DNA from: Arcicella aurantiaca
GTDB taxonomy: Bacteria; Bacteroidota; Bacteroidia; Cytophagales; Spirosomataceae
Direction of reading: 5' to 3'
NCBI RefSeq assembly: GCF_003148625.1
Contig: NZ_QGGO01000036.1
Coordinates: forward strand, 1-57,664
DNA: 57,664 nt
Part shown: positions 1-57,664 of the stretch, piece after piece
Numbering within the stretch: the stretch's first letter is position 1
How the letters are laid out: each line of letters begins with the position of its first letter
The notes under the pieces: generated by a model
The model's database searches: none
Seen by the model: only the letters and a program-made list of their open reading frames with translations
Told to the model about the DNA's origin: nothing
Program-made: the position numbers and the translations under genes

Positions 1-329
1 AGTACAATTCACAGGCTATGCAAGTATATGCTAAAAGATGGACTATTGAGTGTTTTTTTAAAGCCATTAAAACCGCTGGTTTTAATATAGAAGATACTCA
101 CTTGAAAGACCAAAAACGCCTCGAAAAACTATTAGCAGTTATTGCCATTGCTTTTGTTTGGGTGTATTTGATTGGTGATTATGAAAATCAACAAAAAACA
201 ATCCCTATTTTAGCCCATCAAAGAAGAGCTTTTAGCATTTTTAGGTATGGATTAGACCACCTAATAAAAGCATTAACCTTTGATAGTCAGATAATTAAAC
301 ATTACTTACAACTTTTGACACGTACTTAG
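1..329 (+). mobile_element. IS4-family insertion sequence, right end (partial)
   Basis: Right-hand end of an IS cut by the window edge. The terminal inverted repeat lies at about 313-329; its reverse complement starts CTAAGTACGTGTCAAAA and matches the other end of the IS at 57320 (CTGAGTATATGTCAAAA) at 14 of 17 positions. It is followed directly by the 9-bp direct repeat ACTCGAATG (330-338), which also precedes the left end at 57311-57319. The two ends therefore flank a single insertion in a PAP2-type gene. The middle of the IS is absent from the window. Confidence 0.9.
3..329 (+). CDS. IS4-family transposase, C-terminal fragment
   Basis: About 108 residues are readable from base 3, with no start because the gene runs in from outside the window. 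The residues YAKRWTIECFFKAIK fit the IS4 signature Y-x2-R-x3-E-x6-K exactly, which places this in the DDE transposases of the IS4 family; the last catalytic glutamate is the E in this motif. The stop codon TAG is made of the last bases of the IS itself. The complementary N-terminal piece is at 57405-57664. The two pieces (about 86 and 108 residues) do not overlap, so a central part with the first two catalytic aspartates is missing. Confidence 0.9.
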   Translation, partial: YNSQAMQVYAKRWTIECFFKAIKTAGFNIEDTHLKDQKRLEKLLAVIAIAFVWVYLIGDYENQQKTIPILAHQRRAFSIFRYGLDHLIKALTFDSQIIKHYLQLLTRT

Positions 330-338
330 ACTCGAATG
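330..338. repeat. Target-site duplication of the IS4 insertion, right copy
   Basis: ACTCGAATG directly follows the IS end. The identical 9 bp directly precede the other IS end at 57311-57319. Removing the IS and one copy restores a continuous reading frame through the PAP2-type gene. Confidence 0.9.
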
Positions 339-1453
339 ATAAAAGAAATATTGAATTTTGGAATACAGGCTCTCCAAGTTTCCGTTGGCAAGATTTGATT
401 AGTAAATTATGGCAGTCGGATGCACAAAAAAATGGAGTTTTGGCTAATATGCTTGTTTCTGTGAGTATTTATGATGCTACTATTGCTGCTTGGGATAGTA
501 AATATGTGTACAATAGAAGTCGTCCATTTGCGTCGGACAAACGCATTCAAACATTTGGATTGAAACCTGATAGTCCATCGTACCCTTGTGAATATTCTGT
601 TGCAGCAGGTGTTGCTTCCACTATAATAGCTCATTATTTTCCTAAAATGGCTGATTCTGTCAATCGTATGGCTAAACTGGCGATGGAATCCCGAATTGCT
701 ACGGGTGTTGCTTTTCCGAGTGATACACGGGCTGGCTTTGAGTTGGGAAAAAGAATTGCACTGCAAGAAATAGAATCTACCAAAGATTTTATGGTAAATA
801 CTCCTTGGGATGGTAAATATCCAGAAGGGAAAGGGCTTTGGAACGGAAAATACGCTGCATTTGCCAATGTTGGAAAAAGTAAAACGATTGTCTTGATGAA
901 TGCAAGTCAGTTTAGACCATTGCCCCCACCAGATTTTGCTAAAGATATGGTTGAATTGAAAAACTTTAAACCTACCCATAAATCTATGTCAAATGCGTTT
1001 TTTTATGATAGTCAACCATTTTGGAATGATTTAATTACCAAGAAAATATTTGAGAAAAACCTACATTTGAATGCTCCCAAGGCTGCCCGAATTTATGCCA
1101 CATCTGCCATTGGCTATTATGATGGATTTGTATCATGCTTTGACGCTAAATATACTTATTGGGGCATTCGTCCAGAACAATATGATACCACTTTTAAACC
1201 TGTTTTATTTGAAAGTCCACCATTTCCCGGTTATCCGTCTGGTCATGCAACGGTTAGCAGTATTACAGCCGAATTATATTCCTATTTTTTCCCTGAAGAC
1301 AAGTTATATTTTCAAAATAAAGCGAAAGATGTTGCAGAATCCAGATTTCATGGGGGTATCCATTTTAGAACCGATAACGAAGTTGGACTTGAACTTGGGA
1401 AAAAGATAGCCTCTGAAATTGTGAAAAAATTAAGAATGGATGGAGCAGACTGA
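330..1453 (+). pseudogene. PAP2 / vanadium haloperoxidase-like protein, 3' part, disrupted by IS4
   Basis: The carboxy part of a PAP2-superfamily phosphatase or haloperoxidase-like protein. The frame is open upstream of the TTG at 395, through the duplication and into the IS, so 395 is not a real start. Joined to 57121-57319, the original gene would be about 437 codons. The carboxy half has the complete acid-phosphatase/haloperoxidase signature: KYTYWGIRP (K-x6-RP), YPSGH, and SRFHGGIHFRTD (SR-x5-H-x3-D). An upstream half looks like a decayed duplicate: KYVYNRSRP is intact, PSGH is lost, and the SR-x5-H-x3-D block has Ala for His (SRIATGVAFPSD). The protein was probably periplasmic, given the signal peptide on the 5' part. 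The insertion should abolish the exported product. Confidence 0.88.
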
Positions 1454-1522
1454 AGTACATTTTATCGAATCTGTTTAACAAACCAGCTTTTGGAAAAAAG
1501 CTAAAATACATCCAAATATGAT

Positions 1523-1632
1523 ATTAGACTTCCTACGAAAGTGTTTTATGATTGAAAAATGGTATATTTTCTCTATTTGTATCCGAAAAAATACTGTTCT
1601 ACGGCTTAAAACACTTTCGTAGGAAGTCTAAT
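1523..1632. repeat. MITE family A, copy 1 (short form)
   Basis: A 110-bp element with perfect 26-bp terminal inverted repeats. The outer end is ATTAGACTTCCTACGAAAGT. It lies between the PAP2 gene and cobC, downstream of both converging genes. Inside are fragments shared with the longer copies at 29434, 32254 and 33300. It has no coding capacity. It could fold into a long hairpin and act as a bidirectional terminator. Confidence 0.85.
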
Positions 1633-1639
1633 TTTATTC

Positions 1640-2206
1640 TTAAAGATTCTTTAAAAAAACCTTATCCATCACACTTTCCTTTGCAAGCTTTATACAGAAT
1701 ACTTCTCCATATTCTACTGATAGTTTAAAAATATTGATAAGTGGAATGTTTAAGATATGGCTAAAAATACACCTTATCACCCCTGCATGCGTGATAATTA
1801 TTACTTTTTTATGGGGTTGAGTTCGTAATGCCTCTATAAAACTGCTCACTCTTGCCTGCATATCTATCAAACTTTCACCTTCGGGCGGTGCAACATTCAC
1901 AAAATCTATCATCCAAGGGTTCAATTCTAAAGACGGGATTTCGTTCCAAGGCTTTCCTTCCCAAATTCCAAAATTCAGCTCCATGAGTGAATCATCAAAC
2001 TGAATATTTTGGAAACCAAGTTCGTTTGCCAATAGTTGACATCTAATTAATGGGCTTGAATAAACCGAATCAAAATCAGTAGGTAATTTGGCTTTTATTG
2101 TGGCAACTTCTTCTAAAAAAGTATCAGCCAATGGGGGATTACTTTGCCCATAACATATTGAACTAATGTTCTTTATCTCGGTATGTCTAATTATATATAT
2201 TTCCAT
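1640..2206 (-). CDS. cobC: Alpha-ribazole phosphatase (CobC-like histidine phosphatase)
   Basis: 188 residues of the histidine phosphatase (phosphoglycerate mutase-like) superfamily. The N-terminal IYIIRHTE carries the phosphate-accepting His with the RHT variant of RHG. The second catalytic His is in IITHAGVIRCIF. A central PPEGESL segment is typical of CobC-type enzymes. The predicted role is to remove the 5' phosphate from alpha-ribazole phosphate, or from adenosylcobalamin phosphate, at the end of cobalamin assembly. The start overlaps the end of cobS by 16 bases, so the two are translationally coupled. It is last in the cobT-cobS-cobC run. A general phosphatase of the same fold cannot be excluded without this context. 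Confidence 0.88.
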   Translation of the reverse strand: MEIYIIRHTEIKNISSICYGQSNPPLADTFLEEVATIKAKLPTDFDSVYSSPLIRCQLLANELGFQNIQFDDSLMELNFGIWEGKPWNEIPSLELNPWMIDFVNVAPPEGESLIDMQARVSSFIEALRTQPHKKVIIITHAGVIRCIFSHILNIPLINIFKLSVEYGEVFCIKLAKESVMDKVFLKNL

Positions 2207-2979
2207 AGCACCAAATAGGTTAATAAAACAACGATTTCCCCAAATTGTTCAGTTGCCCCCAGACAATCGCCAGTGTAACCTCCCAACCATTTTTTGAAAT
2301 ATCTATTTGCATACGCATAAAGTAGAAATAAAGGCAAAATTACCATTAGCAATAAAGGGTTTATAAAACCTAAGATGACCAAGGGTATCAAACCAAAAGT
2401 GTACGCTCCGACTATTTCTACGGAAGTATGTCCTTTGGCAATTGGTTTGGCTTTTGAGGTTTCGTCTTCTCGGGCGTATTCGCTATTGAACACAATATTT
2501 ATTGCCGTCAGACGAGCCAAAGCGTGGTAAGAAACGAATATTAAAAATATAGTCAAATAATCGTTACTCGCTATTTTTGCCAATAATTTAATTAAAACCA
2601 GTATTTTTAAAATCAAAAGAAAACCAATTGCAATCCCTCCATAAGCCCCAATACGGCTATCTTTCATTATTTCAAGGATTTTTATTTTTGTCCAACCACC
2701 TCCAAAACCATCAAATACATCGGCAAATCCATCTTCATGGAATGCCCCCGTACACAAAATACCTGCTATTAAGGAAAATACAACGGCTATTTCTACCTCA
2801 AATAGGAATGAGCATAAAGCAAACACGATAAAACTAATCCCTCCTACTATCCAACCAATAAATGGAAAGTAACGTGTGGCTTTGTTAATATAATCAGGTG
2901 AATGGTCTGTATTGGATGGGCATGGAATACGTGTATAAAACATCAGTGCCGTGAAAAAAATACGTAATTCATTTTTCAT
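2191..2979 (-). CDS. cobS: Adenosylcobinamide-GDP ribazoletransferase (cobalamin synthase)
   Basis: 262 residues, an integral membrane enzyme with several hydrophobic spans. Near residues 80-97 is the acidic metal-binding signature HEDGFADVFDGFGGG, diagnostic of CobS. It joins adenosylcobinamide-GDP to alpha-ribazole (phosphate) to make adenosylcobalamin (phosphate) at the inner membrane. The downstream block GGYTGDCLGATEQ is also family-typical. It starts 4 bases after the end of cobT and overlaps cobC by 16 bases, which indicates one transcript. The length is normal for the family. Confidence 0.95.
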   Translation of the reverse strand: MKNELRIFFTALMFYTRIPCPSNTDHSPDYINKATRYFPFIGWIVGGISFIVFALCSFLFEVEIAVVFSLIAGILCTGAFHEDGFADVFDGFGGGWTKIKILEIMKDSRIGAYGGIAIGFLLILKILVLIKLLAKIASNDYLTIFLIFVSYHALARLTAINIVFNSEYAREDETSKAKPIAKGHTSVEIVGAYTFGLIPLVILGFINPLLLMVILPLFLLYAYANRYFKKWLGGYTGDCLGATEQFGEIVVLLTYLVLWKYI

Positions 2980-2983
2980 AATT

Positions 2984-3994
2984 TCACTCTTTATTGCTTA
3001 TACCTGCCGACTCAAAGCTTGCCATTTCATTTAAAAAATTTATGGATGATTCAATAATTGGAAAAGCTACCGCACAGCCAGTTCCTTCTCCCAGCCTCAT
3101 ATTGAGCTGTAAAAGTGAATCCGCTTTCATAAATGCTAACATCTGTTTATGTCCTTGTTCTTGGGACTGGTGACAAAAAACAGCATTTTTCATAATTTCA
3201 TCCTTTATCCTGAAAGCTACCAAGAAAGCCGAACTCGCTATAAACCCATCTACTAATATTAGCATATTTTTTTCAAAAGCGGTCAGCATCGCCCCTACTA
3301 TTTGGGTAATTTCAAATCCTCCGAATGTTCTTAATATTTCGATTGGGTCAGTGATAGTACCATGAAATTCACTCGCCATTTTAAGTTTAGCTATTTTATT
3401 TTCTAACTGTAAATCATTGATTCCCGTACCACGACCAACACATTTTTCAATGGGAATTTTACAGCAATAACTCATTATCATAGCCGCCGACGACGTGTTG
3501 GCAATACCCATTTCGCCAAAACCAATTACGTTGCACCCTGTATTAGCAACAGCGTTTACAATTTCTTTTCCTTGTTGAAAACAGGCTTCCAATTGTGCCT
3601 CAGTCATTGCTTTTTCTCGCAAAAAACTCTGTGTACCTTTAGCTATTTTGGCATCTACCAAATTGGGATGTGGCTCAAAATCATGATTTACACCTGCATC
3701 TACAATTTTTAAAGTAATATTATGTTGTTTGGCGAATACATTAATGGCAGCTCCACCAGCCAAAAAATTCATTACCATTTGATATGTTACCTCTTGTGGA
3801 TAAGCACTCAAACCGTCGTTTGCTACGCCATGGTCACCAGCAAAAACAATAATAGTTGGTTTTTGTAAACTTGGGCTAAGCGTATTTTGAATAGTAGCAA
3901 CTTGTATAGCGATTTTCTCTAAAATGCCCAAGGCTCCCAATGGTTTGGTTTTAAAATCAATTTTGTGTTGTAATTTTTTCTCTATTGATGTCAT
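2984..3994 (-). CDS. cobT: Nicotinate-nucleotide--dimethylbenzimidazole phosphoribosyltransferase
   Basis: 336 residues, the usual CobT length. Recognisable blocks are VFAGDHGVANDGLSAYP near the N-terminus, VIGFGEMGIANTSSAA in the middle, GRGTGI, and the C-terminal RLGEGTGCAVAFP with the glutamate that acts as general base. It transfers phosphoribose from nicotinate mononucleotide to a lower-ligand base such as dimethylbenzimidazole, giving the alpha-ribazole phosphate used by CobS. It acts in the cytosol. It is first of the tight cobT-cobS-cobC run and is separated from cobU by about 300 bases. Confidence 0.96.
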   Translation of the reverse strand: MTSIEKKLQHKIDFKTKPLGALGILEKIAIQVATIQNTLSPSLQKPTIIVFAGDHGVANDGLSAYPQEVTYQMVMNFLAGGAAINVFAKQHNITLKIVDAGVNHDFEPHPNLVDAKIAKGTQSFLREKAMTEAQLEACFQQGKEIVNAVANTGCNVIGFGEMGIANTSSAAMIMSYCCKIPIEKCVGRGTGINDLQLENKIAKLKMASEFHGTITDPIEILRTFGGFEITQIVGAMLTAFEKNMLILVDGFIASSAFLVAFRIKDEIMKNAVFCHQSQEQGHKQMLAFMKADSLLQLNMRLGEGTGCAVAFPIIESSINFLNEMASFESAGISNKE

Positions 3995-4290
3995 ATTCTT
4001 TCTTTTTTAAAACCATCAGCAACAATGCCGACAGCCATTTTTGCAACCTAATACCCTACTTAAATGAATAATTCTGTTAAACTCAACCCCGACTTATTAC
4101 TAAAGCTGTTTACACTTTCGGTATCTTTTGAAAATTTGTTTATTTTTAAAGAGGTCGAAGTAAATTTTTGACATATAGCAGGGCTAAGTATTTGGAATAA
4201 ATAAATTGATATTGTGTAGAGTCGTATGCGATACCGCCCCCTCCCCTACACAATGATGACAATATTTATGAAGCAGTTTTTTAAACAGCT
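3995..4290. other. Intergenic region between cobU and cobT
   Basis: 296 bases without a plausible gene. No cobalamin-riboswitch core could be recognised on the minus strand. It is AT-rich with no strong hairpin, and may carry a separate promoter for cobTSC. Confidence 0.5.
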
Positions 4291-4794
4291 TCACTTAATC
4301 GTTACAGGTATTCCACTAACCATTAACGTAACTTTTGTGGCTTTGGAAGCCAAATATTGATTTACCCATCCTTGCAAATCTGTGAATTTTCGTCCCATAG
4401 CTGTTTCGGCATGGACACCCATACCCAGCTCATTGGTGATGAAGATAAAATTACCCTCTTTATCTGCCAAAAGGTCTATTTCTATTTTTGCTTTTTCAAG
4501 GCAAATATCTATATTATATTTTTCTTCAATAAAAAAATTGGTCAACCAAAGAGTAGCACAATCTAAGACAATTGTCTGATTGTCAATAGGTAAACTACCA
4601 ATATACATTTGTTCTTCAATGGTAGTCCAACGCTCATCACGGTCGGATTGGTGGCGTTTGATGCGTTCTTGAAAGTCGTCATCCCATTGTTGGGCAGTTG
4701 CTACATAAATAGGACTTTGTGAGAAACTAAGAGCTAAGTTTTGGGCAAAACTACTTTTCCCACTTCTTGCTCCACCTGTTATCATCCAAATCAT
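4291..4794 (-). CDS. cobU: Bifunctional adenosylcobinamide kinase / guanylyltransferase
   Basis: 167 residues. The N-terminal MIWMITGGARSGKSSFAQ holds the P-loop (GGARSGKS), followed by the family block PIYVATAQQWDDDFQERIKRHQ, whose histidine is in the position of the guanylylated His, and by an ITNELGMGVH segment. It phosphorylates adenosylcobinamide and attaches GMP, giving the substrate for CobS. It is upstream of cobT, cobS and cobC on the same strand. This set covers only nucleotide-loop assembly, so the plasmid supports cobinamide salvage or completes a chromosomal pathway rather than encoding synthesis of the corrin ring. Confidence 0.95.
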   Translation of the reverse strand: MIWMITGGARSGKSSFAQNLALSFSQSPIYVATAQQWDDDFQERIKRHQSDRDERWTTIEEQMYIGSLPIDNQTIVLDCATLWLTNFFIEEKYNIDICLEKAKIEIDLLADKEGNFIFITNELGMGVHAETAMGRKFTDLQGWVNQYLASKATKVTLMVSGIPVTIK

Positions 4795-5275
4795 AAAACT
4801 TCTAAATTTTTATTTTTAAAAAACAGTTTAAACTTTAAATATATCTTGAAAAGGGTAGCGTTAAAACAAGTTTTTAGAGATACTTATCAGCGTGAATGAT
4901 ACAATTACTGACTGACTTTAGAAAACGAATTTGCAGTCCACATAATGCCACCATAAACGACTATCCCTACCACCCATTAAATCTAATTTTCACAATGCAG
5001 CCCAATACAATAGATTTGATTTTGGGGAAAGAATCTACTAAAACTTTAGCGTGTGGTTCTCAATCTTTAAGGATTGTATTTCATCAAAAAAGACGTAACA
5101 ACCCTGCAAGTTGATTTGGAACTTGTTTAAGTAATGTAGAGATTTTCAAGAAAATAACGGAATGATAAGGGCTGTCTCCAACAAATAGATTAAGTTTTAA
5201 GACAAAAAACATACATTTTTAGGAGTATCAAATTTTAAAAGGGAACTCTAAAAATAAACTTAACCTTTAATAAAA
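4795..5275. other. Region without a recognisable gene, upstream of cobU
   Basis: 481 bases. A 72-codon open frame (4896-5114, plus strand) resembles no family I know and is out of keeping with its neighbours. I looked for a B12-box or riboswitch fold reading toward cobU and did not find a convincing one. It probably contains the cobU promoter and the 3' flank of the hip module. Confidence 0.45.
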
Positions 5276-6274
5276 TTATTTTTTCAAAAAATTACGTTTC
5301 GAGCTAATCATTTGTGAATAAGCCCTTTTATTGGCATCAGTCAAAAACGAGTGACTAATCAACGTTTCTACTAAAGGTTGTTTGTCCAAAAATGGCAATA
5401 ATAATTTCTTTATTCTTGCTTCATTCATACCCAATCGTTTTCCTAATTCCATGAAATCATCCTGATGAGCATGACCAGAATTCACTTGGTGTATCGACCG
5501 AAAATCGTCTTTAAATAATCCTTTACTCAAAGCAAAATCGGTATCATCTACGTGCAAACGAGTATTAATAAGGTCATAAGCAGGACTTAGGACATAATCG
5601 CCTTTAGGGGTTTCTATCAATGAAAAATTTTTCAAATGAGCGTCTCCATTGCTAAATAAATAATTGAAAATCAACAAGATAAAATATTTTTCCATTTCAA
5701 TTCTCCACGTTGGTACAAAGAATTGTATGAGTTCACCAAGTTCTTCATAACTAAATTCGTATTTATAATTAACCCCAAAATTATCCTTCGTTTTTCCTGC
5801 CAAACTCGCAAAGTCTTCTACCCCCCATTTTATTCCCTCTTCTTTAATGTCAAACCGTTTGGTAATATAAGCTGGCGTGCCATCTGCAAAGAAAATCAAG
5901 GCATTAGCCGCCGTATTAATGCCAAATACTTGCGAGGCAATTTGCATCGTAAGATGCTCATTGGCTGGCACTTGGTCAATTTTCTTTAAATCTCTTGGAA
6001 TAGGTTTTAAAATATATTCTCCTTGTTCACCTTCTTTGGTAAGTCTTAATTGATTTTTTTCCAATATTAAACTCAGCTTTTCCTGCACACCCGAAATTGA
6101 AATTCGTTTCCTGTTTTCCATAAACAAATCTTCTATTTCTTCACTGGTTTGTGGTTTTGGGTACGGCAAAACATGACTCACTTTTTTATTACGAAATACT
6201 TTTCGCAAACAAGTAGAACTGTACGATGAATAACCCTCTGCCAATGTACCGGGACAATATTTCAAGTCTATCAT
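5276..6274 (-). CDS. hipT: HipT-like serine/threonine kinase toxin (HipA C-terminal kinase)
   Basis: 332 residues covering the HipA kinase core without the N-subdomain-1, which is a separate upstream gene. Motifs: the Gly-rich loop S59-I-S61-G-V-Q-E-K66, with two serines in the SIS arrangement described for E. coli HipT autophosphorylation; the catalytic loop NGDAHLKN with D211; and the metal-binding SPAYD with D234. Full-length HipA is about 440 residues, so this is a true split form rather than a truncation. It overlaps the upstream hipS-like gene by 4 bases (ATGA). HipA and HipT kinases phosphorylate aminoacyl-tRNA synthetases (GltX and TrpS respectively); the target here is unknown. Confidence 0.9.
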   Translation of the reverse strand: MIDLKYCPGTLAEGYSSYSSTCLRKVFRNKKVSHVLPYPKPQTSEEIEDLFMENRKRISISGVQEKLSLILEKNQLRLTKEGEQGEYILKPIPRDLKKIDQVPANEHLTMQIASQVFGINTAANALIFFADGTPAYITKRFDIKEEGIKWGVEDFASLAGKTKDNFGVNYKYEFSYEELGELIQFFVPTWRIEMEKYFILLIFNYLFSNGDAHLKNFSLIETPKGDYVLSPAYDLINTRLHVDDTDFALSKGLFKDDFRSIHQVNSGHAHQDDFMELGKRLGMNEARIKKLLLPFLDKQPLVETLISHSFLTDANKRAYSQMISSKRNFLKK

Positions 6275-6597
6275 AATGGTAAAGGTTTTACGGTTATTGC
6301 CCCGATGGTATCAAATTGAGAGGTTTTTGCTAAAAGTCCAAAGCTATCATTTTCATCAATTTTAAAGAGTACACATTGTAATTTTCGGTTAACTCCTTCA
6401 CTCAACATATTATAGAAAAAAGGGAATAAAAAATCACTTTGAAATACTTGCTTGTTTTTGGGAAATGTCAAACTAATATCCTGACAATCTGGCGATGAAA
6501 AATATTTATCCTCATATTCAAACCGATAGTTTTGACGACTTTCTTCTGTAAGAATTCCCGCCAAAATATTATTTCGATATACCGCTAATTGTCGCAT
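6271..6597 (-). CDS. hipS: HipS-like protein (stand-alone HipA N-terminal subdomain)
   Basis: 108 residues matching the N-subdomain-1 of HipA: LAVYRNNILAGILTEE at the start, a short FPFFYNMLSEGVNRKL segment near residues 58-75 typical of the family, and SFGLLAKTSQFDTIGAI at the end. In E. coli O127 HipBST this small protein, not HipB, is the antitoxin that inhibits the HipT kinase. Gene order here, regulator then small protein then kinase, is the same as hipB-hipS-hipT. Its stop overlaps the kinase start, so translation is coupled. Confidence 0.85.
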   Translation of the reverse strand: MRQLAVYRNNILAGILTEESRQNYRFEYEDKYFSSPDCQDISLTFPKNKQVFQSDFLFPFFYNMLSEGVNRKLQCVLFKIDENDSFGLLAKTSQFDTIGAITVKPLPL

Positions 6598-6617
6598 TGA
6601 TTAATATAAATTTTTAG

Positions 6618-6827
6618 CTAAGATTTAAAACCTATTTGTCTGATAGTCCATACCAATTCCATTCCCAAAATTTCAGATAATTTTGTGAGTGTTTCCAGCC
6701 GTGGATTACCTTTTCCGCTTTCAAAAGATTTGATAGTTCGTAGTCCAACGCCTGATAAATCCGCTAAATATTCTTGGGTAACTCCCAATTCTTCACGCCT
6801 ATTTCTAAACTCTTGTGATAAATCCAT
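6618..6827 (-). CDS. hipB: HipB-like helix-turn-helix regulator
   Basis: 69 residues, an XRE-type helix-turn-helix of the HipB kind: RREELGVTQEYLADLSGVGLR-type helices followed by a family-typical FESGKGNPRLETL turn. It is the first gene of the three-gene module, 20 bases before hipS. It probably binds its own promoter and represses the operon. The upstream region (6828-6960) is AT-rich, and I did not resolve an operator there. Confidence 0.85.
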   Translation of the reverse strand: MDLSQEFRNRREELGVTQEYLADLSGVGLRTIKSFESGKGNPRLETLTKLSEILGMELVWTIRQIGFKS

Positions 6828-6976
6828 GAAAGTATTTATTTAACAAGGGCAATATATGGCACTTTTTGCGAATTTTCAAGTAAAATCATACAAATATTTT
6901 ATCAAAAGTGCTGAATAATGCACTAAAAGACGATAAGAATTTATAGAAAGAAATCTTGTTACGAAGCATAAAAAAG

Positions 6977-7022
6977 CCTTGCAAAATAGAGACTAAATTG
7001 AGTCTATTTTGCAAGGTTTTTT
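6977..7022. terminator. Intrinsic terminator downstream of parB
   Basis: A long hairpin with arms CCTTGCAAAATAGA and TCTATTTTGCAAGG, flanked by an A-run on the left and a T-run on the right, so it can terminate in both directions. It lies 28 bases past the parB stop and separates the partition operon from the hip module. Confidence 0.85.
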
Positions 7023-7049
7023 ACGATTTTTCCTAAAAGTGAAAGCGTT

Positions 7050-7937
7050 TCACTTTTGGAGAAAATCCTTATAAAGATTGATTTTTTGTATCAAAATATC
7101 ACAGTTTTTAGTTGTTTTCAACTTCTGTGAAAGTTGCTTAATTTCGAGTAATAATTTAGGTTCTTCAACTGATAAATTAACCGATGGACTTTTGTCAATA
7201 ATTGCGGTTAACGCTTCTATACTTTCAACAGAATCTTTTTCAATGGGTTCATTTGAAAGCGTTTGAATATCTTTTCTACTAATTTTACTGACGCCTTGTA
7301 AAACTTCTTCTCTCAAAGGTTTTGAAAGTTTACTCATGCCATCAGCAAATTTTCCGTCATTTTTTATCGTTCTTGAACTTACATTAAATGTTGCGGCTAA
7401 GTTTTCAGCAACGTTAATAATTTGCTCGTCATTACCATTAATTTGTAAAGCTACACCTCTATTTTTTTTCTGGGAATTATACTTTAGTCCACGGTAGTAA
7501 GATTCTTCTTCAAGCGATAAATTTCGTCGCCCAATTTGCAAATCAATCATGTATTCCTTTACATCATCAATAGAAGCAAAAACTTTGAGCGTTATCTTAA
7601 AATCAATTTTGTGTTCTTTACAAATTTTATATCTGTTGTGTCCATCCACTAACAAATACACAGGCGTTTCAGAATCTCCACGCCCTAAATCATACTCGGT
7701 TGTTTCCCAAAGCACAAGGGCATCTTGACAACCGTGTTGAATAATATTTTGTTCTAATTGGGAATATTGTTCCCCCGTCAGAGGTCTGATAAATTCTTGT
7801 AACTCTGGTAGAATTTCAATGCTATTTTTAACTCTTTCTACATCATTAAAAGCACCTAAACTTGTGGGTTTGGGTGTATTATGTATCTGAGTCATTTCTT
7901 GAGCTTTTTTTCTGAAAAGTTCTTTTTTAGATGCCAT
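7050..7937 (-). CDS. parB: ParB-family plasmid partition protein
   Basis: 295 residues. A ParB/Srx-like N-terminal domain is visible: PLTGEQYSQLEQNIIQHGCQDALVLWE, then LLVDGHNRYKICKEH, the family GHNRYK-type motif. A predicted helix-turn-helix follows (NVAENLAATFNVSSRTIKND). The C-terminal part is helical and probably dimerises. It starts 11 bases after parA and so is in the same operon. It would bind a centromere site, which I could not identify by eye. Confidence 0.85.
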   Translation of the reverse strand: MASKKELFRKKAQEMTQIHNTPKPTSLGAFNDVERVKNSIEILPELQEFIRPLTGEQYSQLEQNIIQHGCQDALVLWETTEYDLGRGDSETPVYLLVDGHNRYKICKEHKIDFKITLKVFASIDDVKEYMIDLQIGRRNLSLEEESYYRGLKYNSQKKNRGVALQINGNDEQIINVAENLAATFNVSSRTIKNDGKFADGMSKLSKPLREEVLQGVSKISRKDIQTLSNEPIEKDSVESIEALTAIIDKSPSVNLSVEEPKLLLEIKQLSQKLKTTKNCDILIQKINLYKDFLQK

Positions 7938-7948
7938 TTTTCTATTAT

Positions 7949-8896
7949 TTACTCGGTTGAAACTACTTCATAAGCCAAAGCCATATATTGTTTTGAAGCT
8001 TTTGATTTATTGTCAAATTTAAAAATATCTTCATTCAAATACTGACTTTGTTTAATTACGGTCAGGTTTTCAATCAAACTTTTAAAGACGGGCAAGGTTG
8101 GATACGTTTCTTGAACATTCTCCATTATTGCCTGATGAATGGTTTGATTATTATGCACCATCGTAAATAAAAAGCCTCTTACTTTCAACATCAGATTGGT
8201 GTATTCTTTAACGTTATCAATCTTTTCTATTAAGTTTTTAACGCCATTGAAGGCTGAACTTTCGGGCTGAATAGGAATAATACACTCATTGGACGCATTC
8301 AAAGCCGAAATAGTCATAATACCTAATGAAGGCGGACAATCGAATAGAATAAAATCAAATTGGTCAGCAATGGCTTGAATTTTTCGAGCTAAACGCATTT
8401 CAGAACCTACTTCGGTAATAAGTTTGATTTCATAAGTTGCCATGTTAATATCTGAAGGAGCAAGAAACAGATTTTCTTCAATGGGCAGAATAGGGAGGGG
8501 GTCTCGACTAATAAGCGATTCCACCACTTGTTTTTCAGGATTATGAATACCAAAACATTGAGACAAATTCCCTTGCGAATCCATGTCCACTAAAAGAACT
8601 TTATGTCCTAAAATAGCTAAAGCCTTTCCTAAGTTTATTGTTGTTGTGGTTTTACCAACGCCTCCTTTATGGTTAATTAATGATATACAACGAGCTTTCG
8701 TGAAACTTTGGTCATGATAACCGTATCGCCGTAAGACTTCCTCTAACTTGTCAAGATGTTTAGGGGCAAATGCTTGAACACCTTCCAATGCTTTATAAAT
8801 TGTGGTGGTTGGTATTCCAGCTTCTTTCTCTAATTGGGTTCTATTAATAGAGGGTCGAGAAAGTAAAAATTTTCTAACGGTTTCAGTAGTAATCAT
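7949..8896 (-). CDS. parA: ParA-family partition ATPase with N-terminal helix-turn-helix
   Basis: 315 residues. Residues 1-60 form a small helix-turn-helix region (RTQLEKEAGIPTTTIYKALEG), as in plasmid type Ia ParA proteins that autoregulate. The deviant Walker A box is NHKGGVGKTTTTINLG at about residues 74-89, followed by VLLVDMDSQGNLS (A' motif) and FDFILFDCPPSLG (Walker B). It drives plasmid partition with the downstream ParB and probably represses its own promoter in the AT-rich stretch 8897-8990, which it shares with the origin. Confidence 0.92.
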   Translation of the reverse strand: MITTETVRKFLLSRPSINRTQLEKEAGIPTTTIYKALEGVQAFAPKHLDKLEEVLRRYGYHDQSFTKARCISLINHKGGVGKTTTTINLGKALAILGHKVLLVDMDSQGNLSQCFGIHNPEKQVVESLISRDPLPILPIEENLFLAPSDINMATYEIKLITEVGSEMRLARKIQAIADQFDFILFDCPPSLGIMTISALNASNECIIPIQPESSAFNGVKNLIEKIDNVKEYTNLMLKVRGFLFTMVHNNQTIHQAIMENVQETYPTLPVFKSLIENLTVIKQSQYLNEDIFKFDNKSKASKQYMALAYEVVSTE

Positions 8897-9025
8897 TTGG
8901 CTGATATTTTAATTACACAAATATATAAAAATATATATCGTATAAAGAATAAATATTTATTTTTATATAAATTGATTTTCGGAATATGTTAAGTTGGTTT
9001 AGCTTTATAAATTGTGCCATTGTTC

Positions 9026-9533
9026 ATTGAAAAAGTCAGGTTACAATATAAATCCTCTTTAAACGCTATTTAACCTGACTTTTTCTTTTAATAATTCATC
9101 GAAAAAGTCAGGTTAGCTATTTTTAGTAGCTATTTAAAAGCTATTGAGGTCTTTTATTGGTGATTTTGATTGAAAAAGTCAGGTTATTGGCTCAATCTTC
9201 ATTTAAAATTGTTTGAGAATAAACAAAATCGAATTTAATGATTGAAAAAGTCAGGTTAGATAAAATTATTTCCAAATTAAGAGAATGTTCTTTGATAAAG
9301 GGATTTATCAATACTTTTAGCAAAAAGTCAGACCCAACCTATTATTTTTAGTAACTGACTCTGTATTTATTATATTTATCAATATATATTTGATTGTTTA
9401 GGGCGTTGTAAGGCATTGATTACCAAATAGTTACAAGTCTTAACCTGACTTTTTTGATGACTAATCTGACTTTTTCGATGAAAAGAACATCTCTAAACTG
9501 ACTTTTTCAATCACTTAACCTGACTTTTTCGAT
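9026..9533. other. Replication origin with iterons
   Basis: At least nine copies of a 17-18 bp iteron with consensus ATTGAAAAAGTCAGGTTA. Plus orientation: 9026-9043, 9099-9115, 9169-9186 and 9241-9258. Minus orientation: 9071-9085, 9441-9458, 9462-9479, 9494-9511 and 9516-9533; the third and fourth of these have one changed base in the core. A weaker copy is near 9320. A very AT-rich stretch at 8915-8985 on the parA side is a candidate unwinding element. The array lies directly upstream of rep. Copies in both orientations, about 180 bp apart at the centre, suggest separate initiation and copy-control (handcuffing or autorepression) clusters. Confidence 0.92.
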
Positions 9534-9615
9534 GAATGAAAGAGTCGGTTTATAAGATTTTCAAAAGGCTTGAAATTACGTAATTGTCTAAGAGATAGTA
9601 TCTTGAAAAACTCAC

Positions 9616-9655
9616 AAACAGACCTTGTTTTAGAAAAGTCTGTTTATTATATTTG
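9616..9655 (+). promoter_or_regulatory. rep promoter with flanking inverted repeat
   Basis: A Bacteroidota-type promoter: TTG at 9625-9627, 20 bases, then TATATTTG at 9648-9655 (TAnnTTTG). A perfect 8-bp inverted repeat, AAACAGAC (9616-9623) and GTCTGTTT (9638-9645), brackets the -33 element and is a candidate operator. The ATG of rep is 20 bases beyond. Confidence 0.65.
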
Positions 9656-9674
9656 ATTTCCAAAGTCAATAACT

Positions 9675-10646
9675 ATGAGCAGTAAACCAGAAAATAATCA
9701 AGATGGGTTTGTAAAAAGAATTAACAATTATCAGCCTAATACCCTCACAACTTCACGTCAATCTTATACGTTGCAAGAAAAGCGTATTTTAAGTTACGTA
9801 ATTAACCAGTTCAATCATAAAGACGAATACGTAAAAGACAAGAATGTAAGGTTCAAAATTCCCATAAATGAGTTAGCACAACACATGAATTACACAGAAG
9901 CCAAAAGTGCAGCTCAGGGTTTACTCACCAAACAAATCAGAATTGAAAATCCAGATAGTAAACAATTTATTACCAAAAATTTATTTGTTACCGCCAATTA
10001 TAATGTCGATAATTCTGGAGTCTTAGAAATGACTGTAAGTGCCGACTGCGTAGCAGATTTCATTAATTTAGGGCAACTTTACACACGCTACAATCTGGAA
10101 ATGTTTCTTTCTTTCAGTTCAAAATATACCCAAAGAATTTATGAACTCATTATGCTACACGCAGGACGTAAACAGTTTGATTTTTCCATTGATTTAAAAG
10201 AATTAAAGGAAATGATAGACGCTACCAATTATACAGTTTATTCCGATTTCAGACGAAAAGTGTTAGAAGTCGCACAAAAAGAACTCTCTGAAAAAACCGA
10301 TTTTAGTTTTGAAATTTCAACCAATGGTAAGCAAAGAAATATCAGCAGGTTAACATTTAAAATTATTTCATGGAAAAGAGACGCACAATCAGAAGTGAAT
10401 ATCGACCTCGAAAACTTCATCAATGCCCCATCAATAAACCAATTCAATGGCATTAAGCAAATCATTGAACAACACTATCAATTTAGAAAAGAACAAATCG
10501 CAAAGATTTTAAATAGCGAAGAATTAAGAGAGAAATTCGTTGAAATTGATGCAAAAATTAACGTCGGTTTAATCGAAATAAAAACCACTAAAACAAGATA
10601 CATGATTGTTGCCCTTGGCTTGAATAAATCCGATAAAACGTTCTAA
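9675..10646 (+). CDS. rep: Plasmid replication initiator protein (Rep_3 / RepB type)
   Basis: 323 residues. The N-terminal half has the winged-helix layout of iteron-binding initiators: LTTSRQSYTLQEKRILSYVINQ near the start, then FKIPINELAQHM, and KYTQRIYELIMLHAGRKQFDFSIDLKELKEMI in the second winged-helix region. Such proteins bind iterons as monomers and open the origin. It lies just downstream of the iteron array in the same orientation. The last third is less conserved. An AraC regulator starts 24 bases after the stop, so read-through from rep is possible. Confidence 0.92.
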   Translation: MSSKPENNQDGFVKRINNYQPNTLTTSRQSYTLQEKRILSYVINQFNHKDEYVKDKNVRFKIPINELAQHMNYTEAKSAAQGLLTKQIRIENPDSKQFITKNLFVTANYNVDNSGVLEMTVSADCVADFINLGQLYTRYNLEMFLSFSSKYTQRIYELIMLHAGRKQFDFSIDLKELKEMIDATNYTVYSDFRRKVLEVAQKELSEKTDFSFEISTNGKQRNISRLTFKIISWKRDAQSEVNIDLENFINAPSINQFNGIKQIIEQHYQFRKEQIAKILNSEELREKFVEIDAKINVGLIEIKTTKTRYMIVALGLNKSDKTF

Positions 10647-10670
10647 GAAAAACTGAGATAAAAACCAAAA

Positions 10671-11555
10671 ATGTCCACAAAAGTCTATTTCAAAGGAAAT
10701 TACCAAAAAGATTCAATTGATTTCGAAGATGGCTTGATTCAAGTCACGGCATTTCCCTTTGTAGATAGCCTGTTTGTCAGAGAAGTGAAACCCCATGCAC
10801 ATAATTTTTTTCAAGGTTTTTTGTTGGAAGAAGGCATCACCAGTCTTGAATATGAAGAAAATACCATAGAAATTATCGCCCCTGCATTTTTCACAATACC
10901 CAAAAACATCGTTCACGGACTTACCAATTCAGAGGATTGCAGAGGTTGGATAATTAATTTATCCGATTTATTTTTAGAAAATATCCTCAGAAAAGACGCA
11001 GATATTGTGATGGAATTGGACGCCATACATATCAAACATCTAAGAGAAGGGGAGGAGACAGAGGAAGTTATTGTTGCGATGAAAAAAATTGTAGCAGAAT
11101 TTAATCAAAATTTGCCTGGTAAATCAATTATGTTACAAAATTTGGTGAGCATTTTGGTCGTGGGTTTACACCGAATTTCTAAGAAAAATACCCATCCGCT
11201 AAACCCCTTACATTCAGATAATACCAGTAAAATCTATTTCAGAAGATTTATTCAGTTAATCAAAACAGACTATACTTTCAAAAAAACCGTTGAATCATTT
11301 GCCAATGATTTAGGTATTTCAGCCGGACATCTCAACCGAATTTGCCACCAAATAACCAATAATTCTCCCAAAGAAATTATTTCCAATTATTTCATTCAAG
11401 AAGCCCAAAAAGAACTTACCAGTATTGAAAAATCAATTACACAAATTTCTTATCAACTTCACTGCGACGACCCCGCCTATTTTTCACGATTATTTAAGAA
11501 AAGAACAGGTTTAACACCTAAAGAATATCGTGAAAAGCATGGCATAAAAGCCTAA
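10671..11555 (+). CDS. AraC-family transcriptional regulator, likely of the gentisate cassette
   Basis: 294 residues. An N-terminal cupin-like sensor region (HAHNFFQGFLLEEGITSLEYEEN and a PAFFTIPKNIVH segment) is followed by a C-terminal pair of AraC helix-turn-helix motifs (residues about 190-290), ending in DPAYFSRLFKKRTGLTPKEYR, the family signature. It is the first gene on the strand that carries the transporter and gentisate dioxygenase. I infer that it responds to an aromatic acid such as gentisate or 3-hydroxybenzoate and activates the 11816-16005 genes. The 260-base gap after it probably holds the controlled promoter. Confidence 0.82.
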   Translation: MSTKVYFKGNYQKDSIDFEDGLIQVTAFPFVDSLFVREVKPHAHNFFQGFLLEEGITSLEYEENTIEIIAPAFFTIPKNIVHGLTNSEDCRGWIINLSDLFLENILRKDADIVMELDAIHIKHLREGEETEEVIVAMKKIVAEFNQNLPGKSIMLQNLVSILVVGLHRISKKNTHPLNPLHSDNTSKIYFRRFIQLIKTDYTFKKTVESFANDLGISAGHLNRICHQITNNSPKEIISNYFIQEAQKELTSIEKSITQISYQLHCDDPAYFSRLFKKRTGLTPKEYREKHGIKA

Positions 11556-11815
11556 AAAATCACTTTCCTTTCGTATTGTTTGATTTGTCCTAAAAACAAA
11601 TGAAAAGTCCTAAATACTTCTTTCAGAAAGTCTATTTCTTTGCATCACTATAAAAAAACTAAAAATAGTTATGAAAAAATATGATAATTATCAGTAGCAA
11701 ATTTCGTTTTGCCAACTAATATTTATCCATAACCATTCTTTGAGCATAGCTTTATACTCTTATAATTTGAGAGCTAACCACTAAATTTTACAGTTAAAAT
11801 TAATCCTAAGTCAAC

Positions 11816-13126
11816 ATGAATAAAGTTGAAATTCAACCTTTTTTAGACAACGCACAGTTTAATAAATTCCATAAAAAAGTGTTGTTTTGGACAGCCTTTA
11901 TCATCATTTTTGATGGATACGATTTGGGTATTTACGGAACAGTTTTGCCTATTCTGATGAAAGAATGGCACTTAACACCAGTGCAAGCGGGCAGTTTAGC
12001 AAGTTATGGGTTGTTTGGTATGATGTTCGGAGCATTAATATTTGGCACGCTGGCGGCACGCACAGGTTTAAAAAAAGCCATTATTTGTTGTATTCTTTTA
12101 TTCAGTGTTTTTACGGTTTTATGTGGCTTTGCCAATTCCCCTACCACCTTTGCTATATTTAGATTTATTGCAGGGCTTGGCATTGGTGGAGTCATGCCAA
12201 ATGTTGTTGCTTTAATGTCTGAATATGCCCCTAAAAATATTCGTAACACCTTGGTAACCACTATGTTTAGTGGCTATGCAATAGGAGGAATTTTATCCGT
12301 CTTGATGGGAATGTTTTTGATACCAAACTTTGGTTGGCAAGCAGTTTTTTATGTAGGTTTATTGCCCATCATTTTACTGCCTTTGATTATAAAAGACCTT
12401 CCAGAATCATTGAGTTTTTTAGTCAAGAAAGGTAAAACAGATGAAGCACAGGGAGTTTTAGTAAAGTTAGACCCGCAATTTGTACCTCAAAAAGATAATG
12501 CTTTAGTAATTGCCCAAACCGAAATCAATAATTCAAGTCTTGCAGATTTATTCAAAAATAATAGACTTATGAGTACGCTCATGTTTTGGATTGCCTTTTT
12601 TATGTGTCTTTTAGTGATATACGGCGTAAGTTCTTGGCTTTCTAAATTGATTATGACCAAACCAGAATACAAGGATAATTTGAGTTTAGGGCTTACTTTT
12701 TTGCTTGTCTATCATACAGGAGCCGTTTTTGGGGCAATCTTGGGCGGAAGGTTAGGAGACAAATTTGATGTCAGAAAAACGGTAATTATATTTTTTATCA
12801 TTGCCACCATTGTTATCGCATTATTGGGTTATACCTCATCATTTTTACTGTATGTTTTAATGTTCTTGGCAGGAGCTACAACCTCTGGAAATCAGATAAT
12901 TATGAATACTTTGGTAGCCCAATATTATCCAGCATTGTTACGTCCAGTTGGCTTTGGTTGGGCATTGGGCGTAGGTAGAGTAGGGGCAATAATTGGACCA
13001 ATTTTAGGGGGCGTTTTAGTCGGTTGGAAACTACCATTTGAACAGAATTTCTTTGCTTTTTCACTTGCTGCCGCTATTGCTGCTTTTGCTATTTTCTTGG
13101 TTAGAATTGAAAACAAAAAGGAATAA
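11816..13126 (+). CDS. MFS transporter, aromatic acid:H+ symporter (AAHS) type
   Basis: 436 residues with about 12 membrane spans. The first span carries DGYDLGIYGTVLP, close to the AAHS signature near the start of PcaK and BenK proteins. The loop between spans 2 and 3 (GTLAARTGLKKA) is the MFS motif A in degenerate form. It probably imports gentisate or a related hydroxybenzoate through the inner membrane for the dioxygenase encoded next. Length is as expected for the family. Confidence 0.88.
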   Translation: MNKVEIQPFLDNAQFNKFHKKVLFWTAFIIIFDGYDLGIYGTVLPILMKEWHLTPVQAGSLASYGLFGMMFGALIFGTLAARTGLKKAIICCILLFSVFTVLCGFANSPTTFAIFRFIAGLGIGGVMPNVVALMSEYAPKNIRNTLVTTMFSGYAIGGILSVLMGMFLIPNFGWQAVFYVGLLPIILLPLIIKDLPESLSFLVKKGKTDEAQGVLVKLDPQFVPQKDNALVIAQTEINNSSLADLFKNNRLMSTLMFWIAFFMCLLVIYGVSSWLSKLIMTKPEYKDNLSLGLTFLLVYHTGAVFGAILGGRLGDKFDVRKTVIIFFIIATIVIALLGYTSSFLLYVLMFLAGATTSGNQIIMNTLVAQYYPALLRPVGFGWALGVGRVGAIIGPILGGVLVGWKLPFEQNFFAFSLAAAIAAFAIFLVRIENKKE

Positions 13127-13182
13127 GGATTTTAATTTAAAGCCTATTAATCAGTCGGTTATAAGTTTTAGCATTAATTTTC

Positions 13183-13259
13183 GGAAGTATGTATTTAATG
13201 TCGCACGGGTGAGGTTTTTTCGACTCAAATTTAACTTGCGACATTAAGTATATACTTCC
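13183..13259. repeat. Palindromic element, family B (GGAAGTATGTATTTAATG ends)
   Basis: 77 bp with 23-bp inverted ends that differ at 2 positions, beginning GGAAGTATGTATTTAATG. It sits in the gap between the transporter and gentisate dioxygenase genes. One end of the same family occurs at 56757, joined to a family A end. It has no coding capacity and may form a stable hairpin within the operon transcript. Confidence 0.75.
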
Positions 13260-13425
13260 ATTAATTTTTAATAAATACTGAATACAACTAAATATATTTT
13301 CGAAGAGATTTTTCAATGAGTTGACGTATATGCTAAATCGTAAGAATTAAAAGCATACAATTTGAAATTCAGAAACGAAAGATAAGATGAAAGTAAATCT
13401 ATAATTTTTTACTTGATTTAATAAA

Positions 13426-14499
13426 ATGAACGATAACAAAATAGATGAATTACTCCAAAATTTCAAAGAAGCCAATCTCAAGCCTCTTTGGACGCTTGAA
13501 CATGATGTAATGCCATTTTCACCAAAACCAAATGCCATTCCTTGGCTATGGAAATGGAATAAATTGTATGAATTGGCAGAAGATGCAGGAGAATTAATTA
13601 CACTCGAAAAAGGGGGCGACCGCCGTGCTATTGCGTTAGCCAATCCGGGATTAGGTGGAATGCCTTTTGCTACCGAAACCTTATGGACGGCGGTGCAATG
13701 GCTCAACGGAAAAGAAGTTGCTCCTGCACATCGTCATACTTCGCAAGCAATTCGTTTTATTGTGGATGGTGCTGGCAGTTATAGCACCGTTGAAGGTGAT
13801 AGAGTGTATTTGGAAAGAGGAGATTTGGTGCTAAACCCACCAATGCTTTGGCACGACCACGGTAGTGATTCCGACGAAAGAGCCATTTGGATTGATGGTT
13901 TAGATATTCCGCTTACAAAATATTTGAATGCCAATTTCTTTGAGCATCTTCATCAAGATGTTCAGGAAGTAGATACTGTCAAAAATTATAGTATTCTCAA
14001 ATATGGTGCAGGAACAATGAAACCCGCTTGGGAACGCCAAAAACCGATGTATCCACCTATCAGCACTTTCAAATGGGCTAAAACGGAACAAGCTCTCATG
14101 GATTTGGCAAAAAGTGGCGATGCTTGTCCTCATGACGATATTGCTTTAGAATATATCAACCCAATAACGGGTAGCTCAGTCATGAAAACATTTAGTTGTT
14201 GGATACAAATGATTCGCCCCAATGTACACACACAGGCTCATAGAGAAGTTTGTAGTACAGTATATTTTGTATTTGAGGGAAGCGGTTATTCAGTTATTGA
14301 CGGTATTCGTTTTGATTGGCAACAAGGCGACCTTTTTGTAGTTCCAAACTGGAAATTACACGAACACGTGAATACTTCTGAGGAAAGAGCCATTTTGTTT
14401 AGCCTCAACGACCGACCAACGATGGAAGCTTTGGATAAATATCGAGAAGAGAAATATCAAGAAAACGGAGGACATCAAGAAATAAAGAGTGTATTTTAA
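13426..14499 (+). CDS. Gentisate 1,2-dioxygenase
   Basis: 357 residues, a bicupin ring-cleavage dioxygenase of the usual gentisate dioxygenase length. The N-terminal cupin has PAHRHTSQAIRF, with iron ligands H102 and H104, and a second motif NPPMLWHDHG with the third His at 143 or 145. The C-terminal cupin is present but lacks a clear second metal site, as is common. It opens gentisate (2,5-dihydroxybenzoate) to maleylpyruvate using Fe(II) and O2 in the cytosol. It sits between the AAHS transporter and the hydrolase that would act two steps later. The genes that make gentisate are not in this window. Confidence 0.93.
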   Translation: MNDNKIDELLQNFKEANLKPLWTLEHDVMPFSPKPNAIPWLWKWNKLYELAEDAGELITLEKGGDRRAIALANPGLGGMPFATETLWTAVQWLNGKEVAPAHRHTSQAIRFIVDGAGSYSTVEGDRVYLERGDLVLNPPMLWHDHGSDSDERAIWIDGLDIPLTKYLNANFFEHLHQDVQEVDTVKNYSILKYGAGTMKPAWERQKPMYPPISTFKWAKTEQALMDLAKSGDACPHDDIALEYINPITGSSVMKTFSCWIQMIRPNVHTQAHREVCSTVYFVFEGSGYSVIDGIRFDWQQGDLFVVPNWKLHEHVNTSEERAILFSLNDRPTMEALDKYREEKYQENGGHQEIKSVF

Positions 14500-14512
14500 A
14501 ATAAAAAATGAT

Positions 14513-14608
14513 GGCACGCAGATGATGTAGATTTTCAAACACAGATGTATTTGATTTTTTAATCTGAAAAAATCAGCGTTACGAATCTATCTGCGTTATC
14601 TGCGTGCC
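14513..14608. repeat. Imperfect inverted repeat between dioxygenase and hydrolase genes
   Basis: Arms GGCACGCAGAT (from 14513) and ATCTGCGTGCC (ending 14608), with further ATCTGCGT repetition at 14588-14597. This is a dispersed intergenic repeat of the type common in Cytophagales genomes. In the transcript it would form a hairpin between the two catabolic genes. Confidence 0.7.
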
Positions 14609-14622
14609 AAAAATCAAAAAAA

Positions 14623-16005
14623 ATGAAATTAGCTAATATTAAAATTGAAGGAAAAAGCACCTTCGGAGTGCTGAAAGGAGATATTGTTATTGATGCTCAT
14701 GCTTTGCAGGCACCAGTTATTGAAAATACTTTAGCATGGATAAATGCAGACGAAGCAACTAAATCTTCTTTTCAAACAGCGGTAGAGAATGCCAATGTTG
14801 AGCAATTGTTAGCAGAAAATAAAGCATTCAATATGATAGACGACCGTATTGAATTTTTACCTGCTGTACATGAACCAAAAAAAATTATCTGTGTAGGTCA
14901 TAATTTTAGAACACATATTTTGGAAATGAAAAGGGAGATTCCGAAATACGCTATGATTTTTGCAAAATATCATAATGTACTTGCTGGACATAAAGAAATC
15001 ATTCCAATTCCAGAGGTATCTAAAGAATTTGACTATGAAGCGGAATTAACGGTTGTCATCGGAAAACAAGCAAAAGCCGTTTCATTAGAAAATGCACTCG
15101 ACTACGTGGCAGGTTATACAGTTGCCAACGACCTCAGTGTTCGTGATTATCAACGTAGAACAATTCAGTTTTTACAAGGAAAATCGTTTGATAAATCTGG
15201 ACCAATTGGACCTTTCATGGTAACAAGAGACGAATTAAATGATGTTGATAAAGAACACATGGTACTTCGTTTGAATGGTCAGATTATGCAAGAAACACCA
15301 CTTGCGGATATGGTTTTCAGTGTTTCGGATTTAGTTTCTCAAATTTCGGAATACATGACCTTAGAACCTGGTGATGTGATACTTACGGGTACTCCAGGTG
15401 GCGTTGGGGCAGCTCGCACACCACCTGTATGGATTCAACATGGCGATACCATTGAAGTAGAAATTACCAATGTTGGAGTACTTAGAAATAGTTTTAGATT
15501 GCCTTCAAAATCGCAAGAGCAATACCCAAACATCGAGGAAATGAAAGCGTCATTACAAGCTGATAAACAAGCTTTTACTGATTTATTAAGCAATATTGGA
15601 GAACAAAATTTACACACAAGACCATATACCGATAGTTGGACTGTTGCGGAAGCCGTTGCTCATATTACAGATGCCATAGACTTTTTCCAACATGAAAGTA
15701 TTAAAGCATTGGCTAATCCTGCTGAAAAAGTAGGCAGACATAAAACCAATGAAAGACGTTTGGCTCGTATTGCAGAACATGGTGCAGATTCGGCAGAGCA
15801 ATTATCAGCACAAATTTCAAGCAGTATAGACAGTTGTTTGAGCTTTTTGGAAGGATTGACAGATGAAGATTTGGCTAAAAAAGTACAGCATAAATTGCCA
15901 AAATTCGGAGAAATGGAATTAGGGTCATTCCTAAATCATTTTGTGGTTGGACATAGCAAAGCACATCTTCGCCAATGTCTTAATTTACAAAATAGATTTG
16001 CGTAA
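14623..16005 (+). CDS. Fumarylacetoacetate-hydrolase-family protein fused to a DinB/MDMPI-like domain
   Basis: 460 residues in two domains. Residues about 80-293 are a FAH fold: metal ligands E139 and E141 (DYEAEL), D170 (ANDLSVRD), K187, and TGTPGGVG at 255-262; family and context suggest fumarylpyruvate hydrolase, giving fumarate and pyruvate. Residues about 305-460 are a DinB-like four-helix bundle with the metal triad H347, H444 and H448 (AHITD and VVGHSKAH). The mycothiol-dependent maleylpyruvate isomerase of actinobacteria belongs to this same superfamily. No separate isomerase gene is present, so I infer that the DinB part performs the missing maleylpyruvate to fumarylpyruvate step with a bacillithiol-like or other thiol. 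The fusion has no internal stop or frameshift. Confidence 0.85.
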   Translation: MKLANIKIEGKSTFGVLKGDIVIDAHALQAPVIENTLAWINADEATKSSFQTAVENANVEQLLAENKAFNMIDDRIEFLPAVHEPKKIICVGHNFRTHILEMKREIPKYAMIFAKYHNVLAGHKEIIPIPEVSKEFDYEAELTVVIGKQAKAVSLENALDYVAGYTVANDLSVRDYQRRTIQFLQGKSFDKSGPIGPFMVTRDELNDVDKEHMVLRLNGQIMQETPLADMVFSVSDLVSQISEYMTLEPGDVILTGTPGGVGAARTPPVWIQHGDTIEVEITNVGVLRNSFRLPSKSQEQYPNIEEMKASLQADKQAFTDLLSNIGEQNLHTRPYTDSWTVAEAVAHITDAIDFFQHESIKALANPAEKVGRHKTNERRLARIAEHGADSAEQLSAQISSSIDSCLSFLEGLTDEDLAKKVQHKLPKFGEMELGSFLNHFVVGHSKAHLRQCLNLQNRFA

Positions 16006-16218
16006 TGGGTAGTAAATAGGAGTGGGGATTGGGGGTTTAAGACTAACATAGACTTGATTATCAATAGTTTATGTGGTTTTTAAAATATAGCCTAAATTTG
16101 CATGATTACTTACTTCTACTTTGGCACTTTAAATAAATGGAGCAAATTTGACTTTCAGGAAGTTGAAAGGTAAATACTCAAATTACCATCTTTTTTTAGA
16201 GTGTCAAAGTAGATTTAG

Positions 16219-16342
16219 TACACTGTTTAATAAGTTATCTAAATAATTTTTATCCTAAAATCTTTGATTGTGGGAACTTCCCGAAAGTTTAACCCACAAT
16301 GGAATTGTTTCGGGAAGTTAAAATAACTTATTAAACAGTGTA
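16219..16342. repeat. MITE family C, copy 1
   Basis: A 124-bp element with perfect 20-bp terminal inverted repeats (TACACTGTTTAATAAGTTAT). It is flanked by TTTAG on both sides (16214-16218 and 16343-16347), a likely 5-bp target duplication. Inside is a second hairpin built on a GGGAACTTCCCGAAAGTT-like segment. It lies in the 528-base gene-free gap after the fusion hydrolase gene; nothing else was seen in that gap apart from a possible promoter near 16482. Confidence 0.8.
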
Positions 16343-16481
16343 TTTAGAGATTCTCCAAGATTATTGATAACTACCATCGTTTTGACTATCAATCATTTAT
16401 AAAATTATCACTTTATTTTGTCTCATTAGTTAACGAAAATATGTACTTAATTATCGAATAAAACTATTGAACTTTTTGTAT

Positions 16482-16489
16482 TAAATTTG
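16482..16489 (+). promoter_or_regulatory. Possible -7 element for the WYL regulator gene
   Basis: TAAATTTG fits the Bacteroidota TAnnTTTG consensus and lies 108 bases before the preferred ATG at 16597. No well-spaced -33 element was found. Confidence 0.35.
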
Positions 16490-16596
16490 AGCAGACGGTT
16501 TACAAAACCTTGTATTAGGCAAGCTACCAAAAGTTGCTTAGCTATCATTCCAAGCGACAAACCTACAACCAAACAAAATTTGCTGACTTTTACAGA

Positions 16597-17295
16597 ATGA
16601 AGGATAACGATACCAAAAGACTTTCGAGACTTGTAGCCATCTTAACAATTTTACAGACAAAACGACTTGTTACTTCTACAAAACTTGCTGAAAAATTTGA
16701 TGTAAGCACACGAACTATTTATAGAGATTTAAAAGCATTAGAACAAGCTGGTGTTCCTATTTTGACGGAAGACGGGAAAGGTTACAGCCTAATGGAAGGC
16801 TATAAAATTCCACCGATAATGTTTAGCGAAAATCAAGCAAATGCTTTAATTCTTGCCGAGCAATTAGTTTTAAAAAATAGAGACAGCTCCCTAATTAAAG
16901 ATTATGCTGAAGCCATAGACAAAATAAAAGCTGTTTTAAAGCAAACGGAGAAGGACAAAGCTAATTTTCTCTCATTAAGAACAAAATTTGCTAAACTTGA
17001 TAATTTTGAAATTAAGAGTAACATATTATCTTCTTTACAAAATGCCCTTACCAATTTTCACATCGTAAAACTTGACTACATCAATGCTGAAAATAAAGAA
17101 AGTAAAAGAACCGTTGAGCCTTTTGCTTTAATAAATACAATGGAAAGTTGGCTTATGATTGCCTATTGTCATTTACGTAAAGACTTTCGTTTTTTTCGGC
17201 TTGATAGAATTGAAAAAATGCAAATCTTATCAGATAAATTCACTCCACATAAAATGACTTTACAAGAATTTTTTGAAAAACATCACAGCCACTAA
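16597..17295 (+). CDS. YafY-like transcriptional regulator (HTH + WYL domain)
   Basis: 232 residues from the ATG at 16597, which opens MKDNDTKRLSRLVAIL; the frame also extends 21 codons upstream to 16534, but that extension looks like leader sequence. An N-terminal winged helix-turn-helix (STKLAEKFDVSTRTIYRDLKAL) is followed by a WYL-type ligand domain (residues about 130-225; ESWLMIAYCHLRKDFRFFRLDRIEKM). Such regulators often control the adjacent gene. The DinB-like gene starts 69 bases later and has a palindrome in between, a candidate site for this protein. Confidence 0.88.
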   Translation: MKDNDTKRLSRLVAILTILQTKRLVTSTKLAEKFDVSTRTIYRDLKALEQAGVPILTEDGKGYSLMEGYKIPPIMFSENQANALILAEQLVLKNRDSSLIKDYAEAIDKIKAVLKQTEKDKANFLSLRTKFAKLDNFEIKSNILSSLQNALTNFHIVKLDYINAENKESKRTVEPFALINTMESWLMIAYCHLRKDFRFFRLDRIEKMQILSDKFTPHKMTLQEFFEKHHSH

Positions 17296-17302
17296 TCACC
17301 CT

Positions 17303-17337
17303 TGACATACCGTTGTCATAGACTCATTTTAATTTTG
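17303..17337 (+). promoter_or_regulatory. Palindrome and possible -7 element before the DinB-like gene
   Basis: TGACATACCGTTGTCA (17303-17318) is an inverted repeat with 5-bp arms. It is followed by TAATTTTG (17330-17337), which fits the TAnnTTTG element. The DinB-like ATG is at 17365. Spacing to an upstream TTG is not ideal (14 or 25 bases). Confidence 0.4.
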
Positions 17338-17364
17338 TTGCATAATAATTTAAACAATAACAAA

Positions 17365-17871
17365 ATGAGTGTCAAAAAAATAATAACAAGCTACGCAACT
17401 TACAATTTAAGTGCTAATAAGCAATTCGTGAATTGGTTAAGCAAACAATCAGAGGAACAACTTTTGCAAGAAGTTCCATCAAGTTTCAAAGGTATTCTTC
17501 AAACCTTAAACCACATTTGGGCTATTGAAGAAATGTGGTGTGCCGACCTTTTCAAAAACGACGATGCTGTAAATCGTTATGGTGTGCAAGACTTAAATTC
17601 CAAAGAGGTGTTTGAAGGATTATTAAACAGGTCTTCAATAATTGCAGAAAAAGTTAACCTACTAACAGACAACACTTTAGCTGAAAATATATCTATCAAA
17701 ACACCATGGTTTGAAGCGAATCTTACACTTGCAGAATATTTGCAACATCTTTTTAATCATGGTACTTATCATCGTGGACAAATTATAACCATTGCACACC
17801 ATTTGGGATTTACAGAAATGCCATCAACTGACTTTTTATTTTATTCTTTAATGGCATCAAACCAATCTTAA
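17365..17871 (+). CDS. DinB-family metal-binding protein (stand-alone)
   Basis: 168 residues counted from the ATG at 17365 (MSVKKIITSYATYN); the longer frame begins at a TTG inside the upstream palindrome and is unlikely. A DinB four-helix bundle with the metal triad H50, H132 and H136 (LNHIW and HGTYHRGQ). This superfamily includes thiol-dependent transferases and isomerases (MDMPI, bacillithiol S-transferase BstA/YfiT) as well as many proteins of unknown function. It is distant in sequence from the DinB half of the nearby fusion enzyme. It is probably controlled by the WYL regulator next to it. Confidence 0.85.
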   Translation: MSVKKIITSYATYNLSANKQFVNWLSKQSEEQLLQEVPSSFKGILQTLNHIWAIEEMWCADLFKNDDAVNRYGVQDLNSKEVFEGLLNRSSIIAEKVNLLTDNTLAENISIKTPWFEANLTLAEYLQHLFNHGTYHRGQIITIAHHLGFTEMPSTDFLFYSLMASNQS

Positions 17872-18690
17872 AACTACGGAATGAACTGTGTTAAAAATAT
17901 CACAAAAATTGTATCAATCCAAATATTACAACACATCCATTAACCTATGAAACGCTTTTTCAATTAGTCGGAATTTTGATGTCCTGCATTATCTTATGAC
18001 TATGAGAAAAATAGGTGTTTATAAACCATAGCAAGTGTTTTCATCTTAAAGCTGTTTAAACTTTTTATTTTGAGAAGAAATTTGAATCATTTTTCATCTG
18101 TTATTTTAATATTTGAAGCCCCTGCATAGCAGAGCAAAGGAGATGCCCAATCTTGAGTAAATATTGGATTAGCAGATTTAAAATGAACGGGTTTATGCCG
18201 AAAAGAAAGTTTAAATAGCTTTGTTTTTATCCCAATTTTAAAGATTTGATGAGTATTTTATAGAAGTCATCGTTCAAAACGCTACGGTTTATACACAAGT
18301 ATTTGAATATCTATTTAGAGCCATAGGCTCGGTTAAATTTTGTAGGGGTGGGTTTTAACCCAACGAAAATGATGCGAAATGCCATTTTAGAGCCAGATGC
18401 TCGACCCATTTTTAATGCCTCGTTCCTACGGAACTCAAAAAATGGTCATTTTCTTTTTCGGTGGGTTTTAACCCAACGCTACAAAATCGGTCAAGCCTAC
18501 GGCTTTTTTATTAGACTTCCTGCGAAAGTGTATTACAAAACATTTCCCTTTTCAAAGGAACAATCCTTTTGAAATGAAATGATATTTTTAGGGCTATCTT
18601 TTCCAAAGGTGATATTGATAAACTATCAATGAAACAAGCAAGTTGAATTTTACCCTAAAATTCGCCACAAATTATTGTTAAAAATTAGGC
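17872..18690. other. Gene-free debris region with repeat fragments
   Basis: About 820 bases without an intact gene. It contains a fragment of the family A MITE interior (about 18117-18165), and two copies of a GTGGGTTTTAACCCAACG palindrome at 18349-18366 and 18461-18478 set in AGCC-TAGGCT-like repeats (18317-18505). A lone 26-bp family A end lies at 18510-18535. The open frame at 18348-18572 runs across these repeats and is not believable as a gene. Confidence 0.7.
18510..18535. repeat. Solitary end of MITE family A
   Basis: ATTAGACTTCCTGCGAAAGT plus a few bases, matching the outer end of the family A copies, but with no second end within 200 bases. It looks like a remnant or a one-ended recombination product. 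Confidence 0.7.
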
Positions 18691-18807
18691 GTGAATAATT
18701 TAAGCAATGAACAATATTTTACCAAAAGACCAACAGATTATCAAGAAGTAGGCGTGTCGGCATCAGATGGGCGAAGTGGTGTGACTACTTTGAGTTTTAA
18801 GTGGTAA
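18682..18807 (+). pseudogene. C-terminal remnant of a TonB-dependent receptor
   Basis: 41 residues remain in frame after an in-frame stop at 18679: KLGVNNLSNEQYFTKRPTDY, a short linker, ASDGRSGVTTLSFKW, then a stop. The NLSNEQYFTKRPTDYP-like stretch, SDGRS and the terminal aromatic residue are characteristic of the last two beta-strands of TonB-dependent receptors of the siderophore type. Nothing upstream continues the frame. It shows that a receptor gene once stood here, before the peptide-secretion locus. Confidence 0.72.
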
Positions 18808-18987
18808 AATTTGAATAAACATGGGTAGTAATAGCTCAGACACCTTCATTACTTAAAACTGTTTCAGAAATATGCCATTCGTGGTACAATTTTTGCTTGA
18901 AATAGGCATATAATCAACCCATAATAATCCATTCAAACTTGTTATTTCATCAATATTTCAATAACAGTTTGGGTAGTTTTTTAATTT

Positions 18988-21180
18988 ATGCCAAGTTTTC
19001 CTTTTTTCAAGCAATTCGATACAATGGATTGCGGGCCTACCTGTTTGCGAATGATAGCCAAGCATTTTGGTAAAAATTATTCGTTACAAACCTTGCGTGA
19101 AAAAAGCGGAATCAACAAAGAAGGCGTGTCGATGGCGGGTATCGGAATGGCTGCCGAATATATCGGTTTTCGTACCTTAGTCGCCAAAGTTTCCTTTGAA
19201 AAACTTGTCTCAGATGCTCCCCTGCCCTTTATTGCTCACTGGAAACAAAACCATTTTGTGGTGGTTCATGCCATCAAAAAAGATAAAGTTTTTGTGGCAG
19301 ACCCCGGTGTTGGTTTGGTAGAATATTCGATAAAAGATTTTAAAACCAATTGGGTAAGTAGTCAGAATAATGCCAACGAACCAACGGGCATTGTAATGTT
19401 GTTTGAAACCACGCCCAAGTTTTTTCTCAACGACGAAGACAAACAAGATTCAGGGCTATCTTTTAAGTATATTTTCAATTACCTTTTTACCTACAAAAGC
19501 CTTCTCATGCAAATTGCGTGGGGTTTATTGATGGGTGGGGCTTTACAATTAATTCTGCCTTTTCTTACCCAATCCATTATTGATATTGGTATCAATACCC
19601 GAAATCTCAGCTTCATTAATCTAATTCTTATCGGGCAATTTGTGCTTTATTTTGGGCGGTCGGTCGTGGAATTTATTCGGGGTTGGATTTTCCTACACAT
19701 TGGCTCAAGAATCAACATTTCTATCCTTTCAGATTTCTTCATTAAGTTGCTTCGACTACCCATTTCGTATTTCGACACCAAGTTTCAAGGAGATTTATTA
19801 CAACGTATCGGCGACCATGAAAAAATAGAAAGTTTTCTGACCAATACCGTCATTAGTACCATTTATGGGCTTTTCAATTTTATCATTTTCAGTATTGTTC
19901 TGAGCATTTTTAGTGGTAAAATATTCCTAATGTTTTTGGGAGGAAGCATTTTGTATGTGCTTTGGATTTGGCTTTTTCTCAATCAAAGAAAAATTCTTAA
20001 CAACCGAAGTTTTGAGATAGCTGCTAAAAGTCAAACCGCTACTTTACAGATAATTGATGGTATTCAAGAAATAAAATTGACCAATAGCGAACAACAAAAA
20101 CGCTGGGATTGGGAGAACATTCAAGCCTCATTATTTAGGCTTAATATGAAAGGACTGGGGCTTTCACAAATTCAGAGTGCAGGAGCTTTATTTATTAATG
20201 AAGGTAAGAATATTCTTATTACTTACCTCACGGCTCGTGCGGTGATTGAGGGCGAAATGACACTCGGAATGATACTTTCGGTAGGGTATATTTTGGGTAT
20301 GTTGAATGGACCAATCGAACAGTTTATCCATTTTATCCAAGATTATCAAGATGCAAAATTGAGCCTTGAACGCCTCAATGACATTCATAAAGTAGAAGAC
20401 GAAGAACCCCTTGGCAAACAGCGGTCGGTACAACTTTCTACCAATAAAACGCTGGCATTCACCAGTGTATCGTTCAAATACCCCGGTACGAGCCGTAATA
20501 TTTTAGACAATATAGATTTTGTAATTCCACAAGGAAAAACCACTGCTATTGTAGGGTCAAGTGGAAGTGGCAAAACGACAATTTTGAAATTGTTGCTTAA
20601 ATTTTATCAACCAAGCCAAGGACAAATCATCGCAGGAAATACTTTTTTGAGTGGCATTAATCATAACTATTGGCGAAGTAGATGCGGTGCGGTGCTTCAA
20701 GATGGCTTTGTTTTTTCGGATACCATCGCCCGAAATATTGCCGTTGGCGAAGATTTTGTGGAATTAAATCGCCTCAATCATGCCGCCCAAGTTGCTAATA
20801 TTGCTGAGTTTATAGAAGGTTTACCTTTGGGTTATAATACAAAAATTGGAGCAGAAGGTAACGGGCTAAGTCAGGGACAAAAACAGCGTTTATTAATTGC
20901 CAGAGCCGTTTATAAAGACCCCGACTATATATTTTTCGATGAAGCGACCAATGCGTTGGATGCCAATAATGAGAAAATTATTATGGAAAATCTGACGGAG
21001 TTTTTTAAGGGGAAAACGGTCATTGTGGTTGCCCATAGATTGAGTACCGTAAAAAATGCCGACCAAATTGTGGTGCTTGAACAAGGACGAATCGTAGAAA
21101 AAGGTACACATGAACAACTTACCAACTTACGAGGATATTATTATTCTTTGGTAAAAAATCAGTTAGAATTAGGGAATTGA
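18988..21180 (+). CDS. C39 peptidase-containing ABC exporter (PCAT, bacteriocin type)
   Basis: 730 residues. N-terminal C39 cysteine peptidase (about 1-130) with a complete catalytic set: oxyanion Q9, C15 (DCGPTC), H89 (HFVVVHA) and D105 (ADPG). Six-span exporter membrane domain about 165-450. C-terminal ATPase with Walker A GSSGSGKTT near 523-531, signature LSQGQKQRL, and Walker B YIFFDEATNALD. PCATs cut leader peptides after Gly-Gly and export the mature peptide through the inner membrane. It heads an operon with HlyD (78 bases downstream) and Crp/Fnr genes. A matching GG-leader peptide gene lies at 23342-23623. Confidence 0.95.
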   Translation: MPSFPFFKQFDTMDCGPTCLRMIAKHFGKNYSLQTLREKSGINKEGVSMAGIGMAAEYIGFRTLVAKVSFEKLVSDAPLPFIAHWKQNHFVVVHAIKKDKVFVADPGVGLVEYSIKDFKTNWVSSQNNANEPTGIVMLFETTPKFFLNDEDKQDSGLSFKYIFNYLFTYKSLLMQIAWGLLMGGALQLILPFLTQSIIDIGINTRNLSFINLILIGQFVLYFGRSVVEFIRGWIFLHIGSRINISILSDFFIKLLRLPISYFDTKFQGDLLQRIGDHEKIESFLTNTVISTIYGLFNFIIFSIVLSIFSGKIFLMFLGGSILYVLWIWLFLNQRKILNNRSFEIAAKSQTATLQIIDGIQEIKLTNSEQQKRWDWENIQASLFRLNMKGLGLSQIQSAGALFINEGKNILITYLTARAVIEGEMTLGMILSVGYILGMLNGPIEQFIHFIQDYQDAKLSLERLNDIHKVEDEEPLGKQRSVQLSTNKTLAFTSVSFKYPGTSRNILDNIDFVIPQGKTTAIVGSSGSGKTTILKLLLKFYQPSQGQIIAGNTFLSGINHNYWRSRCGAVLQDGFVFSDTIARNIAVGEDFVELNRLNHAAQVANIAEFIEGLPLGYNTKIGAEGNGLSQGQKQRLLIARAVYKDPDYIFFDEATNALDANNEKIIMENLTEFFKGKTVIVVAHRLSTVKNADQIVVLEQGRIVEKGTHEQLTNLRGYYYSLVKNQLELGN

Positions 21181-21201
21181 TTAGATGCTATCGTAGAGCG
21201 A

Positions 21202-21232
21202 ACATCCCGAAAGTTTGAAACTTTCGGGATGT
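21202..21232. terminator. Strong intercistronic hairpin
   Basis: A perfect 15-bp stem with a one-base formal loop: ACATCCCGAAAGTTT, G, then the reverse complement. It lies between the exporter stop and the HlyD start. There is no T-run, so it is more likely an RNA-stability or attenuation element than a full terminator. The CCCGAAAGTT core recurs in other hairpins of this replicon (16290, 23225, 32205). Confidence 0.6.
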
Positions 21233-21258
21233 TGTAATCCAATACGTTAAGAAGAATT

Positions 21259-22548
21259 ATGGAACAAAAAATATACAAAGAACTTCGCAGTGATTCGGTG
21301 CAGGAAATAATGAACTATCAACCTACTTGGCTAATTCGTTATGGGACTGCTTTGTTCACTATTTTCTTCCTGTTGATGTTTGGAGGCACATTTTTCATTA
21401 GCTATCCAGATATTGTGAAGGGAACTTTAAAACTGACTTCTTACAATATGCCAAAAGCTGTTGTGGCAAAAACAGCAGGTAAAGTCATTAAATTATTCGT
21501 AAAAGAAAACACATTTGTAGAACAAAATGATGTTTTGGCGTATTTAGAATCTACCGCCAATCATCAAGAAGTTTTAGCACTTTCAGCACAATTATCAGTT
21601 ATTGAAAAAGAGGTTTCAGAAGGACGTTATGCCAAATTGAATGCTTTGCAAAAAGGGAATTTCATAAACCTTGGAGAACTACAACCTGATTTCCAACAAT
21701 TTCAATCCTCCTTAATTCAATTACAAACGATGCTTTCTTCGGGTTTTGGAAACCAAAAAAAGAATATTATCGTAAATGAGTTAGAAAATTCCAAATACTC
21801 CGCCTCTAAACTCAATGAACAAAGGCAAATCTACCAAAGAGATTATATCCTTGCTGAAAAAGACTTTGCAACCCAACAACGCTTGGCTCGTCAGGGTATA
21901 ATTTCGGCTAATGAATTATCGAAAGAAGAAAGTAAAATGTTAGGTAAACAATTGGCTTTAAAGCAGATAGAATCTCAAATAATCAATAATCAAGCAGAGC
22001 AAAGTGGTAAATCAAAGGAATTATTGGAGTTAGATAAAAATCTTTTTGAACAGAAAAAGTATTCTTTTGAAGGCTTAAAAACACTCATTAGTGCCGTCGA
22101 TAAATGGAAAAACACCTATATTTTAACGGCTCCCTCGGCGGGATATATTTTATTTCAAAGCAATATTCAAGAGAATCAGGTAGTAGCGGCAAATCAAGAA
22201 ATATTTTATATTGGCAATCAGCAAAATAATTTACCGATTGGTCAAATCCAGATTGCCCAAGATAATTTAGGGAAAGTCAAAGCGGGTCAAAAAGTAATTA
22301 TCAGATTCAATAGTTATCCATCAGAGGAGTTTGGAACGGTGGATGGAATTGTAGAGTTTATCTCTCAAATTCCCGAAAAAGACAATAGCTATTTAGTTAC
22401 CGTAAAACTACCGAATGGCTTAACCACCACCTATCATAAAAAATTAAGTTTCAGAAATGGAATGTTGGCAAATGCAGATGTTGTTACCGAAGATAAATCA
22501 TTGGCAGCCAAGATTTTATACCAATTCAGAAAAGCACTTCAACGATAA
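21259..22548 (+). CDS. HlyD-family periplasmic adaptor (membrane fusion protein)
   Basis: 429 residues. One N-terminal membrane anchor (about residues 28-50), then a biotinyl-lipoyl-like half (AVVAKTAGKVIKLFVKENTFVEQNDVLAYL), long coiled-coil hairpin segments (about 95-275), the second lipoyl half (LTAPSAGYILFQSNIQENQVVAANQEIFYIG) and a beta-barrel domain. It links the C39-ABC exporter in the inner membrane to a TolC channel. Its place between the exporter and the Crp/Fnr gene, with TolC nearby, gives a complete type I secretion set. Confidence 0.93.
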   Translation: MEQKIYKELRSDSVQEIMNYQPTWLIRYGTALFTIFFLLMFGGTFFISYPDIVKGTLKLTSYNMPKAVVAKTAGKVIKLFVKENTFVEQNDVLAYLESTANHQEVLALSAQLSVIEKEVSEGRYAKLNALQKGNFINLGELQPDFQQFQSSLIQLQTMLSSGFGNQKKNIIVNELENSKYSASKLNEQRQIYQRDYILAEKDFATQQRLARQGIISANELSKEESKMLGKQLALKQIESQIINNQAEQSGKSKELLELDKNLFEQKKYSFEGLKTLISAVDKWKNTYILTAPSAGYILFQSNIQENQVVAANQEIFYIGNQQNNLPIGQIQIAQDNLGKVKAGQKVIIRFNSYPSEEFGTVDGIVEFISQIPEKDNSYLVTVKLPNGLTTTYHKKLSFRNGMLANADVVTEDKSLAAKILYQFRKALQR

Positions 22549-22552
22549 ATAT

Positions 22553-23116
22553 ATGACCTATTCATTCAACATATTTAAAGAGTATGAATCACTAAGTCCA
22601 TGTATTCAGCATCAAATATTGTCTAAACTACAAGTTTTACAATTTGCCAAACATGACTATATTCTAAAAAAGGGAGATATTTGTAAAGGTATTTTTCTGA
22701 TTGAAAAAGGGTGTTGCCGTACCTATCTTGAAAACGGAGAGAAAGAAATAACAACCAATTTTGGCATTGATAAAAACATTATTTGTAGTGCTTATAGTTA
22801 TTTTTCTCAAACGCCTTCAAATGAGTATATTCAAACATTAGAAGACACCACTTGTTACTTTTTTTCCTATAAAAGTATCCATTTACTTTTGGCAGAACAC
22901 GTAGAATTTAATGTATTCGTCCGAAAAATTTATGAATCTTTATTGATGAATGAGATAAATTTACTCAATTCCATCAGGTCGATGAGTGCTTTGGAACGTT
23001 ATGAACATTTCATGGAAAAAACCCCGCAAGTATTACAAAGAGTGCCTTTAGGACATTTAGCGTCCTTTTTGGGAATGAGCCAAGAAACGCTTAGCCGAAT
23101 GAGGGGTAAAGTATAG
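22553..23116 (+). CDS. Crp/Fnr-family transcriptional regulator
   Basis: 187 residues from the ATG at 22553 (MTYSFNIFKEYESLSP), 4 bases after the HlyD stop; the longer frame starting at 22457 lies inside hlyD and is rejected. An N-terminal cyclic-nucleotide-binding-like beta barrel (ILKKGDICKGIFLIEKGCCRTYL) and a C-terminal winged helix (LGHLASFLGMSQETLSRMRGKV). No cysteine cluster for an iron-sulphur cluster is present. It belongs to the Bacteroidota Crp-like group of unknown ligand. It probably regulates the peptide precursor or the secretion operon. Confidence 0.9.
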   Translation: MTYSFNIFKEYESLSPCIQHQILSKLQVLQFAKHDYILKKGDICKGIFLIEKGCCRTYLENGEKEITTNFGIDKNIICSAYSYFSQTPSNEYIQTLEDTTCYFFSYKSIHLLLAEHVEFNVFVRKIYESLLMNEINLLNSIRSMSALERYEHFMEKTPQVLQRVPLGHLASFLGMSQETLSRMRGKV

Positions 23117-23126
23117 ACAGCTTCAA

Positions 23127-23288
23127 TACACTGTTTAGTAAGTTTTAGGGAGAAATTTAATTCTCTGAAAGAACTTCTCGAAAGTAGAAAAAACTTTCGA
23201 GAAGTATAAAACGCCGTCTTCACTTCCCGAAAGTTATTTTTACTTTCGGGAAGTTCAACAGTCAGAAAACTTATTAGATAGCTTCAAA
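23127..23288. repeat. MITE family C, copy 2 (diverged)
   Basis: Starts TACACTGTTTAGTAAGTTTT like copy 1 at 16219 and ends with an AAACTTATTAGAT segment. Inside are two hairpins of the CTTTCGAGAAG and CTTTCGGGAAG type. It is bounded on both sides by AGCTTCAA (23119-23126 and 23281-23288), which may be a target duplication. It separates the Crp/Fnr gene from the converging precursor gene. Confidence 0.6.
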
Positions 23289-23291
23289 TAA

Positions 23292-23320
23292 AAAAGCCTT
23301 GAAATTCAAGGCTTTTATTT
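23292..23320. terminator. Bidirectional terminator between the Crp/Fnr and precursor genes
   Basis: Hairpin AAAAGCCTTGAA / TTCAAGGCTTTT followed by a T-rich run. It lies 22 bases past the stop of the GG-leader precursor on the minus strand, and also serves the plus-strand operon. Confidence 0.8.
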
Positions 23321-23341
23321 TTATATCTCAAAAAATGCAAA

Positions 23342-23623
23342 TTATCTGCAACCACCTAATGAAAAGTTAAGTGAGAATGAGAATCCTGTATTGCAAGTTG
23401 TTGGCTTTGGCGTACAAGAAGTTGTAGGAGTTGTATAACCACCTGTGTTACATGATGGTGCTGGAGCCGTATAACACGGTGCTGGAGTTGGTTTTGGTGC
23501 TGGCTGACACACAACTGGTTTTGGAGCACAAAGACTTAATAATGAGAAAAGTCCGAAAGTACCACCTTTTACTTCTTCTGTACTTGTGATTTCAAGGGCT
23601 GCAAAATTATTTAATGATTTCAT
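23342..23623 (-). CDS. Double-glycine leader peptide precursor, Cys/Pro/Thr-rich (putative secreted bacteriocin-like peptide)
   Basis: 93 residues. A 21-residue leader, MKSLNNFAALEITSTEEVKGG, ends in GG with acidic and hydrophobic residues spaced as in C39 substrates. The predicted mature part (72 residues) contains seven cysteines, is rich in Pro and Thr, has repeated APKP/TPAP/PTTSC-like units, and ends in FSFSLNFSLGGCR. No conserved antimicrobial motif is recognised. It lies beside a full C39-ABC/HlyD/TolC export set, which supports the leader call. The odd cysteine number allows three disulphides plus one free or linked thiol. No modification enzyme is adjacent. Confidence 0.8.
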   Translation of the reverse strand: MKSLNNFAALEITSTEEVKGGTFGLFSLLSLCAPKPVVCQPAPKPTPAPCYTAPAPSCNTGGYTTPTTSCTPKPTTCNTGFSFSLNFSLGGCR

Positions 23624-23688
23624 TTTATTGATATTTTAAGGGTTAAATCTATGCTATTTTTATACCATAGAATATTAGAGTTACTATA

Positions 23689-23696
23689 CAAATGTA
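23689..23696 (-). promoter_or_regulatory. Possible -7 element for the precursor gene
   Basis: TACATTTG on the minus strand fits TAnnTTTG and lies 66 bases before the precursor ATG. No good -33 element was seen at the usual distance, so the promoter may need an activator such as the neighbouring Crp/Fnr protein. Confidence 0.4.
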
Positions 23697-23838
23697 TGAA
23701 TTTGAACTTGGGATACATAAGCCCATAAATGCTTTTTGATATATGTCAAAAAGAAAAAAAATGCCCTTAAATGGTACGATTTTTGGTGTAAAATAGAAAA
23801 CATTACCCACTTCAAAATTATAGATTACTATACGTTTT

Positions 23839-25275
23839 ATGTTCAGAATATCCGTGTTCGTTTTGTTGTTACATACAATTCAAGGTTTTTCGCAGACTAT
23901 AAAACCATTGACCTTGCAGGAATGTATCAGTAAAGCCCTTGCCAATAATCTTCAAACACGACAAATTCAATATCAGATTCAAGAAAACGAAAGCCGAATA
24001 ATATCCTCAAAATTCAGTCAGTACCCTAATGTAAACGGTTCATTTTCTCAAAATTTTGCTTCTGGTAGAATCATCGACCCCTTCACGAATGTTATCATTA
24101 ATCAAAATACCAATTATCAAAATTTAGGCATCAATTCATCCGTTGTGGTTTTTGAAGGAGGAGTTTTGCGTAATAATATTCGCTTGAATGAATTGGGAGC
24201 AAAGTCGAGCCAACAAGAATTGAATGCCACTAAAGAAAATATCAAACTCAAAGTTATTGAAGCATTTTTTCAAGTATTAAATGCCCAAGAACAATTAGCA
24301 ATTACCAAGAAGATTTTTGAAAGTTCAACTTTTCAACTCAATCGAATCGAAACGTTATTGAAAGAAGGTATGGCTTCAAAAGCGGTTTTGTTTGATATTC
24401 AAGCCCAAATTTCGGGAGAAGAATTGGGCGTAGCAAATGCAGAAAGTGCTTTGGAATATGCAAAAATTGTGCTTTTGCAGGTAATGAACGAAAATAAAAC
24501 AACGATAGAAATTGATACAAAAAACATGGTTCAATCCACGACAGAACCTTATAGTTTTCCTGTCAATGCAGTCATGCAAAGTGCCATCGGCACACAATCT
24601 ATTGTAGATGTAGCTAAAACTAAGGTAGAAATATCTGAAATTGGGATTGATTTGGCAGAAGCCAGCAATAAACCAAGTGTTAGTGCTAATTTGAATATGG
24701 GGACAAATTATTCGAGTGCTGCCCCCGACCAACGATTTGTTTCAGATGGGAAACCGTCAAAATTTATTGAATCCAAATCAAACGACTATGTTTTATCAAA
24801 CGGGCAGAAACAAAATATTATCAAGCAAGTTGAAGTACCCAGTGGCGATTTTCAAAAATTAGGATATACCAATCAATTAGGATATAATTTTAGTACCATC
24901 GTTGGTTTCAATGTTAGAGTACCCATTTTCAATGCTTTTGATTCAAAAATAAAGATTCAGCAAGCCAATTTATCAAAACTGAAAGCTGAAAATGAACTGA
25001 ATATTACGCAAATCCAAGTCAAAAATACGGTAGCATTGGCTTACCGAAATATGCAAACGGCTTATCTAAAATTAGGTTTAATCAACAAACAATTAGCAGC
25101 TCTTGAAGTAGCTTTTGACCTGACGAAGAAGAAATTTGAAGAAGGAAATTTGAGTTCTTTGGAATATACCCTTGCCAAAAATAACATTGATAAAGTGCGT
25201 GTAAGCGTAGTACAAGCCAAATACGAGTATATTTTCAGAACGAAGGTTTTGGATTTTTATGCGGATAGAATTTGA
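23839..25275 (+). CDS. TolC-family outer membrane channel protein
   Basis: 478 residues. Signal peptide at the N-terminus (MFRISVFVLLLHTIQGFSQ), then the outer membrane efflux protein repeat: LTLQECISKALANNLQTRQIQYQIQENESRI in the first half and a related LSKLKAENELNITQIQVKNTVALAYRNMQTAYL block in the second, both coiled-coil. It should form the outer membrane duct for the C39-ABC/HlyD exporter. It is transcribed divergently from the precursor gene, with a 215-base shared upstream region. Confidence 0.93.
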   Translation: MFRISVFVLLLHTIQGFSQTIKPLTLQECISKALANNLQTRQIQYQIQENESRIISSKFSQYPNVNGSFSQNFASGRIIDPFTNVIINQNTNYQNLGINSSVVVFEGGVLRNNIRLNELGAKSSQQELNATKENIKLKVIEAFFQVLNAQEQLAITKKIFESSTFQLNRIETLLKEGMASKAVLFDIQAQISGEELGVANAESALEYAKIVLLQVMNENKTTIEIDTKNMVQSTTEPYSFPVNAVMQSAIGTQSIVDVAKTKVEISEIGIDLAEASNKPSVSANLNMGTNYSSAAPDQRFVSDGKPSKFIESKSNDYVLSNGQKQNIIKQVEVPSGDFQKLGYTNQLGYNFSTIVGFNVRVPIFNAFDSKIKIQQANLSKLKAENELNITQIQVKNTVALAYRNMQTAYLKLGLINKQLAALEVAFDLTKKKFEEGNLSSLEYTLAKNNIDKVRVSVVQAKYEYIFRTKVLDFYADRI

Positions 25276-25520
25276 GTTTTCGATATTCGATGTTTGTAAA
25301 CGAAAGTTGGATTCAAAACCATTTTAAAATAGAGAGGTTACACAGAGAGCCACAGAGAAAACAATAGAAAACCACAGAGATGAACCTCTTAATTAAACTC
25401 TCTGACCGACCAAGTAAATAGAAATTCAATCTTAGGATTTATTTTGGTAGCCTCTAAAAATGTCGTCAAATATAATGCTAACAAGTTATGTCGCACTCTA
25501 TAAACTATATAACTGAGCAA
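25276..25520. other. Intergenic region with dispersed repeat
   Basis: No gene seen. It contains a short repetitive patch (ACACAGAGAGCCACAGAG and relatives, 25338-25390) of the kind scattered in many Bacteroidota genomes. Confidence 0.5.
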
Positions 25521-25555
25521 AAAGCGTAACAAAGCTTTAAGCCTTATTACGCTTT
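25521..25555. terminator. Terminator downstream of the SDR operon
   Basis: Stem AAAGCGTAA / TTACGCTTT around a 17-base loop, followed on the minus strand by a short T-run. It lies 16 bases past the stop of the 25571-26335 gene. Confidence 0.7.
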
Positions 25556-25570
25556 CTTTGGGGGAAGATA

Positions 25571-26335
25571 TTATAAATTCATTCCGCCAGAAACTTCAAT
25601 TCGTTGTCCATTAACCCAACTGGCTTCTTCAGAACAAAGAAAGGCAACAACAGGTCCAATATCATTTGGTAAACCTACCCGACCAAGAGCTGTAACTTCC
25701 GCAATGTGTTTGTTTACATGTTCATTATCTCTTACTAAACCACCACCAAAATCAGTTTCGATTGCACCCGGTGCTATTGTGTTGACCGTAATACCACGCA
25801 CGCCTAACTCTTTGGCTTGATAACGGCTAAGCACCTCAATAGCCCCTTTCATTGCCGAATAAGCTGCGAATCCCGGATTACAGAAACGTGTTAAACCTGT
25901 AGAAAGATTTATGATACGTCCGCCGTCATTCAAAATTGATAATGCTTTTTGGGTTAAAAAGAAAACTCCTTTAAGATGAATGTTAAATAATTCGTCAAAG
26001 GCTTCTTCATTTGTGGCTTCAAATGGTGCATGAATACCGATGCCTGCATTATTAATGAGAAAGTCGAATTTTTCTGTCTGAAAATCAGCTTTCAATACAT
26101 CTTTGACCTGCTCAATAAATAAATCAAAGCTTTGTACTTTGCCTGTATTTAATTGTAAAGCAGCAGCATTTACGCCAAGATTTTTAATTTCGGCAACTAC
26201 ATCCATTGCTTCATTTTGTTTACTATTATAGGTAATAATTACATTTATACCTTTTTTTGCGAGGCTTAATGCCATGTTTTTGCCTAAACCACGGCTACCG
26301 CCAGTTACTAAGGCTATTTTTGAAATACTTCTCAT
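25571..26335 (-). CDS. SDR-family oxidoreductase
   Basis: 254 residues, a classical short-chain dehydrogenase/reductase. Coenzyme motif TGGSRGLGKNMA (TGxxxGxG) near residue 11, NNAGIG, the catalytic Ser and YSAMKG (YxxxK) near residue 160, then APGAIETDF. Likely NADP(H)-linked; the substrate is unknown. Third gene of a minus-strand set with the SnoaL-like lipoprotein and a second SDR, behind an AraC regulator. Confidence 0.9.
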   Translation of the reverse strand: MRSISKIALVTGGSRGLGKNMALSLAKKGINVIITYNSKQNEAMDVVAEIKNLGVNAAALQLNTGKVQSFDLFIEQVKDVLKADFQTEKFDFLINNAGIGIHAPFEATNEEAFDELFNIHLKGVFFLTQKALSILNDGGRIINLSTGLTRFCNPGFAAYSAMKGAIEVLSRYQAKELGVRGITVNTIAPGAIETDFGGGLVRDNEHVNKHIAEVTALGRVGLPNDIGPVVAFLCSEEASWVNGQRIEVSGGMNL

Positions 26336-26437
26336 TTTTTTATTTGCTTTTTGTTAAAAAATAATTGTTTTTTGAAATAATTAAGACTTTTCAAATAGTC
26401 ATTCTAAATTAGAGGGTATGCTATTGTAGAACCTTTC

Positions 26438-26857
26438 CTACTTAGTTTGCCCTATTTCTAATTGATAAAACTTCCCGTTACGATTGCAATAAAACTTAAA
26501 ATAAGCTTTGAAATCACCCCATTTATCGCTGTGAAAGTCTCCGTAAATAGTCAATCCGTTATCGTTGACTTCTTCGATACTGGTAAACCACTCCTGACCG
26601 ATAGCCTCTGTTGAAAACTTTTTAAAATTTCGAGGATGACCATCGTCTAACAGTTTGGCATCTTCGGTAAAAAATGAAAGCCACTCATCTGAATTTCCAG
26701 ATTGCCAAGCCTCAAAGGCCGCCTTCACAGTTGGATTTGTTAGTTTACTAATTTCCATTGATGGTATAATTTGATGGGAATGTTTTGTGTTAGATTGTCC
26801 GCAGGCAAATTGACTGCCTACGAACAAAAAAAGTATGATATTTTTCAATTTTACCAT
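26438..26857 (-). CDS. SnoaL/NTF2-like exported protein
   Basis: 139 residues from the ATG at 26857 (MVKLKNIILFLFVGSQFACGQ). The start is followed by a hydrophobic signal with a possible lipobox ending at Cys19, so it is probably a lipoprotein. The rest looks like a small alpha+beta barrel of the NTF2/SnoaL type (AAFEAWQSGNSDEWLSFFTEDAKLLDDG). Such proteins are often small isomerases, hydrolases or binding proteins. It begins 11 bases after the end of the upstream SDR gene and is co-transcribed with it. The longer frame starting at 26887 overlaps the SDR and is less likely. Confidence 0.7.
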   Translation of the reverse strand: MVKLKNIILFLFVGSQFACGQSNTKHSHQIIPSMEISKLTNPTVKAAFEAWQSGNSDEWLSFFTEDAKLLDDGHPRNFKKFSTEAIGQEWFTSIEEVNDNGLTIYGDFHSDKWGDFKAYFKFYCNRNGKFYQLEIGQTK

Positions 26858-26867
26858 GCTTTTCAAT

Positions 26868-27620
26868 TTATAGAGTAGCACCACCATTCACAAGCAAATG
26901 TTGACCATTCACAAACGAAGAAAGGTCACTGGCAAAAAATTCGGCTACATCTGCTACGTCTTTCACTTCAGCCATCCTACCCATCGGGCAACTTTCTATA
27001 ATCATTTTTCGCAATTCTTGATAACCGCCTTCTTCTGCAAAAATGCCAGAATGGTCAACAGCATAAGGAATGATGGAATTAACGGTAACCCCTCGGTGTC
27101 CAATCTCTTTAGAAAGCACATCTACCATGTAGCGTGGAGTGGTTTTACTGCCACCATATACAGCCATTCCTGGTATAGGAAATACCGTAGTACTTGAAGC
27201 AATATAAATAATACGTCCTTTGTCTTGAATCGCTTTAGCTGCCTGCTGCATGGTGAAATAAGCCCCTTTTGTGTTAATAGAAAATAAACGGTCAAACTGC
27301 TCTTCGGTAAAAGCTGTAACTGGAGTTTCTACCATTTCAATGCCTGCATTTGCTACTACAATATCAATTTTGCCAAATACATTAATGGCTTCATCAAAAA
27401 GTTTTTGAATATCATTTACCTTACTGACATCCGCTTGCACAGCGATGACTTTAACACCCATTGCGGTAATGTTAGACACTACTTCATCAGCAGATGCTTT
27501 GTCTTTTGAATAATTGATGATAATGTCTGCACCTAATGAAGCATATCTTTCGGCAATGGCTTTTCCTAAACCTCTTGCTGAGCCTGTTATAAGGGCTACT
27601 TTGTTGTTTAAACTTCTCAT
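26868..27620 (-). CDS. SDR-family oxidoreductase
   Basis: 250 residues from the ATG at 27620 (MRSLNNKVALITGSARGLGKAIAERYA). TGSARGLG coenzyme loop, NAGIEM, catalytic YGGSK (YxxxK), and a C-terminal SSFVNGQHLLVNGGATL typical of 3-oxoacyl-reductase-like SDRs. About 40% similar by eye to the SDR at 25571, so the pair may be an old duplication. First gene of the SDR/SnoaL/SDR operon. The substrate cannot be deduced. Confidence 0.9.
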   Translation of the reverse strand: MRSLNNKVALITGSARGLGKAIAERYASLGADIIINYSKDKASADEVVSNITAMGVKVIAVQADVSKVNDIQKLFDEAINVFGKIDIVVANAGIEMVETPVTAFTEEQFDRLFSINTKGAYFTMQQAAKAIQDKGRIIYIASSTTVFPIPGMAVYGGSKTTPRYMVDVLSKEIGHRGVTVNSIIPYAVDHSGIFAEEGGYQELRKMIIESCPMGRMAEVKDVADVAEFFASDLSSFVNGQHLLVNGGATL

Positions 27621-27730
27621 TTCTTTTTTTATATTGTTATTAATAAATTGACAATACAAAGTTGAAATGAAAAATCAGCCAGAATTATACATGAATTATA
27701 GGAATACTTACAAGATTCAGAGAATGAGGG

Positions 27731-28702
27731 CTAAATCATGGATTTGCGATAGGATGCAGGTGTAGTTTGTGTATATTTTTTGAAGTAATTACTAAAATGT
27801 GTGGTTTCGAGAAAGCCCAATTGAAAGGTAATTTCTTTAATTGATAATGCTGAATTGTGGAGAAGAGCTTTTGCTTGAGCAATCATTTTATCCGAAATCC
27901 AAGTGCTTACTGTTTTCCCCGTTTTACTTTTAATCACATTATTCAAATAGCTTTCATTGAGCATTTGTAAAGCCGCATAATCACTTACTCTTAATTGTTT
28001 GGTAACTTTTCCCTCTACCAATTCCCGAAAATGCTGTTCTAAATTAGTTTTAAAGGTTTTTACGATTTGAGAACTTTTATTACCCTCATAAATTGGATTG
28101 TACTCTTTCCAAAACGATTCTTTTACTTTTAATAATAATACTACCAAAAGGCTACCTAATATTTTGTTTTTAAACTTAGACGCAGAGCAAAACTCTTTTT
28201 CAATCTGAAGATAAATTTCTTCAAACTCGATAAAATCGTGTGCAGGCAAGGTTCTTGGGTATATGGTTTCGGATAACAAAAATGGAAATTCATTAAAAAT
28301 ATCAGGATGAACATTCTCTCTAAGAAACGTTTCTGTAAAAGTTATCAAACAAACATCTTCTATTTCAAACCATTCAAAAGACTTATAATGACCTGGATTT
28401 GTAAAATAAATAGTACCTGGCTGAGTAGCAAAAGAGACATCATCTGTTGTGTATTTTCCTCGAGCATCTTTGACAAATAGAAATGAAAAGTAGTTGGGAC
28501 GAAACCCATTTGACTTGAATGGTAAGGTAGGATGGAGATGTTTTAAATTATTAATTGTGAAATTGTCGCTATCCAATATACTATCAGTAGGCAAACCCAT
28601 TGATTTATACGTATCATAAAAGGTATCAAAAATTAGAATCTTATCTGACATTGGGACTATTTTCTTGTTAATTGATTTATAATGGTCAATTGTAAATTTC
28701 AC
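27731..28702 (-). CDS. AraC-family transcriptional regulator
   Basis: 323 residues; a shorter start at 28651 (MSDKILIFDTFYD) is also possible and fits family lengths. The N-terminal half is a cupin-like effector region, and the C-terminal 100 residues hold the AraC double helix-turn-helix, ending in FLETTHFSNYFKKYTQTTPASYRK. It lies just upstream of the SDR operon in the same direction, so it is the likely activator of those genes. Confidence 0.85.
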   Translation of the reverse strand: MKFTIDHYKSINKKIVPMSDKILIFDTFYDTYKSMGLPTDSILDSDNFTINNLKHLHPTLPFKSNGFRPNYFSFLFVKDARGKYTTDDVSFATQPGTIYFTNPGHYKSFEWFEIEDVCLITFTETFLRENVHPDIFNEFPFLLSETIYPRTLPAHDFIEFEEIYLQIEKEFCSASKFKNKILGSLLVVLLLKVKESFWKEYNPIYEGNKSSQIVKTFKTNLEQHFRELVEGKVTKQLRVSDYAALQMLNESYLNNVIKSKTGKTVSTWISDKMIAQAKALLHNSALSIKEITFQLGFLETTHFSNYFKKYTQTTPASYRKSMI

Positions 28703-29433
28703 AAAAATTAGTTCATATTGGTGATATTAACAAATATGTTAGCATATCCCAAAACTTTTGGCAAATGTTCTACTTTAAATTTTCATTTAGGTAGTATTCA
28801 TTTCTGACTTCGACAATTAAAAGGAGGGAGATAAAAACGAAGAGTTAAAATCAGTGCATAGGTATATAGATACTATAGCACATCTAAATTAAGTATATAT
28901 TTATCTACAAACAAGCTATTAAAATATACTTTGAATAATATACAATAAATATATACCAATTCATTAACACTAAAGTCCACTTTTTGATTTTGGAGAATTG
29001 TCTATTTAAACGGGCGTTTGATTGGACTGGAAATTTTGGAGGGATACTATCGGTTATTTTAAACGCAATACTTTTCTTGATTCTTGGGATTCTGATTCTT
29101 GGAATCAAGCTTTGGTTCTTAGATTCAGATTCTTGGAATCACGTGTTGGTTCTTAGTTCTGATTTTGGATTCACCGTTAAGCCTATTTCAATATCCTTAT
29201 TTTCCCAATTAAAGTGGTCTATAAAAACGGTGCTATTGTGATAACAATAACACCGCTCAAGTTCGCATACTTGAAATAAATATTATTAACTGTAATTGAT
29301 ATAAAGAAGCTTTTAATTTTAAACCTAAAGCTTGGATTTTATACAGTTTTAGAAGAGTCTCATTTGTAGATTTTACAGCTATTGTGTTTCAGTTTAAATG
29401 ATGATTTCTGTGTTAAATATATGCGATAAATGA
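28703..29433. other. Gene-free region with degenerate repeats
   Basis: About 730 bases. At 29078-29170 a run of GATTCTTGGAATC-like units repeats imperfectly (GATTCTTGGGATTC, GATTCTTGGAATCAAG, GATTCTTGGAATCACG). A hairpin with arms CGGTGCTATTG / CAATAACACCG lies at 29228-29255 and may terminate transcription. The 85-codon frame at 28984-29241 is made of these repeats and is not credited as a gene. Confidence 0.6.
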
Positions 29434-29596
29434 TTAGACTTCCTGCGAAAGTGTTTTATGATTGAAAAATGGTATATTTTCGAGTGAAAATAGCGGGAAT
29501 TTTGAAAGCATAGCAGAGCTACGGTTGAAAAATTTTCTCTATTTGTAGCCGAAAAGATGTTGTTTTACGACTTAAAACACTTTCGCAGGAAGTCTA
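29434..29596. repeat. MITE family A, copy 2 (long form)
   Basis: About 163 bp with ends TTAGACTTCCTGCGAAAGTG and its inverse. The interior carries the segment GCATAGCAGAG and a CTATTTGTAGCCGAAAAGATG stretch shared with the other long copies. It lies just downstream of the LytTR regulator, in the same orientation as copy 3. Confidence 0.85.
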
Positions 29597-29690
29597 TTAT
29601 ATTTTAAAATGTAATCATGCTTAGAAAGGGTAATCTCCATCTTAACTTTTACTCCTCCAAAAGTGACTCATTTTCAATGAAATACTCTAT

Positions 29691-30368
29691 TTACTTCTCA
29701 AAAAGGTCTTTCTTTGAAAGTGGTATTATCGTATTTTTTATTACTACATTTTTAGCACTATACTTCTCAATTTTATCTTTGTTAACTATAAATGCCCTAT
29801 GAATTTGAATGAATTTTGAGGGAGGTAATAATTCTAAGATTTGCGAAATAGTAGCCCGAGATTTAAACGTTTTTTCATTGGTGTAAAAGAGTAAATAATT
29901 TCCCTCTGAATTGATGAAATTGATGTCGTCTAACAATAACTCAACTTTATATTCACCATCTTTCACCAAAATACTATGTTTCGGTTTGTCTTCTTTCGAA
30001 GATTTTATGAGTGCCAATTCAATAGACGCTATCAAGTCGCTGTTTTTGAATGGTTTGGTTAGATAAGAGTAGGGCGAAGTTGCAACAGCTTCGCTGATGA
30101 CTTTGGCATTTTCGTAGGCAGTTAGATAGATAAATGGTACTTTTTGTTTGTTTTGAATGAGATTCCCCAAACTAATCCCATCCATTTCTCCATCACCCAG
30201 ATTGATGTCAAGAATAGCGAGGTCAACCAACTCTTTATTGAGAATTGTCAAGGCTTCATTAGCGTTTTTAGCTTCTAAAACCTGATAGCTATTTTCTTGA
30301 AGAATTTTCTTAGTGAGTCTTCTATTCAGAAAATCATCTTCTACGATTAGTATTACTTTTGAGTTCAT
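29691..30368 (-). CDS. LytTR-family response regulator
   Basis: 225 residues from the ATG at 30368 (MNSKVILIVEDDFLNRRL). Receiver domain (residues 1-120) with acidic pocket E10-D11-D12, phospho-acceptor in LAILDINLGDGEMDG, and the conserved KPF near residue 107. The C-terminal LytTR DNA-binding domain (about 130-220) contains IHRAFIVNKDKIE. It follows the TPR histidine kinase by 11 bases and is its partner. Confidence 0.92.
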   Translation of the reverse strand: MNSKVILIVEDDFLNRRLTKKILQENSYQVLEAKNANEALTILNKELVDLAILDINLGDGEMDGISLGNLIQNKQKVPFIYLTAYENAKVISEAVATSPYSYLTKPFKNSDLIASIELALIKSSKEDKPKHSILVKDGEYKVELLLDDINFINSEGNYLLFYTNEKTFKSRATISQILELLPPSKFIQIHRAFIVNKDKIEKYSAKNVVIKNTIIPLSKKDLFEK

Positions 30369-30379
30369 TGCGACGGTTG

Positions 30380-32191
30380 TTAAAAACACATTTTCAGTTC
30401 AAACCCTTTTTTGAGTTGCGTTTCCACAGTGCCATTGAGTTGGTCAATCAGTCCTTTCATGATTTCTACCCCAAGCCCTTTGGTTTGTACATTCTTAAAA
30501 TCAAAGCCAATGCCATTGTCGATGTAGTGTAGGCAATTCTTTTTTGAGTTTTTCTCTTGTTTGATTTCGATATTAATGATGCCTTTTGTTTGATTTTTGA
30601 AGGCGTGTTTCATGCTATTGCTAATCAACTCGACGATAATCAAACCCAATGGCAGGGCTTTGGTGATAGATAAAATCTCGATTTCACAAGTGACAAACAG
30701 ACCCACATTCTTTTCTTTGATGTCATAAGAATCCTTGACGAGTTCGGATAGGTCGGTTATGTACCGTGTCAAATCCACCTCATTAACACTTTCGGAAACA
30801 TTTAATTTTTTATGGAGCAAAGCAATTGAATGAATCCGATTCTGGTTGCTTTTTATCAAGTCGTCAATGTTGCTATGACTGACTGATTCTTTTTGGATTT
30901 CTAAGATACTGATAACATACTGCAAATTGTTTTTTACTCGATGCTGCAATTCAGAAAGGAGAATCTGTTTTTGCTCCATCGTTTTTTCAATTTTGTCCTT
31001 TTGAAGACTAATTTCTCGATTTTTATCTTTCAAAATCGTATTACCTTTTTGTTTTTGACGGTTGTTCCGAATCAAAATGATGGTCAGTACCCCAAAAAAC
31101 GCAAGAAAGCCAATTAGCGTATTTTGCCTGATAGAATAGTCGTATTCTTTTTTAGCTTCTACCAATTCTCGTTCACGTTGTTTGATGGTATTGACAATAT
31201 TTTGCGTTTGAAAAATTCTCGAAGAAGTGTAAATGCTATCGTTAGAGGCATTTACTATTTTCAAATAATTGATTGCTTTGGTTGGATTTTTTTGTTCGTA
31301 GATTTGAGCTAAAAGTTTGGCAGCACTTATGGTAAGCACTAAGTTTTTGAATTGTTGACCGCCTTTTAATGCTTTTTCTGCATAAAAAATAGCCGAGTCA
31401 GACTGATTCATCGCCTGAAAAACTCCCGCCAAATCAACCGACTGCTCAGATTCTAAAAATGGATTGCCAAATTTGTTTGAGAAACTCATCGCAATCCTCA
31501 GATAATGCAATGCCTCTGGGTAGTTTTTGCGTTTTTTTTCTACCCTTCCCATGATGGCATTGGCATACGATACCTCTATGGGGATATTCAATTTTCGGCA
31601 ACTCGTATCCATTAGTTTGCCGTAATACATGGCCAAGTCAAATTCGTTTAGATTTTCGTAAACCTCGCCAAGATTATGGTAAATCAGCCATTTTCCATTA
31701 TTGGGCAATGATTCTATTTCGGGGTTATTTTTGGCCTTTAGTAACCATTCTAATCGGTGTTGGCTATCTTGCTGTTTTTCGTAAACAAGAGCTATTAAAT
31801 TATAAAAAACGATTTCCAGCTTGGGGTATTTTGCTTGACTTACCTGCAAGCCTTCATAAGCCGACTGCATACCATTTTGCCAATCGCCTGTGATGGTTGA
31901 GACAAAGCTCAACGCCTGTAAAGAAACCAATTCTCCGTAGGTGTAACTAAGTTTTCTGGCAAGTTTGATTGACTCGGTTGCATATATTACTGCTTGGTGA
32001 GGTGCTGTCATTGTATGGTACCTTGCCAAATGCCATAAGCTAATCACTCTATTGGTGTCTTCAACAACCTCAGTCAAATTTTGTTTCAATCTATTTACCT
32101 TCTCGGTGGGCAGACTAAGCGGTTGAGCGAAGCCAGAGGTAGCCAAAGCCATGATTAGTAAAAGTGATATTTTAATGAGTTGGCTCGGCAT
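30380..32191 (-). CDS. Sensor histidine kinase with TPR sensor region (HisKA_2 type)
   Basis: 603 residues from the ATG at 32191 (MPSQLIKISLLLIMALATSG), which gives a clean signal peptide. Periplasmic tetratricopeptide-like repeats (about 40-350), one membrane span (about 357-377), a coiled coil, then LLSELQHRVKNNLQYVISIL, the HisKA_2 phospho-acceptor motif with its His, and an HATPase domain ending the protein (IELISNSMKHAFKNQ as N-box, DNGIGFD as G1 box). It pairs with the LytTR regulator downstream. The region around 30785-30809 shares 25 bases with the end of MITE copy 4. Confidence 0.92.
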   Translation of the reverse strand: MPSQLIKISLLLIMALATSGFAQPLSLPTEKVNRLKQNLTEVVEDTNRVISLWHLARYHTMTAPHQAVIYATESIKLARKLSYTYGELVSLQALSFVSTITGDWQNGMQSAYEGLQVSQAKYPKLEIVFYNLIALVYEKQQDSQHRLEWLLKAKNNPEIESLPNNGKWLIYHNLGEVYENLNEFDLAMYYGKLMDTSCRKLNIPIEVSYANAIMGRVEKKRKNYPEALHYLRIAMSFSNKFGNPFLESEQSVDLAGVFQAMNQSDSAIFYAEKALKGGQQFKNLVLTISAAKLLAQIYEQKNPTKAINYLKIVNASNDSIYTSSRIFQTQNIVNTIKQRERELVEAKKEYDYSIRQNTLIGFLAFFGVLTIILIRNNRQKQKGNTILKDKNREISLQKDKIEKTMEQKQILLSELQHRVKNNLQYVISILEIQKESVSHSNIDDLIKSNQNRIHSIALLHKKLNVSESVNEVDLTRYITDLSELVKDSYDIKEKNVGLFVTCEIEILSITKALPLGLIIVELISNSMKHAFKNQTKGIINIEIKQEKNSKKNCLHYIDNGIGFDFKNVQTKGLGVEIMKGLIDQLNGTVETQLKKGFELKMCF

Positions 32192-32253
32192 AATTGCTAA
32201 ATAACTTCCCAAAAGTTTTAACTCTTTCGGGAAGTTGATTTTATTTGCTTTAA

Positions 32254-32432
32254 TAGACTTTCCTGCGAAAGTGTTTTATGATTGAAAAATGGTATATTTT
32301 CGAGTGAAAATAGCGAGAATTTTGAAGGCATAGCAGAGAAATGGGGGGATGCCCAATCTTGAAAAATTTTCGCTATTTATAGCCGAAAAGATGTTGTTTT
32401 ACGACTTAAAACACTTTCGCAGGAAGTCTAAT
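32254..32432. repeat. MITE family A, copy 3 (long form)
   Basis: About 179 bp, ends TAGACTTTCCTGCGAAAGTG and AGGAAGTCTAAT. The interior has GCATAGCAGAGAAATGGGG and GATGCCCAATCTTG. It faces copy 4 (33300) in opposite orientation, and the two bracket the ricin-like gene. Confidence 0.88.
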
Positions 32433-32549
32433 TTAATAATAATGGATATGTAGTTTTGAGACAACTATATACTATTGAGACATAAATACCTGGTCATATT
32501 ACCCCTCTTTACGTTCACAATATCATGTCTCAATACTATAATTATGGTT

Positions 32550-33116
32550 TTATTGTACTGGCACTAATCTCCACATTTGACCTGAAACATTTTGAGTTTT
32601 ATCCATAAACGCATTGCCAGAATATACTGATTTATTATCAGGTTTATTTCCTTCCAAAGAAAAACTGTTGCCATGTAGCATTGTTCGCAATCTATAAAGG
32701 TGGTCGCCATTGTTGGCACTCACTAAGTCTAATCGCCATAGTTGACCTGTTACATCTTGAAAGTTATCCATAAAAGACCGACCGTCTTTCTCTCCACCAG
32801 CAGTGTTAGCTTCTAAACATTTACCATCGCCCTGATCTTTCGATTGTAAGCGATACCACCCTTTGTTTTTAGCATCTGGGACTAATTTCCACATTGTTCC
32901 AGTCGCACCTTTTTGAGAAGACATAAACGATGCACCACTCATAACATTACTCGCCGAACCATTGCTTTCAAGAGATAGTGCATCGCCCGTGAATGCTGTT
33001 CGCAAATAATAATAGCCTTTATAATTAGGACTAAAAGAATGTCCCCTATCTTGGCCATAGGATGTTAATGTAAGACCAATGAACAGAATCATTCCAAGGA
33101 TTTTTAAAGTTTTCAT
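32550..33116 (-). CDS. Secreted ricin-type beta-trefoil protein
   Basis: 188 residues. Signal peptide (MKTLKILGMILFIGLTLTSYG). The remainder is three similar units of about 50 residues, each ending in a Q-x-W-like motif: GTMWKLVP, GQLWRLD and GQMWRLVPV, with LSLE/CLEAN/FSLEGN strands between. This matches a RICIN (CBM13-like) beta-trefoil lectin. It has no attached enzyme domain, which is unusual. It is flanked by two inverted copies of MITE family A and may be a small secreted sugar-binding protein. Confidence 0.82.
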   Translation of the reverse strand: MKTLKILGMILFIGLTLTSYGQDRGHSFSPNYKGYYYLRTAFTGDALSLESNGSASNVMSGASFMSSQKGATGTMWKLVPDAKNKGWYRLQSKDQGDGKCLEANTAGGEKDGRSFMDNFQDVTGQLWRLDLVSANNGDHLYRLRTMLHGNSFSLEGNKPDNKSVYSGNAFMDKTQNVSGQMWRLVPVQ

Positions 33117-33299
33117 TTTTTAAGGTTCTTAGTAAATTTTACCTACTCTGAATCAGCATTTTCGGCTTCCTGCTTTTGTTTATGCAACAAAACTATTTCG
33201 CCTTTACACACGCTCAAAATTTGTGGGATATAAGTCAGATTTTAGGGATAGAAAGTGGTATTGCTTAACCATAATTAGATATTTTACCCAAACAGACAT

Positions 33300-33466
33300 A
33301 TTAGACTTCCTGCGAAAGTGTTTTAAGTCGTAAAACAACATCTTTTCGGCTACAAATAGCGAAAATTTTTCAAGATTGGGCATCCCCCCATTTCTCTGCT
33401 ATGCTTTCAAAATTCCCGCTATTTTCAATCGAAAATATACCATTTTTCAATCATAAAACACTTTCG
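33300..33466. repeat. MITE family A, copy 4 (inverted, one end replaced)
   Basis: Left end ATTAGACTTCCTGCGAAAGT is intact. The right end stops after ACACTTTCG and continues as GAAACATTTAATTTT instead of the usual CAGGAAGTCTAAT. These replacing bases extend an exact 25-base match with the histidine kinase gene (33457-33481 and 30785-30809). Orientation is opposite to copy 3. Confidence 0.85.
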
Positions 33467-33552
33467 GAAACATTTAATTTTGGTACTGATTTAAAATGTA
33501 TGCTCTGCTTTTACAAGTGAACCAAACTTATTTCTAAGAAAAATATAAGCTT

Positions 33553-33935
33553 TTATAATTCCATAGTGCAAACATCTTTCTTAGAGAAACAAACTGTTTC
33601 TCGGCATAACCTTTTTAGATGCGTTCTAAAATCTCTGTTGTGTCTCTCAATGTGAGTGGTTTTAGCTTTGGCAATAATATGTTTTTGGGGTGGAATATTC
33701 TTTTTGTAAGACTTCCAATCATCGGTTCGATAAGAATCAATCTGTAAATGGCTCAGTTTTTTCATCAAAGTCTTACAAGCTGAATCATTCCGTTTTCCGA
33801 TATGAAAAGCCAATATTTTGCAAGAATCGGGGTCGTAGGCATACCAAAGCCACCCGCTTCGGTAGTCCGATTTTACCTTGTTTTCGGTGTTTAACAAAAG
33901 TCCACATTTCGTCGGGGAATTTCTATGAAGTCCTC
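33553..33935 (-). pseudogene. IS1-family transposase remnant, frameshifted
   Basis: The last 114 codons (33553-33897) show IS1-type features: WLWYAYDPDSCKILAFHIGKR, a DDWKSY block, and NRDFRTHLKRLCRETVCFSKK near the C-terminus with the catalytic glutamate region. Upstream, DEMWTFVKHRKQGK is in another frame, so a frameshift near 33865-33880 separates the parts, and the N-terminal third is gone. It abuts the GH2 gene, which ends at 33967. Confidence 0.85.
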
Positions 33936-33966
33936 CCTAAAGCATGAAAGAATGCACTTTTTTAGA

Positions 33967-36771
33967 TTATTTTGGCGTAGCACCAAAGTAAAAAAGAAGC
34001 TTACGTTTTTTTGTCCCTTCTAACGTATTTAGGTCACTCGATGGTCCTAATCCTTTTACTTCTGATGCACTAACACCCATTTTTGACCCTACCGCAGGTA
34101 TTGCATCCAAAAACGATATATCACCGATTGGCAAAGTGGGATGAGGCGTAGCTCCGTTGATGGCATAAAATTGGAACAAACGCACAAACAAGTTATCATC
34201 AGGCGAAGCAATCGTAAATTTTCCTTCCATAGTACTTAGTTCCATCCAAACAATATTGGCATAATACCCTTTAAATTCGGGGTAAATCCAAGGAGCATTT
34301 CCTGTTTGCGTATTGTTGTAAAGGTTTTCATAAACATTGTACGTAATGCCTTGGGGACGATTCTTCCACGTTCGATAAGGCCCTTTTCCCAACCATTTAG
34401 CTCCTAAAACTAAGCCTTCGGGATAATTAAAACTGATTCCTGCAAATGGATATTTGCCGTTGAGGGTATATTCATATTCCATTTCAAGCCAACCATTAGC
34501 ATTCATTTTCCAACGAACTTTCTTTAAATCTCCTTGGTATTGTACTTCTACTACTTGTGCATCATTTTCGGGATAGTGTTTTATTTCAGCAAAAGAAGCT
34601 GTGCCACTCACCAAAACAGGGCCGTTTGTAAAAGAAAGCTTGGCACTGTAATCATTTGTGAGACGGATTATTTTCCCTGTATTTTTATGAAAACTTACTG
34701 CAATTCCATTGGCTTTCAAGATAATCAAACTATCCGTTTCCGTAGCAGTAGTTGGTTGATTTGCTGAAATTTGAAGCAATGGTTTGAGCAAAGTTTCGTT
34801 ACTTTTAATTTTCCAAACCCAACGATACAACTCACTATTTTGGTTATCAGACACTTGTAGTACAAGACCATCATAAGTTTGCCAATCTGTTGGTAAATCC
34901 AATTGTAATGTTCCGTACTCAGTTGGCAATACATTAGGTGCAAAGGCGATTCCAGATTTTTCAACTGTATATCCTGACTCTTTGTCGGCTTTATCTTTAA
35001 ATTTGACTAATTGCCAACGAAAAGTACATTGATTGAGGTTCGTAAAATGATAGCGATTTTCGACAGGTATTTTTCCCGTAAAATCAATCGGAAGTTCTTT
35101 CATTGAGATTTTTACAGGCGAATAAATCTCACGGATGGCATAAAAACTACCTTCTTTTTCTCGATGTGGACCAACAACTCCATCAGGGGCATTGATACCA
35201 TTGATGTCGATGATATTTTGGTGGTCAGTACGCATAATGCCTTCATCCGCAAAATTCCAAATAAAACCTCCTGCACCTTTTTTGGCATTCCAATGTAATT
35301 CCCAAAAATCTGCCAACGCTGCGGCACCACCTCCATCGTGCATGGCGTGCAAAAACTCTGTTGGCATATAAATATTGGTATCTGCCAACAGTTTTTGAGT
35401 ACTATAATAATTTTCGTAATGATTACAATCTATACCATTGAAGGCATTATCTGGTTTGTGATGTGCATGAATCACTGTTCGGTTTGATATATCGTAAGTA
35501 CTAAAATCATTGTCAAGGTCTTTGTTATGTCCACCTTCATTGCCATTACTCCAAAAAATAATAGAAGGGTGATTGGTATCACGCATCACCATTTCTTTGA
35601 CCAAAGGTTCGCCAGCCTTCGTATTATAAGCCTTTTGCCAGCCAGTTAGCTCGTCAATCACATACAAACCTAATGAATCACATAGCTGTAAAAAATTTAC
35701 ATCAGGAGGATAATGTGAGCATCTTACGGCATTCATATTCATTTCTTTGATGAGTTTTACGTCAGTCAAATCACCTTCAGGAAAGGTCGCTCGTCCATAT
35801 TCTGGCCAAAACACATGACGATTTACTCCTTTCATTTTGATTTTAACACCATTCAGATAAATACCATCTTGTTTTCGTATCTCGATAGTCCTAAAACCAA
35901 ATTTTTCTGAAGTCGTATAAAGAAGTTCTTTGCCTTTCTTGAGTTGGACTTTTACTTGGTATAAATGAGGCGTTTCGGCTGTCCATAATGCGGGACTGGA
36001 AACATTTGTTTGTAACAATGCCGTTGAGTCATTTCGAGCAATAATAGTGCTCGTTGTCGCAATTTGCTTTCCCTGTTTATCCAAAATTTGAGCAATAACT
36101 TCTCTACCTTCAAGCTTTTGATTGAGGTGTACTTTTAGCTTAAACTGCCCGTTGGCTTTGGCATCTATCGACATCCAATCGATATTTTCTTTAGGTCTAA
36201 TTTCAAGAAATACTGGGCGAAAAATGCCTCCAAAAATCCAAAAATCTGCTAAACGCTCAGCATTATTGACCGTTTTTTCTGCCGACATTTTGCTGACTTT
36301 TACTTCCAAAAGATTGGATTGTCCCCATTTGAGTTTATCAGAAATATTGTATTTAAAACGGTAAAAAGCACCTTGATGTACTTTCCCTGCTAATTCTCCA
36401 TTGATTTTTACTTCGGTATCGGTCATTGAACCCTCAAAGACAATCCAAATTTCCTTATTTTTCCAAGTGTTGGGAGCTGTAAAGCTTGTTTTATAGCAAC
36501 CCTGTTCGTCGGCATATTTAAACAATTTGCCAAAACTAACATCATCTCGACCGTAATTATATGTCCCAAAGCCCTCTTGTTCCCAATGACTTGGCACGTT
36601 AATGTCAGACCAAACATCCGCCTTTCGACCATCCGAAACTTTGAATTGCCATACTTTCGGGTGTTTGACATCTGTTCCAGATAAATATATTTTCTCGGCT
36701 TGAGTAGGCACTTGTGCCATATTTGGAAAGCCTAATAATAGGAAAATGAGAAAAGAAAATACAAATTTCAT
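33967..36771 (-). CDS. Glycoside hydrolase family 2 beta-galactosidase-like enzyme
   Basis: 934 residues with a signal peptide (MKFVFSFLIFLLLGFPNMAQ), so it is exported. Order: jelly-roll sugar-binding domain (about 45-190), immunoglobulin-like domain (190-300), TIM barrel (300-600), then C-terminal beta domains. Acid/base Glu in IIFWSNGNEGGHNKD, nucleophile Glu in YMPTEFLHAMHDGGG. KGVNRHVFWPEYGRATF is the barrel-entry motif. The family covers beta-galactosidase, beta-glucuronidase and related activities; the neighbouring GH115 points to hemicellulose side chains. It starts 39 bases after the end of the GH115 gene, same strand. Confidence 0.92.
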   Translation of the reverse strand: MKFVFSFLIFLLLGFPNMAQVPTQAEKIYLSGTDVKHPKVWQFKVSDGRKADVWSDINVPSHWEQEGFGTYNYGRDDVSFGKLFKYADEQGCYKTSFTAPNTWKNKEIWIVFEGSMTDTEVKINGELAGKVHQGAFYRFKYNISDKLKWGQSNLLEVKVSKMSAEKTVNNAERLADFWIFGGIFRPVFLEIRPKENIDWMSIDAKANGQFKLKVHLNQKLEGREVIAQILDKQGKQIATTSTIIARNDSTALLQTNVSSPALWTAETPHLYQVKVQLKKGKELLYTTSEKFGFRTIEIRKQDGIYLNGVKIKMKGVNRHVFWPEYGRATFPEGDLTDVKLIKEMNMNAVRCSHYPPDVNFLQLCDSLGLYVIDELTGWQKAYNTKAGEPLVKEMVMRDTNHPSIIFWSNGNEGGHNKDLDNDFSTYDISNRTVIHAHHKPDNAFNGIDCNHYENYYSTQKLLADTNIYMPTEFLHAMHDGGGAAALADFWELHWNAKKGAGGFIWNFADEGIMRTDHQNIIDINGINAPDGVVGPHREKEGSFYAIREIYSPVKISMKELPIDFTGKIPVENRYHFTNLNQCTFRWQLVKFKDKADKESGYTVEKSGIAFAPNVLPTEYGTLQLDLPTDWQTYDGLVLQVSDNQNSELYRWVWKIKSNETLLKPLLQISANQPTTATETDSLIILKANGIAVSFHKNTGKIIRLTNDYSAKLSFTNGPVLVSGTASFAEIKHYPENDAQVVEVQYQGDLKKVRWKMNANGWLEMEYEYTLNGKYPFAGISFNYPEGLVLGAKWLGKGPYRTWKNRPQGITYNVYENLYNNTQTGNAPWIYPEFKGYYANIVWMELSTMEGKFTIASPDDNLFVRLFQFYAINGATPHPTLPIGDISFLDAIPAVGSKMGVSASEVKGLGPSSDLNTLEGTKKRKLLFYFGATPK

Positions 36772-36810
36772 ATTATGCTATTGATTTAACATTCAAGTAT
36801 TTATGGATAA

Positions 36811-39378
36811 TTATTTATTCAGCAACTTCATATCTAAGCGACTAATTGCCAAGCCAGTGTCCATCAGATAAAGGCGAACCTTTACTTTTTGGGATTTTGT
36901 ACTCGTAAATGGAATAGTCGATTCGGCAAAGCCACGAAGAACATTGGCAGACCATTTTTTGTCTTCTTTCAGATTGGCAAAATTTACAAAACTCGGTTTT
37001 TCTTGATTGAAAGATACCCCAAGCAAGAGATTTCTACCTGCATGAATGGCATGGGTAGGCAAACATTTTACCGAAAATTCGTAATTTCCTCGCTTCAGTA
37101 AAAACTCATAGTCAACATAAGGGGCATTTTCGAAGGAAGTTTCTTTGAAAGATATGCCCGTAAAAGGATAACGACTAATACTTTTACCACCTAATCCAAG
37201 TCCATTGATTGTCATGATTTGTTCATGATTGATGGTATGTTTTTTTAGGAAATCAGCCGCAAAAATCGTCAATGAATCTGTTTGAGAAGAGGCACTGACA
37301 GGCGTAGTGTCTAAATATCGACGGTCATACACTTTGGGTGCTTTGATAGTACTGTCCAAAATCTCAGGGACACCGACTTGTGGCATTCCATAAACAGCTA
37401 AATTTCGAGGAGCATAAGTAATGACATGATCCCATTTTCCACCTTCAATAGCTGTGGTATAATGATGAGTAAGTGCCTGAATTTGTTTGAACGCCTCTGC
37501 CAACTTTCGGGTGTATTCAATGGCTAAAGGTTTATTGGATAGGGCTATCTGACGACTCCATTCGGCATAGAAAATTTTATCATTCATGAGCCCAGCACCT
37601 TTAACGGGATATTCGATTAATTCAAAAAAGGCATCTTGCAGATACGACGGAACACGTTTTTTAAGCTTGTCAACTTGTTTCATTAGTTGATTATAAGCTT
37701 GAATTCGATATTGTTTTGCTTCATCATCAAATTGTAAAATACCCAGATGTTCGGGCTTGCCATTTTGAGCCAATTGTAAATATTGATTTTTGATAGAAGC
37801 AATTTCAGGAGCAAGTTCTTTACCAAATGTGCTGTTAGCCCAATATTCAGCATATTTTGAAGCATTTTCAGGATTCCATTTGTTGACATCCCAAGCCATA
37901 TCCAAGAAAAACTGCGTTTCCATTTCGGAAGGTTTTATATCTCCAACATTGAGTACCCAAAGTCTATTTGCCCCAAATTGATACGCTTTGGTCATTTCAT
38001 AAGACATCAACGAAGGCGATGTTGTAGTAAGCCATAAATAGTCGTGTGGACCACCAAGGTAGGATAAATGATAATACACGCCACTGGCACCACTACGTTT
38101 TTGCTCTTCAGGATTTGAAAGTTGACGAATATAGCCAAAATTGTCATCTGTCCATATCAAAGTTGCCTCTTCGGGAACTTTCAAACCAGCTCGGTATAAA
38201 TCGAGCACTTCTTTGTATGGACAAAATATCTGAGGTGTTTTGGCGACACCACCAAGGTATTTCTCAAATATCTCTCTTTGGTCTTTAAAAATAACATCCA
38301 ATAACTGAATTTTACCTTCTTTGGTAGTTGGCCCAACGATTGACCCATCTCTAACACCACGCATTCCGATGGTATAAATAGCTTCATAGTTTTGAGCTTC
38401 CTTGATTCGGTCTTCCCAATATTGGTAAATTTGAGCCTTGTTATTATCATAGCGATATTCGCTGGGTTTCTGCTTATACTCATTTGCATAGTTTTTCCCC
38501 CATTCAAAAGTATTACTTCTGAGCATCATATCGCAGTGCGTTGAGCCAATCACAATACCATACTTATCTGCAACTTTGGGATTTTGCTTATAATACCAAA
38601 AAGCATTGGTACTATCGTGCATCGCTGGCCAAATCATGTTGGCTCTGAGGCGTAGCAACAATTCAAACACATGACTATAAGTATTAGGACCAATATCCTT
38701 GATGTCGGTATCCATTTTTCTTTTAGACCAAGCATTCAAACCCCAGTCTTCATCATTAATAAAAATGCCTCTATATTTTACAGATGGTTCACCAACAGTT
38801 ACATTGCCGTTGATAGCATAAAGTGCTTTTCTTGGTTTAGGATGTACATCAGCCCACCATTGCCAAGGCGAAACACCTGCCAATCGAGAAATTTCAAATA
38901 AGCCATAAGCCGTGCCACGGCGGTCACTTCCTACAATTACTAAGGCTTGTTTGATTTTGGGGAAAGGATTATTGATAGTCGCAATGGTAAAAGATTCCCA
39001 TTTATGTTGAATTTTACTAATATCCAATTTTTTCGACGCTACCAGTTGTTGTATCAAAGGCGAATGGTCAAGTGTGCCAGCAATAATAAGAAATGGAGTC
39101 GATTGGAGTTCATGAACGACCTTGGGTTTGATACCTGAAATCTGATGAATATCCGAAGCCAAAGCCTCAGCAGCGATGTTGACTACTTCAGCATTTTCTG
39201 TTTCCACTACAATATTGGTAGCAGTGCTGCCACTCACAATAGGAAAAGCTCCGACTTGAGGTTTCGAAACAATTTCTATACTTTTTTGTGCTAAGGTTTT
39301 TGGGGAAAATAATCCAAGCATCAGCACAACAAGTCCAGACAAATAAAAGGGTAAAAGTACACGTCTAAAGCAATTCAT
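36811..39378 (-). CDS. Glycoside hydrolase family 115 alpha-glucuronidase
   Basis: 855 residues from the ATG at 39378 (MNCFRRVLLPFYLSGLVVLM); the ORF extends a further 28 codons upstream without resembling a signal. GH115 hallmarks: GTAYGLFEISRLAGVSPWQWWADV, KYRGIFINDEDWGLNAWSK, GPNTYSHVFELLLRLRANMIWPAMHD, and a LIWTDDNFGYIRQLS block. GH115 enzymes remove (4-O-methyl-)glucuronic acid from internal xylose units of xylan. It is exported, and paired with GH2 and an HTCS regulator. Confidence 0.93.
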   Translation of the reverse strand: MNCFRRVLLPFYLSGLVVLMLGLFSPKTLAQKSIEIVSKPQVGAFPIVSGSTATNIVVETENAEVVNIAAEALASDIHQISGIKPKVVHELQSTPFLIIAGTLDHSPLIQQLVASKKLDISKIQHKWESFTIATINNPFPKIKQALVIVGSDRRGTAYGLFEISRLAGVSPWQWWADVHPKPRKALYAINGNVTVGEPSVKYRGIFINDEDWGLNAWSKRKMDTDIKDIGPNTYSHVFELLLRLRANMIWPAMHDSTNAFWYYKQNPKVADKYGIVIGSTHCDMMLRSNTFEWGKNYANEYKQKPSEYRYDNNKAQIYQYWEDRIKEAQNYEAIYTIGMRGVRDGSIVGPTTKEGKIQLLDVIFKDQREIFEKYLGGVAKTPQIFCPYKEVLDLYRAGLKVPEEATLIWTDDNFGYIRQLSNPEEQKRSGASGVYYHLSYLGGPHDYLWLTTTSPSLMSYEMTKAYQFGANRLWVLNVGDIKPSEMETQFFLDMAWDVNKWNPENASKYAEYWANSTFGKELAPEIASIKNQYLQLAQNGKPEHLGILQFDDEAKQYRIQAYNQLMKQVDKLKKRVPSYLQDAFFELIEYPVKGAGLMNDKIFYAEWSRQIALSNKPLAIEYTRKLAEAFKQIQALTHHYTTAIEGGKWDHVITYAPRNLAVYGMPQVGVPEILDSTIKAPKVYDRRYLDTTPVSASSQTDSLTIFAADFLKKHTINHEQIMTINGLGLGGKSISRYPFTGISFKETSFENAPYVDYEFLLKRGNYEFSVKCLPTHAIHAGRNLLLGVSFNQEKPSFVNFANLKEDKKWSANVLRGFAESTIPFTSTKSQKVKVRLYLMDTGLAISRLDMKLLNK

Positions 39379-39482
39379 TAGGAAAATAATTATGGTTTTG
39401 AGCAGCAAAATTACCCGTACCCTAATGAAAAATATCGGCAAATTATACCAAAAAACAGGCATTTTGATACATAAATAGGCTT

Positions 39483-42400
39483 TTATGACTGATTGGCACT
39501 TCCAAATTTTTTGGGGGTTTGTCCATACTGTTTTTGAAAAGCCCTGCTGAATGTTGTAGCGTCAGAATATCCAACGAGATAGGCTGTTTCTGTTACCGTG
39601 TGCTTTTCTTTTAAATATACAGTCGCTTTTTTGAGTCGAATCACACTGATAAAATCATGAACCGATTGATTGCTAAGTGCTTTGATTTTGCGATACAATT
39701 GGGTTCTACTAAGTGCCAATTGATCGGCTAACCAATCCACACTCAAGCTGGCATTCAACAGATTATTTTCTATCAAATCGTTTACTTTATTGATAAAAAG
39801 TTGGTCTATTTCACTCATCCCAGACACTTGTGCGTCAAAAGTTGTGGATGTACCAAACAAGGCTTGAAGTTTTTTGCGAGAATGTAATAAATTCTGGATA
39901 CGACTTTGAAGCACCGTGGTATCAAAGGGTTTAGCCACAAAAGCATCTGCACCAAAATCATAACTTTCTACCTCTGTACTTTGCGAATGCTTGGCAGTAA
40001 GCACAATCACAGGAATATGACTTGTCCGTTCATCTTTTTTGATTTTTTGACAAAATACTAAACCGTTTTCTTCGGGCATCATCAGGTCTGTAATAATCAA
40101 ATCTGGGATAATTTCTTGAGCTTTTTCAAAACCCTCTTTCCCATTTTTTGCTTCATATATTTGATAAGAATTTTCCAAAACAGATTTTAAATACTGTCGA
40201 ATATCGTCATTATCTTCTACCAATAATACGATTGTTGAATGTGCTTGCTGAGGAGATTGTTCTCGTAAATCAACTTGCGGTACTGAATCAGAAACAGGAA
40301 TTAACGCTTTATTTTCTGCTAAATTTTTTAAGGTAAATTGAAAAATAGTGGCTACAAATGGCTCGCTCGTAGCATAAATTTTTCCTTGATGTAGTTCTAC
40401 TAATTCTTTGGTCAATGATAACCCAAGTCCTGTGCCTTCCAAACTCGATTGCTGAAAGGTATCTACCTGAACAAAAGGTTCAAATATCGTAGTCAATTGA
40501 TTTGCAGGAATACCCAAACCAGCATCTTGCACAGATATGCTTACTTCATCTTGTATGGTACTAATTACCTCAAGTTTGATGATAATAGCACTTTTGTCTG
40601 GACTAAATTTTAACGCATTTGAAAGTAAATTATAGAGAATTTTGCTAAGTGCTTCGGCATCGAATCCCCAAATGAGCATATCCAAACTTGTTATAAATTG
40701 CAGGTCAACCTGCTGTTTTTCAGCACGATACTCAAAAGAAGTCACAAGCTGTCGAATAAACAAAACTATATCCTGTTGCTGAATATGAAGTTTTCGAGTG
40801 CCAGAGGCTAACTTACTAAACTCCAATAATTCATTAATCAACAGAAGCATCCGACTGGCATTGCGATGAATAATTTGATAATAATTTTGTTCTTTTTCCG
40901 CTGAAACTTTTCCCAATAGTAAGGCATTAATGGGGTCAATAATCAGACTGAGTGGCGTTCTAAATTCATGTGAAATATTGGTAAAGAAACGAGATTTAAG
41001 TTCATCTATTTCTATGGCTTTTTCAGTTTGTAGCTTTGCTTCAAAGAGGCTTTTATCATATTCTTGGCGAGTTTTTATAACTTTAAAGATACCATAAAGG
41101 AGTAATGCTATTGCCATTGAATAGTATATATATGCCCACCAAGTACGCCACCACGGAGGAAGTATATTGATTTGTAACACAGTAGGTTTCGTACTCCAAA
41201 TACCATCACTATTGGTAGCTTTTACTTGTAATTGATAACGACCAGCAAGTAAATTTGAATAACTGGCAACTCTTTGTTTAGCATCAGTCATAATCCACTC
41301 TTTATCAATGCCTTTCAGTTGATAAGCATACCTAATTCGTTGTGGGGCAATGTATTCTAAAGCAGCAAATTCGATAGAAAAAGAATGATCATCGTAGGTA
41401 AACGTAAGCTCTTTGGTCTGCGAAATAGGATTTTGTAGTAATATTCTACCATTTACTTGTTCGCCGAGTGTAACGGGTTTATTTTGAACAGTAATATCAG
41501 TAAAATAAGCTGTCGGGATTTTAGGATTATCCTTAATTTGTTGTGGCAAAAACGACACAAATCCTTCTGTACTACCCAAAAACAACTCGCCTGATTTGGT
41601 GTCCATACCACCTGAGGCATCCGTAAATTCAAAGTTCGGGGTGTTTTCCTTAATAGTATAATTCCGAATATTTCCTGTTGCAATACTTAAACGAGAAAGT
41701 CCCAGTTTATGCCCAATCCAAATATATCCTCGTTTGTCTGTCAGCACTTTGGTAATATAGGTATCAGGTAATCCATCATTTTGCCCAAAGATTCTAATTT
41801 TGCCATTCTTGTTTATACTCACTAAGCCATTTGCCGTTCCTGCCCATATTGTTCCCTTTTCGTCTTGCACTATCGAATACACCCGATTGTCGAGCAATAG
41901 GGGCTTATTTCCATCAGCTCTGTAAGATATGATACGATTGATATTTAAGCTATTAGCCTCACGTTCTACTTTTGCCAGACCAGCATATTCAGAACCAATC
42001 CATAAATGATGTGCTGAGTCGAAAAACAAACAACCCGCTCCAGAACTACTCAAGGAAGATGGAATTGATTGTTTTTGAAAAGTGTTATTCCGAGGATTAT
42101 ATTTCAGAATACCATTTGTACTACTAATCCAAATAGATTTGTCGGAAGGGTCTTCTGCTATTGCGAAAAAGCGAGTAAACTGACTGTTTTTGTCTTTAAA
42201 ATAATGAACTGTTTTATGACTTTTGGGGCTAAATCTGTCGAGTCCCGTTCGACTTCCAATCCAAATATTTCCTTCACTATCCTTCAATAAAGCACGGATA
42301 TTTTTTTCAGTTTGAAGTCCAAGCAACTTTTTAGGAACAAGTGACTGTCTGTCTAAACAATAAACACCTTTATCTTGTGTTCCAACCCAAATATCAGCGG

Positions 42401-43100
42401 AGTCTGTCAATATGGCTCTTAGTGCAATTGTAGAAGTCGAAGAAAGAATATTAGCTAAAGAATAAGCATGAAAAGGTTTAGGATTTAGGGCTATTTTGTT
42501 GACACCTCCTGTGGTTGTCCCTAACCACAATACGGCATCATCGTCCTTATAAACACAATTGATATTATTGTCATTGAGTCCTCCTTCGGTAGAAGGTTTT
42601 AAGTTAAAAACAATATTCTCTTTTGTCGGAGAAAGGTCAAAAAGTCCAACTGTTTTACGAAGTTCAGGAGCAAGATGCTGAATTTTTATAAGACTCAACT
42701 GTCGTTTGGTAGAATCTCGTATTGATTTGGGGAGTTGACTACTTTTGAACCGAGTAAAATCATCGCTTTGATAATTATAGCGACAAATGATTGAAGGGAA
42801 GGTTTCTATCCACAAATCACCAGAAGTATCCTTGTAAATATAGTGGATTCGATTGCTGGCAATGGAACGGAGGTCTTTGGGGTGATTTTTATATATTTTG
42901 AATTTGTAACCATCATATCTGCAAAGCCCATTCCAAGTACCAAACCACATAAAACCATATCTATCTTTTACAATCGCCCTCACCCGATTTTGGGATAGGC
43001 CGTCTTTAGTCGTCAGATAACTAAAATATTGTCCATGAACATTCTCAATATGGAAGAAAGCCATAAAGCATATACAAACAGCTATTATAAATATTTTCAT
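39483..43100 (-). CDS. Hybrid two-component system regulator (HTCS)
   Basis: 1205 residues, one-protein signalling. Signal peptide; about 12 Reg_prop beta-propeller repeats (residues about 25-530); Y_Y_Y domain (about 557-640); one membrane span (about 650-670); HisKA with NISHEFRTPLSLI (His near 709) and HATPase (to about 930); receiver domain with LIITDLMMPEENG (Asp near 1005); AraC helix-turn-helix at the end (about 1100-1200). HTCS proteins bind an oligosaccharide in the periplasm and activate the adjacent polysaccharide-utilisation genes, here GH115 and GH2. No SusC/SusD pair is present. Confidence 0.94.
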   Translation of the reverse strand: MKIFIIAVCICFMAFFHIENVHGQYFSYLTTKDGLSQNRVRAIVKDRYGFMWFGTWNGLCRYDGYKFKIYKNHPKDLRSIASNRIHYIYKDTSGDLWIETFPSIICRYNYQSDDFTRFKSSQLPKSIRDSTKRQLSLIKIQHLAPELRKTVGLFDLSPTKENIVFNLKPSTEGGLNDNNINCVYKDDDAVLWLGTTTGGVNKIALNPKPFHAYSLANILSSTSTIALRAILTDSADIWVGTQDKGVYCLDRQSLVPKKLLGLQTEKNIRALLKDSEGNIWIGSRTGLDRFSPKSHKTVHYFKDKNSQFTRFFAIAEDPSDKSIWISSTNGILKYNPRNNTFQKQSIPSSLSSSGAGCLFFDSAHHLWIGSEYAGLAKVEREANSLNINRIISYRADGNKPLLLDNRVYSIVQDEKGTIWAGTANGLVSINKNGKIRIFGQNDGLPDTYITKVLTDKRGYIWIGHKLGLSRLSIATGNIRNYTIKENTPNFEFTDASGGMDTKSGELFLGSTEGFVSFLPQQIKDNPKIPTAYFTDITVQNKPVTLGEQVNGRILLQNPISQTKELTFTYDDHSFSIEFAALEYIAPQRIRYAYQLKGIDKEWIMTDAKQRVASYSNLLAGRYQLQVKATNSDGIWSTKPTVLQINILPPWWRTWWAYIYYSMAIALLLYGIFKVIKTRQEYDKSLFEAKLQTEKAIEIDELKSRFFTNISHEFRTPLSLIIDPINALLLGKVSAEKEQNYYQIIHRNASRMLLLINELLEFSKLASGTRKLHIQQQDIVLFIRQLVTSFEYRAEKQQVDLQFITSLDMLIWGFDAEALSKILYNLLSNALKFSPDKSAIIIKLEVISTIQDEVSISVQDAGLGIPANQLTTIFEPFVQVDTFQQSSLEGTGLGLSLTKELVELHQGKIYATSEPFVATIFQFTLKNLAENKALIPVSDSVPQVDLREQSPQQAHSTIVLLVEDNDDIRQYLKSVLENSYQIYEAKNGKEGFEKAQEIIPDLIITDLMMPEENGLVFCQKIKKDERTSHIPVIVLTAKHSQSTEVESYDFGADAFVAKPFDTTVLQSRIQNLLHSRKKLQALFGTSTTFDAQVSGMSEIDQLFINKVNDLIENNLLNASLSVDWLADQLALSRTQLYRKIKALSNQSVHDFISVIRLKKATVYLKEKHTVTETAYLVGYSDATTFSRAFQKQYGQTPKKFGSANQS

Positions 43101-43327
43101 ATCAAGAAAAACAACAAATCCATACTTAAAAGCAAAGCAATGTTAAAATCTCCTTTCAAAAAGACTTAGAACCTGCTTTGTCTGTCACATTATAAGAAGT
43201 TGTTTAAATTATTTCAACTAATATTCCACTGATTAAGAACGTATTAGAATGTTCTACATTTCTCCCGAACCCCCTAATTAACTGGACAGATTTTTCGTAA
43301 ACAATGTTTTAATAACTTTACGAAATT

Positions 43328-43624
43328 ATGAGCAATCACAGACGTAATTGGAGTCTTTCCGAGAAACTCGAAGCTGTCCAATTAATGAAACGAGAAGGGG
43401 TCGGAAAAGCCTCTCGTCAACTTGAAATTTCGAGTACCACGCTTTATAAATGGGAACGTCATTTTGATAAAGATGGAGAACAAGGACTGATGGCAAAAGT
43501 TGTAGCGGACAAAAATCCAGAACTCGAAAGAATTAAAAAAGAGAACTACGAACTCAAAATGTTAGTGGCTGAAAAAGAATTAATCATTAGAATTCAAAAC
43601 GAACTTCTAAAAAAAAGTCCTTAA
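43328..43624 (+). CDS. IS3-family transposase OrfA
   Basis: 98 residues. Helix-turn-helix with SLSEKLEAVQLMKREGVGKASRQLEISSTTLYKWERHF, then a leucine-zipper-like C-terminus. It ends over a run of eight A (43609-43616), where a -1 shift would enter the orfB frame, the usual IS3 programmed frameshift. Confidence 0.9.
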   Translation: MSNHRRNWSLSEKLEAVQLMKREGVGKASRQLEISSTTLYKWERHFDKDGEQGLMAKVVADKNPELERIKKENYELKMLVAEKELIIRIQNELLKKSP

Positions 43625-43644
43625 CTAAAACCATAAGGCTTTCA

Positions 43645-44594
43645 GTGGCTCAGGCTTGTATAAACTTAGGAATCACCAAGAGTTTAGTCCTCAAAATTTG
43701 TGAAATTAGCCGAAGTTCTTTCTACTATAAACCCAAATTGGAAGCTCAAAAAGTAGGGAGAGTTTTCTCAAAAAACACCCAAAAAACAACTGGGGGATAT
43801 GATGATAATGAACTTGTTGTTGAACATATTAAGACTTTATTAGCCGAACCTTTCGTTGATTATGGATATTTGAAAGTAACGTTTTTCTTACGAGAAGAGA
43901 AAAATTATGTCATCAATCCTAAGAACAGGAACGCCTGCCGAGTTTACCGCCTGATGAAAGCCAATAACCTTTTATGCAATGATAAAGGCTCTCGTGAGTT
44001 TACTAAACGTCAATGGGTGAAAGAATTAGTACCAAAGCCCATAAAAGAATTCACTTACCGCATCGGCGGTCCGATTTGAGTTTGATATTAAGTATATTTA
44101 CATACAAGGTAAAAAAACAAATGCCCAAGTATTAACTGTGATTGATGTTTTCAGTCGATGGAATATGGAACATATTATCAAGTGGACTATCCGTCAAGAA
44201 GATGTCGTTATTTTATTCGACAAAATCTTTGAAACTTATGAACTACCTGATAATTTTTATGTTAGAAATGACAACGGCAGTCAATTCATCGCAGACTTAG
44301 TTCAACAGTATTTCCAAAATAAAAATATCATCCAAGAGTTTACTGGGCGGCACTCCGCAAAACCAGCTACGCCAGAACAGAACGCTCATCATAGAATCTT
44401 ATCATAGTATCATGGAAAGTGTCGTCTGCAAACGTTACGAGTTTGATGATTTAAACGATGCTATTCTTACCATGAATCAATTTAGAGAATTCTATAATTT
44501 TAAAAGAATTCACTCGGGAGTCAAGTACAAAAGTCCATATAGATTTCTCTTAAACAGAGGTATAGATATGAAAAAACTAAAACTAACAAACTGA
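43645..44594 (+). pseudogene. IS3-family transposase OrfB, frameshifted
   Basis: DDE integrase-core protein in three frames. The first part (43645-44079) ends at an early stop after a slip near 44075; the second (about 44083-44407) resumes with FDIKYIYIQGKKTNAQVLTVIDVFSRW and contains FYVRNDNGSQF (second catalytic Asp). A further one-base insertion near 44388 shifts to the third frame, MESVVCKRYEFDDLNDAILTM, with HSGVKYKSPYRF. At least two frameshifts make this copy inactive. Confidence 0.9.
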
Positions 44595-44640
44595 AAAATC
44601 TGTCCTGAAATTTGGGGGTTAAGCCACCACGATGTAGTCT

Positions 44641-45780
44641 TCAATAACGCTTTGTTTTAGGATGAAATGTCTGCCAACTATGCCAAAATTCTTGATAGGC
44701 ATTTATTCTTTTGAGAGAAATTTTTAAATCAGTATTTGTTCCTTTCAAATCAAAACGTCGATTTTGCGTAATTAAAGAATCATTTTTAAGGCTAAATTTC
44801 ATTTGAATATCAGGTCTTTCAAAGGCAAAAAAACTTTTATTGTCAGATGCCAAAGCTACTACTACGGGTTTATTGCCGATTTGAATATTGACAATTCGTT
44901 CTTTTAATAAACGATTCCAATCAATGGCAATACTTTCTTGATTGAGCTGAATACCTACCACCCACGATTTACGTTTCCAAGAGAGAGAATCCGTACCTGT
45001 CAATTCTTTTTTCGATTTCCCTGATTCATATTTAGCTGTACTGTCATAATTATCTTTGAATTTCAAGTCAGGTTGCATGATTTTGGAATCAGGATAAAGT
45101 TTCAACCATGTATCCAAAGACGTTTGCTGAGCTTCTAATTCGGGTAAATACGTACCTTTCAACTCGCCCGTAATGGCTTCACCATTGGCTTGTCTCCACC
45201 AAGATTTGGTTGTTTCATCTTCAAACATAGCATTGAAATGATCCATGCCTACTAATCTAAATTTTTCAGGTTTCCCATTTACCAAAGGCTCAAAAACTCG
45301 TCCTGTTCGGCAAACGGTGCAGTAAGTAACCATAATGGGTTTTCCGCCCAAAGTATCTCTTACTTGATGATGATAACCGATTAAATAAATTGGGTAGGCT
45401 TTTGCTTCGCCATTGATAGTTACGCCTAAAACCAATCTGGTTGGCTTAACTTTATTGATTTTTGTTCCTACCAATTGAAGATTATCAGGTTGATAAAACA
45501 TAACATCGGCAGCCATCTGAAAATTGAAGGCATAACTAACTCCTGCAATCAGCAACAAAGCTATAATAGCCAGCCACTTTTGGGAACGATAGGCTTGCAT
45601 CACACCCAAGAGTATCAAAACACCCAATATCAGTCTAAAAACCCAGCGGTAAGTATGCAAGAAATAAGCTATATCAATACTTCTCATTTGCTGACTACCT
45701 GGCATAGGCATAATGAAATAGACATTGAGAATCTCAAAAATGATGAGTCCGATAATACCAATATAGAAAAGGGATTTCAT
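44641..45780 (-). CDS. DUF3179 domain-containing membrane protein
   Basis: 379 residues. Three predicted membrane spans in the first 95 residues, then a large domain with IMVTYCTVCRTGRVFEP and NGKPEKFRLVGMDHFNAMFEDETTKSWWRQANGEAITG, diagnostic of DUF3179 proteins. Function unknown; the paired cysteines in TYCTVCRTG are conserved and suggest metal or redox chemistry. It is last in a minus-strand row behind an AhpD-like protein (7-base gap). Confidence 0.88.
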   Translation of the reverse strand: MKSLFYIGIIGLIIFEILNVYFIMPMPGSQQMRSIDIAYFLHTYRWVFRLILGVLILLGVMQAYRSQKWLAIIALLLIAGVSYAFNFQMAADVMFYQPDNLQLVGTKINKVKPTRLVLGVTINGEAKAYPIYLIGYHHQVRDTLGGKPIMVTYCTVCRTGRVFEPLVNGKPEKFRLVGMDHFNAMFEDETTKSWWRQANGEAITGELKGTYLPELEAQQTSLDTWLKLYPDSKIMQPDLKFKDNYDSTAKYESGKSKKELTGTDSLSWKRKSWVVGIQLNQESIAIDWNRLLKERIVNIQIGNKPVVVALASDNKSFFAFERPDIQMKFSLKNDSLITQNRRFDLKGTNTDLKISLKRINAYQEFWHSWQTFHPKTKRY

Positions 45781-45786
45781 GGGTTA

Positions 45787-46335
45787 TTAGTTGGGGTTTG
45801 AGTTGGCATAACCTGTTTTTTCAGCAATATTTTTAGCCCTTTCTTTATACATTTCTGGAGCATCAGGGGCAAAAGTTCCTAAACCATCTACATAGCGATT
45901 AAACATACAAAAAGCAGCGGCAATCAGAACCGTATCGTGAATTTCAATATCGCTTGCTCCTTCCTCTTTTGCTTTCTGAATTTGGTCTTTATTTACAAAT
46001 TTTCCGCCTTGTTGTACATTTTTGGCAATGCTCAAAAGTGACTTCATTTTATCTGAAATGGGGGCATTTTGATAATCAGCCTTTACTTTTTGTACTAACT
46101 TTTCATCGTCAGTAGCATAATATTGAGCTACTGCCCCATGAATATTCTGACAGAAAAAACAATCATTTAAAGCTGAAACGAAGGCGGCAATTAGTTCTCT
46201 TTCGCCCTTCGTTAATCCTTCATCTGAACGGAGTAAGGTTTCAGCTAAGATATTGAGAGGATGAGCAGTATCAGGTCTGAAAGCCATTAATCCTCTTATT
46301 CCGGGAAGGTCATTTTCAAGATTTATATGAGACAT
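45787..46335 (-). CDS. Carboxymuconolactone decarboxylase / AhpD-like peroxidase-related protein
   Basis: 182 residues from the ATG at 46335 (MSHINLENDLPGIRGLM). AhpD-like helical fold with active-site ALNDCFFCQNIHG (C-x2-C-x3-H) and ASDIEIHDTVLIAAAFCMFNRYVDGL. Such proteins reduce peroxides, or act as a redox partner, using the two cysteines. It is a paralogue of the protein at 49438-50007, with the same motif order. Its first codons overlap the tail of a broken transporter frame. Confidence 0.88.
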   Translation of the reverse strand: MSHINLENDLPGIRGLMAFRPDTAHPLNILAETLLRSDEGLTKGERELIAAFVSALNDCFFCQNIHGAVAQYYATDDEKLVQKVKADYQNAPISDKMKSLLSIAKNVQQGGKFVNKDQIQKAKEEGASDIEIHDTVLIAAAFCMFNRYVDGLGTFAPDAPEMYKERAKNIAEKTGYANSNPN

Positions 46336-46459
46336 TTCCACCTAATAATTCAGGAACGGCAACGGGCAACGATGCCGACATTAAAGTAGATACCGTTCCG
46401 CCAAAGAGGTAAACAATCATGCAAAAGGTAAAGGCGATGTAATTGTTTTTGGGGTTCAT
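46316..46459 (-). pseudogene. MFS transporter, N-terminal remnant
   Basis: From the ATG at 46459 (MNPKNNYIAFTFCMIVYLFG) the frame reads the first membrane span and GTVSTLMSASLPVAVPELLGG, a typical start of a Bacteroidota MFS transporter of about 400 residues. After LLGG it runs directly into the start of the AhpD-like gene, in another frame, and stops. The other 11 spans are deleted. The breakpoint is at about 46338-46345. Confidence 0.78.
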
Positions 46460-46511
46460 GTGGTTTGGGGTTTGTAAAATGTAACACGAGAAAGATTCCG
46501 TGTTAAGAATT

Positions 46512-49283
46512 TTATCTAAACAATTCATCAAAATTCAAGCTCACATAGTACAGTCCACCCACGGCTGGCGAGCCATACGCCTGTACAACGTATTGATTGG
46601 TGAGGTTGCTTGCTCCTATTTTTACGATAGTTTTTAAATTGGGAACTCTATAACTTACCTGAGCATCCACTAAACTATACGCATTGATTTTGCCGGGAAG
46701 TGGCGTGGTAAATGTACCGTACCAATCAAAAGCACTTTGCCAATGCCATGCCACGCTAAATCCTAATTTTTCGGTTAATTTAGCATTACTCAAGGTCAAA
46801 TTGGTTTTCCATTTGGGCGTATTGAAAGCAGGAATATTACTTGGATTGGCATCTAAAATATTAAAGTCTGACCACGTAGTATTGCCATTCAAACGATAGT
46901 TTTTAGGTAAAACATAAGATAATCCAACGCTAATACCTTGAATAGAAACCTTGTCTGCTGCATTAGTATAAAGTTGATAGAGTTGTGTTTTACCGCTTAA
47001 AATATCCGTTGCCGCATTGAAATTTGATTTTCCGTCTGCTCCTAAAACATCACTATTGGGTGCCATCACAACGGTATTTATCAAGAAATCTTTGTATTGA
47101 CTGTTATAATAATTGATGTCGAACAATAATTTATCGGTCAATAAACCTTTATAACCAACCTCAAAACTCTGTACTTGTTCTGGTTTGATATACGCCACAT
47201 TCGATTTCACCAATTTGTCTTTGTTATTAGCAACCGCCACAGGAAAAGGCACTCCACTGGCTACTTCTTTGCCAAAAGCTCCCCCAAACGCACTCACTGA
47301 AGCAATTGTATAAGAATTGCTGTACGCATTGGCTTCTTTGGTATCTTTTGAATTTACGGGAGCTCCACCTAAAATAATAATTGGTCCTGCATTCAATTTG
47401 ATGTATTGGTCGCCAATGGTCGGATTGCGGAAACCAGTTTGATAGCTTGCTCTGAAATGCTGATTTTCTTTTGGACTAAATACTAAGGAAGCACGGGGCG
47501 TAAATCGTCCCTCGAAGTTTTCATTTTTATCGTATCTGCCTGATAATGTTAATTTTACCTTTTCTTCTAACAATGATTTTGAAGCCTGAGCAAAAAATCC
47601 ATATTCTTGATTAGTCAAATTTTTACCCTTATCATCAAATAAAGTTCCTTGCGTATCCAAAGCGAATTTTCTAAAATTTCCGCCAACTTGCAGATTCATA
47701 AATTTCAAATCAGAACTAAAATCATACATTCCTTCAAGATGAATTAACCCACAATGGCTATAAATCCCTGCACCGCTAAGCCCTTGTGTTTCAATGAGTT
47801 TTTGTTTAGCGGCTTCAAATTCAGGAGTATTTGGCAAAATTCTTCCTTGGTCGGCAAAACCTCTTGCGGTAGCATCACTATTCCCAGAAATACCCGAAAT
47901 TTTACCCGTAAAAGCAGCAGTATAACGTTGAAACCAAGTAGCATCGGCATCTTGGAGAGCTACGGTATTGCCATTGAGGTCTTTTACCCAAGTTTTATTG
48001 ATTAATTGCCCCAATGAACGGATTTGATAAGAACTATTAGAATTTTCCTGACTTGAATATCCTCTGAGATAAAACTTATTATTTTTTAATTCTAAACGGT
48101 GTTGTGTAAAGGCAAAGCCATTTATTCCAAAACGCTGACTTCCAGTGTATTGTGCAACACTTTCGCTATAACTAATTTGATAGCTTGCTTCTAAATTATC
48201 GTTAAACCGATACACCAAAGCACCGCCTACTTTGGTACTCCGCACACCATAATTTGCCAAATATCGTTCTTCATAACCCGTGCGTGATACTCGCCCGATG
48301 CCCGCAATTGTCTGTGCAACTTCATCACCATAAATATTCAATTGATTTTTTCCTGAGTTATTTATTCCACGACTTGCTTCGGCGGTGTTGGCATCAATAT
48401 CTGTTAAATCGTTAGCGTACCAATCCGTTCCGCCTAAATGAGAAATGTTGATTTTGAAAGCTATTTTATTGTTAAACGCTTTGGCATAACGCAAGGCTAA
48501 ATCAACCATTGGCTTTGCTCCAAAGTCTGTTCCATCGCCAATATGGTTTACGCCAATTTTGGTTTGAACACTAAGTCCTTGATAATCAAAAGGATTTTTG
48601 GTACGAGTAGAAAGTAAACCATTAAAAGCCACAGGTCCATACAAAGCCGAAGCTGCCCCTGGTATTAGTTCTACACTTTCTACATCAATATCATGTGGTC
48701 CAAAAAGATTACCCATGGCAAAACCTAACCCTGCCGATTGGCTATCCATGCCGTCAACTGTTTGTAGAAATCTACCATTTCCAGTAGAATTAAATCCACG
48801 AGTGTTGATGGCTTTGTAGGTTAAACTGCTCGTTACCATGTCGATACCTTTTAGATTGACTAAGGCATCAAAAAAGTTAGCAGAAGGACTTTGTTGAATG
48901 GCTCTAATGTCCATTTTCTCAATCGTAACGGGCGATTTCATGATATTTTCTTCTACTTTGGAAGCCGATACCACTACTTGTTCTAATAATTCATTACCCG
49001 TTTTCAAGGCAATTGACAATGTATTATTATCCGAAACTTTCACTTCCTGACGCTCATAACCAACCATAGAAACGATTAAAGTAAAAGGCGATTTTTCATT
49101 AGATTTTAAAGAAAATAGCCCCTTTGAATCAGTAACAGTACCCGAAGTTTTCCCTTTAATTTTGATGGTTACGCCCGCCAAAGGTTTTTGGGTTTCCGCA
49201 TCCGATATTGAACCCGTGATATTTTGGGCGAAAGTAGTAATCGTACTGATTAAAAAGATGGTTAAAATGTAAATTTGTTTCAT
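46512..49283 (-). CDS. TonB-dependent receptor with CarboxypepD-like N-terminal domain
   Basis: 923 residues. Signal peptide (MKQIYILTIFLISTITTFAQ); CarboxypepD regulatory-like domain (residues about 21-100, GSISDAETQKPLAGVTIKIKGKTSGTVTDSKGLFSLKS); plug domain (about 105-235, INTRGFNSTGNGRFLQTVDG and ELIPGAASALYGP); then a 22-strand barrel to the terminal Phe-Arg. This is a general TonB receptor, not SusC-like, since no SusD gene follows. The ligand is unknown. It sits between two AhpD-like genes, which may act on the imported compound or protect against oxidative stress. Confidence 0.92.
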   Translation of the reverse strand: MKQIYILTIFLISTITTFAQNITGSISDAETQKPLAGVTIKIKGKTSGTVTDSKGLFSLKSNEKSPFTLIVSMVGYERQEVKVSDNNTLSIALKTGNELLEQVVVSASKVEENIMKSPVTIEKMDIRAIQQSPSANFFDALVNLKGIDMVTSSLTYKAINTRGFNSTGNGRFLQTVDGMDSQSAGLGFAMGNLFGPHDIDVESVELIPGAASALYGPVAFNGLLSTRTKNPFDYQGLSVQTKIGVNHIGDGTDFGAKPMVDLALRYAKAFNNKIAFKINISHLGGTDWYANDLTDIDANTAEASRGINNSGKNQLNIYGDEVAQTIAGIGRVSRTGYEERYLANYGVRSTKVGGALVYRFNDNLEASYQISYSESVAQYTGSQRFGINGFAFTQHRLELKNNKFYLRGYSSQENSNSSYQIRSLGQLINKTWVKDLNGNTVALQDADATWFQRYTAAFTGKISGISGNSDATARGFADQGRILPNTPEFEAAKQKLIETQGLSGAGIYSHCGLIHLEGMYDFSSDLKFMNLQVGGNFRKFALDTQGTLFDDKGKNLTNQEYGFFAQASKSLLEEKVKLTLSGRYDKNENFEGRFTPRASLVFSPKENQHFRASYQTGFRNPTIGDQYIKLNAGPIIILGGAPVNSKDTKEANAYSNSYTIASVSAFGGAFGKEVASGVPFPVAVANNKDKLVKSNVAYIKPEQVQSFEVGYKGLLTDKLLFDINYYNSQYKDFLINTVVMAPNSDVLGADGKSNFNAATDILSGKTQLYQLYTNAADKVSIQGISVGLSYVLPKNYRLNGNTTWSDFNILDANPSNIPAFNTPKWKTNLTLSNAKLTEKLGFSVAWHWQSAFDWYGTFTTPLPGKINAYSLVDAQVSYRVPNLKTIVKIGASNLTNQYVVQAYGSPAVGGLYYVSLNFDELFR

Positions 49284-49302
49284 GGGTTTTTATATGTTTT
49301 AC

Positions 49303-49423
49303 TTTTAGTCGCTTGCCTCTGGCGAGTGACGGCTATTATCAGGCTTCCAGCCTTCTGAAATGTACTACAATTAGGCAAGATGCCTATTAATAATCGTCAC
49401 TCGCCAGAGGCAAGCGACTAAAA
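49303..49423. repeat. 29-bp inverted repeat between the receptor and AhpD-like genes
   Basis: Perfect 29-bp arms at 49303-49331 and 49395-49423 (core GTCGCTTGCCTCTGGCGAG), around a 63-base centre that itself has a short CAGGCTTCCAGCCTTC hairpin. It is a dispersed-repeat or MITE-like element of 121 bp. It lies in the 154-base gap between co-oriented genes and could attenuate transcription into the receptor gene. Confidence 0.85.
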
Positions 49424-49437
49424 TATGAGGAATCCGT

Positions 49438-50007
49438 TTACACCACTTCTTTCTTCAATTGCTCATAAATAGAAGGCACACGATTGTAGCCATTGGTGGT
49501 AATTCTTTCGCCTAATTTTTGATAAAATGCTGGTTCTGTGGGAGTTGTACTTGCCATACCGTCCACGTATTTGTTGTAAAGACAAAAAAGAGCAGCAATC
49601 AGAACGGTATCGTGAATTTCTCGGTCGGTTGCTCCTGCATTTTTGGCACGTTCAATTTTTGAATCTGTTACCTTTTTACCACCTTCTTGTGTTGCGGCTG
49701 CAATGGATAATAACGCCTTCATTTTCTCTGAAACAGGAGCCGTTTCAAAATCCTTTTTCACCATTTCACAGGTTTGGGATTCGCCTAAAAGAATATCTGC
49801 CGCTGCTGTATGGGCAGTTGTACAGAAAACGCATTGATTGCGAGACGATACCAACGTGGCAATTAATTCACGCTCCCCTTCTGTCAGTGTGGATTCTCCA
49901 CGCAATAAAATTTGTGTTAATTCACGAATGGGTTTTGCCGAATCTTGACGGTATTCCAATAAACCTGTGATTCCGGGTAAATGACTTTCTAAGGGAATAT
50001 GTGGCAT
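49438..50007 (-). CDS. Carboxymuconolactone decarboxylase / AhpD-like protein
   Basis: 189 residues. The order of blocks is the same as in the paralogue at 45787: LPGITGLLEYRQDSAKP, LTEGERELIATLVSSRNQCVFCTTAHT (C-x2-C-x3-H), ATDREIHDTVLIAALFCLYNKYVDGM. Probably a thiol-dependent peroxidase-related enzyme in the cytosol. It is the first gene after the double-operator promoter at 50164-50209, with the TonB receptor and the second paralogue downstream, all on the minus strand. Confidence 0.9.
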   Translation of the reverse strand: MPHIPLESHLPGITGLLEYRQDSAKPIRELTQILLRGESTLTEGERELIATLVSSRNQCVFCTTAHTAAADILLGESQTCEMVKKDFETAPVSEKMKALLSIAAATQEGGKKVTDSKIERAKNAGATDREIHDTVLIAALFCLYNKYVDGMASTTPTEPAFYQKLGERITTNGYNRVPSIYEQLKKEVV

Positions 50008-50163
50008 TGATTTGAAAAATTAAATTATTATCAATCGTAATTATACTCTTTTAGTACCTCTAAAAACGAACGTTCTTTTGGAAGCCCATTTTTAGATTAC
50101 CCTATCTTTTTATTATTTTTTGTATAGTGTACCGACGAAACAAAGTTATACCCTAAAATATTT

Positions 50164-50209
50164 TTCCAAATATATGGAATATTGAATTATTTATTCCAAA
50201 AATTTGGAA
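50164..50209 (-). promoter_or_regulatory. Promoter with two palindromic operators
   Basis: On the minus strand, TTTG (50200-50197), 22 bases, then TATATTTG (50174-50167), a Bacteroidota promoter. Each element sits inside a TTCCA-N6-TGGAA palindrome: TTCCAAATATATGGAA at 50164-50179 and TTCCAAAAATTTGGAA at 50194-50209. The centres are 30 bp apart, about three helical turns. A dimeric repressor bound here would block the promoter. The AhpD-like start is 160 bases downstream. The rest of 50008-50490 has no gene. Confidence 0.7.
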
Positions 50210-50494
50210 TAAATAATTTTAATTTAAAGTCCAACAAAAAAGATTTAATTGTTATTTTTCAATCAAAAACTATAACATAATTTATAAAAAATACATTTTT
50301 AGTTCAAAACACAAGCAATCACCTAAATAGAAGCGAATCAAAATTCCAATAAAATGGAAAAATTATTCAATATTCATAAGAAATTTAGGGTTATTTATTT
50401 GATTGATAAGAGTACGGTGGCTGTGCGACAAATCGTAGATAATTCCGTTATTTTATAAAATCATGATTTCTTTCTTAAAATTATTTTGTACACA

Positions 50495-50523
50495 AAAAAG
50501 CAAGCCTTTTGAGCTTGCTTTTG
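50495..50523. terminator. Terminator downstream of the membrane-protein gene
   Basis: Stem AAGCAAGC (50498-50505) / GCTTGCTT (50513-50520) with A- and T-runs on both sides. It lies 40 bases past the stop of the 50563 gene and ends the five-gene operon. Confidence 0.75.
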
Positions 50524-50562
50524 AATATAAAACCTATATAATTTTCTCGCTTTTAAGTAGAA

Positions 50563-51294
50563 TTAAGTGGAAACTTTCAATCCACGATTCCTTGACAACC
50601 AAACACCATAAGCCATTACAACGAAACATAAACTCTCAATGACCATCCTAAATATGCTGATTTTATAGTAAAGAATAACATCGTCATTAAAAATATTTTT
50701 TGATAGTATATAAATAAATATTGATAAGACAGATTGAAGTAAGATACCCCACGATATAATTAAAATACCATCTTTGGTACTATTAGAACGTAGATTTTTT
50801 GCATAGAAATTTTTAAGATAAAAAAAAGATAAAGCAATGTTGTAACTCGAAAATATAAATGAGCCTACTGGTTGAGAATCTTTATATCCTTCCAACCAAA
50901 TCGTATTGATAATTTCAGCAATGAACAATACAAAAGTAACTATTTGGATAGGTCTTGTATATTTATTACCAAGAGAATACGAATACGCTAAACCATAAAA
51001 AAGTATTTCATTGAGATAATAGAAGGGCGAAATAAAGAAGGTATCATCAATTTCATATTTTTGTAAATAGGGTAGAAAAAAAGTTGTATAGTGTTTTACT
51101 AAATAAATAAAAAGTATTTCGCCAATGGCTATCACAAAACCAATTAAAGTAACATAAAACAAAACTTTCATAGCTTTGTCTAAGTGGTAGTTTTTTCTAC
51201 AATACAAGCTAATAACAAATAGCATACCTCTTGACAGTATCAGAAGGTACGCACACAATTCGAGGACTTGTTTTGTCTTATCTGCTTGTATCAT
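50563..51294 (-). CDS. Unknown integral membrane protein
   Basis: 243 residues from the ATG at 51294 (MIQADKTKQVLELCAYLL), whose codon lies just beyond the previous stop; the longer frame would overlap that gene by 50 bases. About seven hydrophobic segments are visible (for example LELCAYLLILSRGMLFVISLY, VLFYVTLIGFVIAIGEILFIYL, VSIFIYIL). I recognise no family. It is last in the operon with a histidine kinase, NarL-type regulator, papain-like protease and small protein. Confidence 0.75.
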   Translation of the reverse strand: MIQADKTKQVLELCAYLLILSRGMLFVISLYCRKNYHLDKAMKVLFYVTLIGFVIAIGEILFIYLVKHYTTFFLPYLQKYEIDDTFFISPFYYLNEILFYGLAYSYSLGNKYTRPIQIVTFVLFIAEIINTIWLEGYKDSQPVGSFIFSSYNIALSFFYLKNFYAKNLRSNSTKDGILIISWGILLQSVLSIFIYILSKNIFNDDVILYYKISIFRMVIESLCFVVMAYGVWLSRNRGLKVST

Positions 51295-51295
51295 A

Positions 51296-51757
51296 TTATG
51301 GAAGTTTAACTTTATAGCCATCACCACCAGCTCCATCATCTCCACATCTATCCTTTGCTATTTCAATCACAATTGAATCATTTTCACAAGGATAAACTAT
51401 TAAAGAATTAATTTCTTGAACACTAAAAATGGCTATTATAACGGCTTGAGAAATAGCAAAATCTCCTAATCCCAAAGGAATATTTTTGTCAAACGGGTAA
51501 AAGTCACAACTTTTCCCATTATTTTTTAATTTAATCAATAACCCATCTGAATTCTCTATGTTAGAAAGGCACATTTCCCTTGAAATGCAGTAAAAAAAGA
51601 CTTTTTCTCTGTTTTGTTCTTCTCTTTTTCTGTGATGAGTTAAATACTCTTCAGCATCTTGTTGTTTTTGTTTCACAATCACAGACCAAGTAGCTGGAGG
51701 ACGATTTGTAGGCTCAACATAAGTCAAATAATACCTCTTTGCTAATAATTTAGACAT
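51296..51757 (-). CDS. Unknown small protein with a Gly/Asp-rich C-terminal tail
   Basis: 153 residues from the ATG at 51757 (MSKLLAKRYYLTYVEPTNRP), 8 bases after the protease stop. No known family. It is hydrophilic at the start (QKQQDAEEYLTHHRKREEQNREK), has a globular-looking centre with four of its five cysteines, and ends in RCGDDGAGGDGYKVKLP. The flexible Gly/Asp tail resembles a processing or linkage tag. Its place between a papain-like protease and a membrane protein suggests it may be a protease substrate or partner; this is inference. Confidence 0.7.
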   Translation of the reverse strand: MSKLLAKRYYLTYVEPTNRPPATWSVIVKQKQQDAEEYLTHHRKREEQNREKVFFYCISREMCLSNIENSDGLLIKLKNNGKSCDFYPFDKNIPLGLGDFAISQAVIIAIFSVQEINSLIVYPCENDSIVIEIAKDRCGDDGAGGDGYKVKLP

Positions 51758-51764
51758 ATTTTTA

Positions 51765-52922
51765 CTATTTAGATGAAAAAATGTTTTTAAGTTCAAACTC
51801 TTGATAAGTATTTGTAACTAATAAGTTCTCATAATTATAAATTGGAGAAAAATATGTAGTTTCATTTATGGTAATTTGTAAGAATACATAATCCTTCTGG
51901 TTGGCATTGATGGTAACTATTTCATAATCTGGTTTTTCATGATTTAGCTTGATTTGCTTGCCATCGACTTTGATGTATAAAATATTCTGTACACCAAGTG
52001 GTTCTTGTATTCCAAGAAAAGTAAGTTGATTTTCTTTCTCTTCGAAAAAAATAAATTCAAGTTTTATTTGTTTATTCACCTGAGCAGGTAGATAATATGT
52101 AACACCATAAGTATTTGTTCTTGAAAGAATTTCATCAAAGGAGCAATACCTTGTTTTATAGTTTACATTTGTACCATATAATTCTAATTCCTCTGGACTC
52201 ACTCCAAAATAATTTTCCAATAATGAATATTTTTGTGACGCCACAATTTCTGCAAATTGCTTTACCATCAATTCATCTTTAAGTCCTGTCGTGTTATAAC
52301 TCTGTAAAGGCTCAGGTATAAAATCATTCGCATAGAAACCTTTGTTTTGAGCAGGCAAAAAGTTCGTTACAAAATCCATTTTTACGTGTTTCTCATTGGC
52401 AATTTGGAACTTATTATGTCTATTTATTAATTCATTATAAACCCATGCTACTTTACAAGTTGTTTCTGTACTGCGAGGGTCAAGGGTTAATATCCAAAAT
52501 TTATTATCAACATTTTTATACCCTTGTACGACAAATGTATGTAGGGTTGAAATACCAAAAAGTGGATAAAAAATTCCGTTAAAAATGATTGGAGAATTCT
52601 CAGATATACACTTCTCAATAAACTCTTTTGGAGGAAAACAACTTGATTGATATTGAGTACAGCCTATTTTACCTAATATTTCTTCTAAAAATAATGTTTC
52701 AAAGTATTTTTTATTAGAAGGCATGGTACTCTGAATGTATCTATGTGAGGTATTTTCATTAGTCAAATACTGGTTAATGCAATCTCTTAATTTTATTTGA
52801 CTTACTACGATTTTCTGCTGTCTTGCAACCATATCAATACTTGCTGCCCAACATAGTTCAGATTCAACCATTTTTATGGTAGGGTCTAAAGCAGAGTCTA
52901 AAAGATGTAATTGTTCATCCAT
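51765..52922 (-). CDS. Papain-like cysteine protease (C39/C70-like fold), novel context
   Basis: 385 residues. Catalytic motif ELCWAASIDM with Cys24 (CWAAS, typical of papain-like proteases of the AvrRpt2/staphopain type), His128 in TLHTFVVQGY, and Asp148 in LTLDPR. The protease part covers about residues 1-160; the C-terminal 225 residues are of unknown type, with possible beta-sandwich strands near 290-370. No signal peptide. It starts 4 bases after the response regulator gene, which points to tight co-regulation. The substrate is unknown; the next gene is a candidate. Confidence 0.78.
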   Translation of the reverse strand: MDEQLHLLDSALDPTIKMVESELCWAASIDMVARQQKIVVSQIKLRDCINQYLTNENTSHRYIQSTMPSNKKYFETLFLEEILGKIGCTQYQSSCFPPKEFIEKCISENSPIIFNGIFYPLFGISTLHTFVVQGYKNVDNKFWILTLDPRSTETTCKVAWVYNELINRHNKFQIANEKHVKMDFVTNFLPAQNKGFYANDFIPEPLQSYNTTGLKDELMVKQFAEIVASQKYSLLENYFGVSPEELELYGTNVNYKTRYCSFDEILSRTNTYGVTYYLPAQVNKQIKLEFIFFEEKENQLTFLGIQEPLGVQNILYIKVDGKQIKLNHEKPDYEIVTINANQKDYVFLQITINETTYFSPIYNYENLLVTNTYQEFELKNIFSSK

Positions 52923-52926
52923 AATT

Positions 52927-53562
52927 TTATATTAACCGCATTTCCAAAGCCTTAACAACAGCCTCAGGTGCAGAATTGACGTGGAGTTTTTCGTAAATAT
53001 TTTTAATATGTGAGTGTACTGTGCTGAATTTGATGTCGCAGGCATCGGCTATCATTTTGTAACTCATGCCTTTTACCATACAGCCTAAAACTTCTTTTTC
53101 TCGCTGTGTCAATTCTATAAATGTGGGTTGTATCCTCACGTATTGACTCTGAAACATGGCTAATACTTTGGCTGCAATATTGGGTGATAAATGTGAGCCT
53201 CCTGCGTGTACTTCTTCTATGGCTTGTATATATACTTCGGGATTGGGATTTTTCACTACGTATCCGTTTGCCCCTGCACAAATTGCTTTGAAAATATGGT
53301 CTTCGTCTTCATACACGGTTTGGATTAAAACTTTTATGTTGGGATAAACTTTTTTTATATCAATCATCGCTTCAATTCCTGTGATATGAGGCATCTGAAT
53401 ATCCATCAATACAACGTCAGGATGATGAGTTTTCATTGCCCAAAGTGCATTCCGAGCATCTGAAAATGAACCCGCTAACCAAATACTATCGGAACTCGCC
53501 AAATACATTGAAAGGCTTTCTCGTAGGTTTTTATTATCTTCAAATAGCACAACCCGAATCAT
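52927..53562 (-). CDS. NarL-family response regulator
   Basis: 211 residues from the ATG at 53562 (MIRVVLFEDNKNLRESLSMYL). Receiver domain with ED near the N-terminus, the phospho-acceptor Asp in VVLMDIQMPHITG, and conserved Lys in VVKNPNPE. The C-terminal LuxR/NarL helix-turn-helix is LTQREKEVLGCMVKGMSYKM. It partners the histidine kinase upstream and lies in one operon with the protease. Confidence 0.93.
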   Translation of the reverse strand: MIRVVLFEDNKNLRESLSMYLASSDSIWLAGSFSDARNALWAMKTHHPDVVLMDIQMPHITGIEAMIDIKKVYPNIKVLIQTVYEDEDHIFKAICAGANGYVVKNPNPEVYIQAIEEVHAGGSHLSPNIAAKVLAMFQSQYVRIQPTFIELTQREKEVLGCMVKGMSYKMIADACDIKFSTVHSHIKNIYEKLHVNSAPEAVVKALEMRLI

Positions 53563-53716
53563 AATTTTATCATTAATTAGAGAATTTATTTTGGATAATA
53601 GTGTATAGACTCTCTTTGTTATCATCACCATAAATTTGCCTCTTTTAAAATTCTTGATACAAAACTATGTTGAATTATCTACCCAAAAAATCCCCAATAT
53701 TGGGGAGAAAAAAGTT

Positions 53717-54817
53717 TTAAATTAAGGGTATTTCTAATAATACTTTTGTTCCGATACCTTTCACCGAATTAATATTAAGTCTCATTTCATTATTTTCTGC
53801 TCTTTCTTCAAAATTGCGTAAACCATTGCCTTCAGTAGCTTGATTTGGGTCAAACCCAACTCCATTATCGCTAATTTCAATGATAATTTGATGATTTTCC
53901 ATTAAGATTTTCACCTCAACTTTAGTCGCTTTTGAATGTTTTACAATGTTGTTGATAGCCTCTTTATAAATCATGTACGCATTTTTTCTGGCATCCATTG
54001 AGAGAGTATTTCTACTGCTATCTACTTGGTTTTCAAAATTTAATGAGATGCCTTTCGCTGCTAACACTTCAGTAGAAAAGCCTTTCATACGGTCTATAAA
54101 TTTTTGAAAATCATCATTTTTAGCTTGAATCGCCCAAATAGTGTCTTGCATTAACTGCACAGATTCAGTGGAATTATTTGTTATTTTATCAAGAATTGGT
54201 AAAAGTTCTGGAGGGGATTTCCGACGAAGTAATTCTACAAATATGGCAATACTATTGAGGTTTGAACCCACTTCATCATGTAAATCGGCGGCAATTCTAT
54301 TTCTAACATCTTGAAGTTTTAGTTTTTGTCGGAGATTATAGAGTGAGAAGAAATAAACCGCTATTCCTATCAGAAAAAGTACATAAATAATGATTGAGGG
54401 TAAAAAGTATCCCTCTTCCCAAATAACTTTCGCAATATTGATGGATATTTTGGCAATCGTTTTTTTATCATTTGGATTAGTACAAATTTCCAAAGAATAA
54501 TCATCTCCCTCTAACGCTGGTATTTGTACGATAGGTTCATGACCAATTTCCATCCACTGATTAAATTTTTCAGTATGGGGGATTCTAAAAAAATAGGTAA
54601 AATTTGGATTGCTCGGACTGAATTGAAGCGTAATTACTTCATTGTATTTAAGAAATAGCTGCTTTCTGTGAATAATTTTTTGGATAGAATCTTGAGAAAT
54701 ATCTCCTTTCTTAAAATGCCAAACACTTCTTATCTGTAAATTCTGGGTAAAGGCAGAACTGGATAAAATAATAAGGCAGGATAATATTGAGGGCAGTTTT
54801 TTCAAAGCATTAGGCAA
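53717..54817 (-). CDS. Sensor histidine kinase, HisKA_3 type
   Basis: 366 residues. Signal peptide, a periplasmic Y_Y_Y-like beta domain (about 30-125), one membrane span (about 138-160), then RIAADLHDEVGSNLNSIAIF, the HisKA_3 phospho-acceptor with His near 176, and an HATPase (EAINNIVKHSKATKVEV, DNGVGFD). First gene of the operon; the regulator gene follows after about 150 bases. The signal sensed is unknown. Confidence 0.92.
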   Translation of the reverse strand: MPNALKKLPSILSCLIILSSSAFTQNLQIRSVWHFKKGDISQDSIQKIIHRKQLFLKYNEVITLQFSPSNPNFTYFFRIPHTEKFNQWMEIGHEPIVQIPALEGDDYSLEICTNPNDKKTIAKISINIAKVIWEEGYFLPSIIIYVLFLIGIAVYFFSLYNLRQKLKLQDVRNRIAADLHDEVGSNLNSIAIFVELLRRKSPPELLPILDKITNNSTESVQLMQDTIWAIQAKNDDFQKFIDRMKGFSTEVLAAKGISLNFENQVDSSRNTLSMDARKNAYMIYKEAINNIVKHSKATKVEVKILMENHQIIIEISDNGVGFDPNQATEGNGLRNFEERAENNEMRLNINSVKGIGTKVLLEIPLI

Positions 54818-55023
54818 GGCAAATATTTAATAATGAGCGACTTGTCCTAAATATAGCACTTGGCGAGATATTACTTTAAAAAATGAAGCATTTTTTATTT
54901 AACGGTAAGTAAAACCTCTGTAAAATGTTGGTAGTTCATACAAAGTATCTATTTATGTGTTAAACTCACAAAATTAAAACAGCGTACTTGTCTAATTCTA
55001 ATAATCAGCGAATTAAATCCACA

Positions 55024-55713
55024 CTATGTATCTAAAAAAACACCGATGGTTTCTTTGTAGCCTCGCCCAATTGGAATGGTGAAGCCATTTACTTCAACCA
55101 TTTCAGCATTAAAGGATTCAATTTTTTGTATTGAAATGATAAAGGAACGATGAATTCGTTTAAAGAGATTTTCTGGCAATAGTGCTTCTATTTCACCCGT
55201 TCCCATTTTTGATAAGTATTCATTCTTAGTCGTCACTATTTTGATATATTCTTTTTGACTTTCAATAAATATGATTTCTGAAAATAAAACTTTCACTTTC
55301 TTCTTTTGAACATTCACGAAAATATAATCCTTTATCTCCAAGTTTTTCACTTCAGATGCAATAGTTTTTACTTTGTTTACTGCCATAAAAAAACGCTCAA
55401 ACTCAAACGGTTTTAGCAAATAATCTGTCACATTCAACTCGAAGCCTTCGACGGCGTATTGATGATAAGCAGTTGTGATGATGACGCTCGGCGGATTAAT
55501 CAGTGTTTTTAGAAATGCCATACCCTTGAGTTTTGGCAAATGAATATCCAAAAAAATCAGTCCTACCGTATTATTATGTAGATATTCAGAGGCAAGAAAA
55601 GCATCTTTGAATGAACCTTGAAGGTCTAAAAAAGGGATTTTAGAAATATAATCCGCTAATACTTTTACCGCTAAGGGTTCATCTTCAATGATGATACATT
55701 TGATATTAGACAT
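55024..55713 (-). CDS. LytTR-family response regulator (LytR/AlgR type)
   Basis: 229 residues. Receiver domain with IIIEDEPLAV at the start, phospho-acceptor Asp in LIFLDIHLPKLKG, and KPFEFERF near residue 103. C-terminal LytTR DNA-binding domain with FIESQKEYIKIVT and FKRIHRSFIISIQKIES. Its first codons overlap the kinase gene by 8 bases, so both are made from one message. Confidence 0.93.
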   Translation of the reverse strand: MSNIKCIIIEDEPLAVKVLADYISKIPFLDLQGSFKDAFLASEYLHNNTVGLIFLDIHLPKLKGMAFLKTLINPPSVIITTAYHQYAVEGFELNVTDYLLKPFEFERFFMAVNKVKTIASEVKNLEIKDYIFVNVQKKKVKVLFSEIIFIESQKEYIKIVTTKNEYLSKMGTGEIEALLPENLFKRIHRSFIISIQKIESFNAEMVEVNGFTIPIGRGYKETIGVFLDT

Positions 55714-56818
55714 GGCTTTTTAGATTTATCTTTAATGTTGCTGTAAAGTCAAATTCTCCCTGAAAAACGTTTACTTCATAATCCTTATAGAGTAGTTCTA
55801 ATTGCCTTCTGAGATTGGAAAGTCCAATGTTTTCTCTCGAATTTTCATGACTTGGAGACTTCTCCGTTGAGTTTTTTACGATAAACAATAATAAATGATT
55901 TTGGACAGACAAATGAATATCTACAAAAGGATTATTTCGAGTTTCTGATACACCATGTTTAAAGGCATTTTCAACAAATGGAATTAATAAAAGTGGTGGA
56001 ATTTCTTGTTTTATATCTTCTATGGAATGATTAAAATTGATTATCAAAGATTCATCGTACCGTAGTTTTTCAAGGGAAATGTAATCTTCCATAATTTTCA
56101 ATTCTTGTTCGATAGCAATAAAATCGACATTGGTTTGGTACAACATGAATCTTAAAATTTTGGATAATCGTAAAATAGACTCAGATGCTAAAGGGTCATT
56201 GTCTCTTGCCAACGAATATATATTATTGAGGGTATTGAACAAAAAATGTGGATTGGTTTGAGATTTAAGGTAATTCAATTCTGCTTCCTGTTTCTCTATT
56301 CGTAGTTTTTGAGCTGTTTCCTTTAAAACTCTAAAATCATAAGAATACTTAATAATGCCGATTACGATAGCTGAAAAAAGCCCTCTTGGAAAAAAATTAG
56401 ATAAGGCATCTCTTGTCGATTTATATTCAGTAAAAGCGAAATAAATATGTAAGCTAACGCCAATATTTCTCCACCAATAAAATCCAAAGGAAAACATAAA
56501 TATATAAAACACGAAAATAAAGGGTAGCATCAAAAGTCTCTTCCATCTGAACTTGATAAATGGAATCGAATACTCAAAAATGAAAAAACTGATTATCATT
56601 ACATAAATCATCAACCAAATACTGTTAGCCATTTTTAAAAAAAACACATCTGTATTTGATACATATTCGACGAATAAATCAAATGATAACAAGATTAATC
56701 CTACCCATAAATAAAATTTAATTTTTTCTTTAAACACCTCTTTGTGATTTTTTAACGGAAGTATGTATTTAATGTCGTAAAACAACATCTTTTCGAGTGA
56801 AAATATACCATTTTTCAA
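55706..56818 (-). CDS. LytS-type sensor histidine kinase (His_kinase family)
   Basis: 370 residues. Four membrane spans (within residues 30-160), then KSQTNPHFLFNTLNNIYSL, the His_kinase phospho-acceptor motif with His near 188, and an HATPase (LLLIPFVENAFKHGVSE, ENIGLSNLRRQLELL). It partners the LytTR regulator downstream. The first 20 or so codons come from a repeat (56757-56847), so the native start has been replaced or extended. The original start was probably close to KNHKEVFKEK (residue 23) or a little beyond. Confidence 0.88.
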   Translation of the reverse strand: MKNGIFSLEKMLFYDIKYILPLKNHKEVFKEKIKFYLWVGLILLSFDLFVEYVSNTDVFFLKMANSIWLMIYVMIISFFIFEYSIPFIKFRWKRLLMLPFIFVFYIFMFSFGFYWWRNIGVSLHIYFAFTEYKSTRDALSNFFPRGLFSAIVIGIIKYSYDFRVLKETAQKLRIEKQEAELNYLKSQTNPHFLFNTLNNIYSLARDNDPLASESILRLSKILRFMLYQTNVDFIAIEQELKIMEDYISLEKLRYDESLIINFNHSIEDIKQEIPPLLLIPFVENAFKHGVSETRNNPFVDIHLSVQNHLLLFIVKNSTEKSPSHENSRENIGLSNLRRQLELLYKDYEVNVFQGEFDFTATLKINLKSHV

Positions 56819-56847
56819 TCATAAAACACTTTCGCAGGAAGTCTAAT
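56757..56847. repeat. Chimeric repeat (family B end joined to family A end)
   Basis: Starts GGAAGTATGTATTTAATG, as in the element at 13183, and ends with the CGCAGGAAGTCTAAT end of family A. The middle (AAAACAACATCTTTTCG and ATATACCATTTTTCAATC) is family A interior with a large part deleted. The start codon and first codons of the LytS-type kinase lie inside it. Confidence 0.8.
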
Positions 56848-57120
56848 GTTGGTTAAATTGGACTACTTTCAAAAATTTGTCAAATCTAATTTCAATACGT
56901 CATGGCGTTGTCTATAAATGTTTCGAGTGCAAATAAAGGCAATGTTTATTTGCAAAAAAAATAGTAACAATTTGAATATCATCAAAATACATTAATTTTT
57001 AGTTTACGGTTCTGAAATTCATTGATGATAACCTGTCGTTGGTTTACTCAAAACGGTTGTATATTCAGACTAACATTTTTTGTTTTTTTCGGCTACTAAA
57101 TTTGAAGAAAAAACAAAATT
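56848..57120. other. Upstream region of the split PAP2 gene
   Basis: 273 bases without a gene. It is AT-rich, and no strong repeat or hairpin was found. It should contain the promoter of the PAP2-type gene that starts at 57121. Confidence 0.5.
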
Positions 57121-57319
57121 ATGACAAAAAAACTGACCTCTTTATTAGCCCTTATTTTATTGGCTACCACACTCCAAGCCCAAGTTGAACCCAATGCAGG
57201 CAACTGGAAAACGTGGTTTATTTCTTCTGGAAAAGATTTTCGCTTGCCAGCACCTTCATCATCAAACAAAAATGAAATTGTTGAGGTACTGGACATTCAA
57301 AAGAAGTTAAACTCGAATG
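57121..57319 (+). pseudogene. PAP2 / haloperoxidase-like protein, 5' part, cut by IS4
   Basis: The first 66 codons of the gene whose 3' part is at 330-1453. Signal peptide MTKKLTSLLALILLATTLQA, then NAGNWKTWFISSGKDFRLPAP, a family N-terminus of PAP2/vanadium haloperoxidase-like proteins. It runs into the IS at 57320 and meets a stop at 57342. Joined at the target duplication, KKLNSN continues as DKRNIEFWNTGSPSFRWQD in frame. Confidence 0.9.
57311..57319. repeat. Target-site duplication of the IS4 insertion, left copy
   Basis: ACTCGAATG, identical to 330-338, immediately before the IS end at 57320. Confidence 0.9.
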
Positions 57320-57664
57320 CTGAGTATATGTCAAAACTTTGAAAAGAGCCAAGCAATTTGTAATATGGGTTTACCAAGACACATAAAACAGATTGCACTG
57401 GCTCATGGAGGATAAAAATACAACCATTGATTTACAATTACAAAACTATTTACCGTGGCATAAAGCCCGTTTAAAGTTTCTTAATTTATTTATTGTTTCT
57501 CTAATTCGTAACAGAAACATTAGTTACAGTAAAAATGCGGTAACCCTTAACAACCGAGAAACGTGTACAAATCTTCGCAGGATTCAGCGTTTTTTTACTG
57601 AATTTTCCATTGATTTTGACATAATTGCTCAGTTATTGTTAGCTTTAATTCCTATTAAAGCACC
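57320..57664 (+). mobile_element. IS4-family insertion sequence, left end (partial)
   Basis: Begins with the inverted repeat CTGAGTATATGTCAAAAC. The IS leader region (57337-57404) precedes the transposase start. The element is cut by the window end. Confidence 0.9.
57405..57664 (+). CDS. IS4-family transposase, N-terminal fragment
   Basis: 86 residues from the ATG at 57405, running off the window end. The segment LQNYLPWHKARLKFLNLFIV and RNISYSKNAVTLNNRE are typical of the N-terminal region of Bacteroidota IS4 transposases. It would continue, after a missing middle, into the fragment at 3-329 if the replicon is circular. Confidence 0.85.
   Translation, partial: MEDKNTTIDLQLQNYLPWHKARLKFLNLFIVSLIRNRNISYSKNAVTLNNRETCTNLRRIQRFFTEFSIDFDIIAQLLLALIPIKA

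Follow-up and report, generated by a model that had tools for sequence, protein, structure and literature searches.

The described systems closest to the locus studied here are the glycocins, the pinensin-type class I lanthipeptides and the bacteroidetocins. Glycocins (sublancin, glycocin F and pallidocin) are Cys-rich peptides with a double-glycine (GG) leader, and their clusters combine a SunS-type glycosyltransferase (GT) with a C39 transporter and an oxidoreductase; the spacing of their Cys pairs is comparable to that in the peptides described below. Pinensin-type lanthipeptides and thiopeptide pyridine synthases bring in a different element, the elimination-domain / pyridine-synthase fold. 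Bacteroidetocins are GG peptides of Bacteroidota that kill and that inhibit their own producers; they are described with a 42-residue mature part, a 15-16-residue leader, a thiol oxidoreductase gene and no obvious immunity protein (PMC6671954). Genome mining has already reported GTs from RiPP clusters of Bacteroidales that include C39 exporters (PMC10352776), so that the addition of sugar would in itself be no novelty here.

In the window, by which we mean the whole 57,664-nucleotide stretch of Arcicella aurantiaca DNA that was analysed, a GG-leader peptide gene lies among the genes of a C39-type export system (Table 1). The initial annotation had described a complete C39-ABC/HlyD/TolC path, and its ORFs and coordinates and the residues Q9, C15, H89 and D105 all agree with our results. 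At the locus, Pfam scores exceed the cut-off for Peptidase_C39, ABC_membrane, ABC_tran, HlyD_3, cNMP_binding and OEP. As in peptidase-containing ABC transporters (PCATs), the Gln/Cys/His/Asp set of the C39 domain is fused to ABC membrane and ATPase domains, with Walker A, LSQGQ, Walker B and AHR motifs, and the HlyD_3 and OEP proteins supply the adaptor and the outer-membrane channel of a Gram-negative export path. The rightward neighbour of the locus is an SDR-type gene (25571-26335, Pfam-scanned), the other neighbours having been read by eye, and Rfam gave no match at the gathering score.

Table 1. Features of the peptide export locus, in window positions.
Feature	Position	Strand	Evidence or remark
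Possible second upstream block with 1 mismatch, 5' of the exporter	18883..18895	-	weak
C39 peptidase-ABC exporter (PCAT), 730 aa	18988..21180	+	PF03412, PF00664, PF00005 above cut-off
HlyD-type periplasmic adaptor, 429 aa	21259..22548	+	PF13437 (HlyD_3) above cut-off
Crp/Fnr-type regulator, 187 aa, C-terminal helix ..MSQETLSRMR..	22553..23116	+	PF00027 above cut-off on longer ORF from 22457
Terminator-like hairpin, bidirectional, that separates crp from the peptide gene	23292..23316	both	11 pairs
GG-leader peptide, 93 aa (21 leader + 72 mature, 7 Cys)	23342..23623	-	ORF, relatives, dN/dS
-7 box TACATTTG of peptide promoter	23689..23696	-	TAnnTTTG, -73 to -85 from start codon, 7/7 members incl. 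window
FNR-type palindrome TTTTGACATATATCAAAA	23734..23751	-	TTTGAY-N4-RTCAAA in 7/7 peptide promoters
Conserved upstream block CAAAAATCGTACC	23773..23785	-	7/7 promoters, 35 bp before palindrome (start to start)
TolC-type outer-membrane channel, 478 aa	23839..25275	+	PF02321 (OEP) above cut-off, two stretches

The peptide had been called unfamiliar and Pro/Thr/Cys-rich, and it has no match in Pfam or NCBIfam; the mature part after GG (7.4 kDa) holds 7 Cys, 12 Pro and 12 Thr. A chance ORF is ruled out by relatives at 60.5-73.9% identity in six other genomes, by the conserved promoter module and by dN/dS values of 0.19-0.29 in 5/6 pairs that include the window, similar to those of other pairs, the sixth pair being saturated. 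Of the 222 family genomes searched, only 7 carry the peptide, the own genome and these six. All seven main members have Gly-Gly with a hydrophobic residue at -4 and L, M or F at -12; at position -7 five members have T, one has A and one has I, so that a strongly hydrophobic residue is absent there in 6/7, and the window leader itself has V at -4, L at -12 and T at -7. C39 GG-leader substrates are described with hydrophobic residues at -7 and -12 (PMC12457901). By its Gly-Gly and hydrophobic -4 the peptide is a predicted C39 substrate. Mature parts of the family are 60-77 residues long with seven or eight Cys (seven in 5/7 main members, which leaves one unpaired), and in most members a loop with further Cys has on either side a Cys pair with a spacing of 5-7 residues. 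Our preferred reading, of moderate confidence, is that the locus serves to produce and export a peptide of a small Bacteroidota double-glycine family that has apparently not been described before, by the mechanism whose steps are given below: the C39 domain would cut the precursor after GG, and the product would leave through ABC, HlyD and TolC. Counting against this reading are the residue at -7 and, as described below, the lack of a noticed oxidoreductase gene near the peptide, the separation of cassette and exporter in two genomes and the weak sequence links of the partner protein.

The same sequences could also be those of a surface or matrix glycopeptide, with copies cross-linked by disulphides through the odd Cys that coat the cell or bind surfaces, and with sugar as a decoration where the enzymes exist. 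A Pro/Thr/Cys stalk lies between two hydrophobic ends, TFGLLSLL and a stretch in which Phe and Ser alternate; this Phe/Ser tail is seen again across the family, as are the CxPKP / CYTxP repeats, and paralogues at L080 and L094 have extended repeats, all of which would suit this view, as does the unpaired Cys. However, the C39 leader and the length of the mature parts are those expected of small soluble peptides, few family genomes carry the peptide, and the GT described below occurs elsewhere in a lanthipeptide cluster, such that we regard a structural role as rather unlikely. For the exported family member that we favour, the use would most probably be antagonism of neighbouring bacteria, in the manner of a bacteriocin, and toxicity is suggested only by analogy. 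No immunity or modification gene was noticed next to the peptide within the window, as the initial annotation had also remarked of immunity; its suggestion that the peptide may therefore not be a toxin is weak, because bacteroidetocins kill without an obvious immunity protein (PMC6671954). The locus shares with them a Cys-containing Bacteroidota GG peptide, a double-glycine-peptidase ABC exporter and the lack of an obvious immunity gene, but it differs in its Crp/Fnr gene, in the GT of its relatives, in a mature part of 72 rather than about 42 residues and in that no disulphide or thiol oxidoreductase gene was noticed by eye among the ORFs of 15000-30000; the two are set apart by description, not by sequence.

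The regulator had been assigned to the exporter operon. It does lie on the exporter strand, 4 bp after HlyD, but its constant partner is the peptide and not the exporter, because the regulator and peptide genes stand tail to tail in 7/7 and the exporter query found no match within 19.0 and 18.0 kb around the regulator-peptide loci L095 and L096; in these two genomes cassette and exporter are on separate contigs (L095/L094 and L096/L080). The peptide gene itself is outside that operon, on the opposite strand, with its own promoter and with the hairpin between it and crp. Comparison with relatives makes a crp start at 22553 likelier than one at 22457. An E..SR recognition helix and a TTGAT-N4-ATCAA-type site are the hallmark of Crp/Fnr proteins; QETLSR or KETLSR is present in the six regulators displayed, and the predicted site in 7/7 peptide promoters. 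FNR proper senses oxygen with a 4Fe-4S centre held by an N-terminal Cys cluster, and such a cluster is absent in the six regulators displayed (Cys at 17, 44, 54 and 55 in the window protein).

The -7 box is of the Bacteroidota type. The spacing between block and palindrome is 35 in six members and 36 in one, the palindrome in its 18-base form occurs at three places in the own genome, and the block within 1 mismatch has three matches in the window against 0.93 expected. In the mechanism that we propose, the Crp/Fnr protein would bind the TTGAY-N4-RTCAA palindrome and switch on the peptide gene through that gene's own promoter, and the conserved switch points to the regulator to delete. This dedicated regulator and strict promoter module would also suit a signal peptide sensed by kin and feeding back through the Crp/Fnr protein; yet no sensor kinase was noticed beside the peptide when the ORF list was read by eye, the ligands of Crp/Fnr proteins are small molecules inside the cell, and the GG pheromones known are short peptides, which makes a signalling function improbable.

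Near the peptide in 6/6 relatives found are a predicted GT2-type gene and a gene for a stand-alone partner protein with the elimination-domain fold; both lie outside the window and were hence missed by the initial annotation. Emticicia aquatilis and Lacihabitans soyangensis are isolates in which peptide, enzymes and regulator are close together. A GT profile search of PDB sequences placed chondroitin- and galactosyl-type enzymes nearest and listed no entry named SunS, an absence that proves nothing; a family missing from the fold or profile lists is not thereby excluded. The partner has the fold of the LanB elimination domain / pyridine synthase, Lant_dehydr_C (PF14028), and against a single lanthipeptide sequence the link is not significant (probability 1.7); the partner had no match in Pfam and nothing convincing among PDB sequences. 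In place of the FFFIRYWEGGQHIRFRI of the lanthipeptide protein it has FFFFFDSERGYHLKVF, and thus lacks the Arg of that motif, residues with a catalytic role. A homologous GT sits in a pinensin-type lanthipeptide cluster (L119), where the supposed partner is weakly linked at 17-19% identity and the L119 protein gave no useful alignment with NisB by sequence. The six peptide loci appear to differ from that cluster: its LanB N-terminal domain and LanC, searched with tblastn at E 0.01, which sees close homologues only, had no match in the window or in L098-L103, and a Pfam scan of eight neighbouring ORFs of L098-L103 found no lanthipeptide family.

With glycocins the locus shares a Cys-rich GG-leader peptide, a C39 exporter and, in 6/6 relatives but not in the window genome, a GT2-type gene in the same cluster. 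It departs from them in its Pro-rich family with seven or eight Cys, the affinities of the GT, the elimination-domain-fold neighbour of the relatives, the TolC path and the absence of a noticed oxidoreductase; the Pro-rich sequence speaks against glycocin-like helices, while the Cys spacing appears partly alike. We propose that in the relatives, Emticicia and Lacihabitans among them, the GT2 enzyme would modify the peptide before export, most likely by attaching sugar to Thr, to Ser or to the unpaired Cys, and that the stand-alone partner would present the peptide to it. More tentatively, and in our view doubtfully, the two could be a new kind of pair for peptide modification, with the LanB/pyridine-synthase fold put to new use beside a glycosyltransferase that takes the place of a glutamyl-tRNA-dependent domain. 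The partner might present the peptide so that sugars are added serially to the Cys/Thr/Pro repeats or, most boldly, it might remove the sugar from activated Thr/Ser to give dehydro-residues captured by Cys, a sugar-dependent thioether route. Our literature searches, which covered few subscription papers, showed nothing on this peptide family or on the pairing of a GT with a stand-alone elimination-domain protein.

Neither GT nor partner was found in the own genome, and a tblastn search of the window for their remnants, with matches accepted up to E 5, gave short pieces only (best E 0.57), so that the sugar step is unsupported for the window strain. Loss of the pair could have left a decaying remnant, a peptide still exported yet useless. 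Against this, the ORF, the seven Cys, the leader, the promoter module and the exporter are all intact, the dN/dS values resemble those of other pairs, though they are not datable to after the loss, and the lineage may possibly never have had the enzymes; we give decay little credence. The DNA itself shows the family with its exporter and promoter module, the order of the genes, and that the own genome yields no match to the relatives' two accessory genes; under our favoured reading the window peptide, still conserved, would be exported without sugar and folded by disulphides. If the two enzymes do form a modifying pair, the window strain is a natural version without it that has kept peptide and switch. 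Comparison of the enzyme-bearing isolates with this enzyme-free strain allows a direct test of what the sugar and the stand-alone fold each contribute.

Beyond the six relatives, a phylum-wide GT search gave 0/395 at E 1e-25 and a class-wide one 3/395 at 1e-12, each run on a sample, with a small number of candidates scored in any one genome. Partial GT-like matches in G631 and G785 were not counted, no C39-type exporter or PF14028 protein being noticed in their ORF lists; at L142 only the ATPase domain matched the exporter, and L143 had no exporter match. A partner match in G199 (E 8.8e-4) was rejected as lying inside a DNA polymerase III alpha protein. The genome search for more precursors that had been suggested at the outset returned a single precursor of the family in the own genome, a weak match (G000:C60, E 0.044, one stop) being rejected as chance; the other C39 loci of the own genome have unrelated GG peptides, where our patterns recognised any. 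Within the genus, 3/8 genomes matched at E 0.1, of which the two other than the own genome (0.08 and 0.09) are chance matches, with none at E 1e-4. Recent horizontal transfer is unsupported, the synonymous distance being near saturation and not below that of rpoC; exporter identity to G117 is 88.5% against 82.3% for the rpoC fragment, and the same-genus exporters listed reach 60%. Peptide-bearing exporters stand at three places in the exporter tree, for which the program gives 4 changes (3 forced) when the duplicate row L068, which is the L097 locus, is counted unlabelled; we read them as 3, or 2 on starred branches only, in a tree where L045, L057 and L060 are without a row. The peptide was not found on viral contigs or plasmids. 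Viral contigs hold seven GT-domain relatives, and plasmids one partial GT match, from Acinetobacter.

The locus is a GG-peptide export locus, and an unusual enzyme pair is found in its relatives, a GT2-type glycosyltransferase (GT) and a stand-alone partner with the LanB elimination-domain fold (PF14028). The gene positions given in the initial annotation were confirmed, and all the catalytic residues it had named in the exporter C39 domain were found, as were the ATPase motifs. Exporter, adaptor, regulator and channel matched Pfam families above cut-off; the window peptide had zero matches in Pfam and NCBIfam. ABC, HlyD and Crp share one strand, with 4 bp between HlyD and Crp, and a bidirectional terminator-like hairpin separates the convergent regulator and peptide genes. 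The intergenic palindromes around HlyD-Crp, of the type CCCGAAAGT..ACTTTCGGG / CTCGAAAGT..ACTTTCGAG, may be dispersed repeats or terminators.

Features of the window, its genome and related stretches
Feature	Stretch	Position	Strand	Remark
Peptide gene	window		minus	TolC divergent at 215 bp; regulator convergent at 225 bp
Palindrome flanking HlyD-Crp	window	21206-21228
Palindrome flanking HlyD-Crp	window	23177-23201
Palindrome flanking HlyD-Crp	window	~23223-23253		read by eye
Small HTH protein before GT-partner genes	L065 (g23 locus)	6014-6280		HTH_3 by Pfam
Small HTH protein before GT-partner genes	L069 (g23 locus)	11008-11274
Small HTH protein before GT-partner genes	L103 (g23 locus)	7706-7951
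Crp/Fnr gene broken into two frames	L069 (Lacihabitans sp. CCS-44)	13580-14145		same place in L100
Six near-alike Cys-free GG peptides in tandem	L067	5127-7323		close to C39 exporter
Six small peptides in tandem	L043 (own genome, contig C32)	14488-15971		two C39 exporters flanking
Two GT copies with NRPS-like set	L141	1570-18046

Judged by sequence, the window peptide is one of a genuine family. When eight seed peptides were used in a six-frame HMM search at E 1e-4, members turned up in 7 of the 222 genomes of the taxonomic family, own genome included, and in 3 of 36 genera. The seven main members, one per genome, share the leader MKSL..F...EI...EEV.GG, a TFGL start, PK, CYTxP and GGY motifs, and a Phe- and Ser-rich tail with a Cys near its end. 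Six Cys columns are invariant and another is kept in six members; five members have seven Cys and two have eight. For window pairs, dN/dS was 0.19-0.29 in five, the sixth being saturated. With paralogues there are 15 peptides across the seven genomes (G000, G117 and G095, one each; G066 and G053, two; G096 and G132, four), the second of G053 being a looser member found by pattern and missed by the HMM. The search for further precursors proposed in the initial annotation was run, and the own genome, G000, holds just one family peptide. In a scan of genome_contigs a pattern matched 178 stretches, 6 of which were confirmed as members (Emticicia aquatilis, an Emticicia MAG, two Lacihabitans, a Cytophagaceae MAG and a Bacteroidetes MAG), at the same places as loci L041, L065, L069, L095, L096 and L097.

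Exporters accompanying the peptide occupy three places in a 46-row tree, in which one row is a duplicate (L068, the same locus as L097). In G096 and G132 a GT-partner-peptide-regulator cassette is separate from the exporter, and three further peptides adjoin the exporter at their exporter loci (L094, L080). Exporters are interchangeable; the constant unit is peptide plus regulator, joined by the enzyme pair in the genomes other than that of the window.

Aligning the regions upstream of the seven main peptide genes yielded a promoter module whose three elements are present in every one of them. The first is an FNR-type palindrome, TTTGAY-N4-RTCAAA; the second, a 13-base block, CAAAAAYCRTRCC, starts upstream of the palindrome start, by 35 bp in six genes and by 36 bp in the other; the third is a -7 box with the sequence TAnnTTTG. 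Five of the genes have 46 or 47 bp between the palindrome centre and the start of the box, and the other two have 56 or 57 bp, a difference of one helical turn. Each joint pattern gave eight rows because L068 and L097 overlap, and neither occurred elsewhere in 849,273 bases (47 fetched stretches, some overlapping); block and palindrome were absent within 300 bp of all eight paralogues and second peptides. In the own genome the 18-base palindrome was found at 3 places, against 0 for the reversed control, and a shorter form in the window alone was unremarkable (2 observed versus 0.66 expected). The case for a switch, read from sequence, rests on palindrome conservation and not on rarity, and the seven sequences compared are related. 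In all seven, the regulator and peptide genes stand tail to tail (regulator frame split in L069/L100); the regulator's helix, ..ETLSR.., presumably fits the TTGAT half-site, and the FNR-type Cys cluster is absent from the regulator. The split gene of Lacihabitans sp. CCS-44 is a pseudogene or an assembly slip.

Most likely, the regulator would turn on the peptide gene, a sugar would in the relatives be added to the peptide with the elimination-fold protein assisting, and the C39 exporter would cleave and then secrete it; the window strain would most likely export the peptide bare. Folding of such a peptide without its sugar is plausible by analogy, because sublancin lacking its sugar is reported to retain its disulphide topology (PMC6405829). 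For bacteroidetocins an immunity gene is known to be dispensable (PMC6671954). Antagonism would be the likeliest use, solely by analogy. RiPP clusters of Bacteroidales that include glycosyltransferases and C39 exporters have been reported (PMC10352776), the available text of which does not describe a glycosyltransferase paired with an elimination-domain protein, and our literature search found no paper on this peptide family.

The own genome (5.93 Mb, six C39 matches) shares its family with Emticicia and Lacihabitans genomes. At its other C39 loci that were fetched, GG peptides of different kinds occur where the search patterns recognised any; the tandem peptides of L043 have LDKET...L leaders and CC..SC tails and are lanthipeptide-like. 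Seven viral contigs (L134-L140, IMG/VR) carry GT-domain relatives, 29-46% identical across the N-terminal 155-200 residues. In L141, the NRPS-like set (adenylation, carrier, condensation, phosphopantetheinyl transferase) also adjoins a C39 exporter and two PF14028 proteins, a possible hybrid peptide pathway.
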